Shown here piece by piece: positions 1-64,000 of a stretch of 64,000 bases of DNA. Each line of letters starts with the position of its first letter. Position 1 is the stretch's first letter. This stretch comes from Bacillota bacterium. GTDB taxonomy: Bacteria > Bacillota > Negativicutes > Sporomusales > CTSoil-080. The notes beneath the pieces are model-generated. The model saw only the letters and a list, made by a program, of their open reading frames with translations, searched no databases and was not told where the DNA came from. The stretch is from NCBI GenBank assembly GCA_017889625.1, contig JAGGAD010000001.1:1-64000 (forward strand), given 5' to 3'. Position numbers and translations under genes: made by a program.

Positions 1-53
1 ACGCCGAAAGTACTTGGTTGGAAACGGCCTGGGAGGATAGGTAGCCGCCAGTT
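1..53 (+). rRNA. rrf: 5S ribosomal RNA, 3' end only
   Basis: The first about 52 bases match the 3' half of bacterial 5S rRNA: the GAAAGTACTTGG stretch, then GGGAGGATAGGTAGCCGCCAG, which closes the terminal helix. The 5' part lies outside the window, so this is the end of an rRNA operon transcribed rightward. It is followed at once by a Rho-independent terminator, as expected for the last gene of such an operon. Confidence 0.88.
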
Positions 54-83
54 AAAAACCACTCATTTTATGAGTGGTTTTTT
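54..83 (+). terminator. Rho-independent terminator of the rRNA operon
   Basis: A 12-bp stem AAAAACCACTCA / TGAGTGGTTTTT with a 5-nt loop runs straight into a T-tract. It directly follows the 5S rRNA. Confidence 0.9.
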
Positions 84-119
84 GTGTTTGTCGGGTCTTA
101 TTGTCAATAGTAATAAAAT

Positions 120-812
120 TTACTCCACAGCTTTTTTTAAGTTGGAATGGTTGGTGAATTTTATCGATGACCGATAAAATTCAATTAAGCCTTCATCGCG
201 CATCCGGCCCATTTCGCGGGACAGAGCAGTTCGGGAGGCATTAAGGAAATCAGCTAGATCGGCGCGGTTGAGAGGGATAAGAAAAGTAGTTTTACCGGTA
301 CATTTGTATTGTTCTAGGATATAGGTGGCGATTTTTGCCCGTAGGCTTTTAATGGAGAGGTAGTCGACTTTACGATTAAGCAGAATCGCCTTTTCCGATA
401 ATATGCGGAGCAGGTTATGGATTAACTGTTGATGGGCCGAGCAGGAATTAGGACAGTCACCGATAATCTTTTTTGTCGATATAAAGGTGACCGTGCATTC
501 GACATTAGCAACTACGGTGGCTGGCCAAGTTTGTCTGGCAGAAAATGCGATCATCTCACCAAATAAATTACCAGGGCCTAAGACTGTCAACACTGTTCTT
601 GTTCCGGCAACTGTTTCTTTTAGTACCGAAGCTTCACCGGATAATAGAATGCCTAAGCCGGTAAATGGCTCATTTTCGGTGGCAATGTAGCTGTGTTTAT
701 TATAGGAAACTATCCTGGGCTGGAAACAACCTAGCATAGTTTGAATAGCATCATGATCAATGCCGCTAAACAGTGGGGAGCGGGGCAGGTTTTCAAATAG
801 GACGCTATTCAA
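120..812 (-). CDS. Crp/Fnr-family transcriptional regulator
   Basis: A 230-aa cytoplasmic regulator. Residues about 10-125 form a cyclic-nucleotide-binding-type beta-roll (GxGILLSGEA, GPGNLFGEM), and residues about 165-220 a Crp-type winged helix-turn-helix (LNRADLADFLNASRTALSRE). I chose a TTG start at 812 because GGAGG lies 10 nt upstream; the frame stays open to an ATG at 881, but that would cover the palindromes between this gene and its neighbour. No Fnr-type N-terminal cysteine cluster is visible, so the effector is unknown. It is divergent from the ferredoxin-like gene at 924 and may control it. Confidence 0.85.
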   Translation of the reverse strand: MNSVLFENLPRSPLFSGIDHDAIQTMLGCFQPRIVSYNKHSYIATENEPFTGLGILLSGEASVLKETVAGTRTVLTVLGPGNLFGEMIAFSARQTWPATVVANVECTVTFISTKKIIGDCPNSCSAHQQLIHNLLRILSEKAILLNRKVDYLSIKSLRAKIATYILEQYKCTGKTTFLIPLNRADLADFLNASRTALSREMGRMRDEGLIEFYRSSIKFTNHSNLKKAVE

Positions 813-840
813 AATTAATATTCCTCCCGATTTTAATTTG

Positions 841-882
841 GTAGCTATAGCTACAGATTTATTAATTGTATTGTAGTACAAT
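841..882. promoter_or_regulatory. Two palindromes between divergent genes, candidate Crp/Fnr operators
   Basis: Two perfect palindromes sit upstream of the regulator start: GTAGCTATAGCTAC at 841-854 and ATTGTAGTACAAT at 870-882. Neither is the textbook Fnr box (TTGAT-N4-ATCAA). Their position between a Crp/Fnr gene and a divergent gene suggests operators, but this is inferred. Confidence 0.4.
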
Positions 883-923
883 CAATTTAGTAAAACAAGT
901 AACAATTAAGGGAGGAAAAAAGC

Positions 924-1634
924 ATGCTAAGAAAAATTGTTAAGATAGATGAAGAAAAATGTAATGGTTGTGGATTGTGTATTAAAGGGTGCCACGAAGG
1001 GGCACTGCAGCTTATTGATGGTAAAGCCAAACTAGTGTCTGATTCATATTGTGATGGCCTAGGGGCGTGTTTGCCTGAGTGTCCGGTTGGTGCAATTTCG
1101 ATTATTGAGCGTCAGGGCGATGCCTTTGATGAGGAAGCAGTTAAGCAGCGTTTGGTTGAAGAAAATAAAGTCGTGTCGGCCAAGCCTTTGGCTTGTGGGT
1201 GCCCGGGTACTAAGGCTAAGATGATTGAGCGCAAAACTGAACCGAGGTCTACGGTAGTAACTGGAGACTCGGAGTTAAGGCAGTGGCCATGTCAGCTGCG
1301 GCTGGTTCCGGCTGATGCTCCGTATTTTGCTGATGCTCATCTTTTGGTGGCGGCGGATTGCTCGGCGTTTGCTTATGGTAATATTCATAAAGAGTTTATG
1401 CGCGGTAAGATTACGGTCATTGGCTGCCCAAAACTCGATGATGCCGATTATGCAGCGAAACTAACTGATATTTTGCGGCTTAATGAAATCAAAAGTGTTA
1501 CAGTGCTCAGAATGGAAGTGCCATGTTGTGGCGGTATTGTAAATTCGATTAAAGCTGCGTTGGAGGCCAGCAGCAAAGTTATACCATGGCGGGTGGTGGT
1601 TATTGGTACTGATGGAGTTATTCGTGAAGATTAA
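924..1634 (+). CDS. 4Fe-4S dicluster ferredoxin-domain protein
   Basis: A 236-aa protein. The N-terminal about 65 residues hold a bacterial ferredoxin fold with two clusters: CNGCGLCIKGC at about 13-23 and CDGLGACLPECP at about 43-54. The C-terminal about 150 residues have further cysteines (CGCPG near 92, CxAF, GCPK, PCCGG near 193) that could bind metal, but I do not recognise a catalytic domain. It starts at ATG after GGGAGGAAAAAAGC. The role is probably electron transfer or redox sensing. The HD-domain gene follows 32 bp later and may be co-transcribed. Its position opposite a Crp/Fnr gene resembles redox-stress loci in other anaerobes. Confidence 0.75.
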   Translation: MLRKIVKIDEEKCNGCGLCIKGCHEGALQLIDGKAKLVSDSYCDGLGACLPECPVGAISIIERQGDAFDEEAVKQRLVEENKVVSAKPLACGCPGTKAKMIERKTEPRSTVVTGDSELRQWPCQLRLVPADAPYFADAHLLVAADCSAFAYGNIHKEFMRGKITVIGCPKLDDADYAAKLTDILRLNEIKSVTVLRMEVPCCGGIVNSIKAALEASSKVIPWRVVVIGTDGVIRED

Positions 1635-1666
1635 TAGAACAAGCTTGTTGTTGGGGGATAAGGATT

Positions 1667-2161
1667 ATGAATAGTTATCGAGAGCGGTATATTGATGAAC
1701 TTAATCGGCATTTTGGTGTTGATCAGCGACGCATTAATCACGCACTAAAAGTCCTGGCTAATGTGGAATTGATTATGGAGCAAGAGAAACTTTCTGAAGA
1801 AACTTATAAGATCATTATAGTTACTGCTTTATTGCATGATGTGGGAATAAAACCAGCCGAAGAAAAGTATCAATCCTCGGCTGGGGTTTATCAAGAAATT
1901 GAAGGGCCACCTATTGTAAGAGCGATAATGAACCGTCTTGGTGAGCCAGAAGCGATTATTGAAAGGGTTGCATACATTGTTGGAGGGCATCATACCGTGA
2001 TGAAGAACAACGGGTTAGATTTCCAAATTATTTGGGAGGCCGATTTGTTGGTTAATATTGAAGAAGAAGGATTAATGAATTCGCCTGGCATAAGCGATAT
2101 AATTGCGAAGAATTTTCGGACGGCTACTGGTAAGCGCATTGCCAGGGAAATGTTCTTATAA
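1667..2161 (+). CDS. HD-domain phosphohydrolase
   Basis: A 164-aa soluble protein with HD-superfamily motifs: a first His near residue 25 (INHALKVL), the metal-binding LLHDVG at about 55-60, GGHHT at about 105-109, and a late Asp in WEADLL near 122. Such small stand-alone HD proteins hydrolyse phosphomonoesters or nucleotides with divalent metals. No substrate can be named from sequence. It lies 32 bp after the ferredoxin-like gene, probably in one operon, with start ATG after a GGGGGATAAGG-type ribosome site. Confidence 0.75.
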   Translation: MNSYRERYIDELNRHFGVDQRRINHALKVLANVELIMEQEKLSEETYKIIIVTALLHDVGIKPAEEKYQSSAGVYQEIEGPPIVRAIMNRLGEPEAIIERVAYIVGGHHTVMKNNGLDFQIIWEADLLVNIEEEGLMNSPGISDIIAKNFRTATGKRIAREMFL

Positions 2162-2304
2162 CAATAGGTTATTGCCAAATTTATAGTCGGGAGTTATTAT
2201 AGTCAGGGGGCTGGAGGTTCGGTTAAATAGTGCTTGCATATTTTCGTATAATCATAATATGAAGGGCATAGCAATTGTGCATGTTTTATATGAAAAATGA
2301 CGAA

Positions 2305-2350
2305 GTTTTTCTACCTGAGGTTAAGACCTTGGTGTAGAAAAACTTTTTTT
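2305..2350 (+). terminator. Hairpin with T-tract before the polyamine operon
   Basis: GTTTTTCTAC (2305-2314) pairs with GTAGAAAAAC (2334-2343), with an imperfect inner stem, and seven T follow. It may end transcription from the HD gene or act as an attenuator for the downstream polyamine genes. The stretch 2162-2304 holds no gene. Confidence 0.6.
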
Positions 2351-2393
2351 GCTTTTATAAGAAAAGCTAAAATTTATTGCGGAAGGATTTATT

Positions 2394-2717
2394 ATGGTAT
2401 CAATATTAAAAATGTACATTAATGGCGAGTGGCAGTATACTAATAATGGAAATATAAGGAAATAATGATTAATCCGACGAACGAAGCAGTAATTGCTGTT
2501 GTTGCTGAAGGCGATGCTGAACTGCAAAAATCGCGATTGAGGCGGTCAGAAAAGCTTTTGCTCAATCAGAATGGCGGGAGCTGACACCGAAATGAGGCCC
2601 CTTGAAGTGATTGGCATTGGCCGGCAATTAGGAAAAATTGGCTTTCAACAATATACTGAAGTTAAACAAATTAATATTAATTTGAATGTGGAATCGACTG
2701 GCTGGTTTTCTAAATAG
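2394..2717 (+). pseudogene. Aldehyde dehydrogenase remnant (betaine/aminobutyraldehyde type)
   Basis: Three short reading frames together spell the two ends of an NAD-dependent aldehyde dehydrogenase. Frame 1 from ATG 2394 reads MYINGEW and stops at 2463. Another frame from 2465 reads INPTNEAVIAVVAEGDAE, then shifts to IAIEAVRKAFAQSEWREL and stops. The last frame from 2592 carries the family's C-terminal signature GIGRQLGKIGFQQYTEVKQI and ends at TAG 2715-2717. About 400 central residues, including the catalytic Cys and Glu, are gone. This is a frameshifted, internally deleted gene. An intact enzyme here would have oxidised the aldehyde made by the putrescine aminotransferase downstream. Confidence 0.85.
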
Positions 2718-2740
2718 TAAGCAATAGGAGGGATGAGGCT

Positions 2741-3850
2741 ATGCAAGAAATGGCTGTTCAACTGGTGAACCTGGACAAAGAATTTGAGGGACAACACGCT
2801 GTAGAAAAAATAAGTTTAGATATTGCTAAAGGCGAATTTCTTACGTTTTTAGGACCAAGCGGTTGTGGAAAAACCACTACGCTAAGGATGATTGCGGGTT
2901 TTGAAGATCCTACAAGTGGCTGGATTTTGCTGGATGGAAAGCACGTTGAAAATACGCCGCCGTACGCGCGGAATGTTAATACTGTATTTCAAAGTTATGC
3001 CTTGTTTCCGCATATGAGTGTGTTTGATAATGTTGCCTTTGGGTTAGCCATGAAGAAGGTTGGAAAAGCCATAATTAAGCAAAAAGTTAATGATGCTTTG
3101 GGATTGGTCCGACTTGACGGGTTTTCTGGCCGGAAACCTAATCAGTTGAGCGGTGGACAAAGACAGCGGGTGGCTATTGCCCGAGCGCTTGTAAATAGCC
3201 CAAATGTACTCTTGTTGGATGAGCCAATGGGAGCGCTTGATCTTAAATTACGCAAGCAAATGCAGATTGAACTTAAACGGCTGCAAAAAAAATTGGGAAT
3301 TACTTTTATTTACGTGACGCATGACCAAGAAGAAGCACTGACCATGTCAGACCGAATTGCAGTTATGAATGAAGGGCAGATTGAGCAAGTAGGAACACCT
3401 GATCAAATTTATGAGCATCCCCAGAGTAAATTTGTTGCTGGTTTTATTGGCGAGACCAATTTATTCAAAGGAACAGTACAGAGCGTTAACGGAGACTATG
3501 CTCTTTTGGAACTAGAAGGTAGCCGGGTGCCGATTATTAATAATGATCTTACTCTTGGGGAAGAAGCTTTTATCGCGGTCCGGCCGGAACGAATAGATTT
3601 TGCTCATTCGCAGCAAGAAAATTCATTTGTGTTATCCGGATGGTTTAAAGAACAAATATATGTGGGATCAATGGTTAAATCCATTATAACATTGGAGAAT
3701 GGTATGGAAGTGATTGTTAATGAGCCGGTTGGACGCTCCGCGCAGGCGGTTTTGCAAAAGGATCGGCAAAGGCTGTTAACTTGGGATCCTAAACATGCCA
3801 TTGTGGTAAAGGACGGCAGGAATAATAAGGCTTATTGTAGTGAAGTGTAA
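2741..3850 (+). CDS. potA: Spermidine/putrescine ABC transporter, ATP-binding subunit
   Basis: A 369-aa ATPase that energises polyamine import at the cytoplasmic membrane. Walker [10 protein letters not shown] lies at about 39-47, the Q-loop at QSYALFP, the signature LSGGQ near 137, Walker B VLLLDEP near 158, and the H-loop in THDQEE. The C-terminal about 110 residues form the OB-like TOBE regulatory domain (VRPERI) typical of PotA-type subunits. Length is normal. ATG follows AGGAGGGATGAGGCT. It is first in the order potA-potB-potC-patA-potD. Confidence 0.93.
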
Positions 3851-3888
3851 GTCGCAAGTTAGTTTAAGAAAGGAAAGAGTTAATATAA

Positions 3889-4821
3889 GTGAGTGAAGGT
3901 GGTTTTATGAAGGACAATTCAGGAGTTTTAACCACGGTATTAGTTGAGGATAGTGGAAAAAGCGAGGTGAATAGCAAGAAACGTGAACTTTGTGCGTTGA
4001 TCAGTCCGGTCGTTTTTTGGATGGTAGTTTTTGTTGCTATTCCGCTTCTATTGGTAGTGGGCGTAAGTTTTCTGCAACGAGGTATTTATGGTGGAATTGA
4101 ATATCAGGTGACTATTAATAATTACATTCGAATGTTCAATCCAATGTACTTTCGCATTATTTGGAACTCGGTAGTCTTATCTTTTTTCACTACCATTATT
4201 TGTTTAATTTTGGGATATCCTTTTGCGTATTTTACGGCCCGAGCTCCCCAAAAAATACGGGGAATGCTTCTCATGCTCACAATACTTCCCTATTGGACTA
4301 ACTCACTAGTGAGAACTTATGCCTGGATTATATTGCTTAGAACCGAAGGGGTTATAAATACTATTTTACTTAATATAGGTGTGATTACGGCTCCGATTCC
4401 TATGCTGTATAATGAATCAGCAGTATTGATTGGCTTAGTCTATGTACTATTTCCGTTTATGGTTTTGCCGCTTTATACTTCAATTGAAAAACTGGATCGT
4501 TCCCTGTTGGAAGCGGCTAGTGATTTAGGGGCGACTCCGCTAAAAGCTTTTTTCAAGGTAACCTTGCCGTTAACCAAGTCCGGTATCTTGGCTGGTGCGG
4601 TAATGGTGTTCATTCCTTCATTAGGTTATTTCTTCATTCCTGATCTAATGGGGGGAAGCAAGGGGCTATTAATCAGCAACCTCATTAAAAATCAATTTTT
4701 GACGGCCCGTGATTGGCCGTTTGGGTCAGCAATTTCAATAATATTGATAGCAATTACGTTGATTATTATATTTCTTTATTTCCGCAATGCCGGAAGCAAA
4801 GAAAAATTGGAGGTATTCTGA
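3889..4821 (+). CDS. potB: Spermidine/putrescine ABC transporter permease (PotB-like)
   Basis: A 310-aa inner-membrane permease with about six transmembrane helices. The EAA loop that docks the ATPase is visible (LLEAASDLGATPLKAFFKVT, about 205-224). The given start is GTG 3889 after AGGAAAGAG; an ATG at 3907 has its own GAAGGTGG and is a good alternative that would shorten the N-terminus by six residues. Its stop codon overlaps the start of potC (TGATG), which implies translational coupling. Confidence 0.9.
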   Translation: MSEGGFMKDNSGVLTTVLVEDSGKSEVNSKKRELCALISPVVFWMVVFVAIPLLLVVGVSFLQRGIYGGIEYQVTINNYIRMFNPMYFRIIWNSVVLSFFTTIICLILGYPFAYFTARAPQKIRGMLLMLTILPYWTNSLVRTYAWIILLRTEGVINTILLNIGVITAPIPMLYNESAVLIGLVYVLFPFMVLPLYTSIEKLDRSLLEAASDLGATPLKAFFKVTLPLTKSGILAGAVMVFIPSLGYFFIPDLMGGSKGLLISNLIKNQFLTARDWPFGSAISIILIAITLIIIFLYFRNAGSKEKLEVF

Positions 4822-5603
4822 TGAATCACAAGTTAATTCGCTGGACATCTGTCTCCTATGGGTTATTGATCTATTTGTTCTTATATGTCCCAATTTTTGT
4901 ATTGATTGCGTATTCTTTTAATGACTCGAAGTTAAATGTGCTGTGGATGGGTTTTACGGTTAAATGGTATGTTGCTCTGTTTAATGATGCCGATATTATC
5001 AATGCTTGTAAAACTAGTTTAGAATTGGCGATGATCAGTACAGTAGTTTCTACCATGATTGGCACTTTAGCAGCAGTAGGCATGTATCGCTATAATTTTA
5101 AAGGCAAAAGCATTTTGGATGGGTTATTGTATGTGCCAATTCTAATACCGGAAATTGTAATGGGCGTTTCCTTATTAGCATTTTTTTCAATGATTAGTAT
5201 TTCGGCTGGCTTTTTAACGTTGCTAATTTCCCATGTTGCGTTTAGTATCCCGTTTGTAGTATTAGTTGTCAGGGCGAGGTTAGACGGTTTTGACCGTTCG
5301 GTAGAGGAAGCGGCGATGGATTTGGGAGCGACCCCATGGCAGACTTTCTCTAAAATTGTCCTTCCCATTATCATGCCTGGGGTGGTATCCGGAGCACTAT
5401 TGTCTTTTACCTTATCGCTAGATGATGTGATAATAAGTTTCTTTGTTTCCGGTCCGGATAGCATGACGCTACCGCTAAAAATTTATTCGATGGTTAAGTT
5501 TGGTGTTACGCCAACAATTAATGCCTTATCCACGATTTTGTTGGTAATTACGCTGGTTATTGCGGGGATTACCCAATATCGGAATAATAAAAACGGAATT
5601 TAG
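4821..5603 (+). CDS. potC: Spermidine/putrescine ABC transporter permease (PotC-like)
   Basis: The second permease of the importer, 260 aa, with about six membrane helices and the EAA motif (VEEAAMDLGATPWQTFSKIV). The start is the ATG at 4821 that shares its A with the TGA stop of potB, preceded by GGAGG. The frame is open further upstream inside potB, but that part does not look like a permease N-terminus. PotB and PotC should form the heterodimeric channel. Confidence 0.92.
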   Translation: MNHKLIRWTSVSYGLLIYLFLYVPIFVLIAYSFNDSKLNVLWMGFTVKWYVALFNDADIINACKTSLELAMISTVVSTMIGTLAAVGMYRYNFKGKSILDGLLYVPILIPEIVMGVSLLAFFSMISISAGFLTLLISHVAFSIPFVVLVVRARLDGFDRSVEEAAMDLGATPWQTFSKIVLPIIMPGVVSGALLSFTLSLDDVIISFFVSGPDSMTLPLKIYSMVKFGVTPTINALSTILLVITLVIAGITQYRNNKNGI

Positions 5604-5607
5604 TTAA

Positions 5608-7032
<1,425 letters not shown>

Positions 7033-7083
7033 AATTAAAGTCTTATGTGTTAAAAAAGTAAAAAATAAAGGAGGGAAACATTA

Positions 7084-8175
7084 ATGAAACTTTGTAAAAA
7101 ATTTTGGGCGTTAACAGTAATACTGGTGGTATTGGGTTTAATTACGGTATTATTTGCAGCTGGTTGTGGAAAAACTGAAGGATCGAAGCCAAAGTTGGCA
7201 TCTGAACTTAATTTATTTATTTGGTCTGAGTATATACCTCAGGCGGTGCTGGATAAATTTGAGCAAAAATATGGCATTAAAGTTAATCAGACTAATTACT
7301 CATCTAATGAAGAAATGTTGGCTAAATTGCAGGCTGGTGGTACTTCACAGTATGATGTGGCGGTTGCCAGTGACTATATGGTAGAAATTATGTTGAACCA
7401 AAAACAGCCGATTATTCAGGTGATTGATTTAAATAATGTGCCGAATTTAAAAAATATTGATCCGCAGTATAGGAACAAAGTTTTTGACCCCGACAATAAA
7501 TACTCAGTGGCTTATGTATGCGGTAGTGCGGTAATAGCTGTAAATAAAGATAAGATTAAAGAATCAATAAAAAGTTACAAGGACTTGATGAATCCAAAGT
7601 ATAAGAATTCTTTGGTGGTACTGGATGATGAACGTGCGATTATCGGGATAGGGCTAAAGCTGTTGGGGTACTCCCTAAATGAAACCGATGAGGAGAAAAT
7701 AAAACAAGCAAAAGATGTTGTGTCTAAATTAATTCCTAATATAAAAGCCTATGACAGTGATAGCCCTAAAACTTTGCTGATTAATGGCGAAGCAGCGGGT
7801 GGAGTTGTATGGAGTGCTGAGGCATCGCTAGCTAAAAGGGAAAATCCTAATATTGAGATTATTTTTCCAGAAGAAGGGATGTATCTGTGGCAGGATAACT
7901 TGGTTATTACCCAAGGTGCACCGCATAAAAAAGAAGCGGAATTATTTATCAACTTTATTTTAGAACCTGAAATCAGCGCAATGATTTCTAAAGAATTTCC
8001 ATATACAAACCCGAACCTTGAAGCTCGTAAATTATTGGACCAAAGTGTCTTAGAAGATAAATCAGCTTACCCGCCGCAAGACGTATTGGCAAAAGGTGAA
8101 TTCTTAAGGGATGTTGGTGAAGCAACGAAAATTTACGATGAATTATGGTCTGAACTAAAACAAAAAATAAACTAG
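7084..8175 (+). CDS. potD: Spermidine/putrescine-binding lipoprotein
   Basis: A 363-aa solute-binding lipoprotein. A hydrophobic signal (about 9-27) ends in the lipobox LFAAGC, so it should be lipidated and face the outside of the inner membrane. The mature part has PotD/PotF features: LNLFIWSEYIP, YDVAVASDYMV, and the C-terminal hinge region LFINFILEPEIS. Polyamine binding is inferred from family and operon. ATG follows AAAGGAGGGAAACATTA. It is the last gene of the operon; a strong hairpin follows at 8303. Confidence 0.93.
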   Translation: MKLCKKFWALTVILVVLGLITVLFAAGCGKTEGSKPKLASELNLFIWSEYIPQAVLDKFEQKYGIKVNQTNYSSNEEMLAKLQAGGTSQYDVAVASDYMVEIMLNQKQPIIQVIDLNNVPNLKNIDPQYRNKVFDPDNKYSVAYVCGSAVIAVNKDKIKESIKSYKDLMNPKYKNSLVVLDDERAIIGIGLKLLGYSLNETDEEKIKQAKDVVSKLIPNIKAYDSDSPKTLLINGEAAGGVVWSAEASLAKRENPNIEIIFPEEGMYLWQDNLVITQGAPHKKEAELFINFILEPEISAMISKEFPYTNPNLEARKLLDQSVLEDKSAYPPQDVLAKGEFLRDVGEATKIYDELWSELKQKIN

Positions 8176-8302
8176 TTTGATAAACTCTGATTTGAAAACT
8201 ATTGTTGAGCTGGCGATGGGAAACCACTTGGTGCTACCATATTTCGAATAAAAAATTATCATAGTAAAAATATTTTTAGAATAATACCTAAAAATAATAT
8301 CG

Positions 8303-8348
8303 AAAAATGCCATTTAAAAAGTTCGAGTACTTTTTAAATGGCATTTTT
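8303..8348. terminator. Bidirectional terminator between potD and a convergent gene
   Basis: A 20-bp perfect stem AAAAATGCCATTTAAAAAGT / ACTTTTTAAATGGCATTTTT with a short loop, flanked by T-rich sequence on both strands. It separates potD from the gene at 8380-8721. Confidence 0.9.
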
Positions 8349-8379
8349 TCAATTAAAACTAAATAAAATTGTAATAAAT

Positions 8380-8721
8380 TTACTCAGCAAGTTCGTAATA
8401 AGTGATTACTGATACTGTATCGTGTGGAGTGACTAAAGTATGGTACATTTTGGTCAGATAATCAGGGATCTTATTGGTGCAGTTTATCGTTGGATTTTCC
8501 AGCAGAATATCTTCCGAAGTTAAGCTTGATACCGTTTTTACCAGAATTTTATCAATAACTGCGGTACATAATTTCTTTTTCCCAACAGCGGAATTACCAG
8601 TAGTGATCCAGATCACTTCATCTTCGGAATATTTATGAGTTATATCTCCTAATTGGATAGTGCCCTTTTTAGGAGCTATAGCCTGTTTATTTAAGTAATT
8701 TAAATTTATTGCTTTCATCAA
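8380..8721 (-). CDS. Small protein with possible ASCH/PUA-like fold
   Basis: 113 aa, or 112 from the second Met. The pattern DEVIWITTG, GKKKLCTAVIDKI, SSLTSEDI, and a C-terminal HDTVSVITYYEL resembles ASCH-type PUA-like domains, which bind RNA or modified nucleosides. The similarity is by eye and weak. GGAGGG precedes ATG at a normal distance. It lies 47 bp after the 39-aa reading frame on the same strand, so the two are probably co-transcribed from the promoter at 9149-9176. No function is assigned. Confidence 0.55.
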   Translation of the reverse strand: MMKAINLNYLNKQAIAPKKGTIQLGDITHKYSEDEVIWITTGNSAVGKKKLCTAVIDKILVKTVSSLTSEDILLENPTINCTNKIPDYLTKMYHTLVTPHDTVSVITYYELAE

Positions 8722-8768
8722 TAACCCTCCAGTAAAATAATAAATAAAGTTGGCGGGCGGTGCTTATC

Positions 8769-8888
8769 TTAGCCTTGCTGTCGCTGGGTGAGAGGCAGTT
8801 GGCGTAAAGACGCTGGGGGAACCTTAATTTGGAATCCCATCTTTGATAGTGATCCAGTGTCAGTTTGTGCCGATTGTATCAAAGCCAT
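8769..8888 (-). CDS. 39-aa peptide of unknown function
   Basis: A short frame from ATG 8888 to TAA 8769, with an excellent ribosome site (AAGGAGG, 7-nt spacing). The peptide begins MALIQSAQTD and ends LPLTQRQQG. It is rich in Gln, Leu and Ser, has no Cys, no membrane helix and no signal peptide. It lies just after a terminator-like hairpin and just before the ASCH-like gene. It could be a small regulatory protein or a translated leader. The ribosome site is the only support for translation. Confidence 0.5.
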   Translation of the reverse strand: MALIQSAQTDTGSLSKMGFQIKVPPASLRQLPLTQRQQG

Positions 8889-8922
8889 ATTGATTCCTCC
8901 TTATGATAAAATTTAGTTAAAC

Positions 8923-8962
8923 AAAAAAGGCACCTAAAACGAAATTCTTCGCTTTAAGCACC
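8923..8962 (-). terminator. Terminator/attenuator upstream of the 39-aa peptide gene
   Basis: On the minus strand a stem of 15 consecutive pairs (including G-U) with loop GAAT is followed by TTTTTT. It lies between a good promoter (9149-9176) and the two small genes. It would therefore either end a short RNA of roughly 200 nt or control read-through into the genes. An upstream TAAGC can pair with the GCTTA in its 5' arm, which is a possible competing structure. Confidence 0.7.
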
Positions 8963-9148
8963 ATTGCTTATTCAAGTTAACACCTTATTGTCTATACATA
9001 AATGATAACATAGGTTAGTGAAAATTGCTATAGCTGTACTGCACAAACATTTTTGTAATTTATACTAGACAAAGCTATAAAAAGTACAAATAACAACAAA
9101 ATCAAATATTTGAAAGATAAATTTTTGTTGCAATAATCTAAAAAAAAC

Positions 9149-9176
9149 AATATAGTTAAACAGGGTAGCGTGTCAA
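9149..9176 (-). promoter_or_regulatory. Sigma-A-type promoter reading leftward
   Basis: On the minus strand TTGACA (9176-9171) and TATATT (9154-9149) are separated by 16 nt. It would start a leader of about 250 nt ahead of the 39-aa peptide gene. The rest of 8963-9239 is AT-rich with no supported gene. The promoter of the plus-strand gene at 9240 must also lie here, but I cannot place it. Confidence 0.5.
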
Positions 9177-9239
9177 TTATAGGATAATCAAATGTTATAA
9201 AAATATACAATACGTTGATAGTTGAGGGGGAAAAAGTAA

Positions 9240-11612
9240 GTGAAAATCGGAAAAGAAAGAATAAGAAAATTACGGGAACAAATGCTGGTTACGCCTGAGA
9301 TATGTGCCGAAAGAGGCTATCTCATGACCGAATCCTATAAGGAGACTGAGGGGCAGCCAGAAGCAATCAGAAGAGCGAAAGCACTGAAAAAAATTGTGCA
9401 AGAGATGACTATAGGTATTGGTGAAGGTGAAATTATTGTTGGGCGGGGTTCGAGTAAACAGCGTGGGGCTCTCCTGACACCGGAACTTAATTCGGCTTGG
9501 TATTTGGATGAAATTGATTTACTATCGACGCGGAGTGTTGACCGGTTTAACCCGATTGATGAAGCGACAAAAGAAAAAATGCGCGAATTCATTCCGTACT
9601 GGTATGGAAAATCTTTGGCGGATAAATGGCGTTCGCGGATACCGGAAGATATTTTACGGTTAAACAACCTGGTTCAGGGTGGCGGCGCTTTCTGTAATAA
9701 TAATCAGTATTATGGTCACTCCGGTGCTGATTACGGTATTGTAGTTGACAAAGGCTTAAATGGAGTTAAGCAAGAAGTTGAAGAAGAATTAGCAAAAATT
9801 AATTTGGCGGATATAAATGATTTTAACAAATATCAATACCTTAATGCTTTAAAGATATCCCTGGAAGCTGGCGTTATTTTTGCTGAACGGTACGCTAATC
9901 TGGCCTTGGAATTGGCTGCTAAGGAAACGGACAGCAAGAGAAAAGCTGAGCTAGAAGAAATTGCAGCAGTCTGCAAATGGGTACCGGCTAACCCGGCACG
10001 TAACTTCCGGGAAGCGTTGCAGTCGATGTTCTTCTCATTCCTAATGATCATGATTGAAGGAATTGGGACGGGGATTGGCTTTGGCCGTGCTGACCAGTAT
10101 CTGTATCCGGTGTATAAAAAGGATATTGATAATGGAGTACTTACTCCGGATGAAGCTAAGGAACTGCTTCAGTTATTCTATATCAAGTGTAATGGACTGG
10201 TAATACCTTATGCGACTCAAGGCGCAGCCTTTTTTGCCGGATTTACGCTGGGCGCTAATTTCATTCTTGGCGGTCTGACTGAATCGGGAAAAGATGCGGT
10301 TAATGAATTGTCATATGTTTTCCTTGATGCGGAAAAAGAAATAGCCTTGAATTCGGAAGATATTATTGTTCGAATTCATAGAAAGACCCCGGAAGCTTTT
10401 GTGATAAAAGCTTGTGAAGTTGCTCATGAATTAAAAGGGAAGGTAAAGTTTTTGAGTGACGAAACGGTTATTCAGCAAATGGTAACTGATGGTAAACCAC
10501 TGGAATATGCCAGAAATTATGGCATAACCGGTTGTAACAGCCCGACGGTACCGGGATACTCACTAGATGTACCTGGCGGTATGGTCAATATGCCACTGTT
10601 ATTGGAATTAGCGTTAAATAACGGTGTCTCCCGGGTACTGAAAGAACAAATTGGACCTAAAACTGGTGATCCTCGCAAATTCACCTCTTATGAAGATGTT
10701 TGGAATGCATTCGAAAGCCAGGTAAAAGCACTTATGCCAGCAGCACTGATTTTCCGCAATGTGGATAAAGAACTGTTTGCAGAATTTTTGCCAATTCCGT
10801 TCCAATCATGTCTTTATCATGGAACTGCCAAGAAAGGCATGGATATTTGCGCTGGGTCAACGGCCCCTTATATGACTTTTGCCGTATCGTTAGCTGGGAC
10901 GCCTAATGTTGGCGATTCGTTGGCAGCGATCAAAAAGGCAGTATTCGAAGATAAGAAAATCACCATGGAACAATTGATTAAGGCATTGGATAACAACTTT
11001 GAAGGTTATGATGATGTGCTGCACATTTTGAGCACAGCGCCTAAATTTGGTAACGATTTGGATTATGTGGATTCAATCGTTGACCAAGTAATTGGTATGG
11101 CCAGTGGCGAAGTTGGTAAGGAGAAAGGGTTTGCCGGAGCGGTATCCAACTGTGCCGCCGGAACAGTAACTGCTAATATTCCACTGGGCTTTGTGGTTGG
11201 CGCTTTACCTGACGGAAGAAAAGCTGGTACGCCATTATCAGAAGGTGGGATATCACCGCATCAGGGAAGAAATGTGTCGGGTCCTACCGCTACGTTGAAG
11301 TCAGTAGCAAAATTGGATCATACTAAATTTACTAACGGTTCAGTGCTGAACATGCGGTTTAGCCCGGATGCGTTGAAGGATGCTCAGAAGATACGGAAGT
11401 TTGCTTCGCTGATACGGACGTACTGCGAAACCGGTGGTTTTTTGGTCCAATTTAATATTGTTAGTAGCGACACATTACGGGAAGCCCAACAACATCCGGA
11501 AATGCATAAAGACCTTTTGGTCAGGGTATCAACCTACAGTGCTTATTATGTAGAACTTAGCCCTGAATTGCAGAATGATATTATCGACAGAATGGAATTT
11601 GAAGAAGTATAA
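9240..11612 (+). CDS. Glycyl radical enzyme (PFL/dehydratase-type) homologue lacking the radical glycine
   Basis: 790 aa, the full length and fold of the PflD/diol-dehydratase group of glycyl radical enzymes. It has the N-terminal PFL domain (GxGEGEIIVGRGSS, PARNFREALQS) and the C-terminal gly-radical domain (GALPDGRKAGTPLSEGGISP; NIVSSDTLREAQQHPE). The thiyl-radical Cys is present at 432, in ITGCNSP. Two key features deviate. The usual RV(A/S)GYSA finger reads RVSTYSA: Thr765, codon ACC at 11532-11534. The usual GCVE reads GCNS, so the partner Glu is missing. Without glycine at 765 normal activation should be impossible. It could be a pseudoenzyme, or depend on a separate radical-bearing subunit. 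GTG start after GAGGGGG. There is no activase gene beside it; the nearest is at 47511. Confidence 0.85.
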   Translation: MKIGKERIRKLREQMLVTPEICAERGYLMTESYKETEGQPEAIRRAKALKKIVQEMTIGIGEGEIIVGRGSSKQRGALLTPELNSAWYLDEIDLLSTRSVDRFNPIDEATKEKMREFIPYWYGKSLADKWRSRIPEDILRLNNLVQGGGAFCNNNQYYGHSGADYGIVVDKGLNGVKQEVEEELAKINLADINDFNKYQYLNALKISLEAGVIFAERYANLALELAAKETDSKRKAELEEIAAVCKWVPANPARNFREALQSMFFSFLMIMIEGIGTGIGFGRADQYLYPVYKKDIDNGVLTPDEAKELLQLFYIKCNGLVIPYATQGAAFFAGFTLGANFILGGLTESGKDAVNELSYVFLDAEKEIALNSEDIIVRIHRKTPEAFVIKACEVAHELKGKVKFLSDETVIQQMVTDGKPLEYARNYGITGCNSPTVPGYSLDVPGGMVNMPLLLELALNNGVSRVLKEQIGPKTGDPRKFTSYEDVWNAFESQVKALMPAALIFRNVDKELFAEFLPIPFQSCLYHGTAKKGMDICAGSTAPYMTFAVSLAGTPNVGDSLAAIKKAVFEDKKITMEQLIKALDNNFEGYDDVLHILSTAPKFGNDLDYVDSIVDQVIGMASGEVGKEKGFAGAVSNCAAGTVTANIPLGFVVGALPDGRKAGTPLSEGGISPHQGRNVSGPTATLKSVAKLDHTKFTNGSVLNMRFSPDALKDAQKIRKFASLIRTYCETGGFLVQFNIVSSDTLREAQQHPEMHKDLLVRVSTYSAYYVELSPELQNDIIDRMEFEEV

Positions 11613-11663
11613 CGTTTAACTATTATAATAGTTGTTAATCATTGGTATTAATGGAATTAAGCC

Positions 11664-11707
11664 AAACGGCATAATATTGGAAAATATTCCAGTATTATGC
11701 CGTTTTT
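11664..11707 (+). terminator. Rho-independent terminator after the GRE homologue
   Basis: AAACGGCATAATA (11664-11676) pairs with TATTATGCCGTTT (11693-11705) and a T-run follows. A second, unpaired copy of CCAGTATTATG lies just downstream at about 11712-11722. Confidence 0.8.
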
Positions 11708-11864
11708 ATTCCAGTATTATGTCGTATTATGGGGTAATATACATAAAAATGTTGTAATTTACAATATGACATAATATAATGGAATTGGTGTTGTACTAAA
11801 ATGAAAGGTCGTTTTTATAGAGATATGCTTGTTGTCAGATGGTAATTTGATGAGAGGTGAAATA

Positions 11865-13316
11865 ATGCTTGTGAGGTTAAGGCCTTTCCTATTAAAAAGC
11901 AATTATATATATTTACAAAATTATAGGATACCCCTAATGCTGGTTGCATTCGGGGTGATCCTATTTGTTTTATTTGAGGCATGGGTAATTAGGCTGGGGC
12001 TGTTTGCTGGGGCAGCGTTCTTGGTTGTTATGATCCAGGGGCGTGAACAACAAAAACTAAAAGAGATACATCGGCAGAGTTGTGAATCTTTAAACAGGGA
12101 AAGACGAGAACAAAGTTGGATTAAAGCGGAATTAGGCCAAGCGAAGGAACAGGCTGGAAGAGGTGAAGTAGCTCAAAATAAGTTTCTTGCAGCGATGGGA
12201 CATGAGGTAAGGACGCCAATGAACGGGATTATCGGCATGACTGATTTGGCGCTGATGACTGACCTGACGGATGAGCAGCGAAATTATCTTACGACGGTAA
12301 AAACATCGGCGTTGTCATTACTAAAAGTATTTGATGATATTCTCGATTATTCAAAAATGGCAGCTGGTGGTATAGAATGTTGTAATGCTTCCTTCTCTTT
12401 GCTTCAGCTTGTTGAGGAAGTAATTGAGTTATTTGATGTAGCTACTAAATACAAGGGAGTAGTTCTTAATACGGTGGTTGATGACACTTTGCCAAAACTG
12501 TTTATGGGAGATTCGGTAAGGCTGAGACAGGTACTTGATAATATAATTGGCAATGCTGTTAAATTCACCGATCAAGGCGAGATTTCGCTAGAAATTACTC
12601 GTGAAGCCGAGGATAAAGATAAAATTATGTTGCGATTTTTGGTTCGCGATACCGGCATTGGTATTCCTGGTGATAAATTGAAAAATTTATTTGAAAGTTT
12701 TAACCACGTTGATGATTCTTATACCCGGGAGTTTAGCGGAACGGGGCTAGGATTGGCGATTTCTAAGAAATTGGTTAACCTTTTGGGTGGAGACATCTGG
12801 GTAGAAAGTGTAGTTGGCGTAGGCAGCAATTTTTATTTTACGGTAACTTTTGAAAACATCATGGAAACAACGTTAGCAAGCAAGCTTTACGATGAGAACA
12901 CCTGTAAGCGGGGGGCGGATGCTAACCGTAAACGAGTGCTGTTAGCTGAGAATGACTTACTATGCCGGCAATCTCTTATCAATATGCTGACCGATAATGG
13001 AGTTGATTTATTGATAGCGAAAAACGGTCAGGAAATTATTGAAATTATCGAAACCCAAGCAGTTGATTTGATATTGTTGGGGATAAGTTTACCTCTTTTG
13101 GATGGTTATACTGTGGCCAAAATCATTCGTGGTAAAAAAGATATGGCCGAAGTCCCGATTATCGCGGTTTCAGCTAAAAAAATGTTTAGCGAAAAAGAAA
13201 AGTGCTTAGCAGTTGGGATGAATGATTATATCTCACAACCAATTGATAGAACGTTAATGAATGGGGTGATGAAAGAGTGGCTGTTCAATGAGCGGTATAA
13301 TCAATTGATGATATAA
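11865..13316 (+). CDS. Membrane hybrid sensor histidine kinase with degenerate receiver
   Basis: 483 aa from the ATG at 11865 (AGAGGTGA, good spacing); the frame is open to a TTG at 11829. Two membrane helices lie at about 23-58 with no sizeable external sensor. A HisKA domain follows with the phospho-acceptor His113 in [10 protein letters not shown], then HATPase_c (N box [12 protein letters not shown] boxes RDTGIGIP and GTGLGLAIS). The C-terminal receiver (about 366-480) has the acidic pocket (LLAEND) and the Lys-like region, but the phospho-acceptor Asp is Gly406: [15 protein letters not shown], codon GGG at 13080-13082. It therefore cannot take phosphate in the usual way. It precedes cheY and cheA, so it may feed into chemotaxis signalling. 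Confidence 0.85.
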
Positions 13317-13345
13317 ATGTGGTTAGTATATAGGAGGCTGAAACA

Positions 13346-13696
13346 GTGAAAAGTGTTTTAATTGTAGATGATATGTTGTTTATGCGGTTATCGTTAAAAA
13401 TGATGCTGGAAAAAAATGGATTCGAAATAGCTGGTGAGGCTCAAAATGGAATTATAGCGGTCGAAAAATATAAGATCCTTAGACCGGATATTGTTACAAT
13501 GGATATTACGATGCCTGAGATGAGTGGTATTGAGGCGCTAAAACAAATAAAAGCTTTTGATAAAAATGCCTGTGTGGTTATGGTCAGCGCAATGGGGCAG
13601 GAGGCAAGTGTATGTCAAGCTGTTGCTTTCGGTGCCAAGGGCTTTATTGTTAAACCGTTTGTTGAAGAGACAATTATTAAAGGGCTGACATGGTAA
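13346..13696 (+). CDS. cheY: CheY-like single-domain response regulator
   Basis: 116 aa, a stand-alone receiver: acidic DD at 8-9, phospho-acceptor Asp53 in VTMDITMPEMSG, the conserved Ser in MVSAMG, and Lys in VKPF. There is no output domain, so it should act by protein contact, for example at a flagellar motor switch or as a phosphate sink. GTG start after TAGGAGGCTGAAACA. It lies directly before cheA. The C-terminus (GLTW) is slightly shorter than most CheY proteins. Confidence 0.88.
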   Translation: MKSVLIVDDMLFMRLSLKMMLEKNGFEIAGEAQNGIIAVEKYKILRPDIVTMDITMPEMSGIEALKQIKAFDKNACVVMVSAMGQEASVCQAVAFGAKGFIVKPFVEETIIKGLTW

Positions 13697-13733
13697 GTTC
13701 GTCCGATATTTGAGGTGAAAGGGCGGCTCAATC

Positions 13734-15800
13734 ATGACGGAAAACGATTTTTCCAGAGAACCAATGTTGGATATGTTTCTTTTTGAAACTAATCAGCTTA
13801 TTGAGCAACTGGAAGAAATTATTATTAAATGTGAGCAAGATCGTCGGCTGGATAATAGTGATGTCAATGAAATATTCCGGATTATGCATTCTATAAAAGG
13901 CTCGGCGGCAATGATGCTGTTTAATGATATTTCGCTATTGGCCCATTCGTTAGAGGATTTATTTTTCTTTATTCGTGAGAAATCGGATATTCAACTTGAT
14001 TTTGCAAAACTGTCAGACCTAGTACTTGCTGGTATTGATTTTATCAAAGAAGAAATTATCAAGATTAAAACTGGAAATAATGCCGGTTCTTCTTCCGAGG
14101 AACTTATTTCCATAAATGCGGAATATTTGTCTGATTTAAAAAGTGAAATTGGTAACAATGATGAAGTTGGCGCTGATTCAGTAAAGAGAATTCAGCAGTA
14201 TTACATTAGTAATTATCAGGCGACAACAGGCAAGGAAATTACTAGGTATTATGCCCGGATTTTTTTCGATGAGAATTGTCAAATGGAAAATGTCCGAGCC
14301 TATACGGTTATACATAATTTGGGTGATATCGCTGAAGAAATTTATTATTTACCGGAAGATCTTTTGGAAAACAGCGGAACTTCTGAGATCATAAAGAATG
14401 ATGGGTTTGAGCTTTATTTCAGCACCGATAAACCACGCGAAGAGGTTGAAAAGCTTCTCAATGATACTATGTTTTTACGGACGATTGAGATTAGCGTAAG
14501 TGATGAAAGTCTAATTTCGAGAGCGACGTTACATAAATCTTTGACAGTTGCCGATGCGACGGAAGAACTTAGTTCAATAAATTCTGAGGCTAACTTAGAA
14601 AATGGTAAAGGGACAGAGACTTCAGTAAACGCCAAACAGCAAAGTATGATAAGCGTGAATGTTGTTAAGCTGGATACACTGATGGACCTTGTAGGTGAGA
14701 TTGTGATCGCCGAGGCTATGGTTACCCGGAATCCAGACTTAGATGGGTTGGTGCTGGATAACTTTTATAAAGCTGCCCGGCAATTGAGAAAGTTGACAAA
14801 TGAGTTGCAAGATATTGTCATGTCAATCCGCATGGTACCAGTGGCGATGACTTTTCAAAAGATGAATCGGATAGTCCGTGATATGAGTCGTAAGCTTGAA
14901 AAAGAAATTGAATTGGTGATTATCGGGGAAACAACCGAAGTTGACAAAAATATTATTGAGCGTCTGTCGGATCCGTTGATGCATATTATTCGTAATGCGG
15001 TTGATCATGGGTTAGAAGACCAGACAGGCCGGTTGGCTGCAGGTAAGCCAATTAAGGGAAAAATAACGCTGGAAGCCCGTAATGTTGGGGGCGATGTGTG
15101 GATTACTGTCCAGGATGACGGAAAAGGACTGGACCGGGATAAAATCTTGACTAAAGCGCGGGAACGCGGGTTGGTTAATAAAATTGAGAATGAACTTTCG
15201 GATAAAGAAATTTATTCTTATATCATGTTGCCGGGTTTTTCCACTAGCGATAAGGTTACCGAATTTTCCGGGCGTGGTGTGGGCATGGATGTAGTACGAA
15301 AAAATGTCGAGGAAATTGGCGGTACCATTACTATTGAAAGTACGCTGGGACGGGGTTCGGAGTTTAATATTAAAATTCCGTTAACGCTGGCGATAATCGA
15401 TGGTATGTTGGTGAGTGCCGGACGAGCTAAATATACGATACCTACAACTTCAATTCGTGAGTCGTTTAAAGCTAGCGAGGACGATGTAATTGCTGATTCC
15501 GCTGGTAATGAAATCATAATGCTGCGGGGACAGTGTTACCAAGTGCTTAGACTGCATAAGTTGTTTAAGCTAGATGGTGCAGGAGGCAGTGTAAACGATG
15601 GAATCATGGTGATGATTGAAGGTGAAGATAAAGCGGTATGTCTGTTTGCCGATCGCTTGATTGGTGAACAACAGGTTGTAGTTAAGGCGTTGCCGGCCTA
15701 TTTAAAACGAATCAACGGCATTGCTGGTTGCACAATTTTGGGTGATGGCAGTATTAGCCTTATTCTGGATGTTAATGCTCTTATAAAAAAACAAATGTAA
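13734..15800 (+). CDS. cheA: Chemotaxis histidine kinase CheA
   Basis: 688 aa, with the full CheA layout. The HPt (P1) domain has His52 in IMHSIKGSAAM. A P2-like middle domain (about 160-255) should bind CheY/CheB. Then come the P3 dimerisation domain from about 303 (NVVKLDTLMDLVGEIV), the P4 kinase (N box HIIRNAVDHGLE; G boxes DDGKGL and GRGVGMDVV), and a CheW-like P5 domain at the C-terminus (about 555-688). It phosphorylates CheY and CheB in response to receptors through CheW. The ribosome site (AAAGGGCGG) is modest. It lies 37 bp after cheY and 19 bp before cheW. Confidence 0.95.
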   Translation: MTENDFSREPMLDMFLFETNQLIEQLEEIIIKCEQDRRLDNSDVNEIFRIMHSIKGSAAMMLFNDISLLAHSLEDLFFFIREKSDIQLDFAKLSDLVLAGIDFIKEEIIKIKTGNNAGSSSEELISINAEYLSDLKSEIGNNDEVGADSVKRIQQYYISNYQATTGKEITRYYARIFFDENCQMENVRAYTVIHNLGDIAEEIYYLPEDLLENSGTSEIIKNDGFELYFSTDKPREEVEKLLNDTMFLRTIEISVSDESLISRATLHKSLTVADATEELSSINSEANLENGKGTETSVNAKQQSMISVNVVKLDTLMDLVGEIVIAEAMVTRNPDLDGLVLDNFYKAARQLRKLTNELQDIVMSIRMVPVAMTFQKMNRIVRDMSRKLEKEIELVIIGETTEVDKNIIERLSDPLMHIIRNAVDHGLEDQTGRLAAGKPIKGKITLEARNVGGDVWITVQDDGKGLDRDKILTKARERGLVNKIENELSDKEIYSYIMLPGFSTSDKVTEFSGRGVGMDVVRKNVEEIGGTITIESTLGRGSEFNIKIPLTLAIIDGMLVSAGRAKYTIPTTSIRESFKASEDDVIADSAGNEIIMLRGQCYQVLRLHKLFKLDGAGGSVNDGIMVMIEGEDKAVCLFADRLIGEQQVVVKALPAYLKRINGIAGCTILGDGSISLILDVNALIKKQM

Positions 15801-15819
15801 ACAGAACGAAGGTGAAAAA

Positions 15820-16314
15820 ATGGCAAAGTCGATGAATGAAGTTGTGGAGAATTTAGAAGACACGCAAAAGGGCAGGTTTCTAACATTCTCGGTAGGAAAA
15901 GAAGATTACGGAATTGAGATTTGTTTTGTTACTGAGATTATCGGCATTCAAGAGATTACCGAGGTGCCCGAGCTGCCGGATTATGTAAAAGGAATTATTA
16001 ATTTGCGGGGCAAGATAATACCGGTGATGGATGTAAGACTCAGGTTTAAAAAGGCGGCGAAGGAGTATAATGATCGGACTTGTATTATAGTTATTGATGT
16101 TCGTGATATTTATATTGGGCTAATTGTGGACAAGGTGTGTGAGGTTTTAAGTATTGAGGAGGACAATACGGTGCAGTTGGCGACGGTGGCAAATGGTTTT
16201 AATAACCGCTATATTAGGGGAATTGGCAAAGTGGGCAGTGAAGTTAAGTTGCTGCTTGATTGTGATAAATTGTTGAATGATGACGAAGCAGAATTGGTAA
16301 AAGGATCGATCTAA
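15820..16314 (+). CDS. cheW: Chemotaxis coupling protein CheW
   Basis: 164 aa, one CheW domain: FLTFSVGKEDYGIEI, then LPDYVKGIINLRGKIIPVMD and IGLIVDKVCEVLSI. It links receptors to CheA. A short N-terminal extension (about 18 residues) precedes the domain. ATG after GAAGGTGAAAAA. Embedded in the cheA-cheW-MCP run. Confidence 0.95.
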   Translation: MAKSMNEVVENLEDTQKGRFLTFSVGKEDYGIEICFVTEIIGIQEITEVPELPDYVKGIINLRGKIIPVMDVRLRFKKAAKEYNDRTCIIVIDVRDIYIGLIVDKVCEVLSIEEDNTVQLATVANGFNNRYIRGIGKVGSEVKLLLDCDKLLNDDEAELVKGSI

Positions 16315-16336
16315 CCATTAATAGGAGGCGGTGGCA

Positions 16337-18562
16337 GTGAAATTGAATTGGTTTAATAATTTAAAAATCATGAGCAGGCTGTTGACTGGGTTTATTATTG
16401 TGGCGGTACTAGCTGGCGTTGTCGGTTATGTCGGAATCACCAATATTCACGAGCTTAATGCGAATGATATTAAGTTATATGAGGAAAATACAGTTCCGTT
16501 AACACAGTTGCGGCAGATTACGGATAATTTTCAGCAGACCCGTAGCAATTTGCTATTGCTGATATTGGCGAATACACCAGAAAAACGGGCGGAAGTCATC
16601 AAAAAACTTGCTGACCGTAAGAATGAGATTAGTAAAGCGGCTCAAGAATTTGAAAAACATACAGACGCCCCGGAAATAAAACAAGCCTATGCTGAATTTT
16701 TGGAACAACGCAAAGCCTATGGTGCGATGGCTGATCAGGTTACGGGGTATGTTAACAGTGGCAATACTGCCGCCGCGCTTCAGTTAGTAGTTGGAAATGG
16801 TGATCAGGTGTGGCTAGATTATGAGGCTTCGGTAAATAAACTGGTAGAATTAAAGGTGCGTGACGCGGAAAAACGGGCGTCAGATAATAAATTACATGCT
16901 GAGACAGCGATTCGACTAGTGACTGTGTTAAATATCGGGGCATTTATTGTAGCGATTTTTTTTGGCTGGGTTATTGCTCGCAGTGTCAGCAGGCCGGTAA
17001 AAAAGATGGTTATGGCGATGAAAAAGCTGGCGCTTGGTGATGTTACCGCCACGGTTGAGGTCGACTCCAGTGATGAGATCGGAGATTTGGCGAAGTCCCT
17101 ACAAGCGGTTGTGACGAATATTAATGGTGCGGCCAGTGCGGCAGAAAAATTAGCCAGTGGTGATTTGACGCTGCGGTTAAAGGAACAGTCGGATAAAGAT
17201 ATTCTTGGTCAAAGTATTAATAGATGCGTAGCTAACATAAATCTGTTAGCGAATGATACTAATTTATTAGTGCAGGCGGCGTTAGCGGGAAAATTGGAAG
17301 TACGGGCTGATGTCAGTAAGCACTCCGGTGACTTTAGAAAGATTGTTGAAGGGGTTAACAGTACGCTGGATGCTGTCATTGCTCCGGTAAAAGAAACGGC
17401 GATCGTGCTGCAGAAAATGGCGCAGGGCAATCTTCAAGATCGGGTTAAAGGTGATTATAAAGGGGATCATGCTCAACTAAAAAATGCAATGAATGACACC
17501 ATTGAGGCCTTGGACAATTATGTTGGGGAGATTTCTGAGGTATTAAGAGAACTGGCGAATTCCAATCTGAAGGTCGGGATTGCCAATGACTATAAAGGAG
17601 ATTTTGTGCATATAAAGGATGCATTGAACCTTATTATTAATGCACTTAATGATGTTTTCGGTGAAATTAATAATGCATCTGACCAAGTAGCGGCGGGCGC
17701 TAGACAAGTATCTGACGGCAGTCAGGCGCTGTCCCAGGGGGCGACTGAGCAGGCCAGCGCTATTGAAGAACTTACAGTGTCAATTGGTCAGATTGCGGCC
17801 CAGACGAAGGATAATGCAGTTAATGCTGCTCAGGCTAGTAATTTGGCACAGAAAGTCAAAGAATCTGCCGAACAGGGTAATTTTGAGATGAAGGAAATGC
17901 TTAAATCGATGGAAGAAATAAATGAATCATCGGCTAACATTTCGAAGATTATTAAAGTAATTGATGAAATTGCTTTTCAAACTAATATTTTAGCGCTGAA
18001 TGCTGCAGTAGAGGCTGCTAGAGCCGGTCAACACGGAAAGGGTTTTGCGGTTGTGGCGGAAGAAGTTAGAAACCTTGCGGCAAGAAGTGCTAATGCGGCC
18101 AAAGAAACCACCTTTTTAATTGAAGGGTCGATTAAAAAGGTCGAGGATGGAACAGAGATTGCTACCATAACCGCTAAAGCCTTGGATGAGATTGTTACTG
18201 GTGTTACCAAAGCTGCTGATTTGGTTGAAGGAATTGCTGGTGCATCAAGTGAACAGGCAACCGCGATTGCGCAGATTAATAAGGGAGTTGAACAGGTAGC
18301 TCAGGTTGTTCAAACTAATTCGGCTACTGCAGAAGAAAGTGCTGCTGCCAGTGAGGAACTTTCTGGACAGGCGGAAATATTAAAAGATATGATAGCTAGT
18401 TTTAAGCTAAAGGAAGACAAACGTAATTTTATGAGTGATAGTGAACTTGAATACGATAATAAAAGGGAATTAGGTGGGCGACAAATTAATCGGGCCGCGT
18501 ATGGAGCGTTTTCTTCTAAACCCAAGATAGCCCTTAGTGACAGCGAGTTTGGAAAATACTGA
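16337..18562 (+). CDS. Methyl-accepting chemotaxis protein, membrane-spanning
   Basis: 741 aa from GTG 16337, chosen because AGGAGG lies 9 nt upstream; a GTG at 16331 is too close. TM1 at about 14-34, an external four-helix-bundle ligand domain (about 35-190), TM2 at about 195-213, HAMP (about 215-268), and two further HAMP-like repeats up to about 450. The cytoplasmic signalling hairpin carries the conserved tip [20 protein letters not shown]. There is no C-terminal CheR-tethering pentapeptide. The ligand is unknown. It lies between cheW and cheR. Confidence 0.92.
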
Positions 18563-18592
18563 TAACGGTTTAGCTGATTAATGTCAGGGCAA

Positions 18593-18631
18593 TCAGGATA
18601 ATGTCAGGTTTTGGTTGTGGCATTATCCTGA
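18593..18631 (+). other. Intercistronic hairpin between MCP and cheR
   Basis: TCAGGATAATG (18593-18603) and CATTATCCTGA (18621-18631) form an 11-bp perfect stem with a 17-nt loop. There is no T-tract, so it is more likely an mRNA stability or processing element than a strong terminator. Confidence 0.5.
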
Positions 18632-18644
18632 ACGGTGAGGAAAT

Positions 18645-19454
18645 ATGGTTAAATTAAAAAATGACGAATTTGTTGAGTTAGTAGAATACTTAAAATCAAA
18701 CTATGGAATTAATCTTACGCATAAAAAAAATTTAATTGAGGGTCGGTTGGGAAACTTACTCCAAGAACGAGGCTTTAATACTTTCGCCGAATACTTAGTG
18801 GAGGTTTTTGCAGATAGATCAAAACAGGAAATGATGACGTTGATTAATAAGCTGACAACTAATCATACCTTTTTTATGCGGGAAGCCAGCCATTTTGACT
18901 ATTTTCGTGACCGTGTGCTGCCTTACTTAGTGGATACAGTTACGGACAAAGATTTGAGAATATGGAGTGCGGGATGTTCATACGGTCAGGAACCATATAC
19001 TTTAGCGATGATTTTGGCCGACTATTTCGCAAGTGAGAAAACGGTGTGGAATTCTAAGATTTTGGCAACCGATATATCGGTTGAGGCTTTACAGAAAGCT
19101 GAAAAAGGGATATATACGGCTGAAGATGTGCAAGGCATTCCGCCCGGCTGGAAGCTAAACTATTTTTCCGCAGTGGATAAAAATTTCCAGGTTTGTTCCA
19201 AGATTCGGAATGAAGTGATTTATCGAGTTTTTAACTTAATTGATGAGGTGCTCCCATTTAAAAGAAAATTCCATATCATTATGTGCCGTAATGTGATGAT
19301 CTATTTTGATGAGCCGACTAAAAATAAGCTCATTGATAAGTTTTATGAAATAACTGAGCCTGGCGGATATTTGTTTATTGGGCATGCCGAATCGATCAAC
19401 AAGCTAACGTCAAGGTATAAATTTGTCATGCCGGCAGTATACCGGAAAGGATAG
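18645..19454 (+). CDS. cheR: Chemotaxis protein methyltransferase CheR
   Basis: 269 aa. The N-terminal all-alpha CheR domain (LTTNHTFFMRE) is followed by an SAM-binding Rossmann domain (RIWSAGCSYGQEPYTLAM, ATDIS, and IIMCRNVMIYFD). It methylates glutamates of receptors using S-adenosylmethionine. ATG after GGTGAGGAAAT. It precedes cheB by 9 bp, giving a matched methylation/demethylation pair. Confidence 0.95.
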   Translation: MVKLKNDEFVELVEYLKSNYGINLTHKKNLIEGRLGNLLQERGFNTFAEYLVEVFADRSKQEMMTLINKLTTNHTFFMREASHFDYFRDRVLPYLVDTVTDKDLRIWSAGCSYGQEPYTLAMILADYFASEKTVWNSKILATDISVEALQKAEKGIYTAEDVQGIPPGWKLNYFSAVDKNFQVCSKIRNEVIYRVFNLIDEVLPFKRKFHIIMCRNVMIYFDEPTKNKLIDKFYEITEPGGYLFIGHAESINKLTSRYKFVMPAVYRKG

Positions 19455-19463
19455 AAGACGTAC

Positions 19464-20492
19464 ATGACAAAAAAAGTACGGGTATTAATAGTGGATGACT
19501 CCCTGGTATTTAGAGAAACATTAGCGAGGGGCTTGGCAGTTGATAAAGGGATTGAGGTAGTAGGAACCGCTGTTGATGCTTTTGATGCTCGGGATAAAAT
19601 TATCGAGTATCAGCCGGATGTGCTTACACTTGATATTGAAATGCCTAAAATGAGCGGGATAGAGTTTTTGAAGCGTCTAATGCCGCAATATCCGTTGCCA
19701 GTTGTAGTGGTTAGTGCGATGAATATAAATGTTTTTGAAGCGCTGGATGCTGGGGCGGTTGATTTTGTGATTAAGCCGGATGCAAGAGTGTCAAGAAGCA
19801 TGGAGGCGTTAATTAATGAACTAATCATCAAAGTAAAAATAGCTTCGATAGCTCAACTGGGACATCTAAAAAAAGATATTTCAGCAAGAAGGCTCAATAG
19901 CGAGCCCATGGATAAAAGGCGAGAGCCGATTATTGCCATCGGCGCTTCTACCGGAGGGACTGAAGCAATTTATGAGGTTATAAAAGCATTTCCCCGGGAT
20001 ATGCCGGGGGTGGTTGTTGTTCAACATATGCCTCCGGTGTTTACTCGAATGTATGCCCAGCGGTTAAATAATTCCTGTCAAATGGCAGTTAAAGAGGCTG
20101 AGTCCGGTGACGTTATTGGCCCTGGAAAGGTGATGATAGCACCGGGGGAGTACCATCTGCGGATAGCTAAAAAAGGCGGAGATTATGTATGTGAATGTTT
20201 TCAGAGTGAAAAGGTAAATGGTCATTGTCCGTCGGTGGATGTGCTGTTTAACTCTGTCGCAGATGTTGCCGGTGCTGAGGCAATCGGGGTTATTTTAACT
20301 GGGATGGGGTATGATGGAGCAAAAGGGATGCTAAGGATGAAACAACAAGGAGCTATGACGATTGGGCAGGATGAAGCGTCGTCGGTAGTTTATGGAATGC
20401 CGAAAGTAGCTTACGATCTGGGGGCAGTTGTTAAACAGGCGGAATTAAAAGATATTCCGCAAATTATTTATTCATGTTTAACTGCTAAATGA
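19464..20492 (+). CDS. cheB: Chemotaxis response regulator protein-glutamate methylesterase CheB
   Basis: 342 aa. A receiver (about 1-120, phospho-acceptor Asp57 in LTLDIEMPKMSG) is joined by a linker to the methylesterase domain, with catalytic Ser162 (IGASTGGTEA), His188 (VVVQHMPP) and Asp284 (LTGMGYDGAKG). It removes methyl groups from receptors when phosphorylated by CheA, and is also a likely deamidase. Normal length, all key residues present. Confidence 0.95.
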   Translation: MTKKVRVLIVDDSLVFRETLARGLAVDKGIEVVGTAVDAFDARDKIIEYQPDVLTLDIEMPKMSGIEFLKRLMPQYPLPVVVVSAMNINVFEALDAGAVDFVIKPDARVSRSMEALINELIIKVKIASIAQLGHLKKDISARRLNSEPMDKRREPIIAIGASTGGTEAIYEVIKAFPRDMPGVVVVQHMPPVFTRMYAQRLNNSCQMAVKEAESGDVIGPGKVMIAPGEYHLRIAKKGGDYVCECFQSEKVNGHCPSVDVLFNSVADVAGAEAIGVILTGMGYDGAKGMLRMKQQGAMTIGQDEASSVVYGMPKVAYDLGAVVKQAELKDIPQIIYSCLTAK

Positions 20493-20574
20493 TAAAAAAT
20501 TAGTGTGAAGCTAGATGGTTATCTCCGGAAAAGGGTCGACGAGAAAAGTAAGATAAGTTGGCGGGGGCGTGTGT

Positions 20575-20970
20575 ATGAAAATTCTAATTGCCGAAGATGA
20601 TAGGATTAGCAGAACGTTTATGGAAAAATTCTTATCCGCGTATGGCGAGTGTGATGTTGCGGTTAATGGTTTAGAAGCGGTGGACGCGTACTTAGCGGCT
20701 TTGAAGAAAGCGGATCCTTATCAATTGATCTGCCTGGACATTATGATGCCTAAGCTGGATGGACTTAAGGTTTTAAAGACAATTAGAGAAATTGAAAAAC
20801 AGCAGAATATTGGTGATAAGTCGCGGGTTAAGATAATTATGACAACAGCGATTAATGACAGCTATACGGTGTTGAGCGCCTATGATTCAGGGTGTGAAGC
20901 CTATGCTTGGAAGCCGATTGAAAGAGAAAAGTTCATATTAGTCTTAAAAAAATTGGGATTAATTGATTAA
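20575..20970 (+). CDS. CheY-like response regulator, second copy
   Basis: 131 aa from ATG 20575; a GTG six bases upstream is possible. A single receiver with acidic ED-D at the N-terminus, phospho-acceptor Asp55 (ICLDIMMPKLDG), conserved Thr (MTTA) and Lys (WKPI). It differs clearly from the CheY at 13346, so it is not a recent duplicate. A G-rich stretch (GGCGGGGG) is the only ribosome-site candidate. It lies between cheB and cheV and may act as a second output or phosphate sink. Confidence 0.85.
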   Translation: MKILIAEDDRISRTFMEKFLSAYGECDVAVNGLEAVDAYLAALKKADPYQLICLDIMMPKLDGLKVLKTIREIEKQQNIGDKSRVKIIMTTAINDSYTVLSAYDSGCEAYAWKPIEREKFILVLKKLGLID

Positions 20971-21093
20971 TGTGCTAAGAAGGCAGGGATTTGTCAATTA
21001 ATATCGAAATATGGATTTTAAGAAGTCGAATCGGTAGTCTAGGCCGTAGGCTTGCTGAGAGGTACCTGCGGCGAATAAAAGGGAGGGCGTATT

Positions 21094-21993
21094 TTGCAAG
21101 ATAATAAGGGGATTTTACTTGAGACAGGCACAAATGAGTTCGAGATTATTGAGTTTGTAGTTGGTGGTGTTTACTATGGGATTAATGTTGCCAAGGTGCG
21201 TGAAGTTATTAATCCTTTGCCTGTTACGCCTATAGCTAATGCGCATCCGTACATAGAAGGCATGTTTACTCTCCGGGGTAAAGTAATACCGGTGGTGAAT
21301 TTGGCCAAAGCCCTTTCGAGCATTTCGACCAATGATTCCCCTAAAATTATTGTCTGTGAGATTAACAACTATTTTATTTCATTTAAAGTTGATGAGGTAT
21401 GCCGTATTCATCGCATTTCATGGACACAAATGGAACCGGCCCCGAATATTGCTGGCTCTGACCGTGTGGTTGGGGTAGTGAAGATGGATACCCATTTAGT
21501 TGTACTGCTGGATTTTGAAAAGATTCTTGCGGAGATTAATCCAGAAATTAATGAAAAAATGACGGCACTACCTGAGACTACTCCGGAACTGGTAACGGCG
21601 CGTAAGGCCAGAACGTTGCTTATTGCCGAAGACTCGCATATGTTGCGCGAGTTATTGTTGAATACGTTGCATAATGCTGGGTATAAGACGATTAGTACTG
21701 AAAATGGTCAAGATGCGTGGGACAAGTTAGAGGAACTTGCGGCTAGCGATGATGCGATTGAAGACCATGTTCAACTGGTTATAACCGATATTGAAATGCC
21801 ACGGATGGATGGGCATCATCTTACAAGACGAATCAAGGAACATCCGAAGCTAAAGGTGTTGCCAGTAGTTATTTTCTCGTCGCTGATTAATGATGAAATG
21901 CAAAGAAAAGGCGAGGCGATTGGGGCCTTTGCTCAAATTACTAAGCCGGAAATAGAGAATTTGATTGGCATTATTGACAAAAAATTAGTGTAG
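21094..21993 (+). CDS. cheV: Chemotaxis coupling/adaptation protein CheV
   Basis: 299 aa. A CheW domain (about 14-150: YGINVAKVREVI, FTLRGKVIPVVNL) is fused to a receiver (about 172-299) with phospho-acceptor Asp232 (LVITDIEMPRMDG). CheV proteins couple receptors to CheA and adapt by phosphorylation. TTG start with GGGAGGG 7 nt upstream. The leader 20971-21093 has a 7-bp hairpin (CCGTAGG/CCTGCGG) of unknown meaning. It is the last gene of the chemotaxis island; a bidirectional terminator follows. Confidence 0.92.
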   Translation: MQDNKGILLETGTNEFEIIEFVVGGVYYGINVAKVREVINPLPVTPIANAHPYIEGMFTLRGKVIPVVNLAKALSSISTNDSPKIIVCEINNYFISFKVDEVCRIHRISWTQMEPAPNIAGSDRVVGVVKMDTHLVVLLDFEKILAEINPEINEKMTALPETTPELVTARKARTLLIAEDSHMLRELLLNTLHNAGYKTISTENGQDAWDKLEELAASDDAIEDHVQLVITDIEMPRMDGHHLTRRIKEHPKLKVLPVVIFSSLINDEMQRKGEAIGAFAQITKPEIENLIGIIDKKLV

Positions 21994-22031
21994 CCTGGGG
22001 CTTGAGTGAAAAAGCTATAATGTCAGTTAAC

Positions 22032-22081
22032 AAAAATGGATAGGGGTCAAGGCTTTATAGCCTTGACCCCTATCCATTTTT
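22032..22081. terminator. Bidirectional terminator between cheV and hydG
   Basis: A nearly 23-bp perfect inverted repeat (AAAAATGGATAGGGGTCAAG and its complement), loop TTAT, with A-run and T-run ends. It serves the convergent cheV and hydG genes. Confidence 0.93.
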
Positions 22082-22125
22082 TGTTGAAAGCGAGTAGTTT
22101 ATCAACTGATGCTGGGTGCCTTATT

Positions 22126-23553
22126 CTAGAAATATAAGTCTCTTTCACCGGTTTCAATCTTTTTAAGTTCATCAATCGTCATTTGTTTCACTTGAGGATT
22201 GGGAATCATGGCTAAATGTTTTTGAATAGCCTTTTCACCAATTTCCCTGGTTTCAGGGGTGGCATAATCCATCAAATATTCTTTAAGTGTTAATAGTGCA
22301 TTTGGTTGGCAAATATTTTGAATCTCGCCGCTTTTAGCCAGAGGCATAAACCGATCCCCGGTTCTACCTTTGCGATAGCAGGCAGTACAGTAGCTTGGAA
22401 TATACCCAGCTTCGCAGATATTACGAAGAATCTCATCAGGAGTTCGATGATCGGCAACTTGAAATTGGGAGGAATCCTCAATTGCAGTATGCTCACCCTT
22501 TTTCAAATTATCAAGCTGGGCCTTATATCCGCCTACGCCGACACATGAACCGGCGCTCATTTGCGATATGCCCAAATCAATAATTTCATCACGGTAGTCA
22601 GGGTTTTCTCTAGTGGATATAATCATACCGGTATACGGTACGGCTAATCGTAATACGGCGATGATCTTTTTAAATTGATCATCGGATACCAGATAAGGAA
22701 AAGTATCTAGATTAACGCCTTCGGCGGCTCGCATCCGGGGAAAAGACAAAGTATGGGGACCAATGCCGAATTTTTCTTCTAAATGATTAATCGCTAGCAT
22801 TAGACTGACAACTTCAAAACGATAGTCATAAAGACCGTACAGCACGCCCATGCCAACGTCATCGATGCCGCCTTCCATGGCCCGTTCCACTGCCGTAGTA
22901 TGCCAATTATAATCTCGCTTTGGTCCAGATGGATGCATTTTTGAGTAAGTTTCCCGATGAAAAGTTTCTTGAAAGAGAATATAAGTACCGATGCCGGCTT
23001 CCTTCAGCATTTTATATTCTTCTACCGTGGTAGCCGCAATCTGGATATTGACTCTTCGAATAGCACCATTGTCTTTCGTTGTGTTGTAGATAGTTTTCAT
23101 GGCATCAATTACATATTCAATAGGAGTTAGCTCAGGATCTTCGCCCATATCCAGCATTAGCCGTTTATGACCTAGTTCTTCCAGAGCCTGGACTTCATCC
23201 CGGATTTCATCCATAGTAAGTTTTTTGCGGGTAATCTGATTATTTCGGCAGCCATAACCACAGTAGACGCAATTATTAATACAGTAATTGCTTAAATAAA
23301 GAGGCGCAAATAAAACTAGTCGCTTTCCATAAATTTTTTGCTTAATTTCTAATGCCGCGGAAAACAGTTTTTGTAGCAAGGTTTCATCTTCCAATTGAAT
23401 TAAGGCGGCAACTTCCTGGGTGGTTAATCCCTTGGCTTTTCGGGCTTTTTCAATGATTGCTTCCAACTGATTTTTCGGAAGTGAGGCTGTTTCGGTCAAT
23501 AAGGCTTGGATAAGAGGCTCATCGATAAAATCGCCGGTGTAAGTCTTATTCAT
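22126..23553 (-). CDS. hydG: [FeFe] hydrogenase H-cluster radical SAM maturase HydG
   Basis: 475 aa. HydG cleaves tyrosine to supply CO and cyanide for the diiron site of [FeFe] hydrogenase. The radical-SAM cluster motif CINNCVYC is at about 84-91 after YLSNY, and the C-terminal second-cluster region has YCTACYRKGRTGDRF followed by a distal Cys (IQNICQPNA). Start at ATG 23553, where GGAG lies 7 nt upstream; a start at 23577 would place the ribosome site inside the gene. hydE, hydF and the hydrogenase are not in the window, so hydG is a stand-alone unit. It has its own consensus promoter and a structured leader. Confidence 0.95.
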   Translation of the reverse strand: MNKTYTGDFIDEPLIQALLTETASLPKNQLEAIIEKARKAKGLTTQEVAALIQLEDETLLQKLFSAALEIKQKIYGKRLVLFAPLYLSNYCINNCVYCGYGCRNNQITRKKLTMDEIRDEVQALEELGHKRLMLDMGEDPELTPIEYVIDAMKTIYNTTKDNGAIRRVNIQIAATTVEEYKMLKEAGIGTYILFQETFHRETYSKMHPSGPKRDYNWHTTAVERAMEGGIDDVGMGVLYGLYDYRFEVVSLMLAINHLEEKFGIGPHTLSFPRMRAAEGVNLDTFPYLVSDDQFKKIIAVLRLAVPYTGMIISTRENPDYRDEIIDLGISQMSAGSCVGVGGYKAQLDNLKKGEHTAIEDSSQFQVADHRTPDEILRNICEAGYIPSYCTACYRKGRTGDRFMPLAKSGEIQNICQPNALLTLKEYLMDYATPETREIGEKAIQKHLAMIPNPQVKQMTIDELKKIETGERDLYF

Positions 23554-23604
23554 TTGCATACTCCTTTTTCTGGTCAAAACGGCCTGGATAAAAAAGGTAA
23601 ATAA

Positions 23605-23735
23605 AAAAATAAACCTTCCCTAGGAAGGCGGTGATAAAAGTAATTTCTTCATCCCTAGGATCAGAGAACCCTCTTTACCGCAGGCAGTCCTAAACCTTCC
23701 TCTTGGCAAGATATACCTGCCAATCAGAATATATA
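23605..23735 (-). promoter_or_regulatory. Structured hydG leader, candidate attenuator or riboswitch
   Basis: The leader between the hydG promoter and gene is about 180 nt. In RNA sense it has a hairpin TTGGCA...TGCCAA near its 5' end, then GGAAGGTTT (23700-23692), a central folded region, and CCTTCC-TAG-GGAAGGTTT (23628-23611) followed by a T-rich run. The upstream GGAAGGTTT is an exact repeat of the terminator's 3' arm. It could pair with the same CCTTCC, so the terminator and an antiterminator would exclude each other. I do not recognise a known riboswitch class. Confidence 0.5.
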
Positions 23736-23744
23736 CTTTAGTAA

Positions 23745-23773
23745 AATATAACGTACCGCCACGTTGATGTCAA
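23745..23773 (-). promoter_or_regulatory. Consensus sigma-A promoter of hydG
   Basis: On the minus strand TTGACA (23773-23768), a 17-nt spacer and TATATT (23750-23745). This is an almost perfect housekeeping promoter. It points to constitutive initiation, with control left to the leader downstream. Confidence 0.75.
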
Positions 23774-23935
23774 GAACTCTTGATGAATCGATAATTGTTA
23801 ATTTCTATTAGCAACAAGAAAATAATAAATAAGTTTTATATTTCTGTAAATTTAGCAGGAAAGTTATATTTTTATGGTAAATTAAGATAATAACTATACG
23901 ATAGGAAAATTGTAAAACCAGCAATATGGAATGAC

Positions 23936-23994
23936 TGTTTGAAATAGATACAATTATTTAAAAAAATTGGGCAATGCTGTATGTGATGTATACA
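23936..23994. promoter_or_regulatory. Paired activator sites (TGTAT-N7-ATACA) for the 24059 promoter
   Basis: Two 17-bp inverted repeats: TGTTT-N7-ATACA at 23936-23952 and TGTAT-N7-ATACA at 23978-23994. Their centres are 42 bp apart, or four helical turns. The nearer one is centred 74 bp before the -24 GG of the sigma-54 promoter. The same motif occurs before the second sigma-54 promoter (28776-28826). The two sigma-54 activators encoded nearby are the obvious candidates to bind. The remaining 23774-24058 is AT-rich and shows no gene. Confidence 0.6.
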
Positions 23995-24058
23995 ATATAG
24001 ACTAGCGTTTGGATAATGCCGGAGAACGAAATGCTGTAAACTAGGCCTTTGTAAATGC

Positions 24059-24074
24059 TGGCATGAATTTTGCA
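24059..24074 (+). promoter_or_regulatory. Sigma-54 (-24/-12) promoter of the SDR-nitroreductase unit
   Basis: TGGCATGAATTTTGCA has the GG-N10-GC spacing and both halves of the sigma-54 consensus TGGCAC-N5-TTGC. It lies 126 bp upstream of the SDR start. Confidence 0.8.
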
Positions 24075-24199
24075 TTTAAAATGTGATAGGTATTTGCCAA
24101 CCAACTAAAGCGAGGCTATTATTTCGCCGTTAGTTGGAGACTACTATGATAAAATCTATAAGTTTGAAAAGAAATAAATAGCGTGTAGGAGGAAAAAAC

Positions 24200-24982
24200 A
24201 TGAACGTAAAAGAAATGTTTTCTTTAACAGGTAAGACCGCAATTGTTACTGGCGGTGCAAGCGGTATTGGAGCGCAACTGGCGACTGGCTTAGCTGAGGC
24301 TGGTGCAAACCTAGTGATTGCGGCCCGTAAAGTCGAACGGTGTAAGGACATGTGCGACAAGCTAATGAAAGATAACGGAATCAAAGCAATTGCAGTTGCT
24401 TGTGATGTTAGTAAGGAAGAAGATTGCCGTAATTTAGTTGATGCTGCTCTTAAGGAGTATGGCCATTTGGATATTCTGGTTAATAATGCGGGAACAAGCT
24501 GGGGAGCTGATTCGCTTAATTTTCCAATGGATAAATGGCGGATGGTTATGGATCTTAATGTTAACGGGATGTTCCAATTGTCGGCAATGGCGGCTAAGGC
24601 GATGAAAGAAAAGGGCCTTGGAAAAATCATAAATATTGCTTCTATGGGGGCCTTTGGGGCGGATAAACCGGATGTTGTTAATGCTATACCATATACTGCC
24701 AGCAAAGGTGCGGTTGTAGCGATGACTCGGGATATGGCTGCTAAATGGGCCCAATATGGTATTTATGTTAATGCCATCTGTCCGGGCTGGTTTCCTACCG
24801 ATATGAGCGGAAAAGTTATTAACAGAGATGGCGGCGAAAAGTTTACCGAACGTATTCCTCTCGGCCGGTTTGGCGGTCCTGATGACTTAAAGGGAATGGT
24901 TGTACTTTTGGCTTCCGGTGCATCTAACTTTATCACTGGCCAGTCTTACCTGGTTGATGGCGGACAAACCATCCTCTTGTAA
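24200..24982 (+). CDS. Short-chain dehydrogenase/reductase (SDR)
   Basis: 260 aa, a classical SDR: cofactor motif TGGASGIG near 17-24, NNAG at about 96-99, catalytic Ser (INIASMGA region) and YTASK near 160-164. The C-terminus (ITGQSYLVDGGQTIL) is the standard SDR ending. It interconverts an alcohol and a ketone with NAD(P)H. The sequence resembles 3-oxoacyl or gluconate-type members, but the substrate cannot be read off. GTAGGAGG precedes ATG. It is the first gene behind a sigma-54 promoter, 25 bp before the nitroreductase gene. Confidence 0.88.
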   Translation: MNVKEMFSLTGKTAIVTGGASGIGAQLATGLAEAGANLVIAARKVERCKDMCDKLMKDNGIKAIAVACDVSKEEDCRNLVDAALKEYGHLDILVNNAGTSWGADSLNFPMDKWRMVMDLNVNGMFQLSAMAAKAMKEKGLGKIINIASMGAFGADKPDVVNAIPYTASKGAVVAMTRDMAAKWAQYGIYVNAICPGWFPTDMSGKVINRDGGEKFTERIPLGRFGGPDDLKGMVVLLASGASNFITGQSYLVDGGQTILL

Positions 24983-25007
24983 AAAGTAAAACCATAGGGG
25001 TGAGAAT

Positions 25008-25619
25008 ATGGATGTGAAAACGGCGCTGGAAAACAGGCGCAGTATTAGGAAATATAAGCCTGATCCAGTCTCTGACGAATTAGTCAAAGAACTATTAGAA
25101 GCTGCTCGTTTGGCTCCATCCGGCACTAATCACCAGCCGTGGCGGTTTATCATTATAAGGGATCAAGCCATGAAGGATAAGATTCAGGCGGCAGCGTTTG
25201 ATCAGAAATATCTGAGTGAAGCTCCAGTTTTGCTGGTATGCTGTGCCGATATTTCGACGTATGAGTTGGATACGAAAAAAAGAGTTCAGGAACTAATTGC
25301 CGTTGGAGCAATGGATCCTGGGGCTATTGACACCTACCCAGGACTAAATCAACCCAAGAATGCTGAAGTTTTAAAAGGATATATTCCCCATGCCATGCTG
25401 AATGTGGCTTTGGCTATGGAAAATATTGCGTTGCGAGCGGTATCTTTAGGTTTGGGGACTTGTATAGTCCAATTGATGAAACCAAAAAAAATTGCCGGAA
25501 TTTTGGCTCTTCCAGAAAATCTAATTATTACGGCATTAATGCCGGTTGGTTTCCCGGATCAAAATCCGGCACCGCGACCTAGACTAGCGTTGGAAGAAAT
25601 AATTTATAAAGTGGTTTGA
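25008..25619 (+). CDS. Nitroreductase-family flavoprotein
   Basis: 203 aa with the FMN-binding signatures of the family: RRSIRKY near 10-16, APSGTNHQPWRFI at about 37-49, and a late glycine-rich segment (AVSLGLGTCIVQL). Family members reduce nitro groups, quinones or enoates using NAD(P)H. It shares the sigma-54 transcript with the SDR gene and is followed by a terminator. The natural substrate is unknown. Confidence 0.88.
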   Translation: MDVKTALENRRSIRKYKPDPVSDELVKELLEAARLAPSGTNHQPWRFIIIRDQAMKDKIQAAAFDQKYLSEAPVLLVCCADISTYELDTKKRVQELIAVGAMDPGAIDTYPGLNQPKNAEVLKGYIPHAMLNVALAMENIALRAVSLGLGTCIVQLMKPKKIAGILALPENLIITALMPVGFPDQNPAPRPRLALEEIIYKVV

Positions 25620-25676
25620 TTGTGAAGGAGTTTGGCGGTAGTGCTGTGCCGCAAGGCTGTCAGAAATTAAAACTAC

Positions 25677-25720
25677 AAAAAAGCGGATATGCCTCAACCC
25701 AAAGGCATATCCGCTTTTTT
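25677..25720 (+). terminator. Terminator after the nitroreductase gene
   Basis: AAAAAAGCGGATATGCCT / AGGCATATCCGCTTTTTT, an 18-bp perfect stem with an 8-nt loop. GATATAAT follows directly; it is the probable -10 of the activator gene at 25760. Confidence 0.92.
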
Positions 25721-25759
25721 GATATAATATGTAAAAAAGAAACATGTTAGGAGAAGTAC

Positions 25760-27160
25760 ATGAACATTGAATCTCATGCTATAACAACGCAGGTTATCAA
25801 GAAATGGGATCAAGCGTTATTGTTCAAAATTCTTGATAATATCCAGGATATTGTAATGGTGCTGGATTCAAATACTACAATTGTCTATATAAATAATGCC
25901 TATGCGAAGATTCTTGGTGTGTCGGTTTCTAAAGTTTTAGGACGACGGCTGGATGAGATTGAACCGAATGCACTGGCTATTGAAATTTTGCGGTCAGGTG
26001 TGCCGACACATAATGTAAGAGATCGTTTGGAGTCGCTGGGGTTAGATGTGATGGGCAGCGGGTTTCCTCTTTTTGAGGAGGGAAAAATTGTTGGCTGTGT
26101 CTCTATTTTTAACAATATTTCCGAAGTTGTGGAGTTAAATCGTGACTTGCAGCGAACGAAAGAAGTGGCTGATTATTTGCAGCATAAGTTGAATCAATTG
26201 GAACAGCTGCCGTTGTCGTTTAAAGAATATGTGGGCCGTAGTCCGGCGCTGTGGGAAACACTGGCGCTGGCGGCAAAAGTGGCTCCAACTGACAGTACGG
26301 TCATTATTCGCGGTGAAAGTGGTGTGGGCAAGGGGGTACTGGCCAGGGCAATTCATAATGGCAGCCGGCGTAAGGATAAACCGCTGATTATTGTTAATTG
26401 TGCCGCCATACCTGAAGCATTATTGGAAAGTGAATTATTTGGCTATGAGGAAGGAGCGTTTTCTGGGGCGAAAAAGGGCGGTAAACTTGGAAAGTTTGAA
26501 TTGGCGCATGGTGGGACAATATTTTTAGATGAAATCGGTGATATGTCGCTGAATATGCAGGCTAAGTTGCTTAGTGTTGTACAGGAAAAAGAGTTGGAAC
26601 GTCTTGGGGGGACAAAAACTATTAAGTTAGATATCCGAATAATTGCGGCAACCAACCGAGATTTGGAAAAAATGCTTGCTGTGGGTAGTTTTCGGCAAGA
26701 TTTATATTATCGGCTTAATATTGTGCCGTTGTATTTGCCACCACTTAGGGAACGACGGGAAGATATTTTAACCTTAGCGCAAAATTTTCTTCTGCAATTT
26801 ACAGAAGAAAAAGAGTACAACGTAACTCTCTCGCCTCAAGTGGCAGAGCTTCTAGTGGGGTATGATTGGCCGGGCAATGTGCGTGAATTGCAAAATGTTA
26901 TGGAACATGCCAGTATTGTGGAAAGCGGACCGCAAATCGAAGTGCGGCACTTGCCAGTTAATTTGCGCGAGGGACGTATGGAAGAAGTTCAGGAAAATCC
27001 GTATGATTTAAAAACGGCGGTGGCGAAGTTCGAACGTGAATTAATTGTGGCGTCTTTGGAAAAAAACAGTAATAATCGTAGTGTGGCGATGACGGAACTG
27101 GGGTTGTCACGGAGCTCGTTTTATGATAAACTTCACCGTTATAATATTAAAATTAGTTAA
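25760..27160 (+). CDS. Sigma-54-dependent activator with PAS sensor, copy 1
   Basis: 466 aa. An N-terminal PAS domain (about 22-125: [20 protein letters not shown]) is followed by a short coiled-coil linker, the AAA+ domain (about 155-390) and a Fis-type helix-turn-helix at the C-terminus. Walker A is GESGVGKG (185-192) and Walker B is IFLDEIGD. The sigma-54 contact loop reads GAFSGA (232-237) instead of GAFTGA. In the AAA+ core the usual LLRVLQE reads LLSVVQE (Ser272, AGT), unlike copy 2. It is closely similar to the next gene over its whole length. Likely targets are the sigma-54 promoters at 24059 and 28889. Confidence 0.92.
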   Translation: MNIESHAITTQVIKKWDQALLFKILDNIQDIVMVLDSNTTIVYINNAYAKILGVSVSKVLGRRLDEIEPNALAIEILRSGVPTHNVRDRLESLGLDVMGSGFPLFEEGKIVGCVSIFNNISEVVELNRDLQRTKEVADYLQHKLNQLEQLPLSFKEYVGRSPALWETLALAAKVAPTDSTVIIRGESGVGKGVLARAIHNGSRRKDKPLIIVNCAAIPEALLESELFGYEEGAFSGAKKGGKLGKFELAHGGTIFLDEIGDMSLNMQAKLLSVVQEKELERLGGTKTIKLDIRIIAATNRDLEKMLAVGSFRQDLYYRLNIVPLYLPPLRERREDILTLAQNFLLQFTEEKEYNVTLSPQVAELLVGYDWPGNVRELQNVMEHASIVESGPQIEVRHLPVNLREGRMEEVQENPYDLKTAVAKFERELIVASLEKNSNNRSVAMTELGLSRSSFYDKLHRYNIKIS

Positions 27161-27340
27161 AGAACAACTAGGTGTTTAATTTTTGCACAAATGAACCTGT
27201 TTATAATAGTTTAGTTGTACGAAAATTGAACATTTTTATATAGAAGTTATCTGCTGTTACCAGATTTAGGCTATATAATGATTTAACCCCAGCGTTTTTT
27301 TTGATATAATGTCTATAAAGGATACAGCTGGGGGTATTTA

Positions 27341-28750
27341 ATGAACAATGGATCGCATGTGATTACTACCAACATAATTAAAGAGTGGAGCCAGACGCTG
27401 TTATTCACAATACTTGATAGTATTCATGATATAGTTATGGTTATCGATTCGGACACGACGATTGTCTATATTAATAATGCTTATGCGAAAATTTTAGGGG
27501 TGCCTGTTAATAAAGTGTTAGGCCGCAGACTGGATGCTATTGAGCCTAATGCCCGCGCTCTTGAGGTTCTTCGGAGCGGCAAGGTTAATCATAATCTGAG
27601 TGATCATCTTTATTCAGTGGGCATTGATGTTATTGGCAGTGGTTTTCCTTTGATTGAAGATGGTAAAATTGTCGGCTGTGTTTCAATTTTTAACAATATC
27701 TCGGAAGTTGTCCAGTTAAACCGGGAATTGCAGCGGACTAAGGAAGTGGCTGATTATTTACAAGATCAACTAAATCAACGTGAACAGCTGCCATTATCGT
27801 TTAAGGAATATTGTGGTCGGAGTGCGAGTCTGCAGGAAACGTTAGAATTGGCGTCTAAAGTTGCCAGAACCAATAGTACTGTTCTTATTCGCGGTGAAAG
27901 TGGCGCCGGTAAAGGGGTATTGGCGCGGGCAATTCACAATAGCAGTCGGCGTAAGGATAAGCCGATAATTATTGTGAATTGTGCGGCTATACCTGAAGCT
28001 CTGTTAGAAAGTGAATTGTTTGGGTATGAGGAAGGGGCTTTTTCTGGGGCTAAAAAAGGGGGAAAGCTAGGAAAATTTGAGCTAGCGCATGGTGGGACGA
28101 TATTCTTAGATGAAATCGGCGATATGTCGCTTAGTATGCAGGCTAAGTTGCTTAGAGTGCTGCAGGAAAAAGAAATGGAACGGCTTGGTGCCACTAAAAC
28201 AATAAAACTAGATATCCGGGTTATTGCGGCAACTAATCGAGATTTAGATAAAATGATTGCTGACGGAACCTTTCGGCAGGATTTGTATTATCGGCTTAAT
28301 ATTGTGCCGCTTACCTTGCCGCCGTTGCGTGAACGCAAGGAGGACATACTTGCGTTGGCCGAAAAGTTCCTGGCCCAGTTTACCGAAGAAACTGGTGGTG
28401 GAGTAACCATTTCATCTGAAGTAAAGAGCGTTTTGCTGGAACATGACTGGCCGGGAAATGTCCGGGAATTGCAGAATGTAATTGAACATGCCAGCATTGT
28501 TCGCAGTGGAATGCAGATAGAGGTGCGGCATTTGCCGGCATATTTACGAGACCTATATCAACATCCTCAGCCGCTTCGTGATAAGCCGAGGGATGTAAAG
28601 GAAGCGGTGGCTAATCTTGAGCGGGAACTGATGCTGGAAGCACTAGCGAAACATGATGACAACCGGAGTGCCGCTATGCGTGAATTGGGTATGTCCCGCC
28701 GAGCGTTTTATGATAAACTTCGTAAGTATAATATTGATAAACGGGAATAA
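27341..28750 (+). CDS. Sigma-54-dependent activator with PAS sensor, copy 2
   Basis: 469 aa with the same layout as copy 1: PAS (about 22-125), AAA+ with Walker [15 protein letters not shown] loop and [15 protein letters not shown], and a Fis-type DNA-binding end. The core motif LLRVLQE is intact. The copies are most alike in the AAA+ domain and differ most in the linker before the DNA-binding domain. Both genes share an upstream TTTTTTGATATAAT, so the duplication includes the promoter. It lies directly before the acyl-CoA dehydrogenase unit. The PAS domain should sense a small metabolite, which I cannot identify. Confidence 0.92.
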
Positions 28751-28758
28751 CTAATATA

Positions 28759-28809
28759 AAAAAGCCAATCATGATTGTATATATATAATACAATTGCGAT
28801 TGGCTTTTT
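28759..28809 (+). terminator. Terminator after activator copy 2
   Basis: AAAAAGCCAATC / GATTGGCTTTTT with an inner AT-rich stem. One of the TGTAT-N7-ATACA sites (28776-28792) is inside this hairpin, so the element may be both terminator and activator site. Confidence 0.85.
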
Positions 28810-28826
28810 TGTATTGAAAAGATACA
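28776..28826. promoter_or_regulatory. Paired activator sites (TGTAT-N7-ATACA) for the 28889 promoter
   Basis: Two perfect inverted repeats: TGTAT-N7-ATACA at 28776-28792 and at 28810-28826, centres 34 bp apart. The nearer is centred 72 bp before the -24 GG, almost the same distance as at the 24059 promoter (74 bp). The N7 parts are unrelated, so the match is not simply a copied block. Confidence 0.6.
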
Positions 28827-28888
28827 GTCGGCGCTAAAAATATTGAATTTGCAGGCTTGGAGAGGTGATTTATAAGGCGTTATAGTAT

Positions 28889-28904
28889 TGGCATGATTAT
28901 TGCA
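28889..28904 (+). promoter_or_regulatory. Sigma-54 (-24/-12) promoter of the acyl-CoA operon
   Basis: TGGCATGATTATTGCA, with GG at 28890-28891 and GC at 28902-28903 in the exact GG-N10-GC spacing. It is 90 bp upstream of the acyl-CoA dehydrogenase start and probably drives the genes up to the terminator at 34687. Confidence 0.82.
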
Positions 28905-28993
28905 GTATAAATAGTCGAAAGTGGTAATCACTAAAGTGTATAGGCTTCTTTGTAATATAGTTGACAATAACAATTTGAAGGAAGATATGCATT

Positions 28994-30130
28994 ATGAACT
29001 TCGGGCTATCAGAAGACCAAAAGATGCTACAACGCATGGCTCGTGGGTTTGCAGAAAATGTGATAAGACCTGCAGCGCAAGAGTATGATGAAGCCGAAGA
29101 GTTTCCCTGGGATATTATTAATCTGGCCCACGAGGCTGGTTTAATGAATCTCAAAATTCCTAAAGAATATGGCGGGCAAGGATTAGATAATGTTAGTGCT
29201 AGCTTGGTGTCGGAAGAATTAGCCGCTGGCTGCGCTGGCATTTCCAATGCAATTGGGGTTAATAATTTAGCCACGATGCCGATTCTTATGGCGGGGACTG
29301 TTGCCCAAAAAGATGAGTTTCTTAAGCCGCTTTGTATAAAACCGCATTTGGCGGCGTTTGGTTTGACTGAGGCAAGTGCCGGGTCGGATGTGGCTGCCTT
29401 GAAAACAACTGCGCAGCGCGTAGGTGATGAGTACATACTTAACGGTAGAAAATGGTTTATTAGTAATGGTAGTGTTGCTAGTCTGTATACTATTTTTGCC
29501 ACTTTGGATAAGCAAAAGAAAAGCAAAGGCATAACGGCTTTTGTTGTCAAACGCGATACGCCAGGCGTATCTATTGGTAAAAAGGCGATGAAAATGGGGA
29601 TTCGGGCCTCTGACGTTTCTGAAGTAATTTTAGAAGATGTGCGGATTCCGGTGAAAAATCGTCTGGGTGAAGAAGGCGATGGGTTTAGAATCGCCATGAA
29701 AACGCTGGACTCATCCCGTCCGGAAGTTGCCGCAGGTGCGGTGGGGATAGCGAGGGCTGCTTTTGCGGTGGCGGTTGCTTATTCTAAGGAACGCATTATG
29801 TTTGATAAGCCAATTTGTGATAATCAAGCTATAAAAATGATGTTGGCCAAGATGGCTACTGATGTTGATACTGCTAGGTTGTTAGTTCATAGGGCGGCGT
29901 GGCTGCTTGATCAAGGCTGTTCACCTGCGATGGAAGGTGCTATGGCGAAGTGCCGGGCTGCTGATGTGGCGGTTAAGACGGCTACTGACGCAGTGCAAAT
30001 TTTTGGTGGTTATGGTTATCTCCGGGATTATCCGGTTGAAAAATTGCTGCGAGATGCTAAAATCTATCAGATATTTGAAGGAACTAATCAAATAAATCAA
30101 TTAGTTATTGCCCGTGAAGTATTGAGGTAA
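28994..30130 (+). CDS. Acyl-CoA dehydrogenase (short-chain type)
   Basis: 378 aa, FAD-dependent, forms or reduces the 2,3-double bond of an acyl-CoA. Family signatures are present: LTEASAGSDVAALKTTA, WFISNG, and the C-terminal GGYGYLRDYPVEKLLRD with the catalytic Glu in IFEGTNQ. The length matches butyryl-CoA dehydrogenases. No etfAB genes lie nearby, so its electron partner is elsewhere. It is the first gene behind the sigma-54 promoter. The direction, butyrate formation or acid oxidation, is not fixed by sequence. Confidence 0.93.
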   Translation: MNFGLSEDQKMLQRMARGFAENVIRPAAQEYDEAEEFPWDIINLAHEAGLMNLKIPKEYGGQGLDNVSASLVSEELAAGCAGISNAIGVNNLATMPILMAGTVAQKDEFLKPLCIKPHLAAFGLTEASAGSDVAALKTTAQRVGDEYILNGRKWFISNGSVASLYTIFATLDKQKKSKGITAFVVKRDTPGVSIGKKAMKMGIRASDVSEVILEDVRIPVKNRLGEEGDGFRIAMKTLDSSRPEVAAGAVGIARAAFAVAVAYSKERIMFDKPICDNQAIKMMLAKMATDVDTARLLVHRAAWLLDQGCSPAMEGAMAKCRAADVAVKTATDAVQIFGGYGYLRDYPVEKLLRDAKIYQIFEGTNQINQLVIAREVLR

Positions 30131-30224
30131 ATATAGCCTAGAGCCCGATTGGCGGGTAACCAGGTATATTGATAGGACAACAAGTCCATATTGTCTTGTA
30201 AATATGAAATGTGGAGGCTGAGTA

Positions 30225-31004
30225 ATGGAATATCAGAATTTGATTTATGCCCAAGAAAACGGTGTTGCGGTTATTACGCTGAACCGGCCGAAAGCTTACA
30301 ATGCGTTATGCGCTGAAGTTTTAGCTGAGCTCGATCAAGTGATGACTATCCTGGAAAATAGTGCAGAAGTTCGGGTAGTTATTATAACTGGTGGTAGCAA
30401 GGTTTTTGCGGCTGGCGCAGACGTCACTGAATTGATGAATGCCGACACGATGGCGGCTTATCGTAACTGCAGTAATGCTCACCGCGTCTACGACCGGTTT
30501 GAAGCATTGCCGTTTCCGACCATTGCCGCAGTTAACGGGGCAGCTCTGGGCGGTGGTTGCGAATTGACGCTGTGCTGTGATTTTAGAATTGCTGGGGAGA
30601 ATAGTATGTTTGGCTTGCCTGAAATTACCTTGGGTATTCTTCCTGGGGCAGGCGGGACTCAGCGTTTGACTAAGTTAGTTGGTCCGGCTAGAGCCAAAGA
30701 AATGGTATTGCTTGGTTCGCCGGTAAAAGGAGAAAAAATTGCTGAATTTGGCTTAGCTACAAAGGTTGTAGCCGATGACCAAGTTATGCCTGAAGCTAAA
30801 AAATTGGCGGTAAAATTGCTCGAAAGACCTGGGGTTGCCTTGGCGTTGGCTAAAGAAACTGTAAATTATGCGGTTAATGTTGATGTTAATACCGGCAAAA
30901 GTTATGAGCGCGCTAGATTTGCAATGGCATTTTCCAGTGCCGATCAAAAAGAAGGCATGAAAGCTTTTGTAGAAAAGCGTAAGCCAGTATATATCAACAA
31001 GTAA
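30225..31004 (+). CDS. Enoyl-CoA hydratase/isomerase family protein (crotonase)
   Basis: 259 aa. Both catalytic glutamates of crotonases are present, in ALGGGCELTLCCD and LPEITLGILPGAGGTQRL. The oxyanion region FAAGADVTEL is intact. It hydrates crotonyl-CoA-type substrates to 3-hydroxyacyl-CoA. ATG after GTGGAGG. It lies 94 bp after the dehydrogenase gene in the same unit. Confidence 0.93.
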   Translation: MEYQNLIYAQENGVAVITLNRPKAYNALCAEVLAELDQVMTILENSAEVRVVIITGGSKVFAAGADVTELMNADTMAAYRNCSNAHRVYDRFEALPFPTIAAVNGAALGGGCELTLCCDFRIAGENSMFGLPEITLGILPGAGGTQRLTKLVGPARAKEMVLLGSPVKGEKIAEFGLATKVVADDQVMPEAKKLAVKLLERPGVALALAKETVNYAVNVDVNTGKSYERARFAMAFSSADQKEGMKAFVEKRKPVYINK

Positions 31005-31071
31005 TAAAGGTATCGATAATCAATAGCCTTGCGGCTAGTGTGCGGCAGGGAAATTTAAGGAGGATTTTATT

Positions 31072-31932
31072 ATGGCAATTAAAACAATTGGTGTTATTGG
31101 CGCGGGTATGATGGGGGGCGGTATCGCCCAGGTTGCAGCAATGTCTGGGTATAATGTAATACTACGGGATATTGATATGAAGTACCTTGATAAAGCTGTG
31201 GCGAACATGGATAAGTTCATGGCTCGTTCGGTAGAAAAAGGTAAGATGACGGAAGAAGCCCGCCAAGCAACTTTAAAAAGAATTACGAAAACAACCGCTT
31301 TGGAAGATTTGGCTCCGGCTGATTTTGTTATTGAAGCTGTTTTGGAAATCATTGACCTAAAAAAAGAAATATTCCAAGGATTAAATAAAGTCTGTGGTCC
31401 GAATACAATTTTTGCTACTAATACTTCATCAATGTCAGTAACCGAGATTGCGGCTGCTTCCGGTCGACCGGACAAAGTCTGCGGTATGCATTTCTTTAAC
31501 CCAGCTCAGATTATGAAGCTGGTTGAAGTAATTCATGCTACCCAGAGTTCTGATGAAACCATCGCGACAACTATTGAACTTGCTAAGTCCTTTGGTAAAA
31601 CTACTGTTGAAGTTAAGAAAGATTCTCCGGGATTCATTGTAAACCGTCTGCTGTTCCCACATATGACCGAAGCTGCGCGCCTTTTGCAAGAAGGGGTTGC
31701 TTCGGTTGAAGATATTGATACGGCAATCAAATTGGGACTTAATTATCCAATGGGTCCATTCGAAATGTTCGACATGGGTGGCATTGAATTGTCCACTCAG
31801 ATCATGGATTATTTTGCTCAAGAGTTTAATGACAGTCATTATGCTCCGCCGCTGATTCTTAAACAACGGTTGCGGGCTGGGCTGATTGGCCGCAAAACAG
31901 GTGAAGGCTTCTATAAATACGATAAGAAATAA
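31072..31932 (+). CDS. hbd: 3-hydroxybutyryl-CoA dehydrogenase
   Basis: 286 aa. Rossmann motif GVIGAGMMGGGIAQVAA at the N-terminus, catalytic His in GMHFFNPAQIMKLVEVI, and the helical C-terminal domain (DSPGFIVNRLL, GLNYPMGPFEMFD). It interconverts 3-hydroxyacyl-CoA and acetoacetyl-CoA with NAD(P). Length matches clostridial Hbd. A strong AAGGAGGAT ribosome site lies upstream. Together with the preceding two genes it covers three steps of the C4 acyl-CoA route. Confidence 0.93.
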   Translation: MAIKTIGVIGAGMMGGGIAQVAAMSGYNVILRDIDMKYLDKAVANMDKFMARSVEKGKMTEEARQATLKRITKTTALEDLAPADFVIEAVLEIIDLKKEIFQGLNKVCGPNTIFATNTSSMSVTEIAAASGRPDKVCGMHFFNPAQIMKLVEVIHATQSSDETIATTIELAKSFGKTTVEVKKDSPGFIVNRLLFPHMTEAARLLQEGVASVEDIDTAIKLGLNYPMGPFEMFDMGGIELSTQIMDYFAQEFNDSHYAPPLILKQRLRAGLIGRKTGEGFYKYDKK

Positions 31933-31961
31933 AAGTTTGATTATAAATACTTAAAAAATCG

Positions 31962-31991
31962 ACTAGCGCTATGGTTTATCATAGCGCTAGT
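31962..31991 (+). other. Intercistronic hairpin between hbd and ptb
   Basis: ACTAGCGCTATG / CATAGCGCTAGT, a 12-bp perfect stem with a 6-nt loop and no T-tract. It probably sets mRNA stability or partial termination within the operon. Confidence 0.55.
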
Positions 31992-32012
31992 TAACTCTTG
32001 GAGGTGTTTTTT

Positions 32013-32912
32013 ATGAGTATTAAAAACTTTGATGTTTTAACTGAAAAGCTTAAAACCGGGGCGAAAAAGCGGGTTGTGTTGATTGGGGCTGAAGATACCC
32101 ATTCCTTGGAAGCCGTAATGTTGGCGCAAAAAGAAAATCTTGTGCAGCCGATTCTCGTAGGTAATAAAGCTACAATTGTAAAATATCTTGATGAGCTGAG
32201 TTTTTCGGCTAAAAATGTGCTGATTGTTGATTCAGCTGACGTGGAAGAATCGATAAAACAAGCTGCGAAATTAATCAACGCTGGTGAAGCCGACTTCATT
32301 ATGAAAGGGAAACTTGAAACTTCAACGCTAATGCGTGGGATTTTACAACGGGATAATAATTTACGTACAGACCGGATTATGTCTCATTTAGCGTTTATGG
32401 ATGTGCCTACTTATCATAAAGTATTTGCAATAACCGACGTAGCGCTTAACCCATATCCTAACCTGGATCAAAAACGGCAAATGATTGAAAATGCGGTAAT
32501 TACCTTAAAAAATATGGGAATTAATCAACCTAAAGTTGCCGTAATGTCCTCCGCTGAAGAAATTAATCCTAAAGTACCGGAAAGCGTTGATGCCAATGAA
32601 CTTAAAATGATGCAGCAATCAGGCGTTATTAAGGATTGCATTATTGAAGGCCCGATTTCGTATGATCTGGCAATCAGCAAGGAAGCTGCAGATCTGAAAG
32701 GGTATATAAGCCCGGTTGCAGGTGATGTGGACCTTATGGTTGTACCGAATATTACGGCCGGAAATCTTTTGGCGAAAGGCCTGACGTATTCAGGCGGAGC
32801 CAGAACGGCTGGGTTTGTAGTTGGGGCTAAGGTTCCTATTCTGCTGTTGAGCCGGTCGGCAAGTACTGAAGATAAATTTATGGGTATAGTGATTGCATCT
32901 TCCGCATGTTAG
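32013..32912 (+). CDS. ptb: Phosphate butyryltransferase-like enzyme
   Basis: 299 aa from ATG 32013, preceded by GGAGGTG; an in-frame TTG at 31998 is less likely. It belongs to the phosphate acetyl/butyryl-transferase family (LVGNKATIVKYL, MKGKLETSTLMRGIL, SYDLAISKEAADLKGY, VPNITAGNLLAKGL). It swaps CoA for phosphate on a short acyl group, and the kinase gene next door then makes ATP. The chain-length preference (butyryl, isobutyryl, acetyl) cannot be told from sequence. Confidence 0.9.
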   Translation: MSIKNFDVLTEKLKTGAKKRVVLIGAEDTHSLEAVMLAQKENLVQPILVGNKATIVKYLDELSFSAKNVLIVDSADVEESIKQAAKLINAGEADFIMKGKLETSTLMRGILQRDNNLRTDRIMSHLAFMDVPTYHKVFAITDVALNPYPNLDQKRQMIENAVITLKNMGINQPKVAVMSSAEEINPKVPESVDANELKMMQQSGVIKDCIIEGPISYDLAISKEAADLKGYISPVAGDVDLMVVPNITAGNLLAKGLTYSGGARTAGFVVGAKVPILLLSRSASTEDKFMGIVIASSAC

Positions 32913-33006
32913 TGTAGAAAATAGCATTTATAAGAGTGTCAAAGTGGCAACTACTAATGATGTGATAAGTGACGTATTATTATGCCTTTAAAGGGGGAAA
33001 ATTACT

Positions 33007-34098
33007 GTGAAACAATATAAAGTATTTGCTGTAAATCCAGGTTCTACTTCGACTAAGATTGCTTTATTTGAAGGGAATAAATGCATTTTTTCTAAAAATG
33101 TAACTCACGATGCGGAGAAGCTAAAAGAATTTAAAGATATAAAAGCGCAGTTTCCTTATCGCAAAGAAACTATTTTAAATGAATTGGCAAAAGAGTCAAT
33201 TAGTTTAAAAGGCGTGGATGCTTTTGTTGGCCGTGGTGGCGGTCTTGTTGCTCTAATCGGAGGAACCTATCGTGTTAATGAAAAACTTCTTGATGATGCG
33301 AGAACGGCAAATGATCATCCGGCAACATTAGGATCCCAGTTAGCAAATTCATTCATGCAGGAGTATGGTGGTGAATGTTTCGTGGTGAATCCGCCGGATG
33401 TAGACGAATTTTGTGATGTGGCCAGAGTAACTGGATTAAAAGGTGTGTATAGAGAAAGCCGGATTCATGCTTTGAATCAAAAAGAGATTGGAATTAGGTA
33501 TGCAGCATCCCTTGGCAAGAAATATGATGAACTAAATTTAGTCATTGCTCATATCGGCGGAGGAATTTCTATTACCGCGCATCAAAAAGGGAAAATGATT
33601 GATTCCAATGATATCCTAAATGGAGACGGGCCAATGGCGCCCACGCGTTGTGGTTCTATTCCGGTAAAAGATGTAATTAATCTGTGCTTTTCTGGGAAAT
33701 TTACCGAACGTGAAATGAAAGATAAAGTAAAGAAAACCGGCGGTCTTGTAGATCATCTTGGCACTTCGGATGTTTTAGAAATATCGCAAAAGATTGAAGC
33801 CGGTGATAAATATGCAAAATTAATTTTTGATTCCTTGATTTACCAGATTGAAAAAGCAATCGGCGCTATGGCGGCGGCGCTAAAAGGAAATGTAGACGCA
33901 ATTGTTTTAACCGGTGGTATTTCTCATAGCAAGTATTTAGTGGCGAATATTAAAGAAGCGGTAAGCTTTATCGCTTCAATTGAAGTTATGGCTGGAGAAT
34001 TCGAAATGGAAGCACTTGCAAATGGTGCAATTCGGGTAATAAGCGGTGAAGAAAAAGCAAGAATGTATACAGGAGTTCCGGTGTGGAATGGTTTTTAA
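33007..34098 (+). CDS. buk: Butyrate kinase
   Basis: 363 aa, an ASKHA-fold acyl kinase: VNPGSTSTKIALFE at the N-terminus, the signature AHIGGGISITAHQKGKMID, and the adenosine motif VLTGGISHSKYLV. Length and motifs fit Buk rather than acetate kinase (about 400 aa). GTG start after GGGGGAAAATTACT. With ptb it converts acyl-CoA to acid and ATP. Confidence 0.93.
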   Translation: MKQYKVFAVNPGSTSTKIALFEGNKCIFSKNVTHDAEKLKEFKDIKAQFPYRKETILNELAKESISLKGVDAFVGRGGGLVALIGGTYRVNEKLLDDARTANDHPATLGSQLANSFMQEYGGECFVVNPPDVDEFCDVARVTGLKGVYRESRIHALNQKEIGIRYAASLGKKYDELNLVIAHIGGGISITAHQKGKMIDSNDILNGDGPMAPTRCGSIPVKDVINLCFSGKFTEREMKDKVKKTGGLVDHLGTSDVLEISQKIEAGDKYAKLIFDSLIYQIEKAIGAMAAALKGNVDAIVLTGGISHSKYLVANIKEAVSFIASIEVMAGEFEMEALANGAIRVISGEEKARMYTGVPVWNGF

Positions 34099-34211
34099 TT
34101 GAGCCTTGCTGAAGCAGTGGCCCATGAATCCATTTAAGCGAACCAAGGGTTAAATTAATGATAATGGTTTTTTATAAAATCAGAAAAAATGCTGGTAGGA
34201 GGTATAATCCT

Positions 34212-34679
34212 ATGAGATCTAAAACAGTCAGTGAGTCTAAGGTTGTTATGGCAAATGTAATGATGCCACAGCAAGCTAACCCTGCGGGAAATGTCCATGG
34301 TGGAGAAATCATGAAACTAATGGATACGGCAGTCGGGACGGTGGCTATACGTCATGCCAGGACTAATGTTGTAACTGCCAGGGTGGACGAGTTAAAGTTT
34401 ATTCATCCAATTTTTGTTGGTGAAGTGGTTACTTGTTATGGTGAGTTAACGTATGTTGGCAGGACATCAATGGAAATTTTAGTTACAGTTACGGTGGAGG
34501 ACTTGTACAAGGAAGATAGTACAAAAACTGCGCTGACAGCATTTTTCACCTTGGTTTCTTTAGATGTTAACGGAAAACCGCAAGAGGTGCCTCAGTTAAA
34601 AATTACTACGGAAGCTGAACGGCTGGCCTTTGAGGAAGGTAAACAAAGATACCTGGAATATAAAAAGCAGAGGAAATAA
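34212..34679 (+). CDS. Acyl-CoA thioesterase, hotdog fold
   Basis: 155 aa from ATG 34212, where TAGGAGGTATAATCCT gives a strong ribosome site; the frame is open to 34158. Hotdog motif ANPAGNVHGGEIMKLMDTA with the catalytic Asp, as in YciA/cytosolic acyl-CoA hydrolases. It hydrolyses acyl-CoA to free acid and CoA. It lies at the end of the butyrate unit, 113 bp after buk, and would act as an overflow valve that spares CoA. Confidence 0.9.
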   Translation: MRSKTVSESKVVMANVMMPQQANPAGNVHGGEIMKLMDTAVGTVAIRHARTNVVTARVDELKFIHPIFVGEVVTCYGELTYVGRTSMEILVTVTVEDLYKEDSTKTALTAFFTLVSLDVNGKPQEVPQLKITTEAERLAFEEGKQRYLEYKKQRK

Positions 34680-34686
34680 TTGATTG

Positions 34687-34748
34687 CCTCATATCAGATG
34701 AAAAAGACAGGACCGATAACCGGCCTGTCTTTTTCATCTGATATGAGG
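34687..34748. terminator. Bidirectional terminator between thioesterase and LysR genes
   Basis: An inverted repeat of about 25 bp (CCTCATATCAGATGAAAAAG and its complement around a GC-rich inner stem), with A- and T-runs inside the arms. It separates two convergent genes. Confidence 0.88.
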
Positions 34749-34769
34749 TTGAATTTTTTTTGGATTGCG

Positions 34770-35732
34770 TTAATCTTTTTTTTCAGTAAAGTCAGTTGTT
34801 GGAATGCTTTGGTTATTAGTGGCATTTAATTTGGTAAATAAGCTTTGGCTGACATTTTCATATTCCTTTAACAATGGCAAGAGTGCCGGATTAGAATTAT
34901 TGGTTTTCCAGGCCAGAACAACGTCATGGTTACAATCGTCGCCTTTTAAATCAATATATCTGATGGCAGGACTAGCGTAAACTTTTGTATGTCGGGGCAT
35001 GATAGAGATACCAAGGCCCATTTCAACCATAAGTAGAACCGCATCCATACGTGGCGTTTCCCGGACAATATTTGGAACAAAGCCGCGGGCCTTGCAGATA
35101 GCGAGGGTTCGATGAAATCCTTCGGGATTTTGCTCGCGTGAAATTTGAATAAAGGGTTCGTTGGCCAAATCGGCAACATCAATAACGCTGTTTTTGGCAA
35201 GCGGATGATCACAATGCATCACTGCGGAAAAAACATCGTTGTATACAGTCTTGTAGCTCAACTCGGTTGAGTGAGAACTGCCGATCGTAATGGTGAAACC
35301 AACATCTATTTCGTTGCGCCTAAGAGCTTCAGTTAGGTTTGATACAAACTCAAAGGAAAACAGTTGAAGCTGAATTTTAGGATTAGTTTTTGTGAATTGA
35401 GTGGCAAAAGGTGCGAGAAAAGCTTTGACTGCGGCGTCGAGAAATCCGATTTTGACACTGCCCTCAAGACCGGATGCGGCCATATGAATTTTTTGAAGCG
35501 TTTCTTCATAGCGAGCAAGAAGGGCATAGGATTCCTTCAGTAGTAGTTCGCCGATCGTGGTTAACTGGACCGAATGTCGGTTGCGAATAAACAACTGTAC
35601 CCCTAATTCTTGTTCTAATTCCGCAATATGACGGCTTAATACTGGTTGCGCGATATATAAATGTCGAGCTGCTTCACTAAAGTTTAAACGCTCAGCCAGG
35701 GTGGTAAATTCACGCAGATTCCAAAGATCCAT
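34770..35732 (-). CDS. LysR-family transcriptional regulator
   Basis: 320 aa. An N-terminal winged HTH (NFSEAARHLYIAQPVLSRHI, about 17-36) and a periplasmic-binding-like effector domain (about 90-300). It resembles the CynR/CatM/BenM group by eye. It is divergent from the SDR-3HADH-thiolase genes across a 438-bp gap, the classic arrangement for a LysR gene and its target. The effector is unknown. The start ATG follows a CAGGAGGCAC ribosome site. Confidence 0.9.
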   Translation of the reverse strand: MDLWNLREFTTLAERLNFSEAARHLYIAQPVLSRHIAELEQELGVQLFIRNRHSVQLTTIGELLLKESYALLARYEETLQKIHMAASGLEGSVKIGFLDAAVKAFLAPFATQFTKTNPKIQLQLFSFEFVSNLTEALRRNEIDVGFTITIGSSHSTELSYKTVYNDVFSAVMHCDHPLAKNSVIDVADLANEPFIQISREQNPEGFHRTLAICKARGFVPNIVRETPRMDAVLLMVEMGLGISIMPRHTKVYASPAIRYIDLKGDDCNHDVVLAWKTNNSNPALLPLLKEYENVSQSLFTKLNATNNQSIPTTDFTEKKD

Positions 35733-36002
35733 AGTGCCTCCTGGTATTCCATAATATAAGGTAATTTATTAATTGTGAAAAAATAAACAATGTTTAATTA
35801 CAAATTACAATATTATTATACTATGATTATTGTCGTTTGAAAACTGTCAATGCTGCAAAACCGTGAAAGATAGCGGGTTGGCGGGCACTTGCAATTGGTG
35901 ATACTTGTTTTATATAAGAGGCTTATAAACAAGGTATTGGTATTTTGATACTAAATACACTAGAATATAATCAATAGTTAAACAATTTCGACAAAAATAA
36001 AA

Positions 36003-36038
36003 AATACCGATAATACCGATAATACTAATAATATTAAC
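36003..36038. repeat. Four tandem 9-bp repeats in the LysR/SDR intergenic region
   Basis: AATACCGAT, AATACCGAT, AATACTAAT, AATATTAAC in direct succession; the last two are diverged. They lie about 130 bp before the SDR start. They could be operator half-sites or plain slippage repeats. The rest of 35733-36170 is AT-rich, with a possible TTGACA...TATAAG promoter (15-nt spacer) near 36133-36159 and no gene. Confidence 0.6.
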
Positions 36039-36170
36039 GGCACGGTCATAACGATATAGTCAGGCTAATTTGAGAGAGGAGAGGTTGCTTCAGTAAAAGC
36101 AGAAGTTACGTTAAACCTTTTTGATAGTAGCGTTGACAAAAAATGTGATTACATATAAGGATGTGAGATA

Positions 36171-36944
36171 ATGGAAGATATTTTTTCCTTAAAAGGCAAA
36201 AATGCGGTAGTTATCGGTGGCGCTGGCGGTATTGGCCAGGCTATTGCTAAAGGATTGGCTTTTTATGGTGCAAATGTTGCCATTGCCAGCAGAAAAATGG
36301 AAGGACTAACCAAAGCTGCTAAAGAAATTGGCGCTGAAGTTGGCAAGGAAATTAAAGTATTCCAGGTTGATTCATCTGATCAAGCTAGCATAAGAAATTT
36401 GGTTAGCACAGTTGTTAAGGATATGGGACGGGTAGATATTCTGGTAAATTCCCAAGGTCTTAACATGAAAGCACCAGCTCTTGAATTTGATATGAATAAT
36501 TGGGATGCTGTGTTTAGTGTTAATGTTAAGGGTCTAATGATGTGCTGTACTGAATTTGCCAAAGTAATGGTTAAACAAAATTATGGCAAAATTGTTAATG
36601 TTTCGTCGGTTCGCGGTGCGCGGGCCTGCGGCGGCGGAAATTCCGCATACTGTTCCAGCAAAGGCGCAGTTGACATGATGACCCGGACGTTGGCCGTTGA
36701 ATTGGCTAATAATAATATTACGGTAAATGCTATTGGGCCTACGGTTACTGAAACTCCAATGATGGTTAAGTTCTTAGCGAACGATCCTGGGGCTAAGGAA
36801 AGAATTGCGGCATCTCATCCGATTCATCGGATGGCTACAGTTGAAGATTGCATTGGGGCAGCGGTATTCCTTGCTTCTGATGCATCTAAATATGTTACCG
36901 GCCAAATCGTTTATCCTGATGGCGGACTTACCGCAGTAGGCTAA
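36171..36944 (+). CDS. Short-chain dehydrogenase/reductase (SDR), second
   Basis: 257 aa. Cofactor motif VIGGAGGIGQAIA near 13-25, NSQG in place of NNAG, catalytic Ser-Tyr-Lys in VNVSSVRG and YCSSKGAV, and the C-terminal VTGQIVYPDGGLTAVG. It is related to, but not a copy of, the SDR at 24200. Likely a hydroxy-acid or 3-oxoacyl reductase. It is the first gene divergent from the LysR regulator. Confidence 0.87.
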   Translation: MEDIFSLKGKNAVVIGGAGGIGQAIAKGLAFYGANVAIASRKMEGLTKAAKEIGAEVGKEIKVFQVDSSDQASIRNLVSTVVKDMGRVDILVNSQGLNMKAPALEFDMNNWDAVFSVNVKGLMMCCTEFAKVMVKQNYGKIVNVSSVRGARACGGGNSAYCSSKGAVDMMTRTLAVELANNNITVNAIGPTVTETPMMVKFLANDPGAKERIAASHPIHRMATVEDCIGAAVFLASDASKYVTGQIVYPDGGLTAVG

Positions 36945-37055
36945 ATAACTGACTAGTCAATAAAGATACATCCATACGGTGGTTGCTAAGTCGTAGCGAT
37001 AAACTTAAATAGGCAATTGAATGTGGTCGGTGAAAAATATATACATTGCTAATGA

Positions 37056-37101
37056 GAAGTCCTGAAACGTTTTTACCTATCGGGGTTCGTTTTAGGACTT
37101 C
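37056..37101 (+). other. Hairpin between SDR and hydroxyacyl dehydrogenase genes
   Basis: GAAGTCCTGAAACG (37056-37069) pairs with CGTTTTAGGACTTC (37088-37101) around a loop rich in T and G. There is no 3' T-tract. It may be a partial terminator inside the 293-bp gap, which holds no gene. Confidence 0.5.
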
Positions 37102-37237
37102 CGTTACTGGACGCATTCTAGTGCCTGGGATTATAACAGGAGTCCGATATACGGGGACTTAATGCGATGGATTGGGGGAAGTACCTGGTTCACCGCTTAA
37201 TTAGGTATATAGTATTCGGATACTGAAAGGAGTTATT

Positions 37238-38203
37238 ATGAACGTTGAGCAGATAAAAAAAGTTGCTTGTATCGGGGCAGGGGTTATTGGATCAAGTTGG
37301 GCGACTAATTTTGCTCTCAGGGGATATCCGGTTTGCATTTATGATATTGCTCAAGCTCCCTTAGATGTTGCCAAAAAAAATGTTGCCAGCAATATAGCGT
37401 TTCTCCTTGGTAAAGGTGTTGTAACTAAAGACGAAGCGTCAAAAGCCGAACAACGGGTTAGTTACACTACTAGCATTGAAGAAGCAGTAAAGGATGCTCA
37501 ATTTATTCAGGAAAGCGGCCCGGAAAGATATGAAATTAAGCGGAGTGTAGTGGGAGAAATTGAAAAATATACTGCCACTGATACTATTGTTGCCAGTAGC
37601 ACATCCGGCTTATTAATTACTGAAATTGCAAAGTTTGCACAGCATCCGGAACGATTTGTTGGTGGACATCCTTATAATCCGCCACATCTTATTCCGTTGG
37701 TTGAAATCACTAAAGGTGAAAAAACTAGCGAGGAAGCCTTGCAATGTGCCTATACATTCTACGAAAAGATTGGCAAAGAACCAGTAATTTTGAATAAGGA
37801 AACTTTGGGCTTTATTGCTAACCGCTTGCAGCTAGCATTAGCTCGTGAGTTTATGGATTTAATCTTAACTGGTGTATGTACCGTAGAGGATATTGATAAA
37901 GCGTTGTTATTTGGCCCTGGTCTTCGGATGGCAATTCTTGGTCCAATTCTGACCATGCATCTAGGCGGCGGCGCTGGTGGCGCAAAACAATTGTACACGA
38001 TGATTCGTGAGTCTTCACAGATGTGGCTGAAAGATATGGCCCACTGGACCGATATTCCGCTAGAGTGGCCTGATGTTGCTCAAGAAGGCGTACTCAAGGA
38101 ACTCGAAGATCGTCCTGCTGAATTCGGTAAAACTTCTGAAGAAATTATCAAATTCCGCGACAACATGCTAATTGAAATACTCAAGATGCATAAAAAGCTA
38201 TAG
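37238..38203 (+). CDS. 3-hydroxyacyl-CoA dehydrogenase family protein (carnitine dehydrogenase-like)
   Basis: 321 aa. NAD-binding motif ACIGAGVIGSSWATNFAL, then SGPERYEIK and STSGLL, and the catalytic His region GGHPYNPPHLIPLVEI. GHPYNPPH instead of GMHFFNP places it with L-carnitine dehydrogenase and gulonate dehydrogenase (CRYL1) rather than Hbd. The substrate may therefore be a free 3-hydroxy acid and not a CoA ester. AAAGGAGT precedes ATG. It is followed 89 bp later by a thiolase gene. Confidence 0.85.
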   Translation: MNVEQIKKVACIGAGVIGSSWATNFALRGYPVCIYDIAQAPLDVAKKNVASNIAFLLGKGVVTKDEASKAEQRVSYTTSIEEAVKDAQFIQESGPERYEIKRSVVGEIEKYTATDTIVASSTSGLLITEIAKFAQHPERFVGGHPYNPPHLIPLVEITKGEKTSEEALQCAYTFYEKIGKEPVILNKETLGFIANRLQLALAREFMDLILTGVCTVEDIDKALLFGPGLRMAILGPILTMHLGGGAGGAKQLYTMIRESSQMWLKDMAHWTDIPLEWPDVAQEGVLKELEDRPAEFGKTSEEIIKFRDNMLIEILKMHKKL

Positions 38204-38291
38204 TTATTTTAATGCAGGGAAAATCCTTACATTAAAGGCGCAAAGTAGTAAAAAATCTAATAATGTTCTAAAAACAGGAGGAGATATATAA

Positions 38292-39470
38292 ATGAGAGCA
38301 ATGAGAGAAGCCGTAATCGTGTCGTCTGTACGTACTCCGGTTGGTAAATGCCGTGGCGCGTTAGCCTCAGTACCAGCTCATCAATTGGGAGCATTGGCAG
38401 TAAAAGAAGCCGTAAAACGGGCTAAAATTGATCCGTCAACTATTGAAGATGTAATTTATGCTAATCTAATGAACCATGAAATCAACAACATGGGTCGTAT
38501 GGTTGCTTTGGAAGCTGGTTTACCGATAACTGTTCCTGGCATTACCTTGGACCGTCAGTGCCCGGCATCACTTAATGCGCTTGCATATGCAGCAATTCTT
38601 ATTGAAGCTGGTTATCATGATGTTCTTGTTGCTGGTGGTGTAGAAAGCGATTCGCGTCGGCCTTATGTTATGGATAAAGCGCCTGGCGCTTATCAGGTAG
38701 CTCCACCGCAGTGGTCGGTGATACACACTGCTCCTGACGCAATTGGCAATTTGCCAATGGGCATTACTGCGGAAAACATAGCAGAGCAGTATGGCATTAC
38801 TCGTGAAGAATGTGACGCATTTGCGGTTCGTAGCCATCAAAAATTAGCCGCTGCCTGGGATGCTGGCTATTTCAACGAACAAATTGTTCCGGTTGAAGTA
38901 AATTTGGGTAAAGGTAAAACAGCAATGTTTACCAAGGATGAAGCGTTACGGCCTGAAACCAGCATGGAAAGCCTTGCTAAGTTGCGTCCGTCGTTCAAAA
39001 AAGACGGGGTTTTGACTGCTGGCAATAGTTCGCCAATGAGTGACGGCGGCGGTGCTATGGTTATTATGGAAAAACAATTGGCTAAATCGATGGGCCTTGA
39101 AATATTGGCTACATTCAAAGGCTATGCTACGGCTGGTGTTGATCCTAAAATTATGGGTGTTGGACCAATTGCTTCGACCAATCTGTTGTTCAAGAAAACT
39201 GGCATGACCATGAAGGACATTGACATTGTAGAAATCAACGAAGCGTTTGCCTCGCAGTCAATCGCTTGTGTCCGTGACCTTAAGATTCCTGAGGATAAGT
39301 TCAATGTAAACGGTGGCGCTATTGCGCATGGTCATCCATTAGCAGGCTCGGGGGCTGTTTTGGTAGCTAAAACAATCTACGAACTGAAAAGGCGCAATCT
39401 TAGCACTGGTCTTATCAGCTTCTGCGCTGGCGGCGGTGCTGGTGTTTCGGTTATTATCGAACGCGAATAA
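38292..39470 (+). CDS. Thiolase (acetyl-CoA acetyltransferase family)
   Basis: 392 aa. Nucleophilic Cys90 in DRQCPASLNAL, the His of GGAIAHGHPLAGSGA, and the second Cys in FCAGGGAGV, so the catalytic triad is complete. It cleaves or forms 3-oxoacyl-CoA. The residues around Cys90 (CPAS) depart from the common CSSG/CGSG, which may mean an unusual acyl partner. AGGAGG lies upstream; a second in-frame ATG is four codons in. Last gene of this unit. Confidence 0.9.
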   Translation: MRAMREAVIVSSVRTPVGKCRGALASVPAHQLGALAVKEAVKRAKIDPSTIEDVIYANLMNHEINNMGRMVALEAGLPITVPGITLDRQCPASLNALAYAAILIEAGYHDVLVAGGVESDSRRPYVMDKAPGAYQVAPPQWSVIHTAPDAIGNLPMGITAENIAEQYGITREECDAFAVRSHQKLAAAWDAGYFNEQIVPVEVNLGKGKTAMFTKDEALRPETSMESLAKLRPSFKKDGVLTAGNSSPMSDGGGAMVIMEKQLAKSMGLEILATFKGYATAGVDPKIMGVGPIASTNLLFKKTGMTMKDIDIVEINEAFASQSIACVRDLKIPEDKFNVNGGAIAHGHPLAGSGAVLVAKTIYELKRRNLSTGLISFCAGGGAGVSVIIERE

Positions 39471-39498
39471 TTTTATAAAAAGTAATAAAAGTAATATA

Positions 39499-39538
39499 AA
39501 AGAGGTCGGCCGCGTTAAAAAGCGGCGGATCTCTTTTT
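39499..39538 (+). terminator. Terminator after the thiolase gene
   Basis: AAAGAGGTCGGCCGC pairs imperfectly with GCGGCGGATCTCTTT, followed by a short T-run. Confidence 0.7.
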
Positions 39539-39539
39539 G

Positions 39540-39944
39540 CATGTGCACCCGGAATGGTCCTAATCTAGGGGTCAAAGTGTCCATATCCCTGGTAGATAGT
39601 GCCAAGCGTGCCCATCCAATAATGCTTATACTATTTTCGCATAAGAGAGTAACACAAAGAGCATTTTTAAATTATTTCAATTTTTGGTATATTTAACACA
39701 AATCACTGTTGTTACAATATTTACTAATAAGTGATTTTTATAGACTATAAATTACAAATTAGGTGAGAAAGGCAGGCCTTGTTTGTATTGAATTATCTAA
39801 AAATTTATAATTTAATACAAAATTATAAATTTTTAAAAGACTAGTTTGGGGCAATTAGTGATTAGCACTAAATTTGAGTGACAATCATTATTTAGCATAA
39901 GAGAGCAAAAGGGGGAGATAAATAAGCGTTTTATTAGCACTACA
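39540..39944. other. AT-rich gene-free stretch with inverted repeats
   Basis: No supported gene. There is a spaced inverted repeat AAATCACT (39700-39707) / AGTGATTT (39730-39737), and an AT-only hairpin with a 16-bp stem at 39798-39834. A similar AGTGA-type palindrome, TTATCACT-N7-AGTGATAA, lies at 43315-43337 before the second porin. These may be regulator sites for the porin genes. Confidence 0.4.
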
Positions 39945-40181
39945 AAAAAAGGAGGTGGCTGCGGAAACAGTGCCTTCCGATACTGCGGTTAAATCAAAAA
40001 GTGAAAGGAAACGATGGGAAATTTCATTTACTTGTATTTGCCACAGTCGTTGGAACAAGGCGGTACTATCAAAGATAGTACAATTTTACACTAGCAAACA
40101 GTATCAAATCAAAGCAATTAGACACTATTTTAGTTGATTACAGAAAATAACTCTGCAAATAATCTAAAAGGTGGGAAAGTT
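39945..40181 (+). ncRNA. Conserved structured 5' leader of porin 1 (candidate cis-acting RNA)
   Basis: The last about 240 nt before this porin are recognisably conserved before the second porin (43375-43612). The element has a stem GTGAAA/TTTCAT (40001-40006 with about 40022-40027), a conserved GCCA-N-AGTCG-N-TGGA segment, a hairpin GTACTATC-AAA-GATAGTAC (40063-40081), and a near-identical 3' part (GACACTATTTTAG-TGATTACAG). The hairpin arms differ between the copies but still pair. A 60-codon frame crosses it, but the second copy has stops there, so I treat it as RNA. No known class recognised. Confidence 0.5.
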
Positions 40182-41510
40182 ATGAAAAAAACTACAATTG
40201 CGATAATTATGATAGCTATATTTTGTTTTGCCAGTGTGGCCGCTGCGGCTGCAACTCCCTTTAGTGATGTTCCCGCAAATCACTGGGCATATGGCGCGGT
40301 AAATAAGCTTGTTAAAGCTGGTATTATCGACGGTATGGGTGGTTTTCAGGGTGATAAAACTTTGACCCGTTATGAAATGGCACAAATCGTGGCAAATGCC
40401 ATGACAAAATCAGATAAAGCTGATGCCGAAACTAAAGCAATTATTGATAAGCTCAGTCATGAGTTTGCTAACGAATTACAAGCTATTGGTATTCGGTTAG
40501 CGGCATTGGAACAAAACCAAAGTCCCTTAAAAATAACCGGTTTTGCTCAGTATCGTTATGAATATGCAGAAAATCCGCGGACTTTAACTACAAATGGTCA
40601 ATCTTCACAATATGGGGTAGCTAGTGATAAAACCCAGTCGCGGACAGCGGTTGCTTTGTTCTTAGATAATAAGTTTGACGGCAACACCTACGCGCATGTT
40701 TGGTTGAATGAGGAAAACCTTGACGGACAATGTAGCGATACTAATGACATCGAAACCAATGTACATGTTCAAGAAGCTTATTTTGCTGATAAAATGGGTA
40801 ACGTGGAAGTTGCCTTCGGTAAGTTTTTGCCTGATTGTGGGTTGGGTACACTTGCTGGAGCACCATTTATGGGTGGCGGTCGCTTGGTTCTTAATATTGG
40901 TGATGAAAAAGTAAGAGTATGGTCGACTAAATTTGGTGGAATGACCTTTAATCAAGGCGATGTAACCATACCTATTAATAAAAATGGCAAAATTGTCGTT
41001 TCTTATTTTGGCGATAATCAACAAAGTCTGTATGATGCTACATTGGCTGGATTTGTGTACAATATCACTCCTGATATTAAGCTGGATGGAGAATATGGTC
41101 AAAATAAGGGTGCTACTGCAAAGCTAGCTGATGATGGTAATACACCAAAGGCTGCATACTTAAGAGCTAAATACAAAGGTGCTAATCCGTTTCAAGTTGG
41201 TTCTTATGGCGTTGCGGTGCAGTACCGTAAGGCTAATGACGGTTTTGACATCATGGCTATGGCTGCTCCGTATGCTTGGAACACGCCTTATAACTGGAGT
41301 TCTCCTGCCGGTGGCGGTGTTGCAAACAACATGAAAGGCGTTGAATTATCGGTTGAAACTACCATTGCTCCACGACTTATTTTCTCAGCGGCCTATGGAA
41401 TCATGAAAGCGGATGTTACTTCTTCATTTGGTATGAGTCATGATATTACTCCGGCTGTATCTAATGATTCTCAAAAATACCTCACTGCTCAGCTATTCTA
41501 CCTCTTTTAA
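40182..41510 (+). CDS. SLH-domain outer-membrane porin (OmpM-like), copy 1
   Basis: 442 aa from the ATG at 40182 after AAAAGGTGGGAAAGTT. Signal peptide about 1-24 (cleavage near AAAAA-TPF), one S-layer-homology domain (about 26-80: PFSDVPANHWAYGAVNKLV, DKTLTRYEMAQIVANAM), a coiled-coil spacer (about 85-118), then a beta-barrel of alternating strands ending in an aromatic (FYLF). This is the layout of OmpM proteins, which tether the outer membrane to the peptidoglycan in Negativicutes and form a channel. It is followed by an MFS transporter gene, so outer and inner membrane passage are paired. Confidence 0.92.
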   Translation: MKKTTIAIIMIAIFCFASVAAAAATPFSDVPANHWAYGAVNKLVKAGIIDGMGGFQGDKTLTRYEMAQIVANAMTKSDKADAETKAIIDKLSHEFANELQAIGIRLAALEQNQSPLKITGFAQYRYEYAENPRTLTTNGQSSQYGVASDKTQSRTAVALFLDNKFDGNTYAHVWLNEENLDGQCSDTNDIETNVHVQEAYFADKMGNVEVAFGKFLPDCGLGTLAGAPFMGGGRLVLNIGDEKVRVWSTKFGGMTFNQGDVTIPINKNGKIVVSYFGDNQQSLYDATLAGFVYNITPDIKLDGEYGQNKGATAKLADDGNTPKAAYLRAKYKGANPFQVGSYGVAVQYRKANDGFDIMAMAAPYAWNTPYNWSSPAGGGVANNMKGVELSVETTIAPRLIFSAAYGIMKADVTSSFGMSHDITPAVSNDSQKYLTAQLFYLF

Positions 41511-41559
41511 TTAATCGCAACCAAGTACTAATTTTTTTTCAATCGAAGTATCTAAGCGG

Positions 41560-41592
41560 GCGGGACGAGCTAAGCGTATCAGCTCGTCCCGC
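41560..41592 (+). terminator. GC-rich hairpin after porin 1
   Basis: GCGGGACGAGCT / AGCTCGTCCCGC, 12-bp perfect stem. The nearest T-run is about 12 nt further on. It is likely partial termination between the highly expressed porin gene and the transporter gene. The same element follows porin 2. Confidence 0.65.
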
Positions 41593-41634
41593 AAATTCGC
41601 AATTTTTAGTTAATGATGGTTAAGTGAATAATTG

Positions 41635-41655
41635 CACTATTAAAGTTTAATAGTG
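41635..41655. promoter_or_regulatory. 21-bp palindrome upstream of MFS gene 1, candidate operator
   Basis: CACTATTAAA-G-TTTAATAGTG, a perfect 10-bp inverted repeat around one base, 32 bp before the transporter start. The same palindrome, with A as centre base, lies before MFS gene 2 (45071-45091). Confidence 0.6.
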
Positions 41656-41686
41656 TTGAATTATAAAAATAATTGGGGGGAAAAGA

Positions 41687-42961
41687 ATGGGTAAAGATGT
41701 AGTATATCCGAAGTTTCGTTGGTTTGTGTTCATCGCCCTTTGCTTAGCGACTGCGACAAACGCAGTTACCTTGATTGCACCAGCGACGTTAATCGGTCCG
41801 ATTGCCAAAGCGCTTGGGGTCAGCCTAGGCGAAACCGTTGGTGCTACAATGGGAACGTATAACCTATTTGGTGCTATTGCCTGTATTGCCGGGGGGTGGT
41901 TCCTTGACCGGTTTGGCGTAACGCGGGTATGGGTTGTATGTCTGTTATTGATGATCATTAGTTCGTTGCTGATGCCAGTTTTCGGCACAACTATCATGGG
42001 ATTAGCCGTACTCAGATCTATCCAAAGTATTGGTGGCGGTCCGATTATGGGGTCAACAGTCCGACTTGCCGCGGAATGGTTTCCTAAAAGTGAACGCGGC
42101 TTTGTGACCGGGATTCAAGGGGTAGCAATGGGCCTGGGGATTATTATCGGCTTAATGCTTGCGCCTGGGTTTATGCAGCTTACCGGAGAATGGGCAATGA
42201 CGATGGCGTGCGTCAGCATTGTAGGTATTATTGCTTTGATTTTTACGTTTATTATAGCTGTCGGACCGAAAGCTCCGAAGGTAGAGGAAATCCGAGTTCA
42301 AACGGCTGCTGGTAATGAGAGCGCCTTTAAATTGGCACTTAAACAGCCTGCTACTTGGCTGGTAATTGCTTGTGTAGCTTTGGCCGGTTGGATATTCCAA
42401 GGGTTTAATGATATCGTGCCAAGCTATATAGCGATTGATCCTCCGGTAGGTCTGGGGATGGGGCCGATGGTGTCTGGCAGTATGATGTCGGCAGTTCAAG
42501 TTGTCTTCATGCTTGGTGCGATTTTGAGCGGCTTTATTGTAGAAAAATTATTTAAAGGCAGTTCGAAAACTGTATCGGTCATTGCCTTTATTGGTTTTGC
42601 GGTATTTATTTTCGCGATTAAATTTGACGCCGTAACTGCTAGTAGCTCCACGCTGCTAGGTTGTTTGTTGCTGGCAGGGTTCTTTAACTCGTTTCTTACT
42701 CCGGTGCCGATGGCCTTTATTGCTAAGAATTACCCGGAAAGCGTTACCGGTAAACTGGGTGGTGTTGCGCAGGGCTTGGGTATGTTCGGGGGAACGGTAG
42801 GTGTTTCGCTCGGTGCCACGGCGCTGCATATGACTAATATGTATCAGCTACCAATTACTATCATAGTTGTCGTTGCAGTTGTTGGTTGCTTGTGCGCATT
42901 TGGGCAAAACATGCCGAAAGTTTTTGCTAAAAATACTAATTCAACAGGTATTAAATGTTAG
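41687..42961 (+). CDS. MFS transporter, OFA (oxalate:formate antiporter) type, copy 1
   Basis: 424 aa, about 12 membrane helices. The N-terminal half has GxxLDRFGVTRVW after helix 2 and a long glycine-rich helix pair (GIQGVAMGLGIIIGLMLAPGF) typical of the OFA family of carboxylate transporters. Substrates in the family are small mono- or dicarboxylates; here it is unknown. GGGGGGAAAAGA precedes ATG. It is paired with porin 1. Confidence 0.85.
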   Translation: MGKDVVYPKFRWFVFIALCLATATNAVTLIAPATLIGPIAKALGVSLGETVGATMGTYNLFGAIACIAGGWFLDRFGVTRVWVVCLLLMIISSLLMPVFGTTIMGLAVLRSIQSIGGGPIMGSTVRLAAEWFPKSERGFVTGIQGVAMGLGIIIGLMLAPGFMQLTGEWAMTMACVSIVGIIALIFTFIIAVGPKAPKVEEIRVQTAAGNESAFKLALKQPATWLVIACVALAGWIFQGFNDIVPSYIAIDPPVGLGMGPMVSGSMMSAVQVVFMLGAILSGFIVEKLFKGSSKTVSVIAFIGFAVFIFAIKFDAVTASSSTLLGCLLLAGFFNSFLTPVPMAFIAKNYPESVTGKLGGVAQGLGMFGGTVGVSLGATALHMTNMYQLPITIIVVVAVVGCLCAFGQNMPKVFAKNTNSTGIKC

Positions 42962-42998
42962 TTCAGTTTTAATTGGGCGAAAAGAATTTAAAACTGCT

Positions 42999-43058
42999 AC
43001 CCATTAATAAAAGTGTAGCCTATTTCTTAGGAGATAGGTTGCATTTTTATTAATGGGT
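42999..43058 (+). terminator. Terminator after MFS gene 1
   Basis: ACCCATTAATAAAA pairs with TTTTATTAATGGGT, with an inner stem GCCTAT/ATAGGT. T-rich sequence follows. The rest of 43059-43374 is AT-rich and gene-free, with TTATCACT-N7-AGTGATAA at 43315-43337. Confidence 0.8.
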
Positions 43059-43374
43059 GTCTTTATTTATTACTGGAAGGAGTGAACTGGTTTTTCATCA
43101 TTTTAAGATAGTAAAAACAAATTATGGTTATTATGTATGCCTTATAATAAGTAGTTGACTTTGGCTAGTCCATCGGCTACAATCTAGACAAGAAATTAGT
43201 CGATTTTTATACAAAGATGTCAGAAAATATCGTTAATATTTATTAATTTATGGATTATTTACAAATTGCTACATATATGTACTTTTAATGTGGCAATAGT
43301 TAATAGTTTGATATTATCACTAAAATTAAGTGATAATTGTGTTGTTATCAAGAGTTATTCTGAAAGGGGGGAGA

Positions 43375-43612
43375 CAATAAGTTAAGTTTATCTCTAACCA
43401 TAAGGAGGAGGCAACGGTCGGCTAAACTGAACAGGTGAAAGAAACTTTGGATTATTTCACAATAGTTTATTTGGCCAAAGTCGCTGGAGTAAGGAACATT
43501 CTCGAAGAGAATACCGATTTCACTAGCAAGCGGTAACCAATAAAGCAATTTGACACTATTTTAGCTGATTACAGAATTAAACTCTGCAAATAACTTAAAA
43601 GGTGGGAAAATT
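43375..43612 (+). ncRNA. Conserved structured 5' leader of porin 2 (candidate cis-acting RNA)
   Basis: Second copy of the leader at 39945-40181. Stem GTGAAA/TTTCAC (43435-43440, 43455-43460), GCCA-AAGTCGCTGGA, and hairpin ATTCTC-GAA-GAGAAT (43498-43512) at the place of GTACTATC-AAA-GATAGTAC in copy 1. Pairing is kept while sequence changes. The 3' part up to the ribosome site is nearly the same as copy 1. Confidence 0.5.
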
Positions 43613-44947
43613 ATGAAAAAAGGTACAATTGCGATAATTATGATTGCAGTATTCTGTTTCGCCAGTGTTGCTACCGCGGCTACTACTCCCTTCAGCGATG
43701 TTCCCTCAACTCACTGGGCTTATGGTGCGGTAAACAAGCTTGCTAAAGCTGGTATCATCGACGGGATGGGTAAAGGCGGTTTCCAGGGGGATAAAACGCT
43801 GACTCGTTATGAGATGGCGCAAATCGTGGCCAATGCCATGACAAAATCAGATGAAGCTGATGCCGAGAATAAAGCAATTATTGATAGACTTAGCCAAGAA
43901 TTTGCCACTGAATTACAAGCCCTTGGTATTCGAGTAGCGGCATTGGAACAAAACCAGAGCCCGTTAAAAATAAGCGGTTTTGCTCAGTATCGTTACGAAT
44001 ATGCGGAAAATCCCAGGACTCTAACTACGAATGGTCTAGCTTCACAATATGGGGTAGCTAGTGATAAAACCCAGTCGCGGACGGCTTTAAACTTATTCTT
44101 AGATAATAAATTTGACGGCAACACTTACGCGCATGTTTGGTTGAACCAGGAAAATCTTGATGGACAAATTAATGATAGCAATGACATCGAAGCAAACGTG
44201 CATGTCCAAGAAGCTTATTTTGCCAATAAAATGGGGAATATTGAAGTTGCTGTTGGTAAGTTTTTGCCGGACAGTGGCTTGGGTACTCTTTCCGGGGCAC
44301 CGTTTATGGGTGGTGGTCGCTTAGCTTTTAATATCGGCAATGAGAAAGTAAGAGTATGGTCAACAAAATTTGGTGGTATGACCTTTAATCAAGGCGATGT
44401 AACCATACCATTTAGCAAAAACGGCAAGATTATTGCATCCTATTTCGGTGATAAGGGAAAAAACTTATATGATGCCACATTAGCAGGTTTTGTGTACAAT
44501 ATTACTCCTGATATTAAGCTGGATGGAGAATATGGTCAAAATAAGGCCGCTACTGCAAAGCTAGCTGATAATGGTAATACACCTAAGGCTGCGTATTTAA
44601 GGGCAAAATACAAAGGCGCTAATCCTTTTCAAGTGGGTTCTTATGGGGTTGCGGTGCAGTACCGCAAAGCGAATGACGGTTTTGATATCATGAGTATGGC
44701 TGCTCCGTATGCGTGGAACGCGCCTTATAACTGGAGTTCCCCGGCCGGCGGTGGCGTTGCAAACAACATGAGAGGCGTAGAATTATCGGTTGAAACTACT
44801 ATAGCTCCGCGGCTTATCTTCTCCGCGGCGTATGGAGCCATGAAGGCTGATGTTACTTCTTCGTTTGGCATGACTGCTGGTATTACTCCGGGTGTAGCTA
44901 AAGATAATCAGAAATACCTCACAGCTCAACTCTTCTACCTTTTCTAA
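43613..44947 (+). CDS. SLH-domain outer-membrane porin (OmpM-like), copy 2
   Basis: 444 aa. Same plan as copy 1: signal peptide, SLH domain (TPFSDVPSTHWAYGAVNKLA), coiled coil, beta-barrel with C-terminal FYLF. It is highly similar to copy 1 along the full length; a small difference in the SLH domain (IDGMGKGGFQGD against IDGMGGFQGD) accounts for the two extra residues. Changes cluster in probable barrel loops, for example NDSNDIEAN and FGDKGKNLYDA, which could alter channel selectivity. Confidence 0.92.
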   Translation: MKKGTIAIIMIAVFCFASVATAATTPFSDVPSTHWAYGAVNKLAKAGIIDGMGKGGFQGDKTLTRYEMAQIVANAMTKSDEADAENKAIIDRLSQEFATELQALGIRVAALEQNQSPLKISGFAQYRYEYAENPRTLTTNGLASQYGVASDKTQSRTALNLFLDNKFDGNTYAHVWLNQENLDGQINDSNDIEANVHVQEAYFANKMGNIEVAVGKFLPDSGLGTLSGAPFMGGGRLAFNIGNEKVRVWSTKFGGMTFNQGDVTIPFSKNGKIIASYFGDKGKNLYDATLAGFVYNITPDIKLDGEYGQNKAATAKLADNGNTPKAAYLRAKYKGANPFQVGSYGVAVQYRKANDGFDIMSMAAPYAWNAPYNWSSPAGGGVANNMRGVELSVETTIAPRLIFSAAYGAMKADVTSSFGMTAGITPGVAKDNQKYLTAQLFYLF

Positions 44948-44995
44948 TTAATCGCAACAAAATATCGATTTTCTCCAAGTAAGGTATCTAACCGG

Positions 44996-45028
44996 GCGGG
45001 ACGAGCTAACTGCGTTAGTTCGTCCCGC
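44996..45028 (+). terminator. GC-rich hairpin after porin 2
   Basis: GCGGGACGAGCTAAC / GTTAGTTCGTCCCGC, a 15-bp stem with one G-U pair, in the same position as the hairpin after porin 1. The T-run is again some nucleotides downstream. Confidence 0.65.
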
Positions 45029-45070
45029 GAATCCGCAATTTTTAGTTAATGATGACTAAGAAAATAATCG

Positions 45071-45091
45071 CACTATTAAAATTTAATAGTG
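45071..45091. promoter_or_regulatory. 21-bp palindrome upstream of MFS gene 2, candidate operator
   Basis: CACTATTAAA-A-TTTAATAGTG, the same inverted repeat as at 41635-41655, 32 bp before the start of MFS gene 2. The arms are unchanged although nearby bases differ. Confidence 0.6.
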
Positions 45092-45122
45092 TTGCATTAG
45101 AAAAATTGAGGGGAGAAACGAA

Positions 45123-46376
45123 ATGACTAAACAAACGATGGTGTACCCAGCTTTTCGATGGGTTGTTTTCATTACTCTTTGCATCGTTACGGCCTCCACT
45201 GCAGTAGCCTTAATTGCACCGGCACCGTTAATGGGGCCAATCGCAAAAACTTTGGGGGTAAGCCTGGGGGAAGCGACTGCGGCAACGATGGGCACGTTTA
45301 ATCTATTTGTTGGTATTTCGGCACTTCTTGGTGGTTGGTTTCTTGACCGGTTTGGGGCATTACGGGTCTGGATTATTTGTCTTATTTTGATCATCATAAG
45401 TGAAGTTTCGATGTCGTCGTGGGGAAATAGCATTGGCGGGTTAAACCTGCTGCGGATTATCGCTGGTATTGGAACTGGGCCGATTATGGCTTCTACTGCC
45501 AGGGTTGCGGCGCAATGGTTTCCTAAACACGAACGTGGAATTGTAACTGGTATCCAAGGTATGGCAATGGGCTTGGGAATTGCTATCGGTTTTATGTTAG
45601 CCCCGGCAGTCTTTCAGGCGAGCGGCGACTGGGCGGTAACGATGGCCTGGCTGAGCCTTATGCCGTTGGTGGCTGTAGTTATGGCAGCAATTAGCCTTGT
45701 TGGGCCTAAACCGCCAACCTTTATTTCTGATGAAGTCAGTGCAGACGGGGGCAGCCAAAATGACTTTATCCAAGCTTTGAAATTGCCGGCAACTTGGGCA
45801 GCGATAGCGTGTGTTACTTGGGCTGGCTGGATATTTCAAGGTATCAATGATCTTGTTCCTGCCTATCTTGCCATTGATGGTCCGGTAGGTCTAGGTAAAG
45901 GTCCAATGGTAGCGGGCCAATTTATGACGACATTTTCCGTGGCCTTTATGCTTGGTGCAGTATTGAGTGGCTTTATTGTAGAAAAAATATTTAAGGGTCA
46001 GACCAAACCAGTCGTATTTTGCGGATTTATTGGGACAGCAGTGTTTAGTCTTAGTTTAAAGCTTCCTTTTGTTGTGGCAAATGAAACAATCTTGCTGATT
46101 TGCTTGGTATTGACAGGTTTGTTTTCAGCTTTATTGACTCCACCATCTATTGCGTTTATTGCACGCAACTATCCAGAGCATCTTACCGGTAAACTGGGGG
46201 GGATTGCGCAAGGTATTGGCATCTTTGGCGGAACGGCAGGGGTTTTTGCTGGTGCATATGCCTTGCATTCTACTGGTTTTTACTACGCATCAATCTATAT
46301 TGTTGTAATTATTGCGATTATCGGCTGTATATTCTCGTTAGGTCAGAATCCTCCCCGTATTTTTAGTAAAAAATAG
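45123..46376 (+). CDS. MFS transporter, OFA type, copy 2
   Basis: 417 aa, about 12 helices, homologous to copy 1 (GWFLDRFGALRVW, GIQGMAMGLGIAIGFMLAP, GWIFQGINDLVPAYLAID). It is more diverged from copy 1 than the porins are from each other, which suggests a different substrate or selection on the transporters. GGGGAGAAACGAA precedes ATG. It is followed by a soluble chemoreceptor gene. Confidence 0.85.
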   Translation: MTKQTMVYPAFRWVVFITLCIVTASTAVALIAPAPLMGPIAKTLGVSLGEATAATMGTFNLFVGISALLGGWFLDRFGALRVWIICLILIIISEVSMSSWGNSIGGLNLLRIIAGIGTGPIMASTARVAAQWFPKHERGIVTGIQGMAMGLGIAIGFMLAPAVFQASGDWAVTMAWLSLMPLVAVVMAAISLVGPKPPTFISDEVSADGGSQNDFIQALKLPATWAAIACVTWAGWIFQGINDLVPAYLAIDGPVGLGKGPMVAGQFMTTFSVAFMLGAVLSGFIVEKIFKGQTKPVVFCGFIGTAVFSLSLKLPFVVANETILLICLVLTGLFSALLTPPSIAFIARNYPEHLTGKLGGIAQGIGIFGGTAGVFAGAYALHSTGFYYASIYIVVIIAIIGCIFSLGQNPPRIFSKK

Positions 46377-46518
46377 TGATTATTGTTTCAAGGATCAGTA
46401 AGTTTGTATCGGATGAGTGGTAAGCGTATTAATAGCTCGTATCAGCTTTATAAAAGGTGGTGCGGGCTATTATCGGCTTTATTGCGGTCAGGAGTCACAG
46501 AACAAGGGGGTAATGCTA

Positions 46519-47352
46519 ATGACAAAGTTAGAGGCGGTTGTTGCTTCCGCGGATATTATTCAAGCATCATCGCCGGTTGATTGCAGTGTTTTGGTAATTG
46601 ATCGTGATGGATATGTGTTAGCTCATCGTATGGCTGACTTTCATGTAAAAAATCCGCAAATACCAGCATTTAAAGTAGGTGATCAGCTTCCGGCAGACGC
46701 GTTAACCTTTAACTGTATTAAAGAAAGAAGAAAATTAATTATTGTCGTGCCGAAAGAGGTTTTTGGTTTTAAGTGGAAAACAACAAATACGCCAATCTTT
46801 GGTGATAATGGTGAAATAGTAGGAGTTATTTCGCTTGCGGTAAGTTTGGAAGTTTATGATACTTTGCACACTACGGCGCAAATGATTGCGGCAACAACTG
46901 AAGAAATTGCGGCAACTACGGGAGAATTAGAAACTACAGCAGCTAAATTGGCTGAAGATTTAGGAAAAGCTCAAATTGGTAGTGGCGGCGTACTAGAAAA
47001 AATAAATAAGACAGATGATATACTAAAGTTTGTTAGTGATGTTGCAGCAAACTCTAACTTACTTGGCTTGAATGCGGCGATTGAGGCGGCGCGCGCTGGG
47101 GAGCATGGGCGAGGATTTGCGGTGGTCGCGGAGGAGATTCGCAAAATGGCGGTTAACAGTGCCAGCTCGGTAAATGAAATAAAAAAAATCCTTCAAGATA
47201 TTCATAAAGAAACTACAGTTGTTGCAAAAATAATTCAAAATACATCAGATCTTAGCCAGAATCAGGCCCGAGCTACTGAGGAAATTAGTGGGGCGATGCG
47301 TGGATTAGCAGATACGGCTGGGGATGTTGAGCGGATAGCTGAAGAAATATAG
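46519..47352 (+). CDS. Soluble methyl-accepting chemotaxis-like sensor
   Basis: 277 aa from ATG 46519 (AAGGGGG, 8 nt spacing); the frame is open to 46417 without a better start. No membrane helix. An N-terminal sensory domain of about 125 residues (VLVIDRDGYVLAHRMADFH, TNTPIFGDNGEIVGVISLAV) looks PAS-like. It is followed by a short receptor signalling domain with the tip NSNLLGLNAAIEAARA. It probably reports a cytoplasmic ligand to CheA/CheW. Its place after two uptake modules suggests it senses the imported compound. Confidence 0.85.
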   Translation: MTKLEAVVASADIIQASSPVDCSVLVIDRDGYVLAHRMADFHVKNPQIPAFKVGDQLPADALTFNCIKERRKLIIVVPKEVFGFKWKTTNTPIFGDNGEIVGVISLAVSLEVYDTLHTTAQMIAATTEEIAATTGELETTAAKLAEDLGKAQIGSGGVLEKINKTDDILKFVSDVAANSNLLGLNAAIEAARAGEHGRGFAVVAEEIRKMAVNSASSVNEIKKILQDIHKETTVVAKIIQNTSDLSQNQARATEEISGAMRGLADTAGDVERIAEEI

Positions 47353-47510
47353 GCTATTCTAAATTTACTTAATAATAGTTGCATTATATGACGATTGATA
47401 GTGTTGTCAGATCAAAGACGAAATTATCTAAAAATAATAAAAATGTACTGCCAATAGATGAAAAACCGTGATAAAATAAAAATATCCTAAATAAGATAAG
47501 GAGTATAATC

Positions 47511-48431
47511 ATGGATCAAATAAAAGCACCAATATTTCATATAATTCACGGTTCGTTTGTTGATGGTTATGGTATACGAACTACAGTATTTTTAAAAGGC
47601 TGTCCACTAAAATGCGTTTGGTGTTGTAATCCTGAGGGCCAACAATTCCATCCTGAACTTAAAGTCACTTTTGGCAAGTGCAATGCTTGCGGAAATTGTG
47701 TGCCGGTATGTCCGACTAAGGCGATTACGCTGTCACAAGACGCTGGAAAGGTTAACCTAGATGTCGATCGGCAGTTGTGCACCAATTGTTTTAAGTGTAT
47801 TGATGTGTGTTATACTGGGGCAATGGATAAATTTGGCGAGCTTTACACGGTTGATGAACTCTTTGATGTACTTAAAAAAGATGAACAGTTTTACCGTTCG
47901 TCAGGCGGTGGTGTCACTATTGGCGGTGGCGAAGCGACCTGCTATCCGGAATTTGTCTTGGCTCTTATCAAAAAATGTAAAGAAAATTATATTCATACGG
48001 CAGTAGATACCTGTGGCTATGTGACTTCGCCGCTGGGAATTAAAGTGCTAGAGGAAGCCGATCTCTTGCTGTATGATATCAAAGGCATTGATCCGGTAGC
48101 GCACAAGGAGCACACTGGAGTATCAAATCAACCTATTCTGGAAAATATCAAACGACTTGATGCCATCGGTAAGCCGATGTTTATCAGAGTACCGGTTATT
48201 CCTGGTTATACTGACTCGGAAGAAACTCTCGAGGCGATTGCATCGCTGTTGGGTTCCCTAAAGTCAGTGGAACGAGTGGATATTATGGCGGTACATGAGT
48301 TTGGTAAAGTTAAATACGAACAACTTGGTATGGAATATAAACTAAATGTTCAGGCGATCCCACCGGAACGTCAGGAAAAAATAAAGGCGATGTTTGAAGC
48401 ACACGGCTTAAAGACTCAACTTGGAGGCTAG
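47511..48431 (+). CDS. Glycyl-radical enzyme activating protein (radical SAM)
   Basis: 306 aa. The radical-SAM motif CPLKCVWC lies at 31-38 after DGYGIRTTVFLKG, and an inserted ferredoxin domain carries two more clusters (CNACGNCVPVCP at about 57-68 and CTNCFKCIDVCY at about 88-99). This three-cluster form activates dehydratase/decarboxylase-type GREs, while PFL activase lacks the insert. SSGGGVTIGGGEA binds SAM. It stands alone. The only GRE-like gene here (9240) is 36 kb away and lacks the target glycine, so its partner is probably outside the window. Confidence 0.92.
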   Translation: MDQIKAPIFHIIHGSFVDGYGIRTTVFLKGCPLKCVWCCNPEGQQFHPELKVTFGKCNACGNCVPVCPTKAITLSQDAGKVNLDVDRQLCTNCFKCIDVCYTGAMDKFGELYTVDELFDVLKKDEQFYRSSGGGVTIGGGEATCYPEFVLALIKKCKENYIHTAVDTCGYVTSPLGIKVLEEADLLLYDIKGIDPVAHKEHTGVSNQPILENIKRLDAIGKPMFIRVPVIPGYTDSEETLEAIASLLGSLKSVERVDIMAVHEFGKVKYEQLGMEYKLNVQAIPPERQEKIKAMFEAHGLKTQLGG

Positions 48432-48452
48432 AGGTTACGCTAGAAGAACAGT

Positions 48453-48497
48453 AAAAACCCCGCTCAATCCTTTTTTGAAGGCTTGAGCGGGGTTTTT
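48453..48497 (+). terminator. Terminator after the activase gene
   Basis: AAAAACCCCGCTCA / TGAGCGGGGTTTTT, a 14-bp stem with loop and T-run. It probably also serves the convergent ribU gene. Confidence 0.9.
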
Positions 48498-48529
48498 GTA
48501 TGGGCCAACTTTATGATGTGCCGGCTCGG

Positions 48530-49117
48530 TTATTCTGCCCGTAAGAGCGGCAAAACTCTTTTATATATTAGTAAGGTAAATACGGAAATTACCAAGCCTT
48601 TAATGGCATTAAACGGTGCAATTGCTAGGGTGATAAATGTTTTTAAATCACTGATTCTAGGGTTAGCAGCTGAACCCAAGGATACGATTTGGTCTAGGGG
48701 AAAATGCAGGGCGTATTGGTATAGTGGCAGCAAAACAAAGTAGTTGAGCAACGAGGCCCAGAACATCATCGAAACAGTTCCCGCTAGTAGCGCTAGGATT
48801 GCGCCAAGGTAGTCAGCGCGTCTGGCATATACATATCCCAGTGGAATCAGAAAAGCTGTACCCACCAAAAAATTGGCACATTCGCCAATGCCTAAGGTTT
48901 GGGTATTGGCAATATGAAGGATATTTTTTATTAGTTCAACCAATACTCCGGCTAACGGTCCCATGGAAAATGTCGCAATAATTGCCGGTAACTCGCTGAT
49001 ATCCAGTTTCAAGAAAATTGGCATCATCGGTATAGGTAATTCTAAAAACATCAGCAGCGTCGCCATGGCGCCCAGTAATCCGATTTTAACTAAATATTTA
49101 ACATTATGGTTACGCAT
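48530..49117 (-). CDS. ribU: ECF-type riboflavin transporter, substrate-binding S component
   Basis: 195 aa, six predicted membrane helices. RibU-type sequence: LLGAMATLLMFLE, FLKLDISELPAIIATFSMGP, and VELIKNILH. It binds riboflavin and works with the shared EcfA/A'/T energising module, not encoded here. The FMN riboswitch upstream confirms the substrate. ATG after CAGGAGGAGTCTACT. Confidence 0.93.
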   Translation of the reverse strand: MRNHNVKYLVKIGLLGAMATLLMFLELPIPMMPIFLKLDISELPAIIATFSMGPLAGVLVELIKNILHIANTQTLGIGECANFLVGTAFLIPLGYVYARRADYLGAILALLAGTVSMMFWASLLNYFVLLPLYQYALHFPLDQIVSLGSAANPRISDLKTFITLAIAPFNAIKGLVISVFTLLIYKRVLPLLRAE

Positions 49118-49150
49118 AGTAGACTCCTCCTGAAAAATAGATAATAAAAA

Positions 49151-49169
49151 ATCCCGGAATCTCCGGGAT
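49151..49169 (-). terminator. FMN riboswitch expression-platform terminator
   Basis: In RNA sense ATCCCGGAGATTCCGGGAT followed by TTTTTT. FMN binding would favour this terminator and shut off ribU. Confidence 0.85.
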
Positions 49170-49187
49170 AGAAAAAAACTCTTTCTA

Positions 49188-49293
49188 TCTTCTTTTATCC
49201 AGACTGTACTGTCGGCCTTGGAATTACACCAAGTCTGCCTTATGGCTGGTGGGCTATTACCACCGGTTGGGAATCTAACCCTGCCCCGAAGAT
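49188..49293 (-). promoter_or_regulatory. FMN riboswitch (RFN element)
   Basis: In RNA sense the conserved RFN blocks are in order: ATCTTCGGGGCAGGGT, ATTCCCAACCGGTGGTAA, AGCCC, GGTGTAATTCCAAGGCCGACAG, and AGTCTGGATAAAAGAAGAT, which closes P1. It is upstream of ribU and before a terminator, a transcriptional off-switch. Confidence 0.95.
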
Positions 49294-49512
49294 GCTAAAC
49301 TACTATGTAATTTACTCTATCATAGCAAATTTTCACGAATTCTACAAGGTAATAATCATTCCTATTCATGATGCTGCCTGAAAATACGTACTGCATATAA
49401 GGAAAACAACCGGGAAAAACTCACTATATAGCAGTAGTCCTTGACGCTGTATTTGATAGGAACGTGGTGGCTTGTGAAACCGGACTATAATAAATGGGGT
49501 GGCGCGTAGCTT

Positions 49513-50988
49513 ATGGAAAGCGATAATATCGATAAAAAGATCGATAAAGACATTGATGTAAATATTAATCATCTGAAAGATTTGCTGGGAGTAGGAGAAA
49601 CCTTTGATATTATATTCAGGGAATATAATGTAGGACGGCGACGGGCAGCATCTTTCTCAATTAATGGTATGACCAATGATTTGCTGCTTTCTCGTATTTT
49701 TGAAGATATGATGGTATTTAATCAGAATGAATTATCGGTTAATGTATTAAAAAACATATTTTATTCCCATGCCACGCATTCCCAAGTAAAATTGCTAGAC
49801 AATATGCAAGATGCATTACTTAGCCTATTATCAGGCGAATTAATTTACTTTATTGACAAAGAAGAGCAGGTGCTGGTATTCGATGCCAGAAATTACCCGA
49901 TACGCTCACCGGAAGAATCAAATATTGAGAAAGTAACTCGTGGCTCAAGGGATTCTTTTGTAGAAACGCTGCCATTTAATACTACACTAATTCGGCGTAG
50001 GTTAAGAGACCCTAATCTAAGATTTGAAATTGTTAAGGTTGGCTCTAGGTCGCAAACTGACGTGGCTGTCGCTTATATTAAGGACATTGCTAATCCGGAT
50101 TTAATTGAAACCGTAAAAGTGCGGCTGAATAATATTACTATTGATGGTGTTCCCATGGCTGAAAAAGCCGTTGAAGAGTTCATTACCGGTGGCAATCGGT
50201 GGAATCCTTTGCCTAAGGTACGTTACACCGAGCGCCCGGACGTTGTAGCGGTACATTTATTAGAAGGTCATGTCTGCGTGATTGTTGATACTACCCCTAA
50301 CGTTATGATTTTACCAACAACTTTTTGGCATCATGTCCAGCACGTTGAAGAATATCATCAGAATGCGTTAGTTGGTACCTATTTACGAATAATTAGATTG
50401 TTTGGGGTAATGTTGGCCTTAATTTTACCGCCGTTGTGGCTGGGAATTGTTTTTCAGCATCAGTTATTGCCGGAGGCACTTGGTTTCTTGGGACCGCGTG
50501 ATCCAGGAATCATTCCGCTTGGCATACAATTTATTCTTGCCGAGGTGGGGGTTGAACTGGTTCGGATGGCGACGATCCATGTTCCATCAGCCCAGTCGAC
50601 TTCACTGGGGTTTATTGGTTCGTTTATGTTGGGCGAGTTTGCAACTAAGGTCGGTCTATTCGGCAATGAGGTAATTTTTTATACGGCCATTGCGGCCGTA
50701 GGAGCCTTTGCTACACCTAGTGTGGAGCTTTCTATGGCAATACGGCTTTTTCGGATAGCCCTGTTGGTGCTGGTGATGTTGTGGAAGGTGCCGGGGCTGA
50801 TCATTGGCCTTGTGGTGATCTTTATATTAACGGCAACAACTAAATCATTTGATTATCCGTATTTGTGGCCGTTAATTCCGTTTAACTACCCGGCACTGAA
50901 AGATGTTATATTACGGTTGCCAATGCCGGAAAAGGTGCTCCGGCCATCACTGGTCAAACCGCTTGACCGGGATCGTCGGAAAAGTTAA
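49513..50988 (+). CDS. Spore germination protein, GerA/SpoVAF family
   Basis: 491 aa. A large N-terminal soluble domain (about 1-285: IIFREYNVGRRRAASFSING) is followed by about five membrane helices (about 290-460) and a cytoplasmic tail (PLDRDRRKS). The motif HVQHVEEYHQNALVGTYLRI is characteristic of SpoVAF rather than GerAA. GerA-family proteins sit in the inner membrane of the spore and act in nutrient germination. There are no GerAB/GerAC or SpoVA partners beside it. It is strong evidence that the organism forms spores. ATG 49513 lies after a GGGGTGGCGCG stretch. Confidence 0.88.
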   Translation: MESDNIDKKIDKDIDVNINHLKDLLGVGETFDIIFREYNVGRRRAASFSINGMTNDLLLSRIFEDMMVFNQNELSVNVLKNIFYSHATHSQVKLLDNMQDALLSLLSGELIYFIDKEEQVLVFDARNYPIRSPEESNIEKVTRGSRDSFVETLPFNTTLIRRRLRDPNLRFEIVKVGSRSQTDVAVAYIKDIANPDLIETVKVRLNNITIDGVPMAEKAVEEFITGGNRWNPLPKVRYTERPDVVAVHLLEGHVCVIVDTTPNVMILPTTFWHHVQHVEEYHQNALVGTYLRIIRLFGVMLALILPPLWLGIVFQHQLLPEALGFLGPRDPGIIPLGIQFILAEVGVELVRMATIHVPSAQSTSLGFIGSFMLGEFATKVGLFGNEVIFYTAIAAVGAFATPSVELSMAIRLFRIALLVLVMLWKVPGLIIGLVVIFILTATTKSFDYPYLWPLIPFNYPALKDVILRLPMPEKVLRPSLVKPLDRDRRKS

Positions 50989-51003
50989 AGCTTTTAAATT
51001 AAT

Positions 51004-51050
51004 AAAGGCCGAAGCAGCCATATCAAGATTAGCTGTTTCGACCTTTGTTT
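51004..51050 (+). terminator. Terminator after the GerA-family gene
   Basis: AAAGGCCGAAGCAGC pairs with GCTGTTTCGACCTTT (one mismatch, one G-U), followed by GTTTTAT. Confidence 0.75.
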
Positions 51051-51055
51051 TATAT

Positions 51056-51093
51056 AAAAAAGACTGCCTACAGAATTTTTAATGTAAGCAGTC
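51056..51093 (-). terminator. Terminator after the amino-acid binding protein gene
   Basis: On the minus strand GACTGCTTACA pairs with TGTAGGCAGTC (one mismatch), followed by TTTTTT. Confidence 0.8.
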
Positions 51094-51123
51094 AGGAGCA
51101 AACTAGAATAAAAATTTAATACC

Positions 51124-51897
51124 TTATTGTGGTTTTTTACCAAACCATTTTTCGTAAATTTTGTCGTATTCACCGTTCTTTTTCAATTCAGTCAAAGCAG
51201 TATTAATCTTCTCCGCTAATTCAGGATTGTTTTTATTAATAGCTAACCCGTAATCTTCAGCGTTAATTACTTCACCGACTAATTTAAAGTCTTTATTGCC
51301 GCCTTGACTGAGATAATACTCATTAACCGGAAGATCGTTAATAACTGCGTCAGCGCCACCAGCTGAAAGCTCAAGGAACGCTTCAGAAGGACTGTTAAAT
51401 TCACGAACAGTAGCCGTAGGAATTTTTTTTGCGGTCTCAGCGCTGGTAGTACCGATTTGTACGGCCAGACGCTTGCCGGCAAGATCGTTAAAGCTGTTTA
51501 TCGTAGTATCCGTTTTCTTGGTGATGACAGATAAACCAGACTTGTAATAGGGTTGGGAAAAAGTAACTTTTTCAGATCGTTCAGGAGTAATAGTCATGCC
51601 GGAAGCTGCAACATCAATTTGCTTCGATTCAAGGGCCGGGATAAGACCATCAAAGCCCATACTGACAAACTCGATTTCACAGCCAAGCTGTTTGCCAATC
51701 GCTTTTACTAAATCCACATCAAACCCGACATAATCCTTAGTTTGGTCGTCTTGGAATTCAAAAGGCGGGAAGGTGGTTTCTGAGCCGACTTTAATAGTTT
51801 TAGCTGCCGACTGATTCGACTGTTGGCCACAGCCGCTCATGGCCAAAGTCACGACTAAAGAGATTAACATGATTAAAGTAATTAATTTTCTAGACAT
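51124..51897 (-). CDS. Amino-acid ABC transporter substrate-binding lipoprotein
   Basis: 257 aa. The signal peptide ends in lipobox LAMSGC near 18-23. The mature part is an SBP_bac_3 domain: TIKVGSETTFPPFEFQD, YVGFDVDLVKAIGKQLG, FDGLIPALESKQIDVAASGM, which is typical of basic or polar amino-acid (GlnH/ArtJ-like) binding proteins. No permease or ATPase gene lies next to it, so it must share a transporter encoded elsewhere. A long inverted repeat lies just upstream (51912-51949). Confidence 0.9.
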   Translation of the reverse strand: MSRKLITLIMLISLVVTLAMSGCGQQSNQSAAKTIKVGSETTFPPFEFQDDQTKDYVGFDVDLVKAIGKQLGCEIEFVSMGFDGLIPALESKQIDVAASGMTITPERSEKVTFSQPYYKSGLSVITKKTDTTINSFNDLAGKRLAVQIGTTSAETAKKIPTATVREFNSPSEAFLELSAGGADAVINDLPVNEYYLSQGGNKDFKLVGEVINAEDYGLAINKNNPELAEKINTALTELKKNGEYDKIYEKWFGKKPQ

Positions 51898-51911
51898 AAT
51901 CTAACCCCTCT

Positions 51912-51949
51912 CACATACGTATATTTATATTTATAAGTATACGTATGTG
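51912..51949. promoter_or_regulatory. 12-bp perfect inverted repeat upstream of the binding-protein gene
   Basis: CACATACGTATA (51912-51923) and TATACGTATGTG (51938-51949) with a 14-nt AT-only spacer, ending 15 bp before the start codon. Either an operator or a stem-loop in the leader that could mask translation. The gap 51950-52186 shows no gene. Confidence 0.55.
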
Positions 51950-52186
51950 TGTATATATAAACAAAAGGTAGGATAGCTGGATAAATTAAACTATCCTGCC
52001 ATTATCACCGAAAAATGGCCTATTATCTCCAATTGTCGCAATTATTAATATTTTTTTAAATATTTAGCGGGGAAAAAATACTATGTATAACCCCAAAAAC
52101 TTGGTACTTTGCGCCTATTCTATTTTGGGTAAATAATTGGTATAAGTAAAGTAGCGAAAAATACTGCGTTATGGAGGGGATAATGA

Positions 52187-53104
52187 TTGCGAATGATGAT
52201 ATTAATTATAGTTGTTTGTATCCTTTTTAATGCTACCGCTTATGCCAAGGAAAACCCGAAGATATTTAAGTATGGTATGAAAGGATCAGAAATCAAAACG
52301 GTTCAAAGCAATCTAATTAAATCAAATTTTTTGAAGGGGTCAGCGGATGGGGTCTTTGATAAAAAAACCTTGGAGGCTGTAAAACAGTTTCAACGGGTAG
52401 TTAATTTGCCGGCAGATGGAGTTGTTGGTCCGGTAACCATGAAAGCGTTAAAAAATTATAAGCCGGCTAAAAGACCCAAGCCAGAGCTAGCTAAGCCGGG
52501 AGTAGAAGTTCTTAGGCAAGGTTCTAGAGGAAATGATGTAAACGAAATTCAAAATTGTCTGATAAAATTTGGTTTTTTGGCGGGGCGGGCGGATGGTATT
52601 TATGGACAAGCTACAGTGAGTGCGGTTAGAAATTTTCAGCAAGAAGCCAAGCTGGTGGCAGATGGAATGGTAGGGGCAACAACTATTGAGGCTATTAAGC
52701 GTTATAAGCCGCCCAAAGGGGTAAAAAGAACCAATGTGCCTAATAAAAATAAACCGCAAATTAGCCACCTAGCATCACCAAAGATAAGTTATCCCCAAGG
52801 GGCGGTCGAACATCAGGCAAATTGGCGGCCAATAACGTTGGAATCTACGGCGTATACTCGTTATGATGAAGGGTGTACTGATTATACATATAATGGGACA
52901 TATTTGCGTCGGGGGCTGGCCGCAGTAGATCCGAATATCATCCCGTTAGGGACTCGCTTGTATATTCCTGACTATGGGTATGCAATTGCCGACGATATTG
53001 GCGGCGCAATTCAAGGTCATCGTATTGATTTGGCGATGGATACTTTAGAGGAAGCCTTTGACTATGGTCGGCGTCATGTAACCGCATATATTATTGAAAG
53101 TTAA
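52187..53104 (+). CDS. Cell-wall protein: two peptidoglycan-binding repeats plus 3D domain
   Basis: 305 aa. N-terminal signal peptide (about 1-20). Two PG_binding_1 repeats (about 28-85 and 105-160: GSEIKTVQSNLIKSNFLKG, NDVNEIQNCLIKFGFLAGRA). A linker leads to a C-terminal 3D domain (about 215-305) with its aspartates in RYDEGCTDYT, AADP-type AAVDPNIIPLG, ADDIGG and HRIDLAM. 3D domains are lytic-transglycosylase-like folds found in spore and resuscitation cell-wall enzymes. TTG start chosen with ATGGAGGGG 7 nt before; ATGs at 52193 and 52196 are alternatives. Confidence 0.9.
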   Translation: MRMMILIIVVCILFNATAYAKENPKIFKYGMKGSEIKTVQSNLIKSNFLKGSADGVFDKKTLEAVKQFQRVVNLPADGVVGPVTMKALKNYKPAKRPKPELAKPGVEVLRQGSRGNDVNEIQNCLIKFGFLAGRADGIYGQATVSAVRNFQQEAKLVADGMVGATTIEAIKRYKPPKGVKRTNVPNKNKPQISHLASPKISYPQGAVEHQANWRPITLESTAYTRYDEGCTDYTYNGTYLRRGLAAVDPNIIPLGTRLYIPDYGYAIADDIGGAIQGHRIDLAMDTLEEAFDYGRRHVTAYIIES

Positions 53105-53108
53105 TGGG

Positions 53109-53151
53109 GCAAAGGGCCATTGCTACTAATATGGTAGCAATGGCCCTTTGC
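53109..53151 (+). other. Strong hairpin after the 3D-domain gene
   Basis: GCAAAGGGCCATTGCTAC / GTAGCAATGGCCCTTTGC, an 18-bp perfect stem. It has no T-tract on either side, so termination is likely but not certain. Confidence 0.6.
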
Positions 53152-53224
53152 GGTGCAGTGGCTAGAAAAAATGGAGCTTGTTTTATCAGGGAATAAAAGA
53201 AAATAATGGTGAACTAAATAGTTG

Positions 53225-53455
53225 TTAGGCGGAGACTGGTCCAATGGCTATGATAGAGCTAAGGTTAATAGCTACGATTTCGCCAGCACTGTACGGCGAG
53301 GTTGCGCTGGTTAATTGGATTAGAATAAATGATGGGGCGGGGCCATCAGTACCTCTGGATTCTCTAATTATAGTGCCATAATATATGGTTCCGGTAAGAA
53401 CAACCACCGACACGCTTGCTCCTATAGGAAAAATAAGTTGGCGTGAATCTGTCAT
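53225..53455 (-). CDS. Small hypothetical protein
   Basis: 76 aa. AAAGGAGCGAAAAAA precedes the ATG, so it is probably a real gene. It is mostly beta-strand in character, with alternating hydrophobics (SVSVVVLTGTIYYGTIIRES, then GEIVAINLSSIIAIGPVSA), perhaps a small barrel like SH3/Sm folds. No cysteines, no signal peptide and no membrane helix. It is divergent from the papain-like peptidase gene. Function unknown. Confidence 0.55.
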   Translation of the reverse strand: MTDSRQLIFPIGASVSVVVLTGTIYYGTIIRESRGTDGPAPSFILIQLTSATSPYSAGEIVAINLSSIIAIGPVSA

Positions 53456-53625
53456 TTTTTTCGCTCCTTTTGCTAGAATGGATAGTAAGGTTTCTACCCT
53501 ATAGTATATTATGAATCGAGTAGGCTAGTGAGCACTGTAAAATAATTCCACAAACAAAAGGCGGTGCTAAAAATGATAAGGCGTCATAAAGTGAAACAAG
53601 GGCATAAATGGGAGGCGATTAAGAA

Positions 53626-54540
53626 ATGTATGCGCTTTATCGTAAAGTTCAGTTGGCTAGTATTGACAAAATTGTCGGTACTGGCTGGTTGCCGCCACTG
53701 CCAGATCTGCGTGATTTTACCGAAGAGCATGACCAAATTAAGCAATTGACCCAAAAAATGCGGTTAGAGCCGGGAACGTTGCAAACCTTACCAGATAAAG
53801 TCGATTTAAGAGAGTGGTGTTCTGAAATTGACGATCAGGGAAATCTCGGCTCTTGTACGGCACACGCTGCCGCAAGCATTGTTGAATACTTTGAAAAAAA
53901 GTCATTCAGTAAGTATAGTCATGTATCGCGGCTGTTTATATATAAAGCAACCCGGAATTTACTTGGCGTACAAGGCGACACGGGGGCCTGGCTTAGAAAT
54001 ACGATGGGAGCTTTAGCGATTTTAGGAGCGCCTGACGAAAAATATTGGCCGTACACCGATCAGAATCCGGCCTTTGATAATGAACCGACTTCTTTTGTGT
54101 ACTCAGTTGCAAATGATTTTAGAGCAGGCAAGTACTTTTGTCATGATGCCCTTAGCCTTAATCTTCAGCCTAATATTGTATTAGATAATTTGAAAAAGTA
54201 TCTTGCGGCAGGAATTCCGGCAATGTTTGGCTTTTGGGGATTTTCGTCCTTTGAAGAGTCGGATAGCCCGGGAGCGATACCGTTCCCTTGTTTAGGTGAA
54301 GAAGCTCAATGGGGCCATGCAATCACTGCAGTTGGTTATGATGATAGTAAGCAGATAACTAATACAAGATGTAATAAAACTACGGTTGGGGCATTATTGT
54401 TTAGAAATTCTTGGGGGAAAAACTGGGGTGAGAATGGTTATGGCTGGCTGCCTTATGAATATGTGTTAAACAAGTTAGCCTCTGATTTTTGGTCGCTTAT
54501 CAGTATGGAATGGATTGATACTCAGCAATTTGGAATATGA
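53626..54540 (+). CDS. Papain-family (C1) cysteine peptidase
   Basis: 304 aa. The catalytic set is complete: Cys in QGNLGSCTAHAAAS (about residue 74), His in WGHAITAVGY (about 229), Asn in FRNSWGKNWGENGYG (about 257). There is no signal peptide or pro-domain of usual size, so it appears cytoplasmic or an exported form by an unknown route. GGGAGGCGATTAAGAA precedes ATG 53626. Another frame from ATG 53573, also with a ribosome-like GGCGGTG, overlaps its start and codes for a basic peptide (MIRRHKVKQGHKWEAIKK). This may be a short upstream gene, or the original N-terminus displaced by a frameshift. Confidence 0.88.
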   Translation: MYALYRKVQLASIDKIVGTGWLPPLPDLRDFTEEHDQIKQLTQKMRLEPGTLQTLPDKVDLREWCSEIDDQGNLGSCTAHAAASIVEYFEKKSFSKYSHVSRLFIYKATRNLLGVQGDTGAWLRNTMGALAILGAPDEKYWPYTDQNPAFDNEPTSFVYSVANDFRAGKYFCHDALSLNLQPNIVLDNLKKYLAAGIPAMFGFWGFSSFEESDSPGAIPFPCLGEEAQWGHAITAVGYDDSKQITNTRCNKTTVGALLFRNSWGKNWGENGYGWLPYEYVLNKLASDFWSLISMEWIDTQQFGI

Positions 54541-54569
54541 ATGGCATAAAAGGTTAGGTATTTCCAGGA

Positions 54570-54623
54570 AATAACCAGGCATTAACGCCCAACTGTTAGT
54601 ATCAGCGTTAATGCCTGGTTATT
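54570..54623. terminator. Bidirectional terminator between peptidase and SDR genes
   Basis: AATAACCAGGCATTAACGC / GCGTTAATGCCTGGTTATT, a 19-bp perfect stem touching the stop codon of the SDR gene, with TTTT on the plus strand. Confidence 0.85.
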
Positions 54624-55487
54624 TTAACTATTAATAATAGTTCCGCCATTGGGGTGCAATATTTGGCCGGATATATAAGTTGAATCTTCTGAAGCCAGGA
54701 ACACATAGCAAGGCGCTATTTCCGCCGGTTGCCCGGCTCGTTTCATTTCACTGTTCTGACCAAAACTGGCGACATGCTGCTCGGAAAAAGAAGCTGGTAT
54801 TAGTGGTGTCCAGATCGGACCGGGAGCGACTCCGTTTACCCGGATGCCTTGAGGAACTAAGGACAGTGACATTGAACGGGTAAACGCAATAATAGCACCT
54901 TTGGTTGCCGCGTAGTCAATTAATTGTTCGTGACCTTGATAAGCGGTTATTGAAGCGGTATTAATAATTGTACTGCCAGCCTTTAGATGAGGGATAGCTG
55001 CTTTAGTGAGATAAAAATAAGAAAAAATGTTAGTGCGAAACGTCCGTTCAAGTTGTTCGGCTGAAATGTTTTGGAGCGTTGTTTGGACATGTTGTTCGGC
55101 GGCGTTATTAACCAGAATATCTAATTGACCGAGACTTTTTATGGTCTCTGCGATAACTTGTTGGCAAAACCCTTCTTGCCCGATGTCACCAGCAAAACTA
55201 AAACAGCGCCGCCCAAATTTTTCAACTTGTTGTTTGGTCTCATTGGCATCGTCGTGCTCGTTAAAATAGGCTATAGCTATATTTGCTCCTTCCTTGGCGA
55301 AGGCATAAGCTATCGCGCGCCCAATACCACTATCACCGCCACTGATCACGGCTACTTTGTTTTCCAATTTGCCAGCTGCGTGGTAGGTTTCGCTTATTGA
55401 GACCGGGCGGGGATTCATTAGTGCTTCAATGCCAGGCTGTTGAGTTTGATGCTGTGGGGGAAAACTAGGCTGTTGCGGAGTAGTCAT
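54624..55487 (-). CDS. SDR oxidoreductase, general-stress type (YdaD/YhdF-like)
   Basis: 287 aa. A Pro/Gln-rich N-terminal tail (about 1-40) precedes the SDR core: GGDSGIGRAIAYAFAKEGAN, NNAAEQH, and YAATKGAI. The tail plus NNAAEQ is typical of the Bacillus GsiB/Gsp39-type stress dehydrogenases often found in spore formers. Cofactor probably NAD(P); substrate unknown. It stands alone, with terminators on its 3' side. Confidence 0.88.
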   Translation of the reverse strand: MTTPQQPSFPPQHQTQQPGIEALMNPRPVSISETYHAAGKLENKVAVISGGDSGIGRAIAYAFAKEGANIAIAYFNEHDDANETKQQVEKFGRRCFSFAGDIGQEGFCQQVIAETIKSLGQLDILVNNAAEQHVQTTLQNISAEQLERTFRTNIFSYFYLTKAAIPHLKAGSTIINTASITAYQGHEQLIDYAATKGAIIAFTRSMSLSLVPQGIRVNGVAPGPIWTPLIPASFSEQHVASFGQNSEMKRAGQPAEIAPCYVFLASEDSTYISGQILHPNGGTIINS

Positions 55488-55671
55488 CCTAAAACCTCAT
55501 TTCTAAATGTGAGTAGTTATAACATTCTTCACTTGCGTAAAAAATATTAGTGTTTGTTGCAGGATTTTTAGCATGGGTGGTAAATTATATCTTCAGTAGT
55601 ATAATCCGCATTGGCGTTGATAAACGTTGTCGAATTTCGGAATAATCTAATTAATTAAGGGGGTAAAAGTA

Positions 55672-56076
55672 ATGAAACGCATTACCGCACTTGTATTTAT
55701 GTTGCTATTGGTAGTGGGAAGTGTTTGTTTTGCTGGAAACAAATGGGAATATTTAGTGACTAATTCCATTGGAGAGTTTTATATCGATAATGGTTCAACT
55801 CAACAGTGCGCGGACAATGGGAGCCAATACATAAAGATCAGAGTTAAAGTAATTCCCAGCTCCAGTATCAAATATGTAAGTAATCTTGGTGATGACGATT
55901 ATACAATAAATACCTATGTAATAAATAAACAGTCAGGTGAATGTTATTTGCAAGCTATCGAACGTTATACTAAAGGTAATCGTCTGGAGTCTTCAAACAC
56001 CTATCCGGAAAAATGGCATAAACCGGGCTATTATAATGTAAAAGAAGTCGTTAAAGCCGTATTGGAAGACAAATAA
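55672..56076 (+). CDS. Exported small protein, surface-adhesin E-like
   Basis: 134 aa. Signal peptide about 1-21 (FMLLLVVGSVCFAGN). The mature part is about 110 residues of mostly beta character with WEYLVTNSIGEFYID near its start, similar to small periplasmic proteins annotated as surface-adhesin protein E. Two or three Cys (AC, GEC) might form a disulphide. TTAAGGGGGTAAAAGTA precedes ATG. Role unknown; it should lie in the periplasm or on the surface. Confidence 0.65.
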   Translation: MKRITALVFMLLLVVGSVCFAGNKWEYLVTNSIGEFYIDNGSTQQCADNGSQYIKIRVKVIPSSSIKYVSNLGDDDYTINTYVINKQSGECYLQAIERYTKGNRLESSNTYPEKWHKPGYYNVKEVVKAVLEDK

Positions 56077-56107
56077 ATAGGTGGGGCAAAGCTTTTTGAG
56101 ATTGAAA

Positions 56108-56150
56108 TAAAGCATCGTTTTGGCGTTTGGTTACGCAGAAACGGTGTTTT
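56108..56150 (+). terminator. Imperfect terminator after the exported-protein gene
   Basis: AAAGCATCGTTTTGGCGT pairs with ACGCAGAAACGGTGTTTT with mismatches, then ATTTTGTTGT. It may also serve the convergent gene at 56193. Confidence 0.6.
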
Positions 56151-56192
56151 ATTTTGTTGTAAAATGATTTATAGCTCAAAACAAAAAACTGC

Positions 56193-56612
56193 TCAAGTCG
56201 TTGTAGTCGTTATTGTAGAGCGAATAACTGGTGGGAGGTTGGCAAAAAAAATTCTGGCGATGTCTTCGAGATCGGGGCGCAAGCCTAAATCTGTAAAGTT
56301 ATTTAAGGCCGCAGCCTGGAGAGCCAGCAGTATTTGGGGGGTTATAATTATCAAGGGGATAGATGAATTTGGTGCTGTGGCTGTATCAGTAGTAGTGGTT
56401 GTAGTTCGAGTAGTTTCGTTAGTTGCAGTAATTGTTGTTAATATGGTTTGGGAAGCGAGTGGTACAAGCGGGGATGTAGGGCTGGTAGGAGAAGTTGGTA
56501 TGATTGCATCGGAGAAAACTGCATTTTGGGCAATGGCTGGATTAGTCAGTTGAGGGAGGTTAGTAAAGATAAAAATCTCCAAGATATTTTTAAAATCGGC
56601 GCGCAGTGGCAA
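56193..56612 (-). CDS. Hypothetical Thr/Pro-rich protein
   Basis: 139 aa from TTG 56612, chosen for GAGGAGG with 7-nt spacing. The middle is low complexity: PTSPTSPTSPL repeats and runs of Thr (TTRTTTTTTD). The ends look more ordinary, and the C-terminus again ends in Thr repeats. A plus-strand frame of similar length (56164-56553) covers it but is Val-rich and lacks a ribosome site, so I take the minus strand. Such proteins occur among spore-coat and surface proteins, but no function can be given. Confidence 0.5.
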   Translation of the reverse strand: MPLRADFKNILEIFIFTNLPQLTNPAIAQNAVFSDAIIPTSPTSPTSPLVPLASQTILTTITATNETTRTTTTTTDTATAPNSSIPLIIITPQILLALQAAALNNFTDLGLRPDLEDIARIFFANLPPVIRSTITTTTT

Positions 56613-56800
56613 GCTATTTCCTCCTCAGTGTTGGGAATTAATGTTTGGTGAAACATATGAGAAGTTTCTGATATTAATGTTAGAGTAAAGTCATTGTGGA
56701 TATACGTAAAGTAAATTATACTGAAAATATTGGTGATAGCTGATAAGTCATGATATGGTATAGTTGGCTTTGTCTTAGGAATACTTAAGTAGATACATAA

Positions 56801-56832
56801 ACGGGGCTGACTCATAAATGAGGCAGCCCCGT
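56801..56832. other. Hairpin upstream of the HAD hydrolase gene
   Basis: ACGGGGCTG-A-CTCAT / ATGAG-G-CAGCCCCGT, a 14-bp stem with one mismatch and a 2-nt loop. There is no T-run. The gap 56613-56800 shows no gene. Confidence 0.5.
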
Positions 56833-56871
56833 TGTAATAAAAATGTAGCTTATCACAGTGAAGGGGAAAAA

Positions 56872-57558
56872 ATGATAAAATGTAAAATAAGAGCAGTTAT
56901 CTTTGATTTGGATGGAACGTTGGTGGACAGTGAGCCCAATTATTATGAAGCTGATAAAAAGATGTTATCCCAATATGGGATAACTGACTTTGATTTAGCG
57001 GCCAAAAAAAAATATGTTGGTATTGGCGCTAAAGAAATGATGGAAGATATAAAACGCCAATACCATATACCCGATTCAGTTGAAACGTTGGTGACATTAA
57101 AAAATAAATATTATTTAGAATTAGCCAGAGCGAATACCCCGGTTTTTACGGAGATGAAAATGTTGTTGGAACTGCTTGAAAAGGAGCAGTATCCTCTCGC
57201 GTTAGCGTCAGGTTCGTCCCCACAAGTTATTGACATTGTGTTGGGCGGAGCTGAGTTACGTAAGTATTTTAAGGTAGTGATCTCGGCCGAAGAAGTAGAC
57301 CGCGGCAAACCGGCTCCGGATATCTTTCTTGAAGCAGCTCGGCAATTGAGTATAGCCTCGGAACATTGTCTAGTCGTAGAGGACTCACGATATGGGGTGG
57401 AGGCAGCTAAAAATGCGGGGATGTCCTGCATCGCTATTCCCTATCCAGATGAGAAAACTTTGCATAGTAGCTATTTAAATGCGGATTTATTACTAAAAAA
57501 CGGCATGGAAGAGTTCTCGGCTGAAAAAACTTTTAACTGGATTAAAACATTTAGTTAA
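56872..57558 (+). CDS. HAD-superfamily phosphatase/phosphomutase (beta-PGM-like)
   Basis: 228 aa from ATG 56872 (GAAGGGG upstream). HAD motif I IFDLDGTLVDSEP, motif II LASGSS, Lys in GKPAPDIF, and motif IV VVEDSRYGVEAAKNAG. Its helical cap places it in the subfamily of beta-phosphoglucomutase and small phosphatases. DLDGTLVDSE with DxD favours phosphatase or mutase activity on sugar phosphates. It stands alone, convergent with lrgB. Confidence 0.88.
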   Translation: MIKCKIRAVIFDLDGTLVDSEPNYYEADKKMLSQYGITDFDLAAKKKYVGIGAKEMMEDIKRQYHIPDSVETLVTLKNKYYLELARANTPVFTEMKMLLELLEKEQYPLALASGSSPQVIDIVLGGAELRKYFKVVISAEEVDRGKPAPDIFLEAARQLSIASEHCLVVEDSRYGVEAAKNAGMSCIAIPYPDEKTLHSSYLNADLLLKNGMEEFSAEKTFNWIKTFS

Positions 57559-57562
57559 GCGA

Positions 57563-58243
57563 TTAAAAGCTTAACAAGAATATAAGGGGGGGAATTGTGA
57601 AGGCGCTGACGATAGCGCTGATAATCATAGCTAAACTGGAAATGGTACCAACTTTGCCACTAAATTCGAAGGCTTTGGCAGTGCCGGCACCATGCGCGCT
57701 TGTGCCAAAAAGCACGCCGCGGGCTATTTCATTTTCAATATGGAATACTTTTATGATAGTAGGACCGATGATCGCTCCTAGTAAGCCGGTTATAATAACA
57801 AATACTGCGGCAATTGTTGGTACGCCGCCGATGTTTTTGGCTACTTCCATGGCGATGGGGGTAGTAATAGTGTGGGGAATAAGACTGGTACCCAACTGGG
57901 AGTTTAAGGAAAGAACTCTAACCAACATGCTTGATGAAATAATTGCAATGACTGAACCAAGTACTACACTGAAAAAAATCTCGCTGGCGTGTTTTTTCAG
58001 TGTGGTATGATATTTATATAAAGGAAAGGCGAAAGCAATAGTTGCCGGTTGTAGGGTATCATTTAGCCATTTTGCACCAACATAGTAGGATTCGTACGAG
58101 ATATTTGCTATTGTTAACAAAACAATAATTAGCAAGGGGGTTGTTAATAGTGGTGATAAGTAAACCTTGGGATGACGTGTGTAACACCATTTTGCGCTGA
58201 AATAGATAATAACAGTGGCTATTAAGCTAATTATTGCTGGCAT
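57563..58243 (-). CDS. lrgB: LrgB/CidB-family membrane protein
   Basis: 226 aa, about six to seven membrane helices. Family features: LTTPLLIIVLLTIANISYES, PATIAFAFPLYK, and the conserved GTSAHGAGTAKAFE. LrgB works with LrgA in control of murein hydrolase activity and, in some bacteria, pyruvate or other carboxylate transport. Its start overlaps the end of lrgA by 13 bp, so the two are translationally coupled. Confidence 0.92.
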   Translation of the reverse strand: MPAIISLIATVIIYFSAKWCYTRHPKVYLSPLLTTPLLIIVLLTIANISYESYYVGAKWLNDTLQPATIAFAFPLYKYHTTLKKHASEIFFSVVLGSVIAIISSSMLVRVLSLNSQLGTSLIPHTITTPIAMEVAKNIGGVPTIAAVFVIITGLLGAIIGPTIIKVFHIENEIARGVLFGTSAHGAGTAKAFEFSGKVGTISSLAMIISAIVSAFTIPPLIFLLSF

Positions 58244-58611
58244 TGTAATTTTTTCTCCTTAAATTTTGCTATAAGTTGAGTGGATAGACCAGAACAAATC
58301 ATTACTAATGCTGTGCTAAGAAAAATAGCTAACATAATTTTCACCCCGGCAATTTTTAAAATGCCTTGATAATTGATGATTCCTACCGCGGCAGGAACAA
58401 AAAAAAGCAACAGTTCTGTCATAAGCCAGTTAGCTCCAACCTCAAACCATTCTGCACGAACTAGTTTGGTATGCAATAATATTAAAAGGATGAAAATCCC
58501 TAAGAGACTGCTGGGAAATTTAATATTTAATAGAGTTAGCAAACTATTAAGTAAAAATGAGAACCCGTATAAGATGGCGACTTGCAGCGTGCCTTTTATT
58601 AAATTTTTCAT
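58231..58611 (-). CDS. lrgA: LrgA/CidA-family holin-like protein
   Basis: 126 aa from ATG 58611, preceded by TAAGGAGGACACATCA; an upstream in-frame start at 58647 lacks support. Four predicted helices with FPSSLLGIFILLILL, the family signature. Forms small membrane pores with LrgB. First gene of the two-gene unit, divergent from a LysR gene. Confidence 0.92.
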   Translation of the reverse strand: MKNLIKGTLQVAILYGFSFLLNSLLTLLNIKFPSSLLGIFILLILLHTKLVRAEWFEVGANWLMTELLLFFVPAAVGIINYQGILKIAGVKIMLAIFLSTALVMICSGLSTQLIAKFKEKKLQCQQ

Positions 58612-58720
58612 TGATGTGTCCTCCTTATTACTAAAAGTATACAACAATCATAATTATAGGTAAAATGAATATATAGAATGAAATCTATTCCGGTTTAGCT
58701 ATGACCATTGAGGAGGAGCC

Positions 58721-59623
58721 GTGGATATTAAACATATTGAGTATTTTTTAGCGGTAGCACGCTGTAAGAGCTTTACTAAAGCGGCACAAATGTTATATGT
58801 TACGCAACCGACAATTAGCAAAATGATTAAAAATATTGAAGAAGACTTAAATGTTGTACTTTTCAATCGGTTAGGTAAAGAAATAGAATTAACTGACGCT
58901 GGACAAGTATTTTTTTCATATGCTCAGAATATTTTTAGCTCAGTTCGTAATATGTCAGTAGAACTGGATGATATGATGCATTTAAAAAATGGCAATATCA
59001 AAATCGGTTTACCGCCAATGGTTGGTTCTAGTTTTTTCCCGCGGGTAATTGGTAAGTTTCATGAACTATATCCTGAAGTAGCTATAGAATTGACTGAAAC
59101 CGGAGCGAAAAAAGTTGAGGCGGATGTTGATATTGGTACCTTGGATATTGGTGTGACTTTATTGCCAATTGATGAGGCCCTTTTCGACTGGTTTCCATTT
59201 GTAGAGGAAAACTTAATGCTATTAGTTCCGGTTGATCATGCTATGGCGAATAGAGACGCGGTAAGACTGGCTGAACTTGAACAGGAATCTTTTGCGTTGT
59301 TGAATAGAGATTTTGTTCTTCATGACCGTATTATCTTTGCCTGTGAACAAGTCGGATTTAAACCGAAAATTATATTTGAAAGTTCTCAATGGGATTTTAT
59401 CGGGGGGATAGTTGCGGCTAACCTTGGAATTGCGTTGTTGCCTGGGCCTATTTGTCGGAAACTTGATATCTCTCATGTTCGGGCGATACCGTTAATTGAA
59501 CCGACTATTTCTTGGAATTTAGCGGTAATTTGGCGCGCGGGTCGGTACTTGTCGTTTGCTGCGCGCGAATGGCTTCGATTTACGCGGTCCTTTCTGAGTG
59601 AACGGGCAAATCTACAGCAATAA
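58721..59623 (+). CDS. LysR-family regulator, probable controller of lrgAB
   Basis: 300 aa. HTH (SFTKAAQMLYVTQPTISKMI, about 17-36) and a binding-protein-like effector domain (NGNIKIGLPPMVGS onward). GTG start after AGGAGGAGCC. The divergent position 109 bp from lrgA matches the CidR-cidAB/YwbI arrangement in Bacillus and Staphylococcus, in which the LysR protein responds to acetate or pyruvate. I infer the same role here. Confidence 0.88.
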   Translation: MDIKHIEYFLAVARCKSFTKAAQMLYVTQPTISKMIKNIEEDLNVVLFNRLGKEIELTDAGQVFFSYAQNIFSSVRNMSVELDDMMHLKNGNIKIGLPPMVGSSFFPRVIGKFHELYPEVAIELTETGAKKVEADVDIGTLDIGVTLLPIDEALFDWFPFVEENLMLLVPVDHAMANRDAVRLAELEQESFALLNRDFVLHDRIIFACEQVGFKPKIIFESSQWDFIGGIVAANLGIALLPGPICRKLDISHVRAIPLIEPTISWNLAVIWRAGRYLSFAAREWLRFTRSFLSERANLQQ

Positions 59624-59693
59624 ATCTAGACATTTTTGTGAGCATGGGATAAAATCACGGTTGTAGCAATGTATTGTAGAAAGGATGATACTC

Positions 59694-61181
59694 GTGTTGG
59701 TACATCAACTCATTAATGAAGGAAAAGATGAAGTTGTTGCATTTCATGGTAAAAATATAAATTATCATCAATTTAAAGAAATGGTAGGTAAATATCGTAA
59801 CTACCTATATTATCAAGGTGTTCGTAGCGGTCAAAATGTAGGACTGTTTTCACGCAATTCGGTAGAATTTGTGTGTAGTTATATGGCAATTGTGAGCTTG
59901 GGGGCGGTTGTTGTCCCAATCAATAATCAACTTACTTTAAGAGAAATAAAATATATTATTGGAGACGCTGGTATCCGGTATCTTATTACTATGGCTAGAC
60001 TGGATTTTACTACTGAGGTTGATAAGCTTGGCGCGATGGAGCAAGTTACCCAGCTGGTTCTTTCAGACTTTTCGCCGATGTTATTTGAGTTGGAACTGCC
60101 GGAGGCTCCCAAACTTGCAGCTGAGTTTAGTGACGAAGAAGCGTGCGCCATAATTTATACGTCTGGTACAACCGGAAAACCTAAAGGTGCGTTGCTTACG
60201 CATCGTAACTTAGTAGAGAATGCTAAAGCGTTTCAAGCGGTGCTGGGGATTAATGCGGGGGATACGGTTTTATGCGTGCTTCCGTTATATCATTGTTTTT
60301 CTTGGACCTGTTCAATATTAAATAGTTTACTTGCGGGGGCATCTATCGTAGTATTGCCAGCGTTTGCCCCTAAGGAAACGCTGGCCGCGATTAAAGAATA
60401 TAAAGTTACTGTAATGTATGGTGTACCGCCTATTTACAACTTGCTATTAAGAGTGGGAGAAAAGACAGATTTGGCGGGAGTGCGAATTTTTGTATCAGGA
60501 GGAGCATCATTGCCACAACCTGTGGCTGAACAATTTTTTAATAAGTATGGCATTAATGTTGTTGAAGGTTATGGTTTATCAGAAGCATCACCAGTGGTAG
60601 CGTTGAATCCGCCAGAGAAGACAAAATATTGTTCGATTGGCAAGCCGCTTCCTGGTTTAGAAGTTAGAATTGTTGGCAATGATGGAGAAGAATTACCGTT
60701 TGGCGATGTTGGTGAACTGGTAGTAAAAGGGGCTAGTGTTATGAAGGAATACTATAACTTGCCACTGGATACTGCCAAGGCGATACGGGATGGTTGGCTG
60801 CATACTGGTGATTTGGCGTATCAAGATGAGGAAAGATATTTATTTATTGTTGATCGGCTAAAAGATATGATTATTGTCAATGGCGAAAATGTTTATCCCC
60901 GGGAGATTGAAGAAGTATTGTATTCTTATCCTGGTGTAATTGAGGCTACGGTTATCGGTGTGTCGGATTCACTTAGAGGACAGGCGGTTAGGGCCTACGT
61001 TGTTCTGACTGAAGGACAGCGTTTAGATAAAAAGGCAATCAAAGGATATTTAAATGCTAGACTTGCCGGGTATAAAGTACCTAGAGATTTTGTTCAAATT
61101 AATCAATTGCCGAAAAATAATACGGGAAAAATACTAAAACGGGTACTTTGTGAACAAGCGGAGAATGAACGGGCGGTATAA
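59694..61181 (+). CDS. AMP-forming acyl-CoA ligase
   Basis: 495 aa. ANL-family motifs: P-loop IIYTSGTTGKPKGALLTH (about 155-172), YGLSEASPVV, the HTGDLAYQDEERYLFIVDRLKDMI hinge region in part, and the catalytic Lys in PKNNTGKILKR. It activates a carboxylate with ATP and CoA, probably a medium or long-chain fatty acid. I prefer GTG 59694, with AGAAAGGA 8 nt upstream, to ATG 59685, which touches the ribosome site. It lies 70 bp after the LysR gene and may be read from it. Confidence 0.9.
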   Translation: MLVHQLINEGKDEVVAFHGKNINYHQFKEMVGKYRNYLYYQGVRSGQNVGLFSRNSVEFVCSYMAIVSLGAVVVPINNQLTLREIKYIIGDAGIRYLITMARLDFTTEVDKLGAMEQVTQLVLSDFSPMLFELELPEAPKLAAEFSDEEACAIIYTSGTTGKPKGALLTHRNLVENAKAFQAVLGINAGDTVLCVLPLYHCFSWTCSILNSLLAGASIVVLPAFAPKETLAAIKEYKVTVMYGVPPIYNLLLRVGEKTDLAGVRIFVSGGASLPQPVAEQFFNKYGINVVEGYGLSEASPVVALNPPEKTKYCSIGKPLPGLEVRIVGNDGEELPFGDVGELVVKGASVMKEYYNLPLDTAKAIRDGWLHTGDLAYQDEERYLFIVDRLKDMIIVNGENVYPREIEEVLYSYPGVIEATVIGVSDSLRGQAVRAYVVLTEGQRLDKKAIKGYLNARLAGYKVPRDFVQINQLPKNNTGKILKRVLCEQAENERAV

Positions 61182-61198
61182 GGTGAGTGGTTTTGACA

Positions 61199-61230
61199 AA
61201 GAGGCGTAGATTGAACGCCTCTTATTTTTT
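61199..61230 (+). terminator. Terminator after the acyl-CoA ligase gene
   Basis: AAGAGGCGT / ACGCCTCTT with a 7-nt loop, then ATTTTTT. Confidence 0.85.
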
Positions 61231-61327
61231 ATATTTTAAATGGAATATTAAGGTAAAATATACTAGAATAAGGATGCGAAGAACGCATGGCTAATAGTTT
61301 TAAATATTGAAAGGAAGGAGGATATTT

Positions 61328-62587
61328 ATGCTAACGGAGAAACTTGTGAGCTTTATTGTACGGAAACAAGTAAAAAAATATTTCCGCCTTCAGCCAGCTG
61401 TAGCAGGAAAAATTTCGCTTAATAGAACCCCGCAAGCGCCGCTATTACTTTATTTGCATATTCCCTTTTGTGAAGAACTCTGTACGTACTGTTCCTTCCA
61501 TCGGGTGTTGTTTCAGGAAAGCATTGCCCGTGAGTACTTTGCAGCGCTACGGCAAGAAATTTATATGTACAAACAGGCAAATTATAATTTTCAAGCAGCA
61601 TACATTGGCGGAGGAACACCGACCATTTTGCTTGATGAACTTGCTGAGACCATAAAATTAATCCGAAGCGTTTTTGCTATCAATGAAATTTCGGTAGAGA
61701 CAAACCCAAATCATTTAGATAGGGAAAAAATGCAGATACTTCAAGCTGCGGGGATAGAGCGATTGTCTGTAGGGGTTCAGTCATTTAATGATGATATTTT
61801 AAAATCAATTGGTCGATATGATAAATATGGGAGTGGTAAAGACATTATTCCAAAAATTCGAGACCTTCAGGGCTGGTTCAAAACCGTTAATATTGACATG
61901 ATTTTCAACTTTCCGCTGCAGACAGAAGAAATGCTGAAGCAGGATTTAGTTATTATTCGAGATTTAAAAGTTGATCAAGTTACGTTTTATCCTCTGATGA
62001 TTGCTGCAACTACTAGAAATGATATGGAAAGAAAAATCGGCATCGTTAATAATAAGCGCGGCAAAAAGTACTTTGAAATGATAACGGCAGAGCTACAAAA
62101 GGAGTATCGGGCTAGCACTGCCTGGTGTTTTTCGAAAAACGATGCCTTGATTGACGAGTACGTTGTAAATTATGATGAATATGCGGGAATTGGTAGTGGT
62201 GCGTTTGGCTATCTTAATGGAACGGTATACGCTAACCTATTTGACATACCTGAGTATATTAATCAGGTTAAACAGGAGAATTTTCCGGTTGTTGCTAAGC
62301 GGGAATTTAATAAAAAGTCGATAATGCTCTATGAATTTCTAATGCAATTTTTTGGGCAGTCGCTTAACTTAGCATATATAAGAAAAAAGCATGGTTTCTG
62401 GGCGACGCTTTATCTTTATCCAATTATATTCTTTTTTCTAGTTGTGCGCGGACTAAAATCAACCGGAGAAGATGGGGGGTATATTGTTCGTAAGCCTTAT
62501 TATGGAGTTATCATGATGCGGGAATTTTTTACGGCGGTAAATAACTTCCGTGACTATTGCCGGGCAAAAGTGAATAATATGCTGTAA
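61328..62587 (+). CDS. HemN-like radical SAM protein
   Basis: 419 aa from ATG 61328 (AAGGAAGGAGGATATTT); the frame opens at a TTG at 61307. LHIPFCEELCTYCSFHRV carries the CxxxCxxC cluster, with the extra Cys-x-Phe typical of coproporphyrinogen dehydrogenases, followed by YIGGGTPT and ETNPNH. The C-terminal half is unusual, with a hydrophobic stretch (LYPIIFFFLVVRGL) at about 375-388. Related proteins include HemN/HemW and the heme-degrading ChuW/HutW group. No heme genes are adjacent, so the reaction is uncertain. Confidence 0.8.
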   Translation: MLTEKLVSFIVRKQVKKYFRLQPAVAGKISLNRTPQAPLLLYLHIPFCEELCTYCSFHRVLFQESIAREYFAALRQEIYMYKQANYNFQAAYIGGGTPTILLDELAETIKLIRSVFAINEISVETNPNHLDREKMQILQAAGIERLSVGVQSFNDDILKSIGRYDKYGSGKDIIPKIRDLQGWFKTVNIDMIFNFPLQTEEMLKQDLVIIRDLKVDQVTFYPLMIAATTRNDMERKIGIVNNKRGKKYFEMITAELQKEYRASTAWCFSKNDALIDEYVVNYDEYAGIGSGAFGYLNGTVYANLFDIPEYINQVKQENFPVVAKREFNKKSIMLYEFLMQFFGQSLNLAYIRKKHGFWATLYLYPIIFFFLVVRGLKSTGEDGGYIVRKPYYGVIMMREFFTAVNNFRDYCRAKVNNML

Positions 62588-62699
62588 AAATATTTTTATG
62601 TTGAATGCAATACAACTGTGATTAATTCATTAGGTTCCAATAGCGAGGTCCTGTCGTTAGCTATTAATAATGTGATGGATACGTGCAGGGGGGATAGAG

Positions 62700-64000
62700 G
62701 TGGAGAAGCTAGGCGGAAAAGGGTATATAAATGTATTACAGGTGAATGATTATCGAAATAAACGTTGCCTTGATACTGAATATAGCGGGGTTAAAAAGCG
62801 TTGGCAAGAAATTGAAGATAGCAAGCTTAAATTTATTCAGGATAATGTAGATCCGCGCCGGTGTAATTTTATTGATCATGAGGTAGCGGAGTCTTGGATA
62901 AGATCCCAGGAGATGGGGGTTAATCCTTATACCAAGACTATTGATCAGCGTTTAGATGGTGATAATGTTGCGAAAATTATCCGTTCAAATCAGCATTTAG
63001 TTGATATTACCCAAGAATTGTTTGAATCTTTGCAATTAAACAATTTTGAACGAGCCACGAGCATTACATTATATTTGTTTGAAAAAAACGGAATTTTATT
63101 GTGGTATCAAGGCGAAATTTTGCGATTTGCGCCGGAATGCGATTCGCTGACCGGGCTGGTGTGGAGTGAGAAGACGGTAGGAACTTGCGCTCATATCTTG
63201 AGCATGCAGTTAAAACGTCCGGTTCATCTTTTGGGACCGGAGCATTACTGTTTAAGTTTTGAAAATTCTAGTGCATCGGCAGCGCCGATTTTAGATGATA
63301 AAGGCGATATAGTCGCGATATTAGTACTAGGACAGCATTTGAATAATATTCCGTTGGAATGTTTTTTAACATTAAGTTCGGATTCGTATGTGCTGGGGCT
63401 TACAACGGCGCTGGCGGCGGCAATTGAAAGTAAACTACGTCTTAATCAAAGTTATGATTATTTGGCAGTTGTAAATAATCGTTTAAAATCGACTGATTAT
63501 ACGCTTACGGCGATGTTGGGGACTATTGATGAAGGGATAGTTATCATTGACAAAGTAGGAAAAATAGTCCTCCTAAATACGGAAGGCCGGAAGATATTGC
63601 GAATTGGGGATGGGGTAAAATCTAAGGGCAGTATTGATGAGTTTGTGAACCGGCGGTCGCGGCTGATGTCGCTTGTTTTAATGGGCGAAGATACTGAGGT
63701 AGTGGAAACGATTTATAACGGTAGTGACGAAATGTCGTATCTGGTAAGTATTCGCCCAATCAGGGATTTGGGCAGCAAAGAAATTGAAGGAGCGGTACTA
63801 AAACTTGGCAATATTGAAAAGGTAAGTTGCGTAGCGGTTAATAAGTCGGTTGGTACCGCTAGTTTTACTTTTGAAGAATTAGTTGGGGAGAGCAAAGTTT
63901 TTAAGCAATCGGTAGCACTGGGAAAGAAATTTGCAGTTTCACCGGAAAATATTTTGTTAACCGGCGAAAGCGGAACCGGTAAAGAACTTTTTGCCCAGGC
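62700..64000 (+). CDS. Sigma-54-dependent activator, AcoR-like, truncated by window end
   Basis: The first 433 residues are in the window. GTG 62700 follows AGGGGGGATAGA, and the frame is open to the edge. The N-terminal region resembles AcoR-type regulators: an R-x-W/ESWIRSQEMGVNP segment (about 65-80), a GAF domain (about 100-230: TVGTCAHILSMQLKRPVHL), a PAS domain (about 255-360: LGTIDEGIVIID), and the start of the AAA+ domain (FEELVGESKVF; Walker A GESGTGKE near 424). Its target genes should lie beyond 64000. It differs in sensor layout from the pair at 25760 and 27341. Confidence 0.88.
   Translation, partial: MEKLGGKGYINVLQVNDYRNKRCLDTEYSGVKKRWQEIEDSKLKFIQDNVDPRRCNFIDHEVAESWIRSQEMGVNPYTKTIDQRLDGDNVAKIIRSNQHLVDITQELFESLQLNNFERATSITLYLFEKNGILLWYQGEILRFAPECDSLTGLVWSEKTVGTCAHILSMQLKRPVHLLGPEHYCLSFENSSASAAPILDDKGDIVAILVLGQHLNNIPLECFLTLSSDSYVLGLTTALAAAIESKLRLNQSYDYLAVVNNRLKSTDYTLTAMLGTIDEGIVIIDKVGKIVLLNTEGRKILRIGDGVKSKGSIDEFVNRRSRLMSLVLMGEDTEVVETIYNGSDEMSYLVSIRPIRDLGSKEIEGAVLKLGNIEKVSCVAVNKSVGTASFTFEELVGESKVFKQSVALGKKFAVSPENILLTGESGTGKELFAQ

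Follow-up and report, generated by a model that had tools for sequence, protein, structure and literature searches.

The gene at 9240-11612 (+) of the window, by which we mean the whole 64,000-nucleotide stretch of Bacillota contig analyzed here, very probably encodes a stand-alone threonyl radical enzyme (TRE) that is activated in trans and whose radical would pass from Thr765 to Cys432 and then to a substrate held in a site lacking the glutamate of the eliminases. The sequence, its clade, the predicted fold, an empty site elsewhere in the window and the activase family are the parts of this picture that the analysis shows directly.

The open reading frame starts with GTG and encodes 790 residues with no internal stop. 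Its product consists of a PFL-like domain (Pfam, 605.7 bits; residues 6-650 aligned to positions 3-647 of the 647-position profile) followed by a Gly_radical domain (105.9 bits; residues 669-771), and all 37 of its 37 distinct PDB sequence matches belong to the glycyl radical enzyme (GRE) family. The protein fell under every equivalog cut-off in NCBIfam, the best scores being those for sulfopropanediol dehydratase (609.7 bits, cut-off 1000) and the PFL2/glycerol dehydratase subfamily (609.4 bits, cut-off 678.2). The RVxG[FWY] motif with the radical Gly of GREs in the strict sense is absent from this protein, which reads RVSTYSA with Thr765 (ACC, 11532-11534, +) at the radical-glycine position. 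The presumed thiyl-radical residue, Cys432 (TGT, 10533-10535, +), lies in ITGCNSPT, in which the GCNSP motif has Ser434 in place of the CVE-motif Glu of GRE dehydratases and eliminases. Translation therefore confirms a first-pass annotation of this DNA, made from the letters alone, which had described a full-length, uninterrupted GRE homologue with Thr for the radical Gly and no active-site Glu. The gene is preceded by a ribosome-binding-site-like sequence and followed by an inverted repeat with a T-rich tail (11664-11705, +; 19 nt arms, 95% complementary) that is likely a transcription terminator. Rfam returned nothing at the gathering threshold 5' of the gene; a riboswitch or other RNA element there was considered and dismissed, the only matches being microRNA-precursor models that fit a hairpin weakly.

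Two further full-length copies with Thr are present in the source genome, one on contig C35 (L002; 65% identity, RVATFSS and GCNTP) and one on contig C58 (L003; 55% identity, RVATYSA and GCHNP). At least seven Thr-carrying homologues occur outside this genome: a scan of species genomes yielded L006 (76% identity), L007, L008, L009 (two tandem copies) and L056, the next-nearest homologues with a readable finger all having Gly, and another genome sample added one more Thr-type member (L135, RVSTWSA) together with one Gly enzyme (L136). Since Thr is common to the paralogues and to the closest homologues and is specified by different codons (ACC, ACA and ACG) among clade members, we can rule out both a sequencing error at 11532 and a loss peculiar to one strain, in which close homologues would all have had Gly. 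The rarity of TREs in these searches is only indicative, because in samples of ~390 genomes each the best two candidates per genome were scored under strict thresholds; the TREs of Flavonifractor plautii were not reached in these samples, and no TREs were found on viral contigs in IMG/VR. The occurrence of a TRE in a genome labelled Syntrophaceae (L007), in addition to Bacillota, is new as far as the available sources show.

A search against GRE families followed by a maximum-likelihood tree, both of which had been proposed at the outset, placed all 10 Thr-clade rows on one side of a branch (100/100) in a tree of 38 rows that does not include the F. plautii enzymes and in which one Thr-clade row, L120, ends before the finger. 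The nearest relative of the window protein is its sister L006, followed by L002. The dN/dS between the window gene and L006 is ~0.06, a value that averages over the whole branch and has a dS near saturation; by this sequence-based measure the gene is under purifying selection, which, along with the full-length fold and the existence of a real Thr clade, upholds the earlier view that the protein is maintained.

The first-pass annotation knew of no GRE branch with Thr, a statement that the literature has overtaken: Fu et al. (2024, PMC11528403) described aminoacyl radical enzymes (AAREs), relatives of GREs in which Ala, Ser or Thr replaces the radical Gly and which include threonyl radical enzymes. 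In FpTRE1 and FpTRE2 from F. plautii, C-alpha Thr radicals were detected by EPR after treatment with a radical SAM activase, and in FpTRE1 Cys437 and Thr770 are 333 residues apart (PMC11528403). The spacing of Cys432 and Thr765 is likewise 333, and the remaining eight TREs in the alignment have 332-333. Furthermore, TREs are generally found as two genes beside one activase (PMC11528403), and the order activase-TRE-TRE at L009 matches this arrangement. Given the Thr, the 333 spacing and the L009 arrangement, the window protein fits the TRE class and matches it as a new member, a placement that uses shared sequence features rather than a joint tree with the FpTREs. The four published features, namely the Thr, the Cys, an eliminase-like fold and a dedicated radical SAM activase with auxiliary clusters encoded in the genome, are all present, and the first three, along with a TRE-type activase in the genome, are what the window protein shares with FpTRE1 and FpTRE2, the comparison being one of features and not of aligned sequences. 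The exception concerns gene order: all AAREs studied by Fu et al. had an activase nearby (PMC11528403), whereas here enzyme and activase are 35.9 kb apart, a departure from a regularity and not from a chemical requirement.

The AlphaFold2 model built from the 38-row alignment had a mean pLDDT of 93.4 and a pTM of 0.92, with the C-terminal finger confidently formed on the window protein itself; a model from the nine TREs only was weak (pLDDT 70.8). The top Foldseek match was the B12-independent glycerol dehydratase of Clostridium butyricum (PDB 1r8w; TM-score 0.95, 37% identity); propanediol dehydratase, hydroxyproline dehydratases and CutC ranked next, making the eliminases the nearest characterized kin of a Thr clade that stands apart from the Gly GREs. 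Relative to 1r8w, the whole fold, the thiyl Cys and the active-site His164 (His160 in the window protein) are kept, whereas Thr replaces the radical Gly, Ser replaces Glu435 of the CVE motif, Thr-Gly replaces His281-Ser282, and the TRE-only residues Asp374, Lys403 and Asp443 have no equivalent in the dehydratase. The other GRE eliminases HypD, CutC and isethionate lyase share the fold equally well (TM-score 0.93-0.96) but differ in that the window protein scores under the equivalog cut-offs and lacks the radical Gly and the Glu.

These differences extend across the clade. All TREs examined have the thiyl Cys, and His160 is kept in 10/10 Thr-clade sequences, while the eliminase Glu is found in 0/10, its position being occupied by S, T, N, N, S, Q, T, T, L and F. 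Columns that are invariant in the Thr clade and almost absent from the Gly eliminases include G278, D374, K403, S441, D443, R465, D477, R479, Q675, N678, S701 and T765. Among these, D374 and K403, on two predicted strands where mostly Ser and Ala are found otherwise, may line the pocket, and we consider Asp374, Lys403 and Asp443 to be candidate active-site residues. The clade-wide loss of the eliminase Glu and the candidate replacement residues are absent from the main text of Fu et al. (PMC11528403) and are new as far as the sources show.

The window also encodes a TRE-type activating enzyme (47511-48431, +), which the first-pass annotation had missed. This 306-residue radical SAM protein has a CX3CX2C motif from residue 31 and two auxiliary 4Fe-4S motifs, and shares 83% identity with the activase whose gene immediately follows the L006 TRE; TRE activases are at least 50% identical among themselves and 33-43% identical to two Gly-type activases. 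The activase gene lies 35.9 kb downstream of the TRE gene, behind genes for an MFS transporter (45123-46376, +; conserved beside TREs in L006 and L008/L112, with Pfam MFS_1 identified in the L006 counterpart) and a conserved sensor protein with an MCP signalling domain (46417-47352, +) that adjoins the TRE in L006. Between sensor and activase is a gap of 158 bp (47353-47510, +), the site at which the orthologous locus (L006/L107) has its TRE; no TRE remnant was found in this gap. The L006 locus is on contig C122 of a family-mate genome (G002), which is colinear with 24-57 kb of the window (~33 kb of synteny) and has the orthologous TRE between sensor and activase. In the window, TRE homology to this contig covers 9224-11613 with nonhomologous flanks, and G002 shows no colinearity for the pot/putrescine-aminotransferase and chemotaxis genes that flank the window TRE. 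At the edge of the new site of the TRE is an ORF of 113 codons (8380-8721, -), without a Pfam match, that is conserved in G002 (~70% DNA identity).

Since the activase is adjacent to the TRE at all seven of the loci L003, L006, L007, L008, L009, L056 and L135, adjacency is very likely ancestral and the arrangement in the window derived. The source genome contains a second intact TRE-type activase, the C58 copy, and the activase gene behind the C35 TRE is reduced to its C-terminal end. Unlike the published TREs in general, the three TREs of the source genome are dispersed, and of its TRE activases two are intact and one is a remnant, so that any activation of at least two of the TREs has to occur in trans. 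The uncoupling of a TRE from its activase is new according to the available sources.

The absence of both the radical Gly and the eliminase Glu, together with the isolation of the gene from its activase, could also be read as the mark of a pseudoenzyme or scaffold that forms no radical and has a structural or regulatory role, such as activase binding, as the first-pass annotation had suggested; a displaced TRE could indeed have lost activity recently. This explanation is improbable, however, given an invariant thiyl Cys, a Cys-Thr spacing equal to that of FpTRE1 and the presence of TRE-type activases. Dedicated activases accompany nearly all TREs, threonyl radicals were demonstrated in FpTRE1/2 (PMC11528403), and TRE-only charged invariants fall in the barrel part of the sequence, all of which argues against a protein without radical chemistry.

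A different concern is that the displacement itself is an assembly artefact, in which case the TRE, though real, would belong to the operon at 47.4 kb and the contig would be chimeric near 9-12 kb. The genome is a draft of 113 contigs, the homology block comprises the gene only, and the neighboring pot and chemotaxis genes lack colinearity in G002, all of which would be compatible with such an error. Nevertheless, the gap between sensor and activase is continuous intergenic sequence with no contig end, the TRE gene has its own terminator-like repeat and ribosome-binding-site-like sequence, and a second TRE of the same genome likewise no longer has an intact activase beside it, leaving a chimeric contig with little probability. 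Finally, rescue by a YfiD/GrcA-like subunit that would supply a glycyl radical separately, also raised by the first-pass annotation, is highly implausible: GrcA models match the C-terminus of the window protein far below cut-offs, as expected for any GRE, but the predicted finger is formed on the protein itself and the 98%-complete genome has no stand-alone Gly_radical domain, such domains occurring in the three TREs, one arylacetate-decarboxylase-type GRE and one 656-residue frame that is probably NrdD.

The syntenic block around the activase offers some indication of the pathway in which a displaced TRE might act. It contains SDR, 3-hydroxyacyl-CoA-dehydrogenase-like and thiolase genes (36171-39470, +) that are colinear with the G002 TRE locus at 94-95% protein identity and are possible partners of the TRE, as well as genes for acyl-CoA dehydrogenase, enoyl-CoA hydratase, 3-hydroxybutyryl-CoA dehydrogenase, phosphate butyryltransferase and butyrate kinase (28994-34098, +), whose connection to the TRE is conjectured from synteny. 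SLH-domain porin-like proteins are encoded in the same block as the MFS, SDR, thiolase and beta-oxidation/butyrate kinase genes. Alcohol or carbonyl dehydrogenases recur near TREs, for example the SDR of the window block, two SDRs in L007, a zinc alcohol dehydrogenase in L009 and an aldo-keto reductase in L056. This context suggests, but only suggests, that an imported organic acid or alcohol (a hydroxy or carboxylic compound) is catabolized. Most neighbors in the colinear block are 66-84% identical to their G002 counterparts, compared to 94-95% for the 36171-39470 proteins, a difference that hints at recent exchange or unusual constraint.

Behind the orthologous TRE and activase of L006 (12492-17230) are genes for an FeFe hydrogenase, ferredoxin-like proteins and a formate-dehydrogenase-like molybdopterin oxidoreductase, possibly a formate-hydrogen module; the window has no such set at the corresponding position. 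A protein of 555-565 residues with no assigned function is encoded beside the activase in L109 (8797-10464; the C58 TRE locus) and in L112 (10212-11909; L008/G001). On contig C35 of the source genome (G000; L110, 3130-16962), the TRE (7942-10317) and its LysR gene have phage genes on either side, one terminase-like (6022-6804) and one for a portal protein (12745-14907); genes for an integrase and a major head protein are also close by, which places this TRE inside a prophage remnant, an observation that is new as far as the available sources show. Upstream of the window TRE is an operon (2741-8175) for a complete polyamine ABC transporter (potABCD-like) that includes a putrescine aminotransferase above its NCBIfam cut-off. 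A functional link between this operon and the TRE was rejected, since a perfect 20-nt inverted repeat (8303-8348) and the opposite-strand ORF lie between them and the other loci read have no such genes next to their TREs.

We propose that a TRE uncoupled from an ancestral sensor-TRE-activase operon is activated in trans by a radical SAM activase, most likely that encoded at 47511-48431, which would remove the C-alpha hydrogen of Thr765. The Thr765 radical would then oxidize Cys432, and the thiyl radical so formed would attack a small substrate inside the glycerol-dehydratase-like barrel. Because the eliminase Glu is replaced, other residues must handle the substrate radical, for which Asp374, Lys403 and Asp443, with the retained His160, are the candidates. 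Radical formation on the window protein, the choice of activase, catalysis and the pathway are extrapolated from homology and context. We put forward more tentatively, as a possibility we favor less than its converse, that the Thr radical and a non-Glu site of Asp374, Lys403 and Asp443 co-evolved as a distinct chemistry, and that in this lineage a TRE has become free-standing and is activated in trans, two activases being shared among three TREs.

TREs are a class established in 2024 with demonstrated radicals, and a search of the later literature found no reaction assigned to any of them. The source genome combines three TREs, a syntenic transporter/sensor/acyl-CoA locus and a natural separation of TRE and activase. 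Together with the TRE-only invariants, it supplies specific starting points in the search for a substrate and for asking whether one activase serves several TREs.
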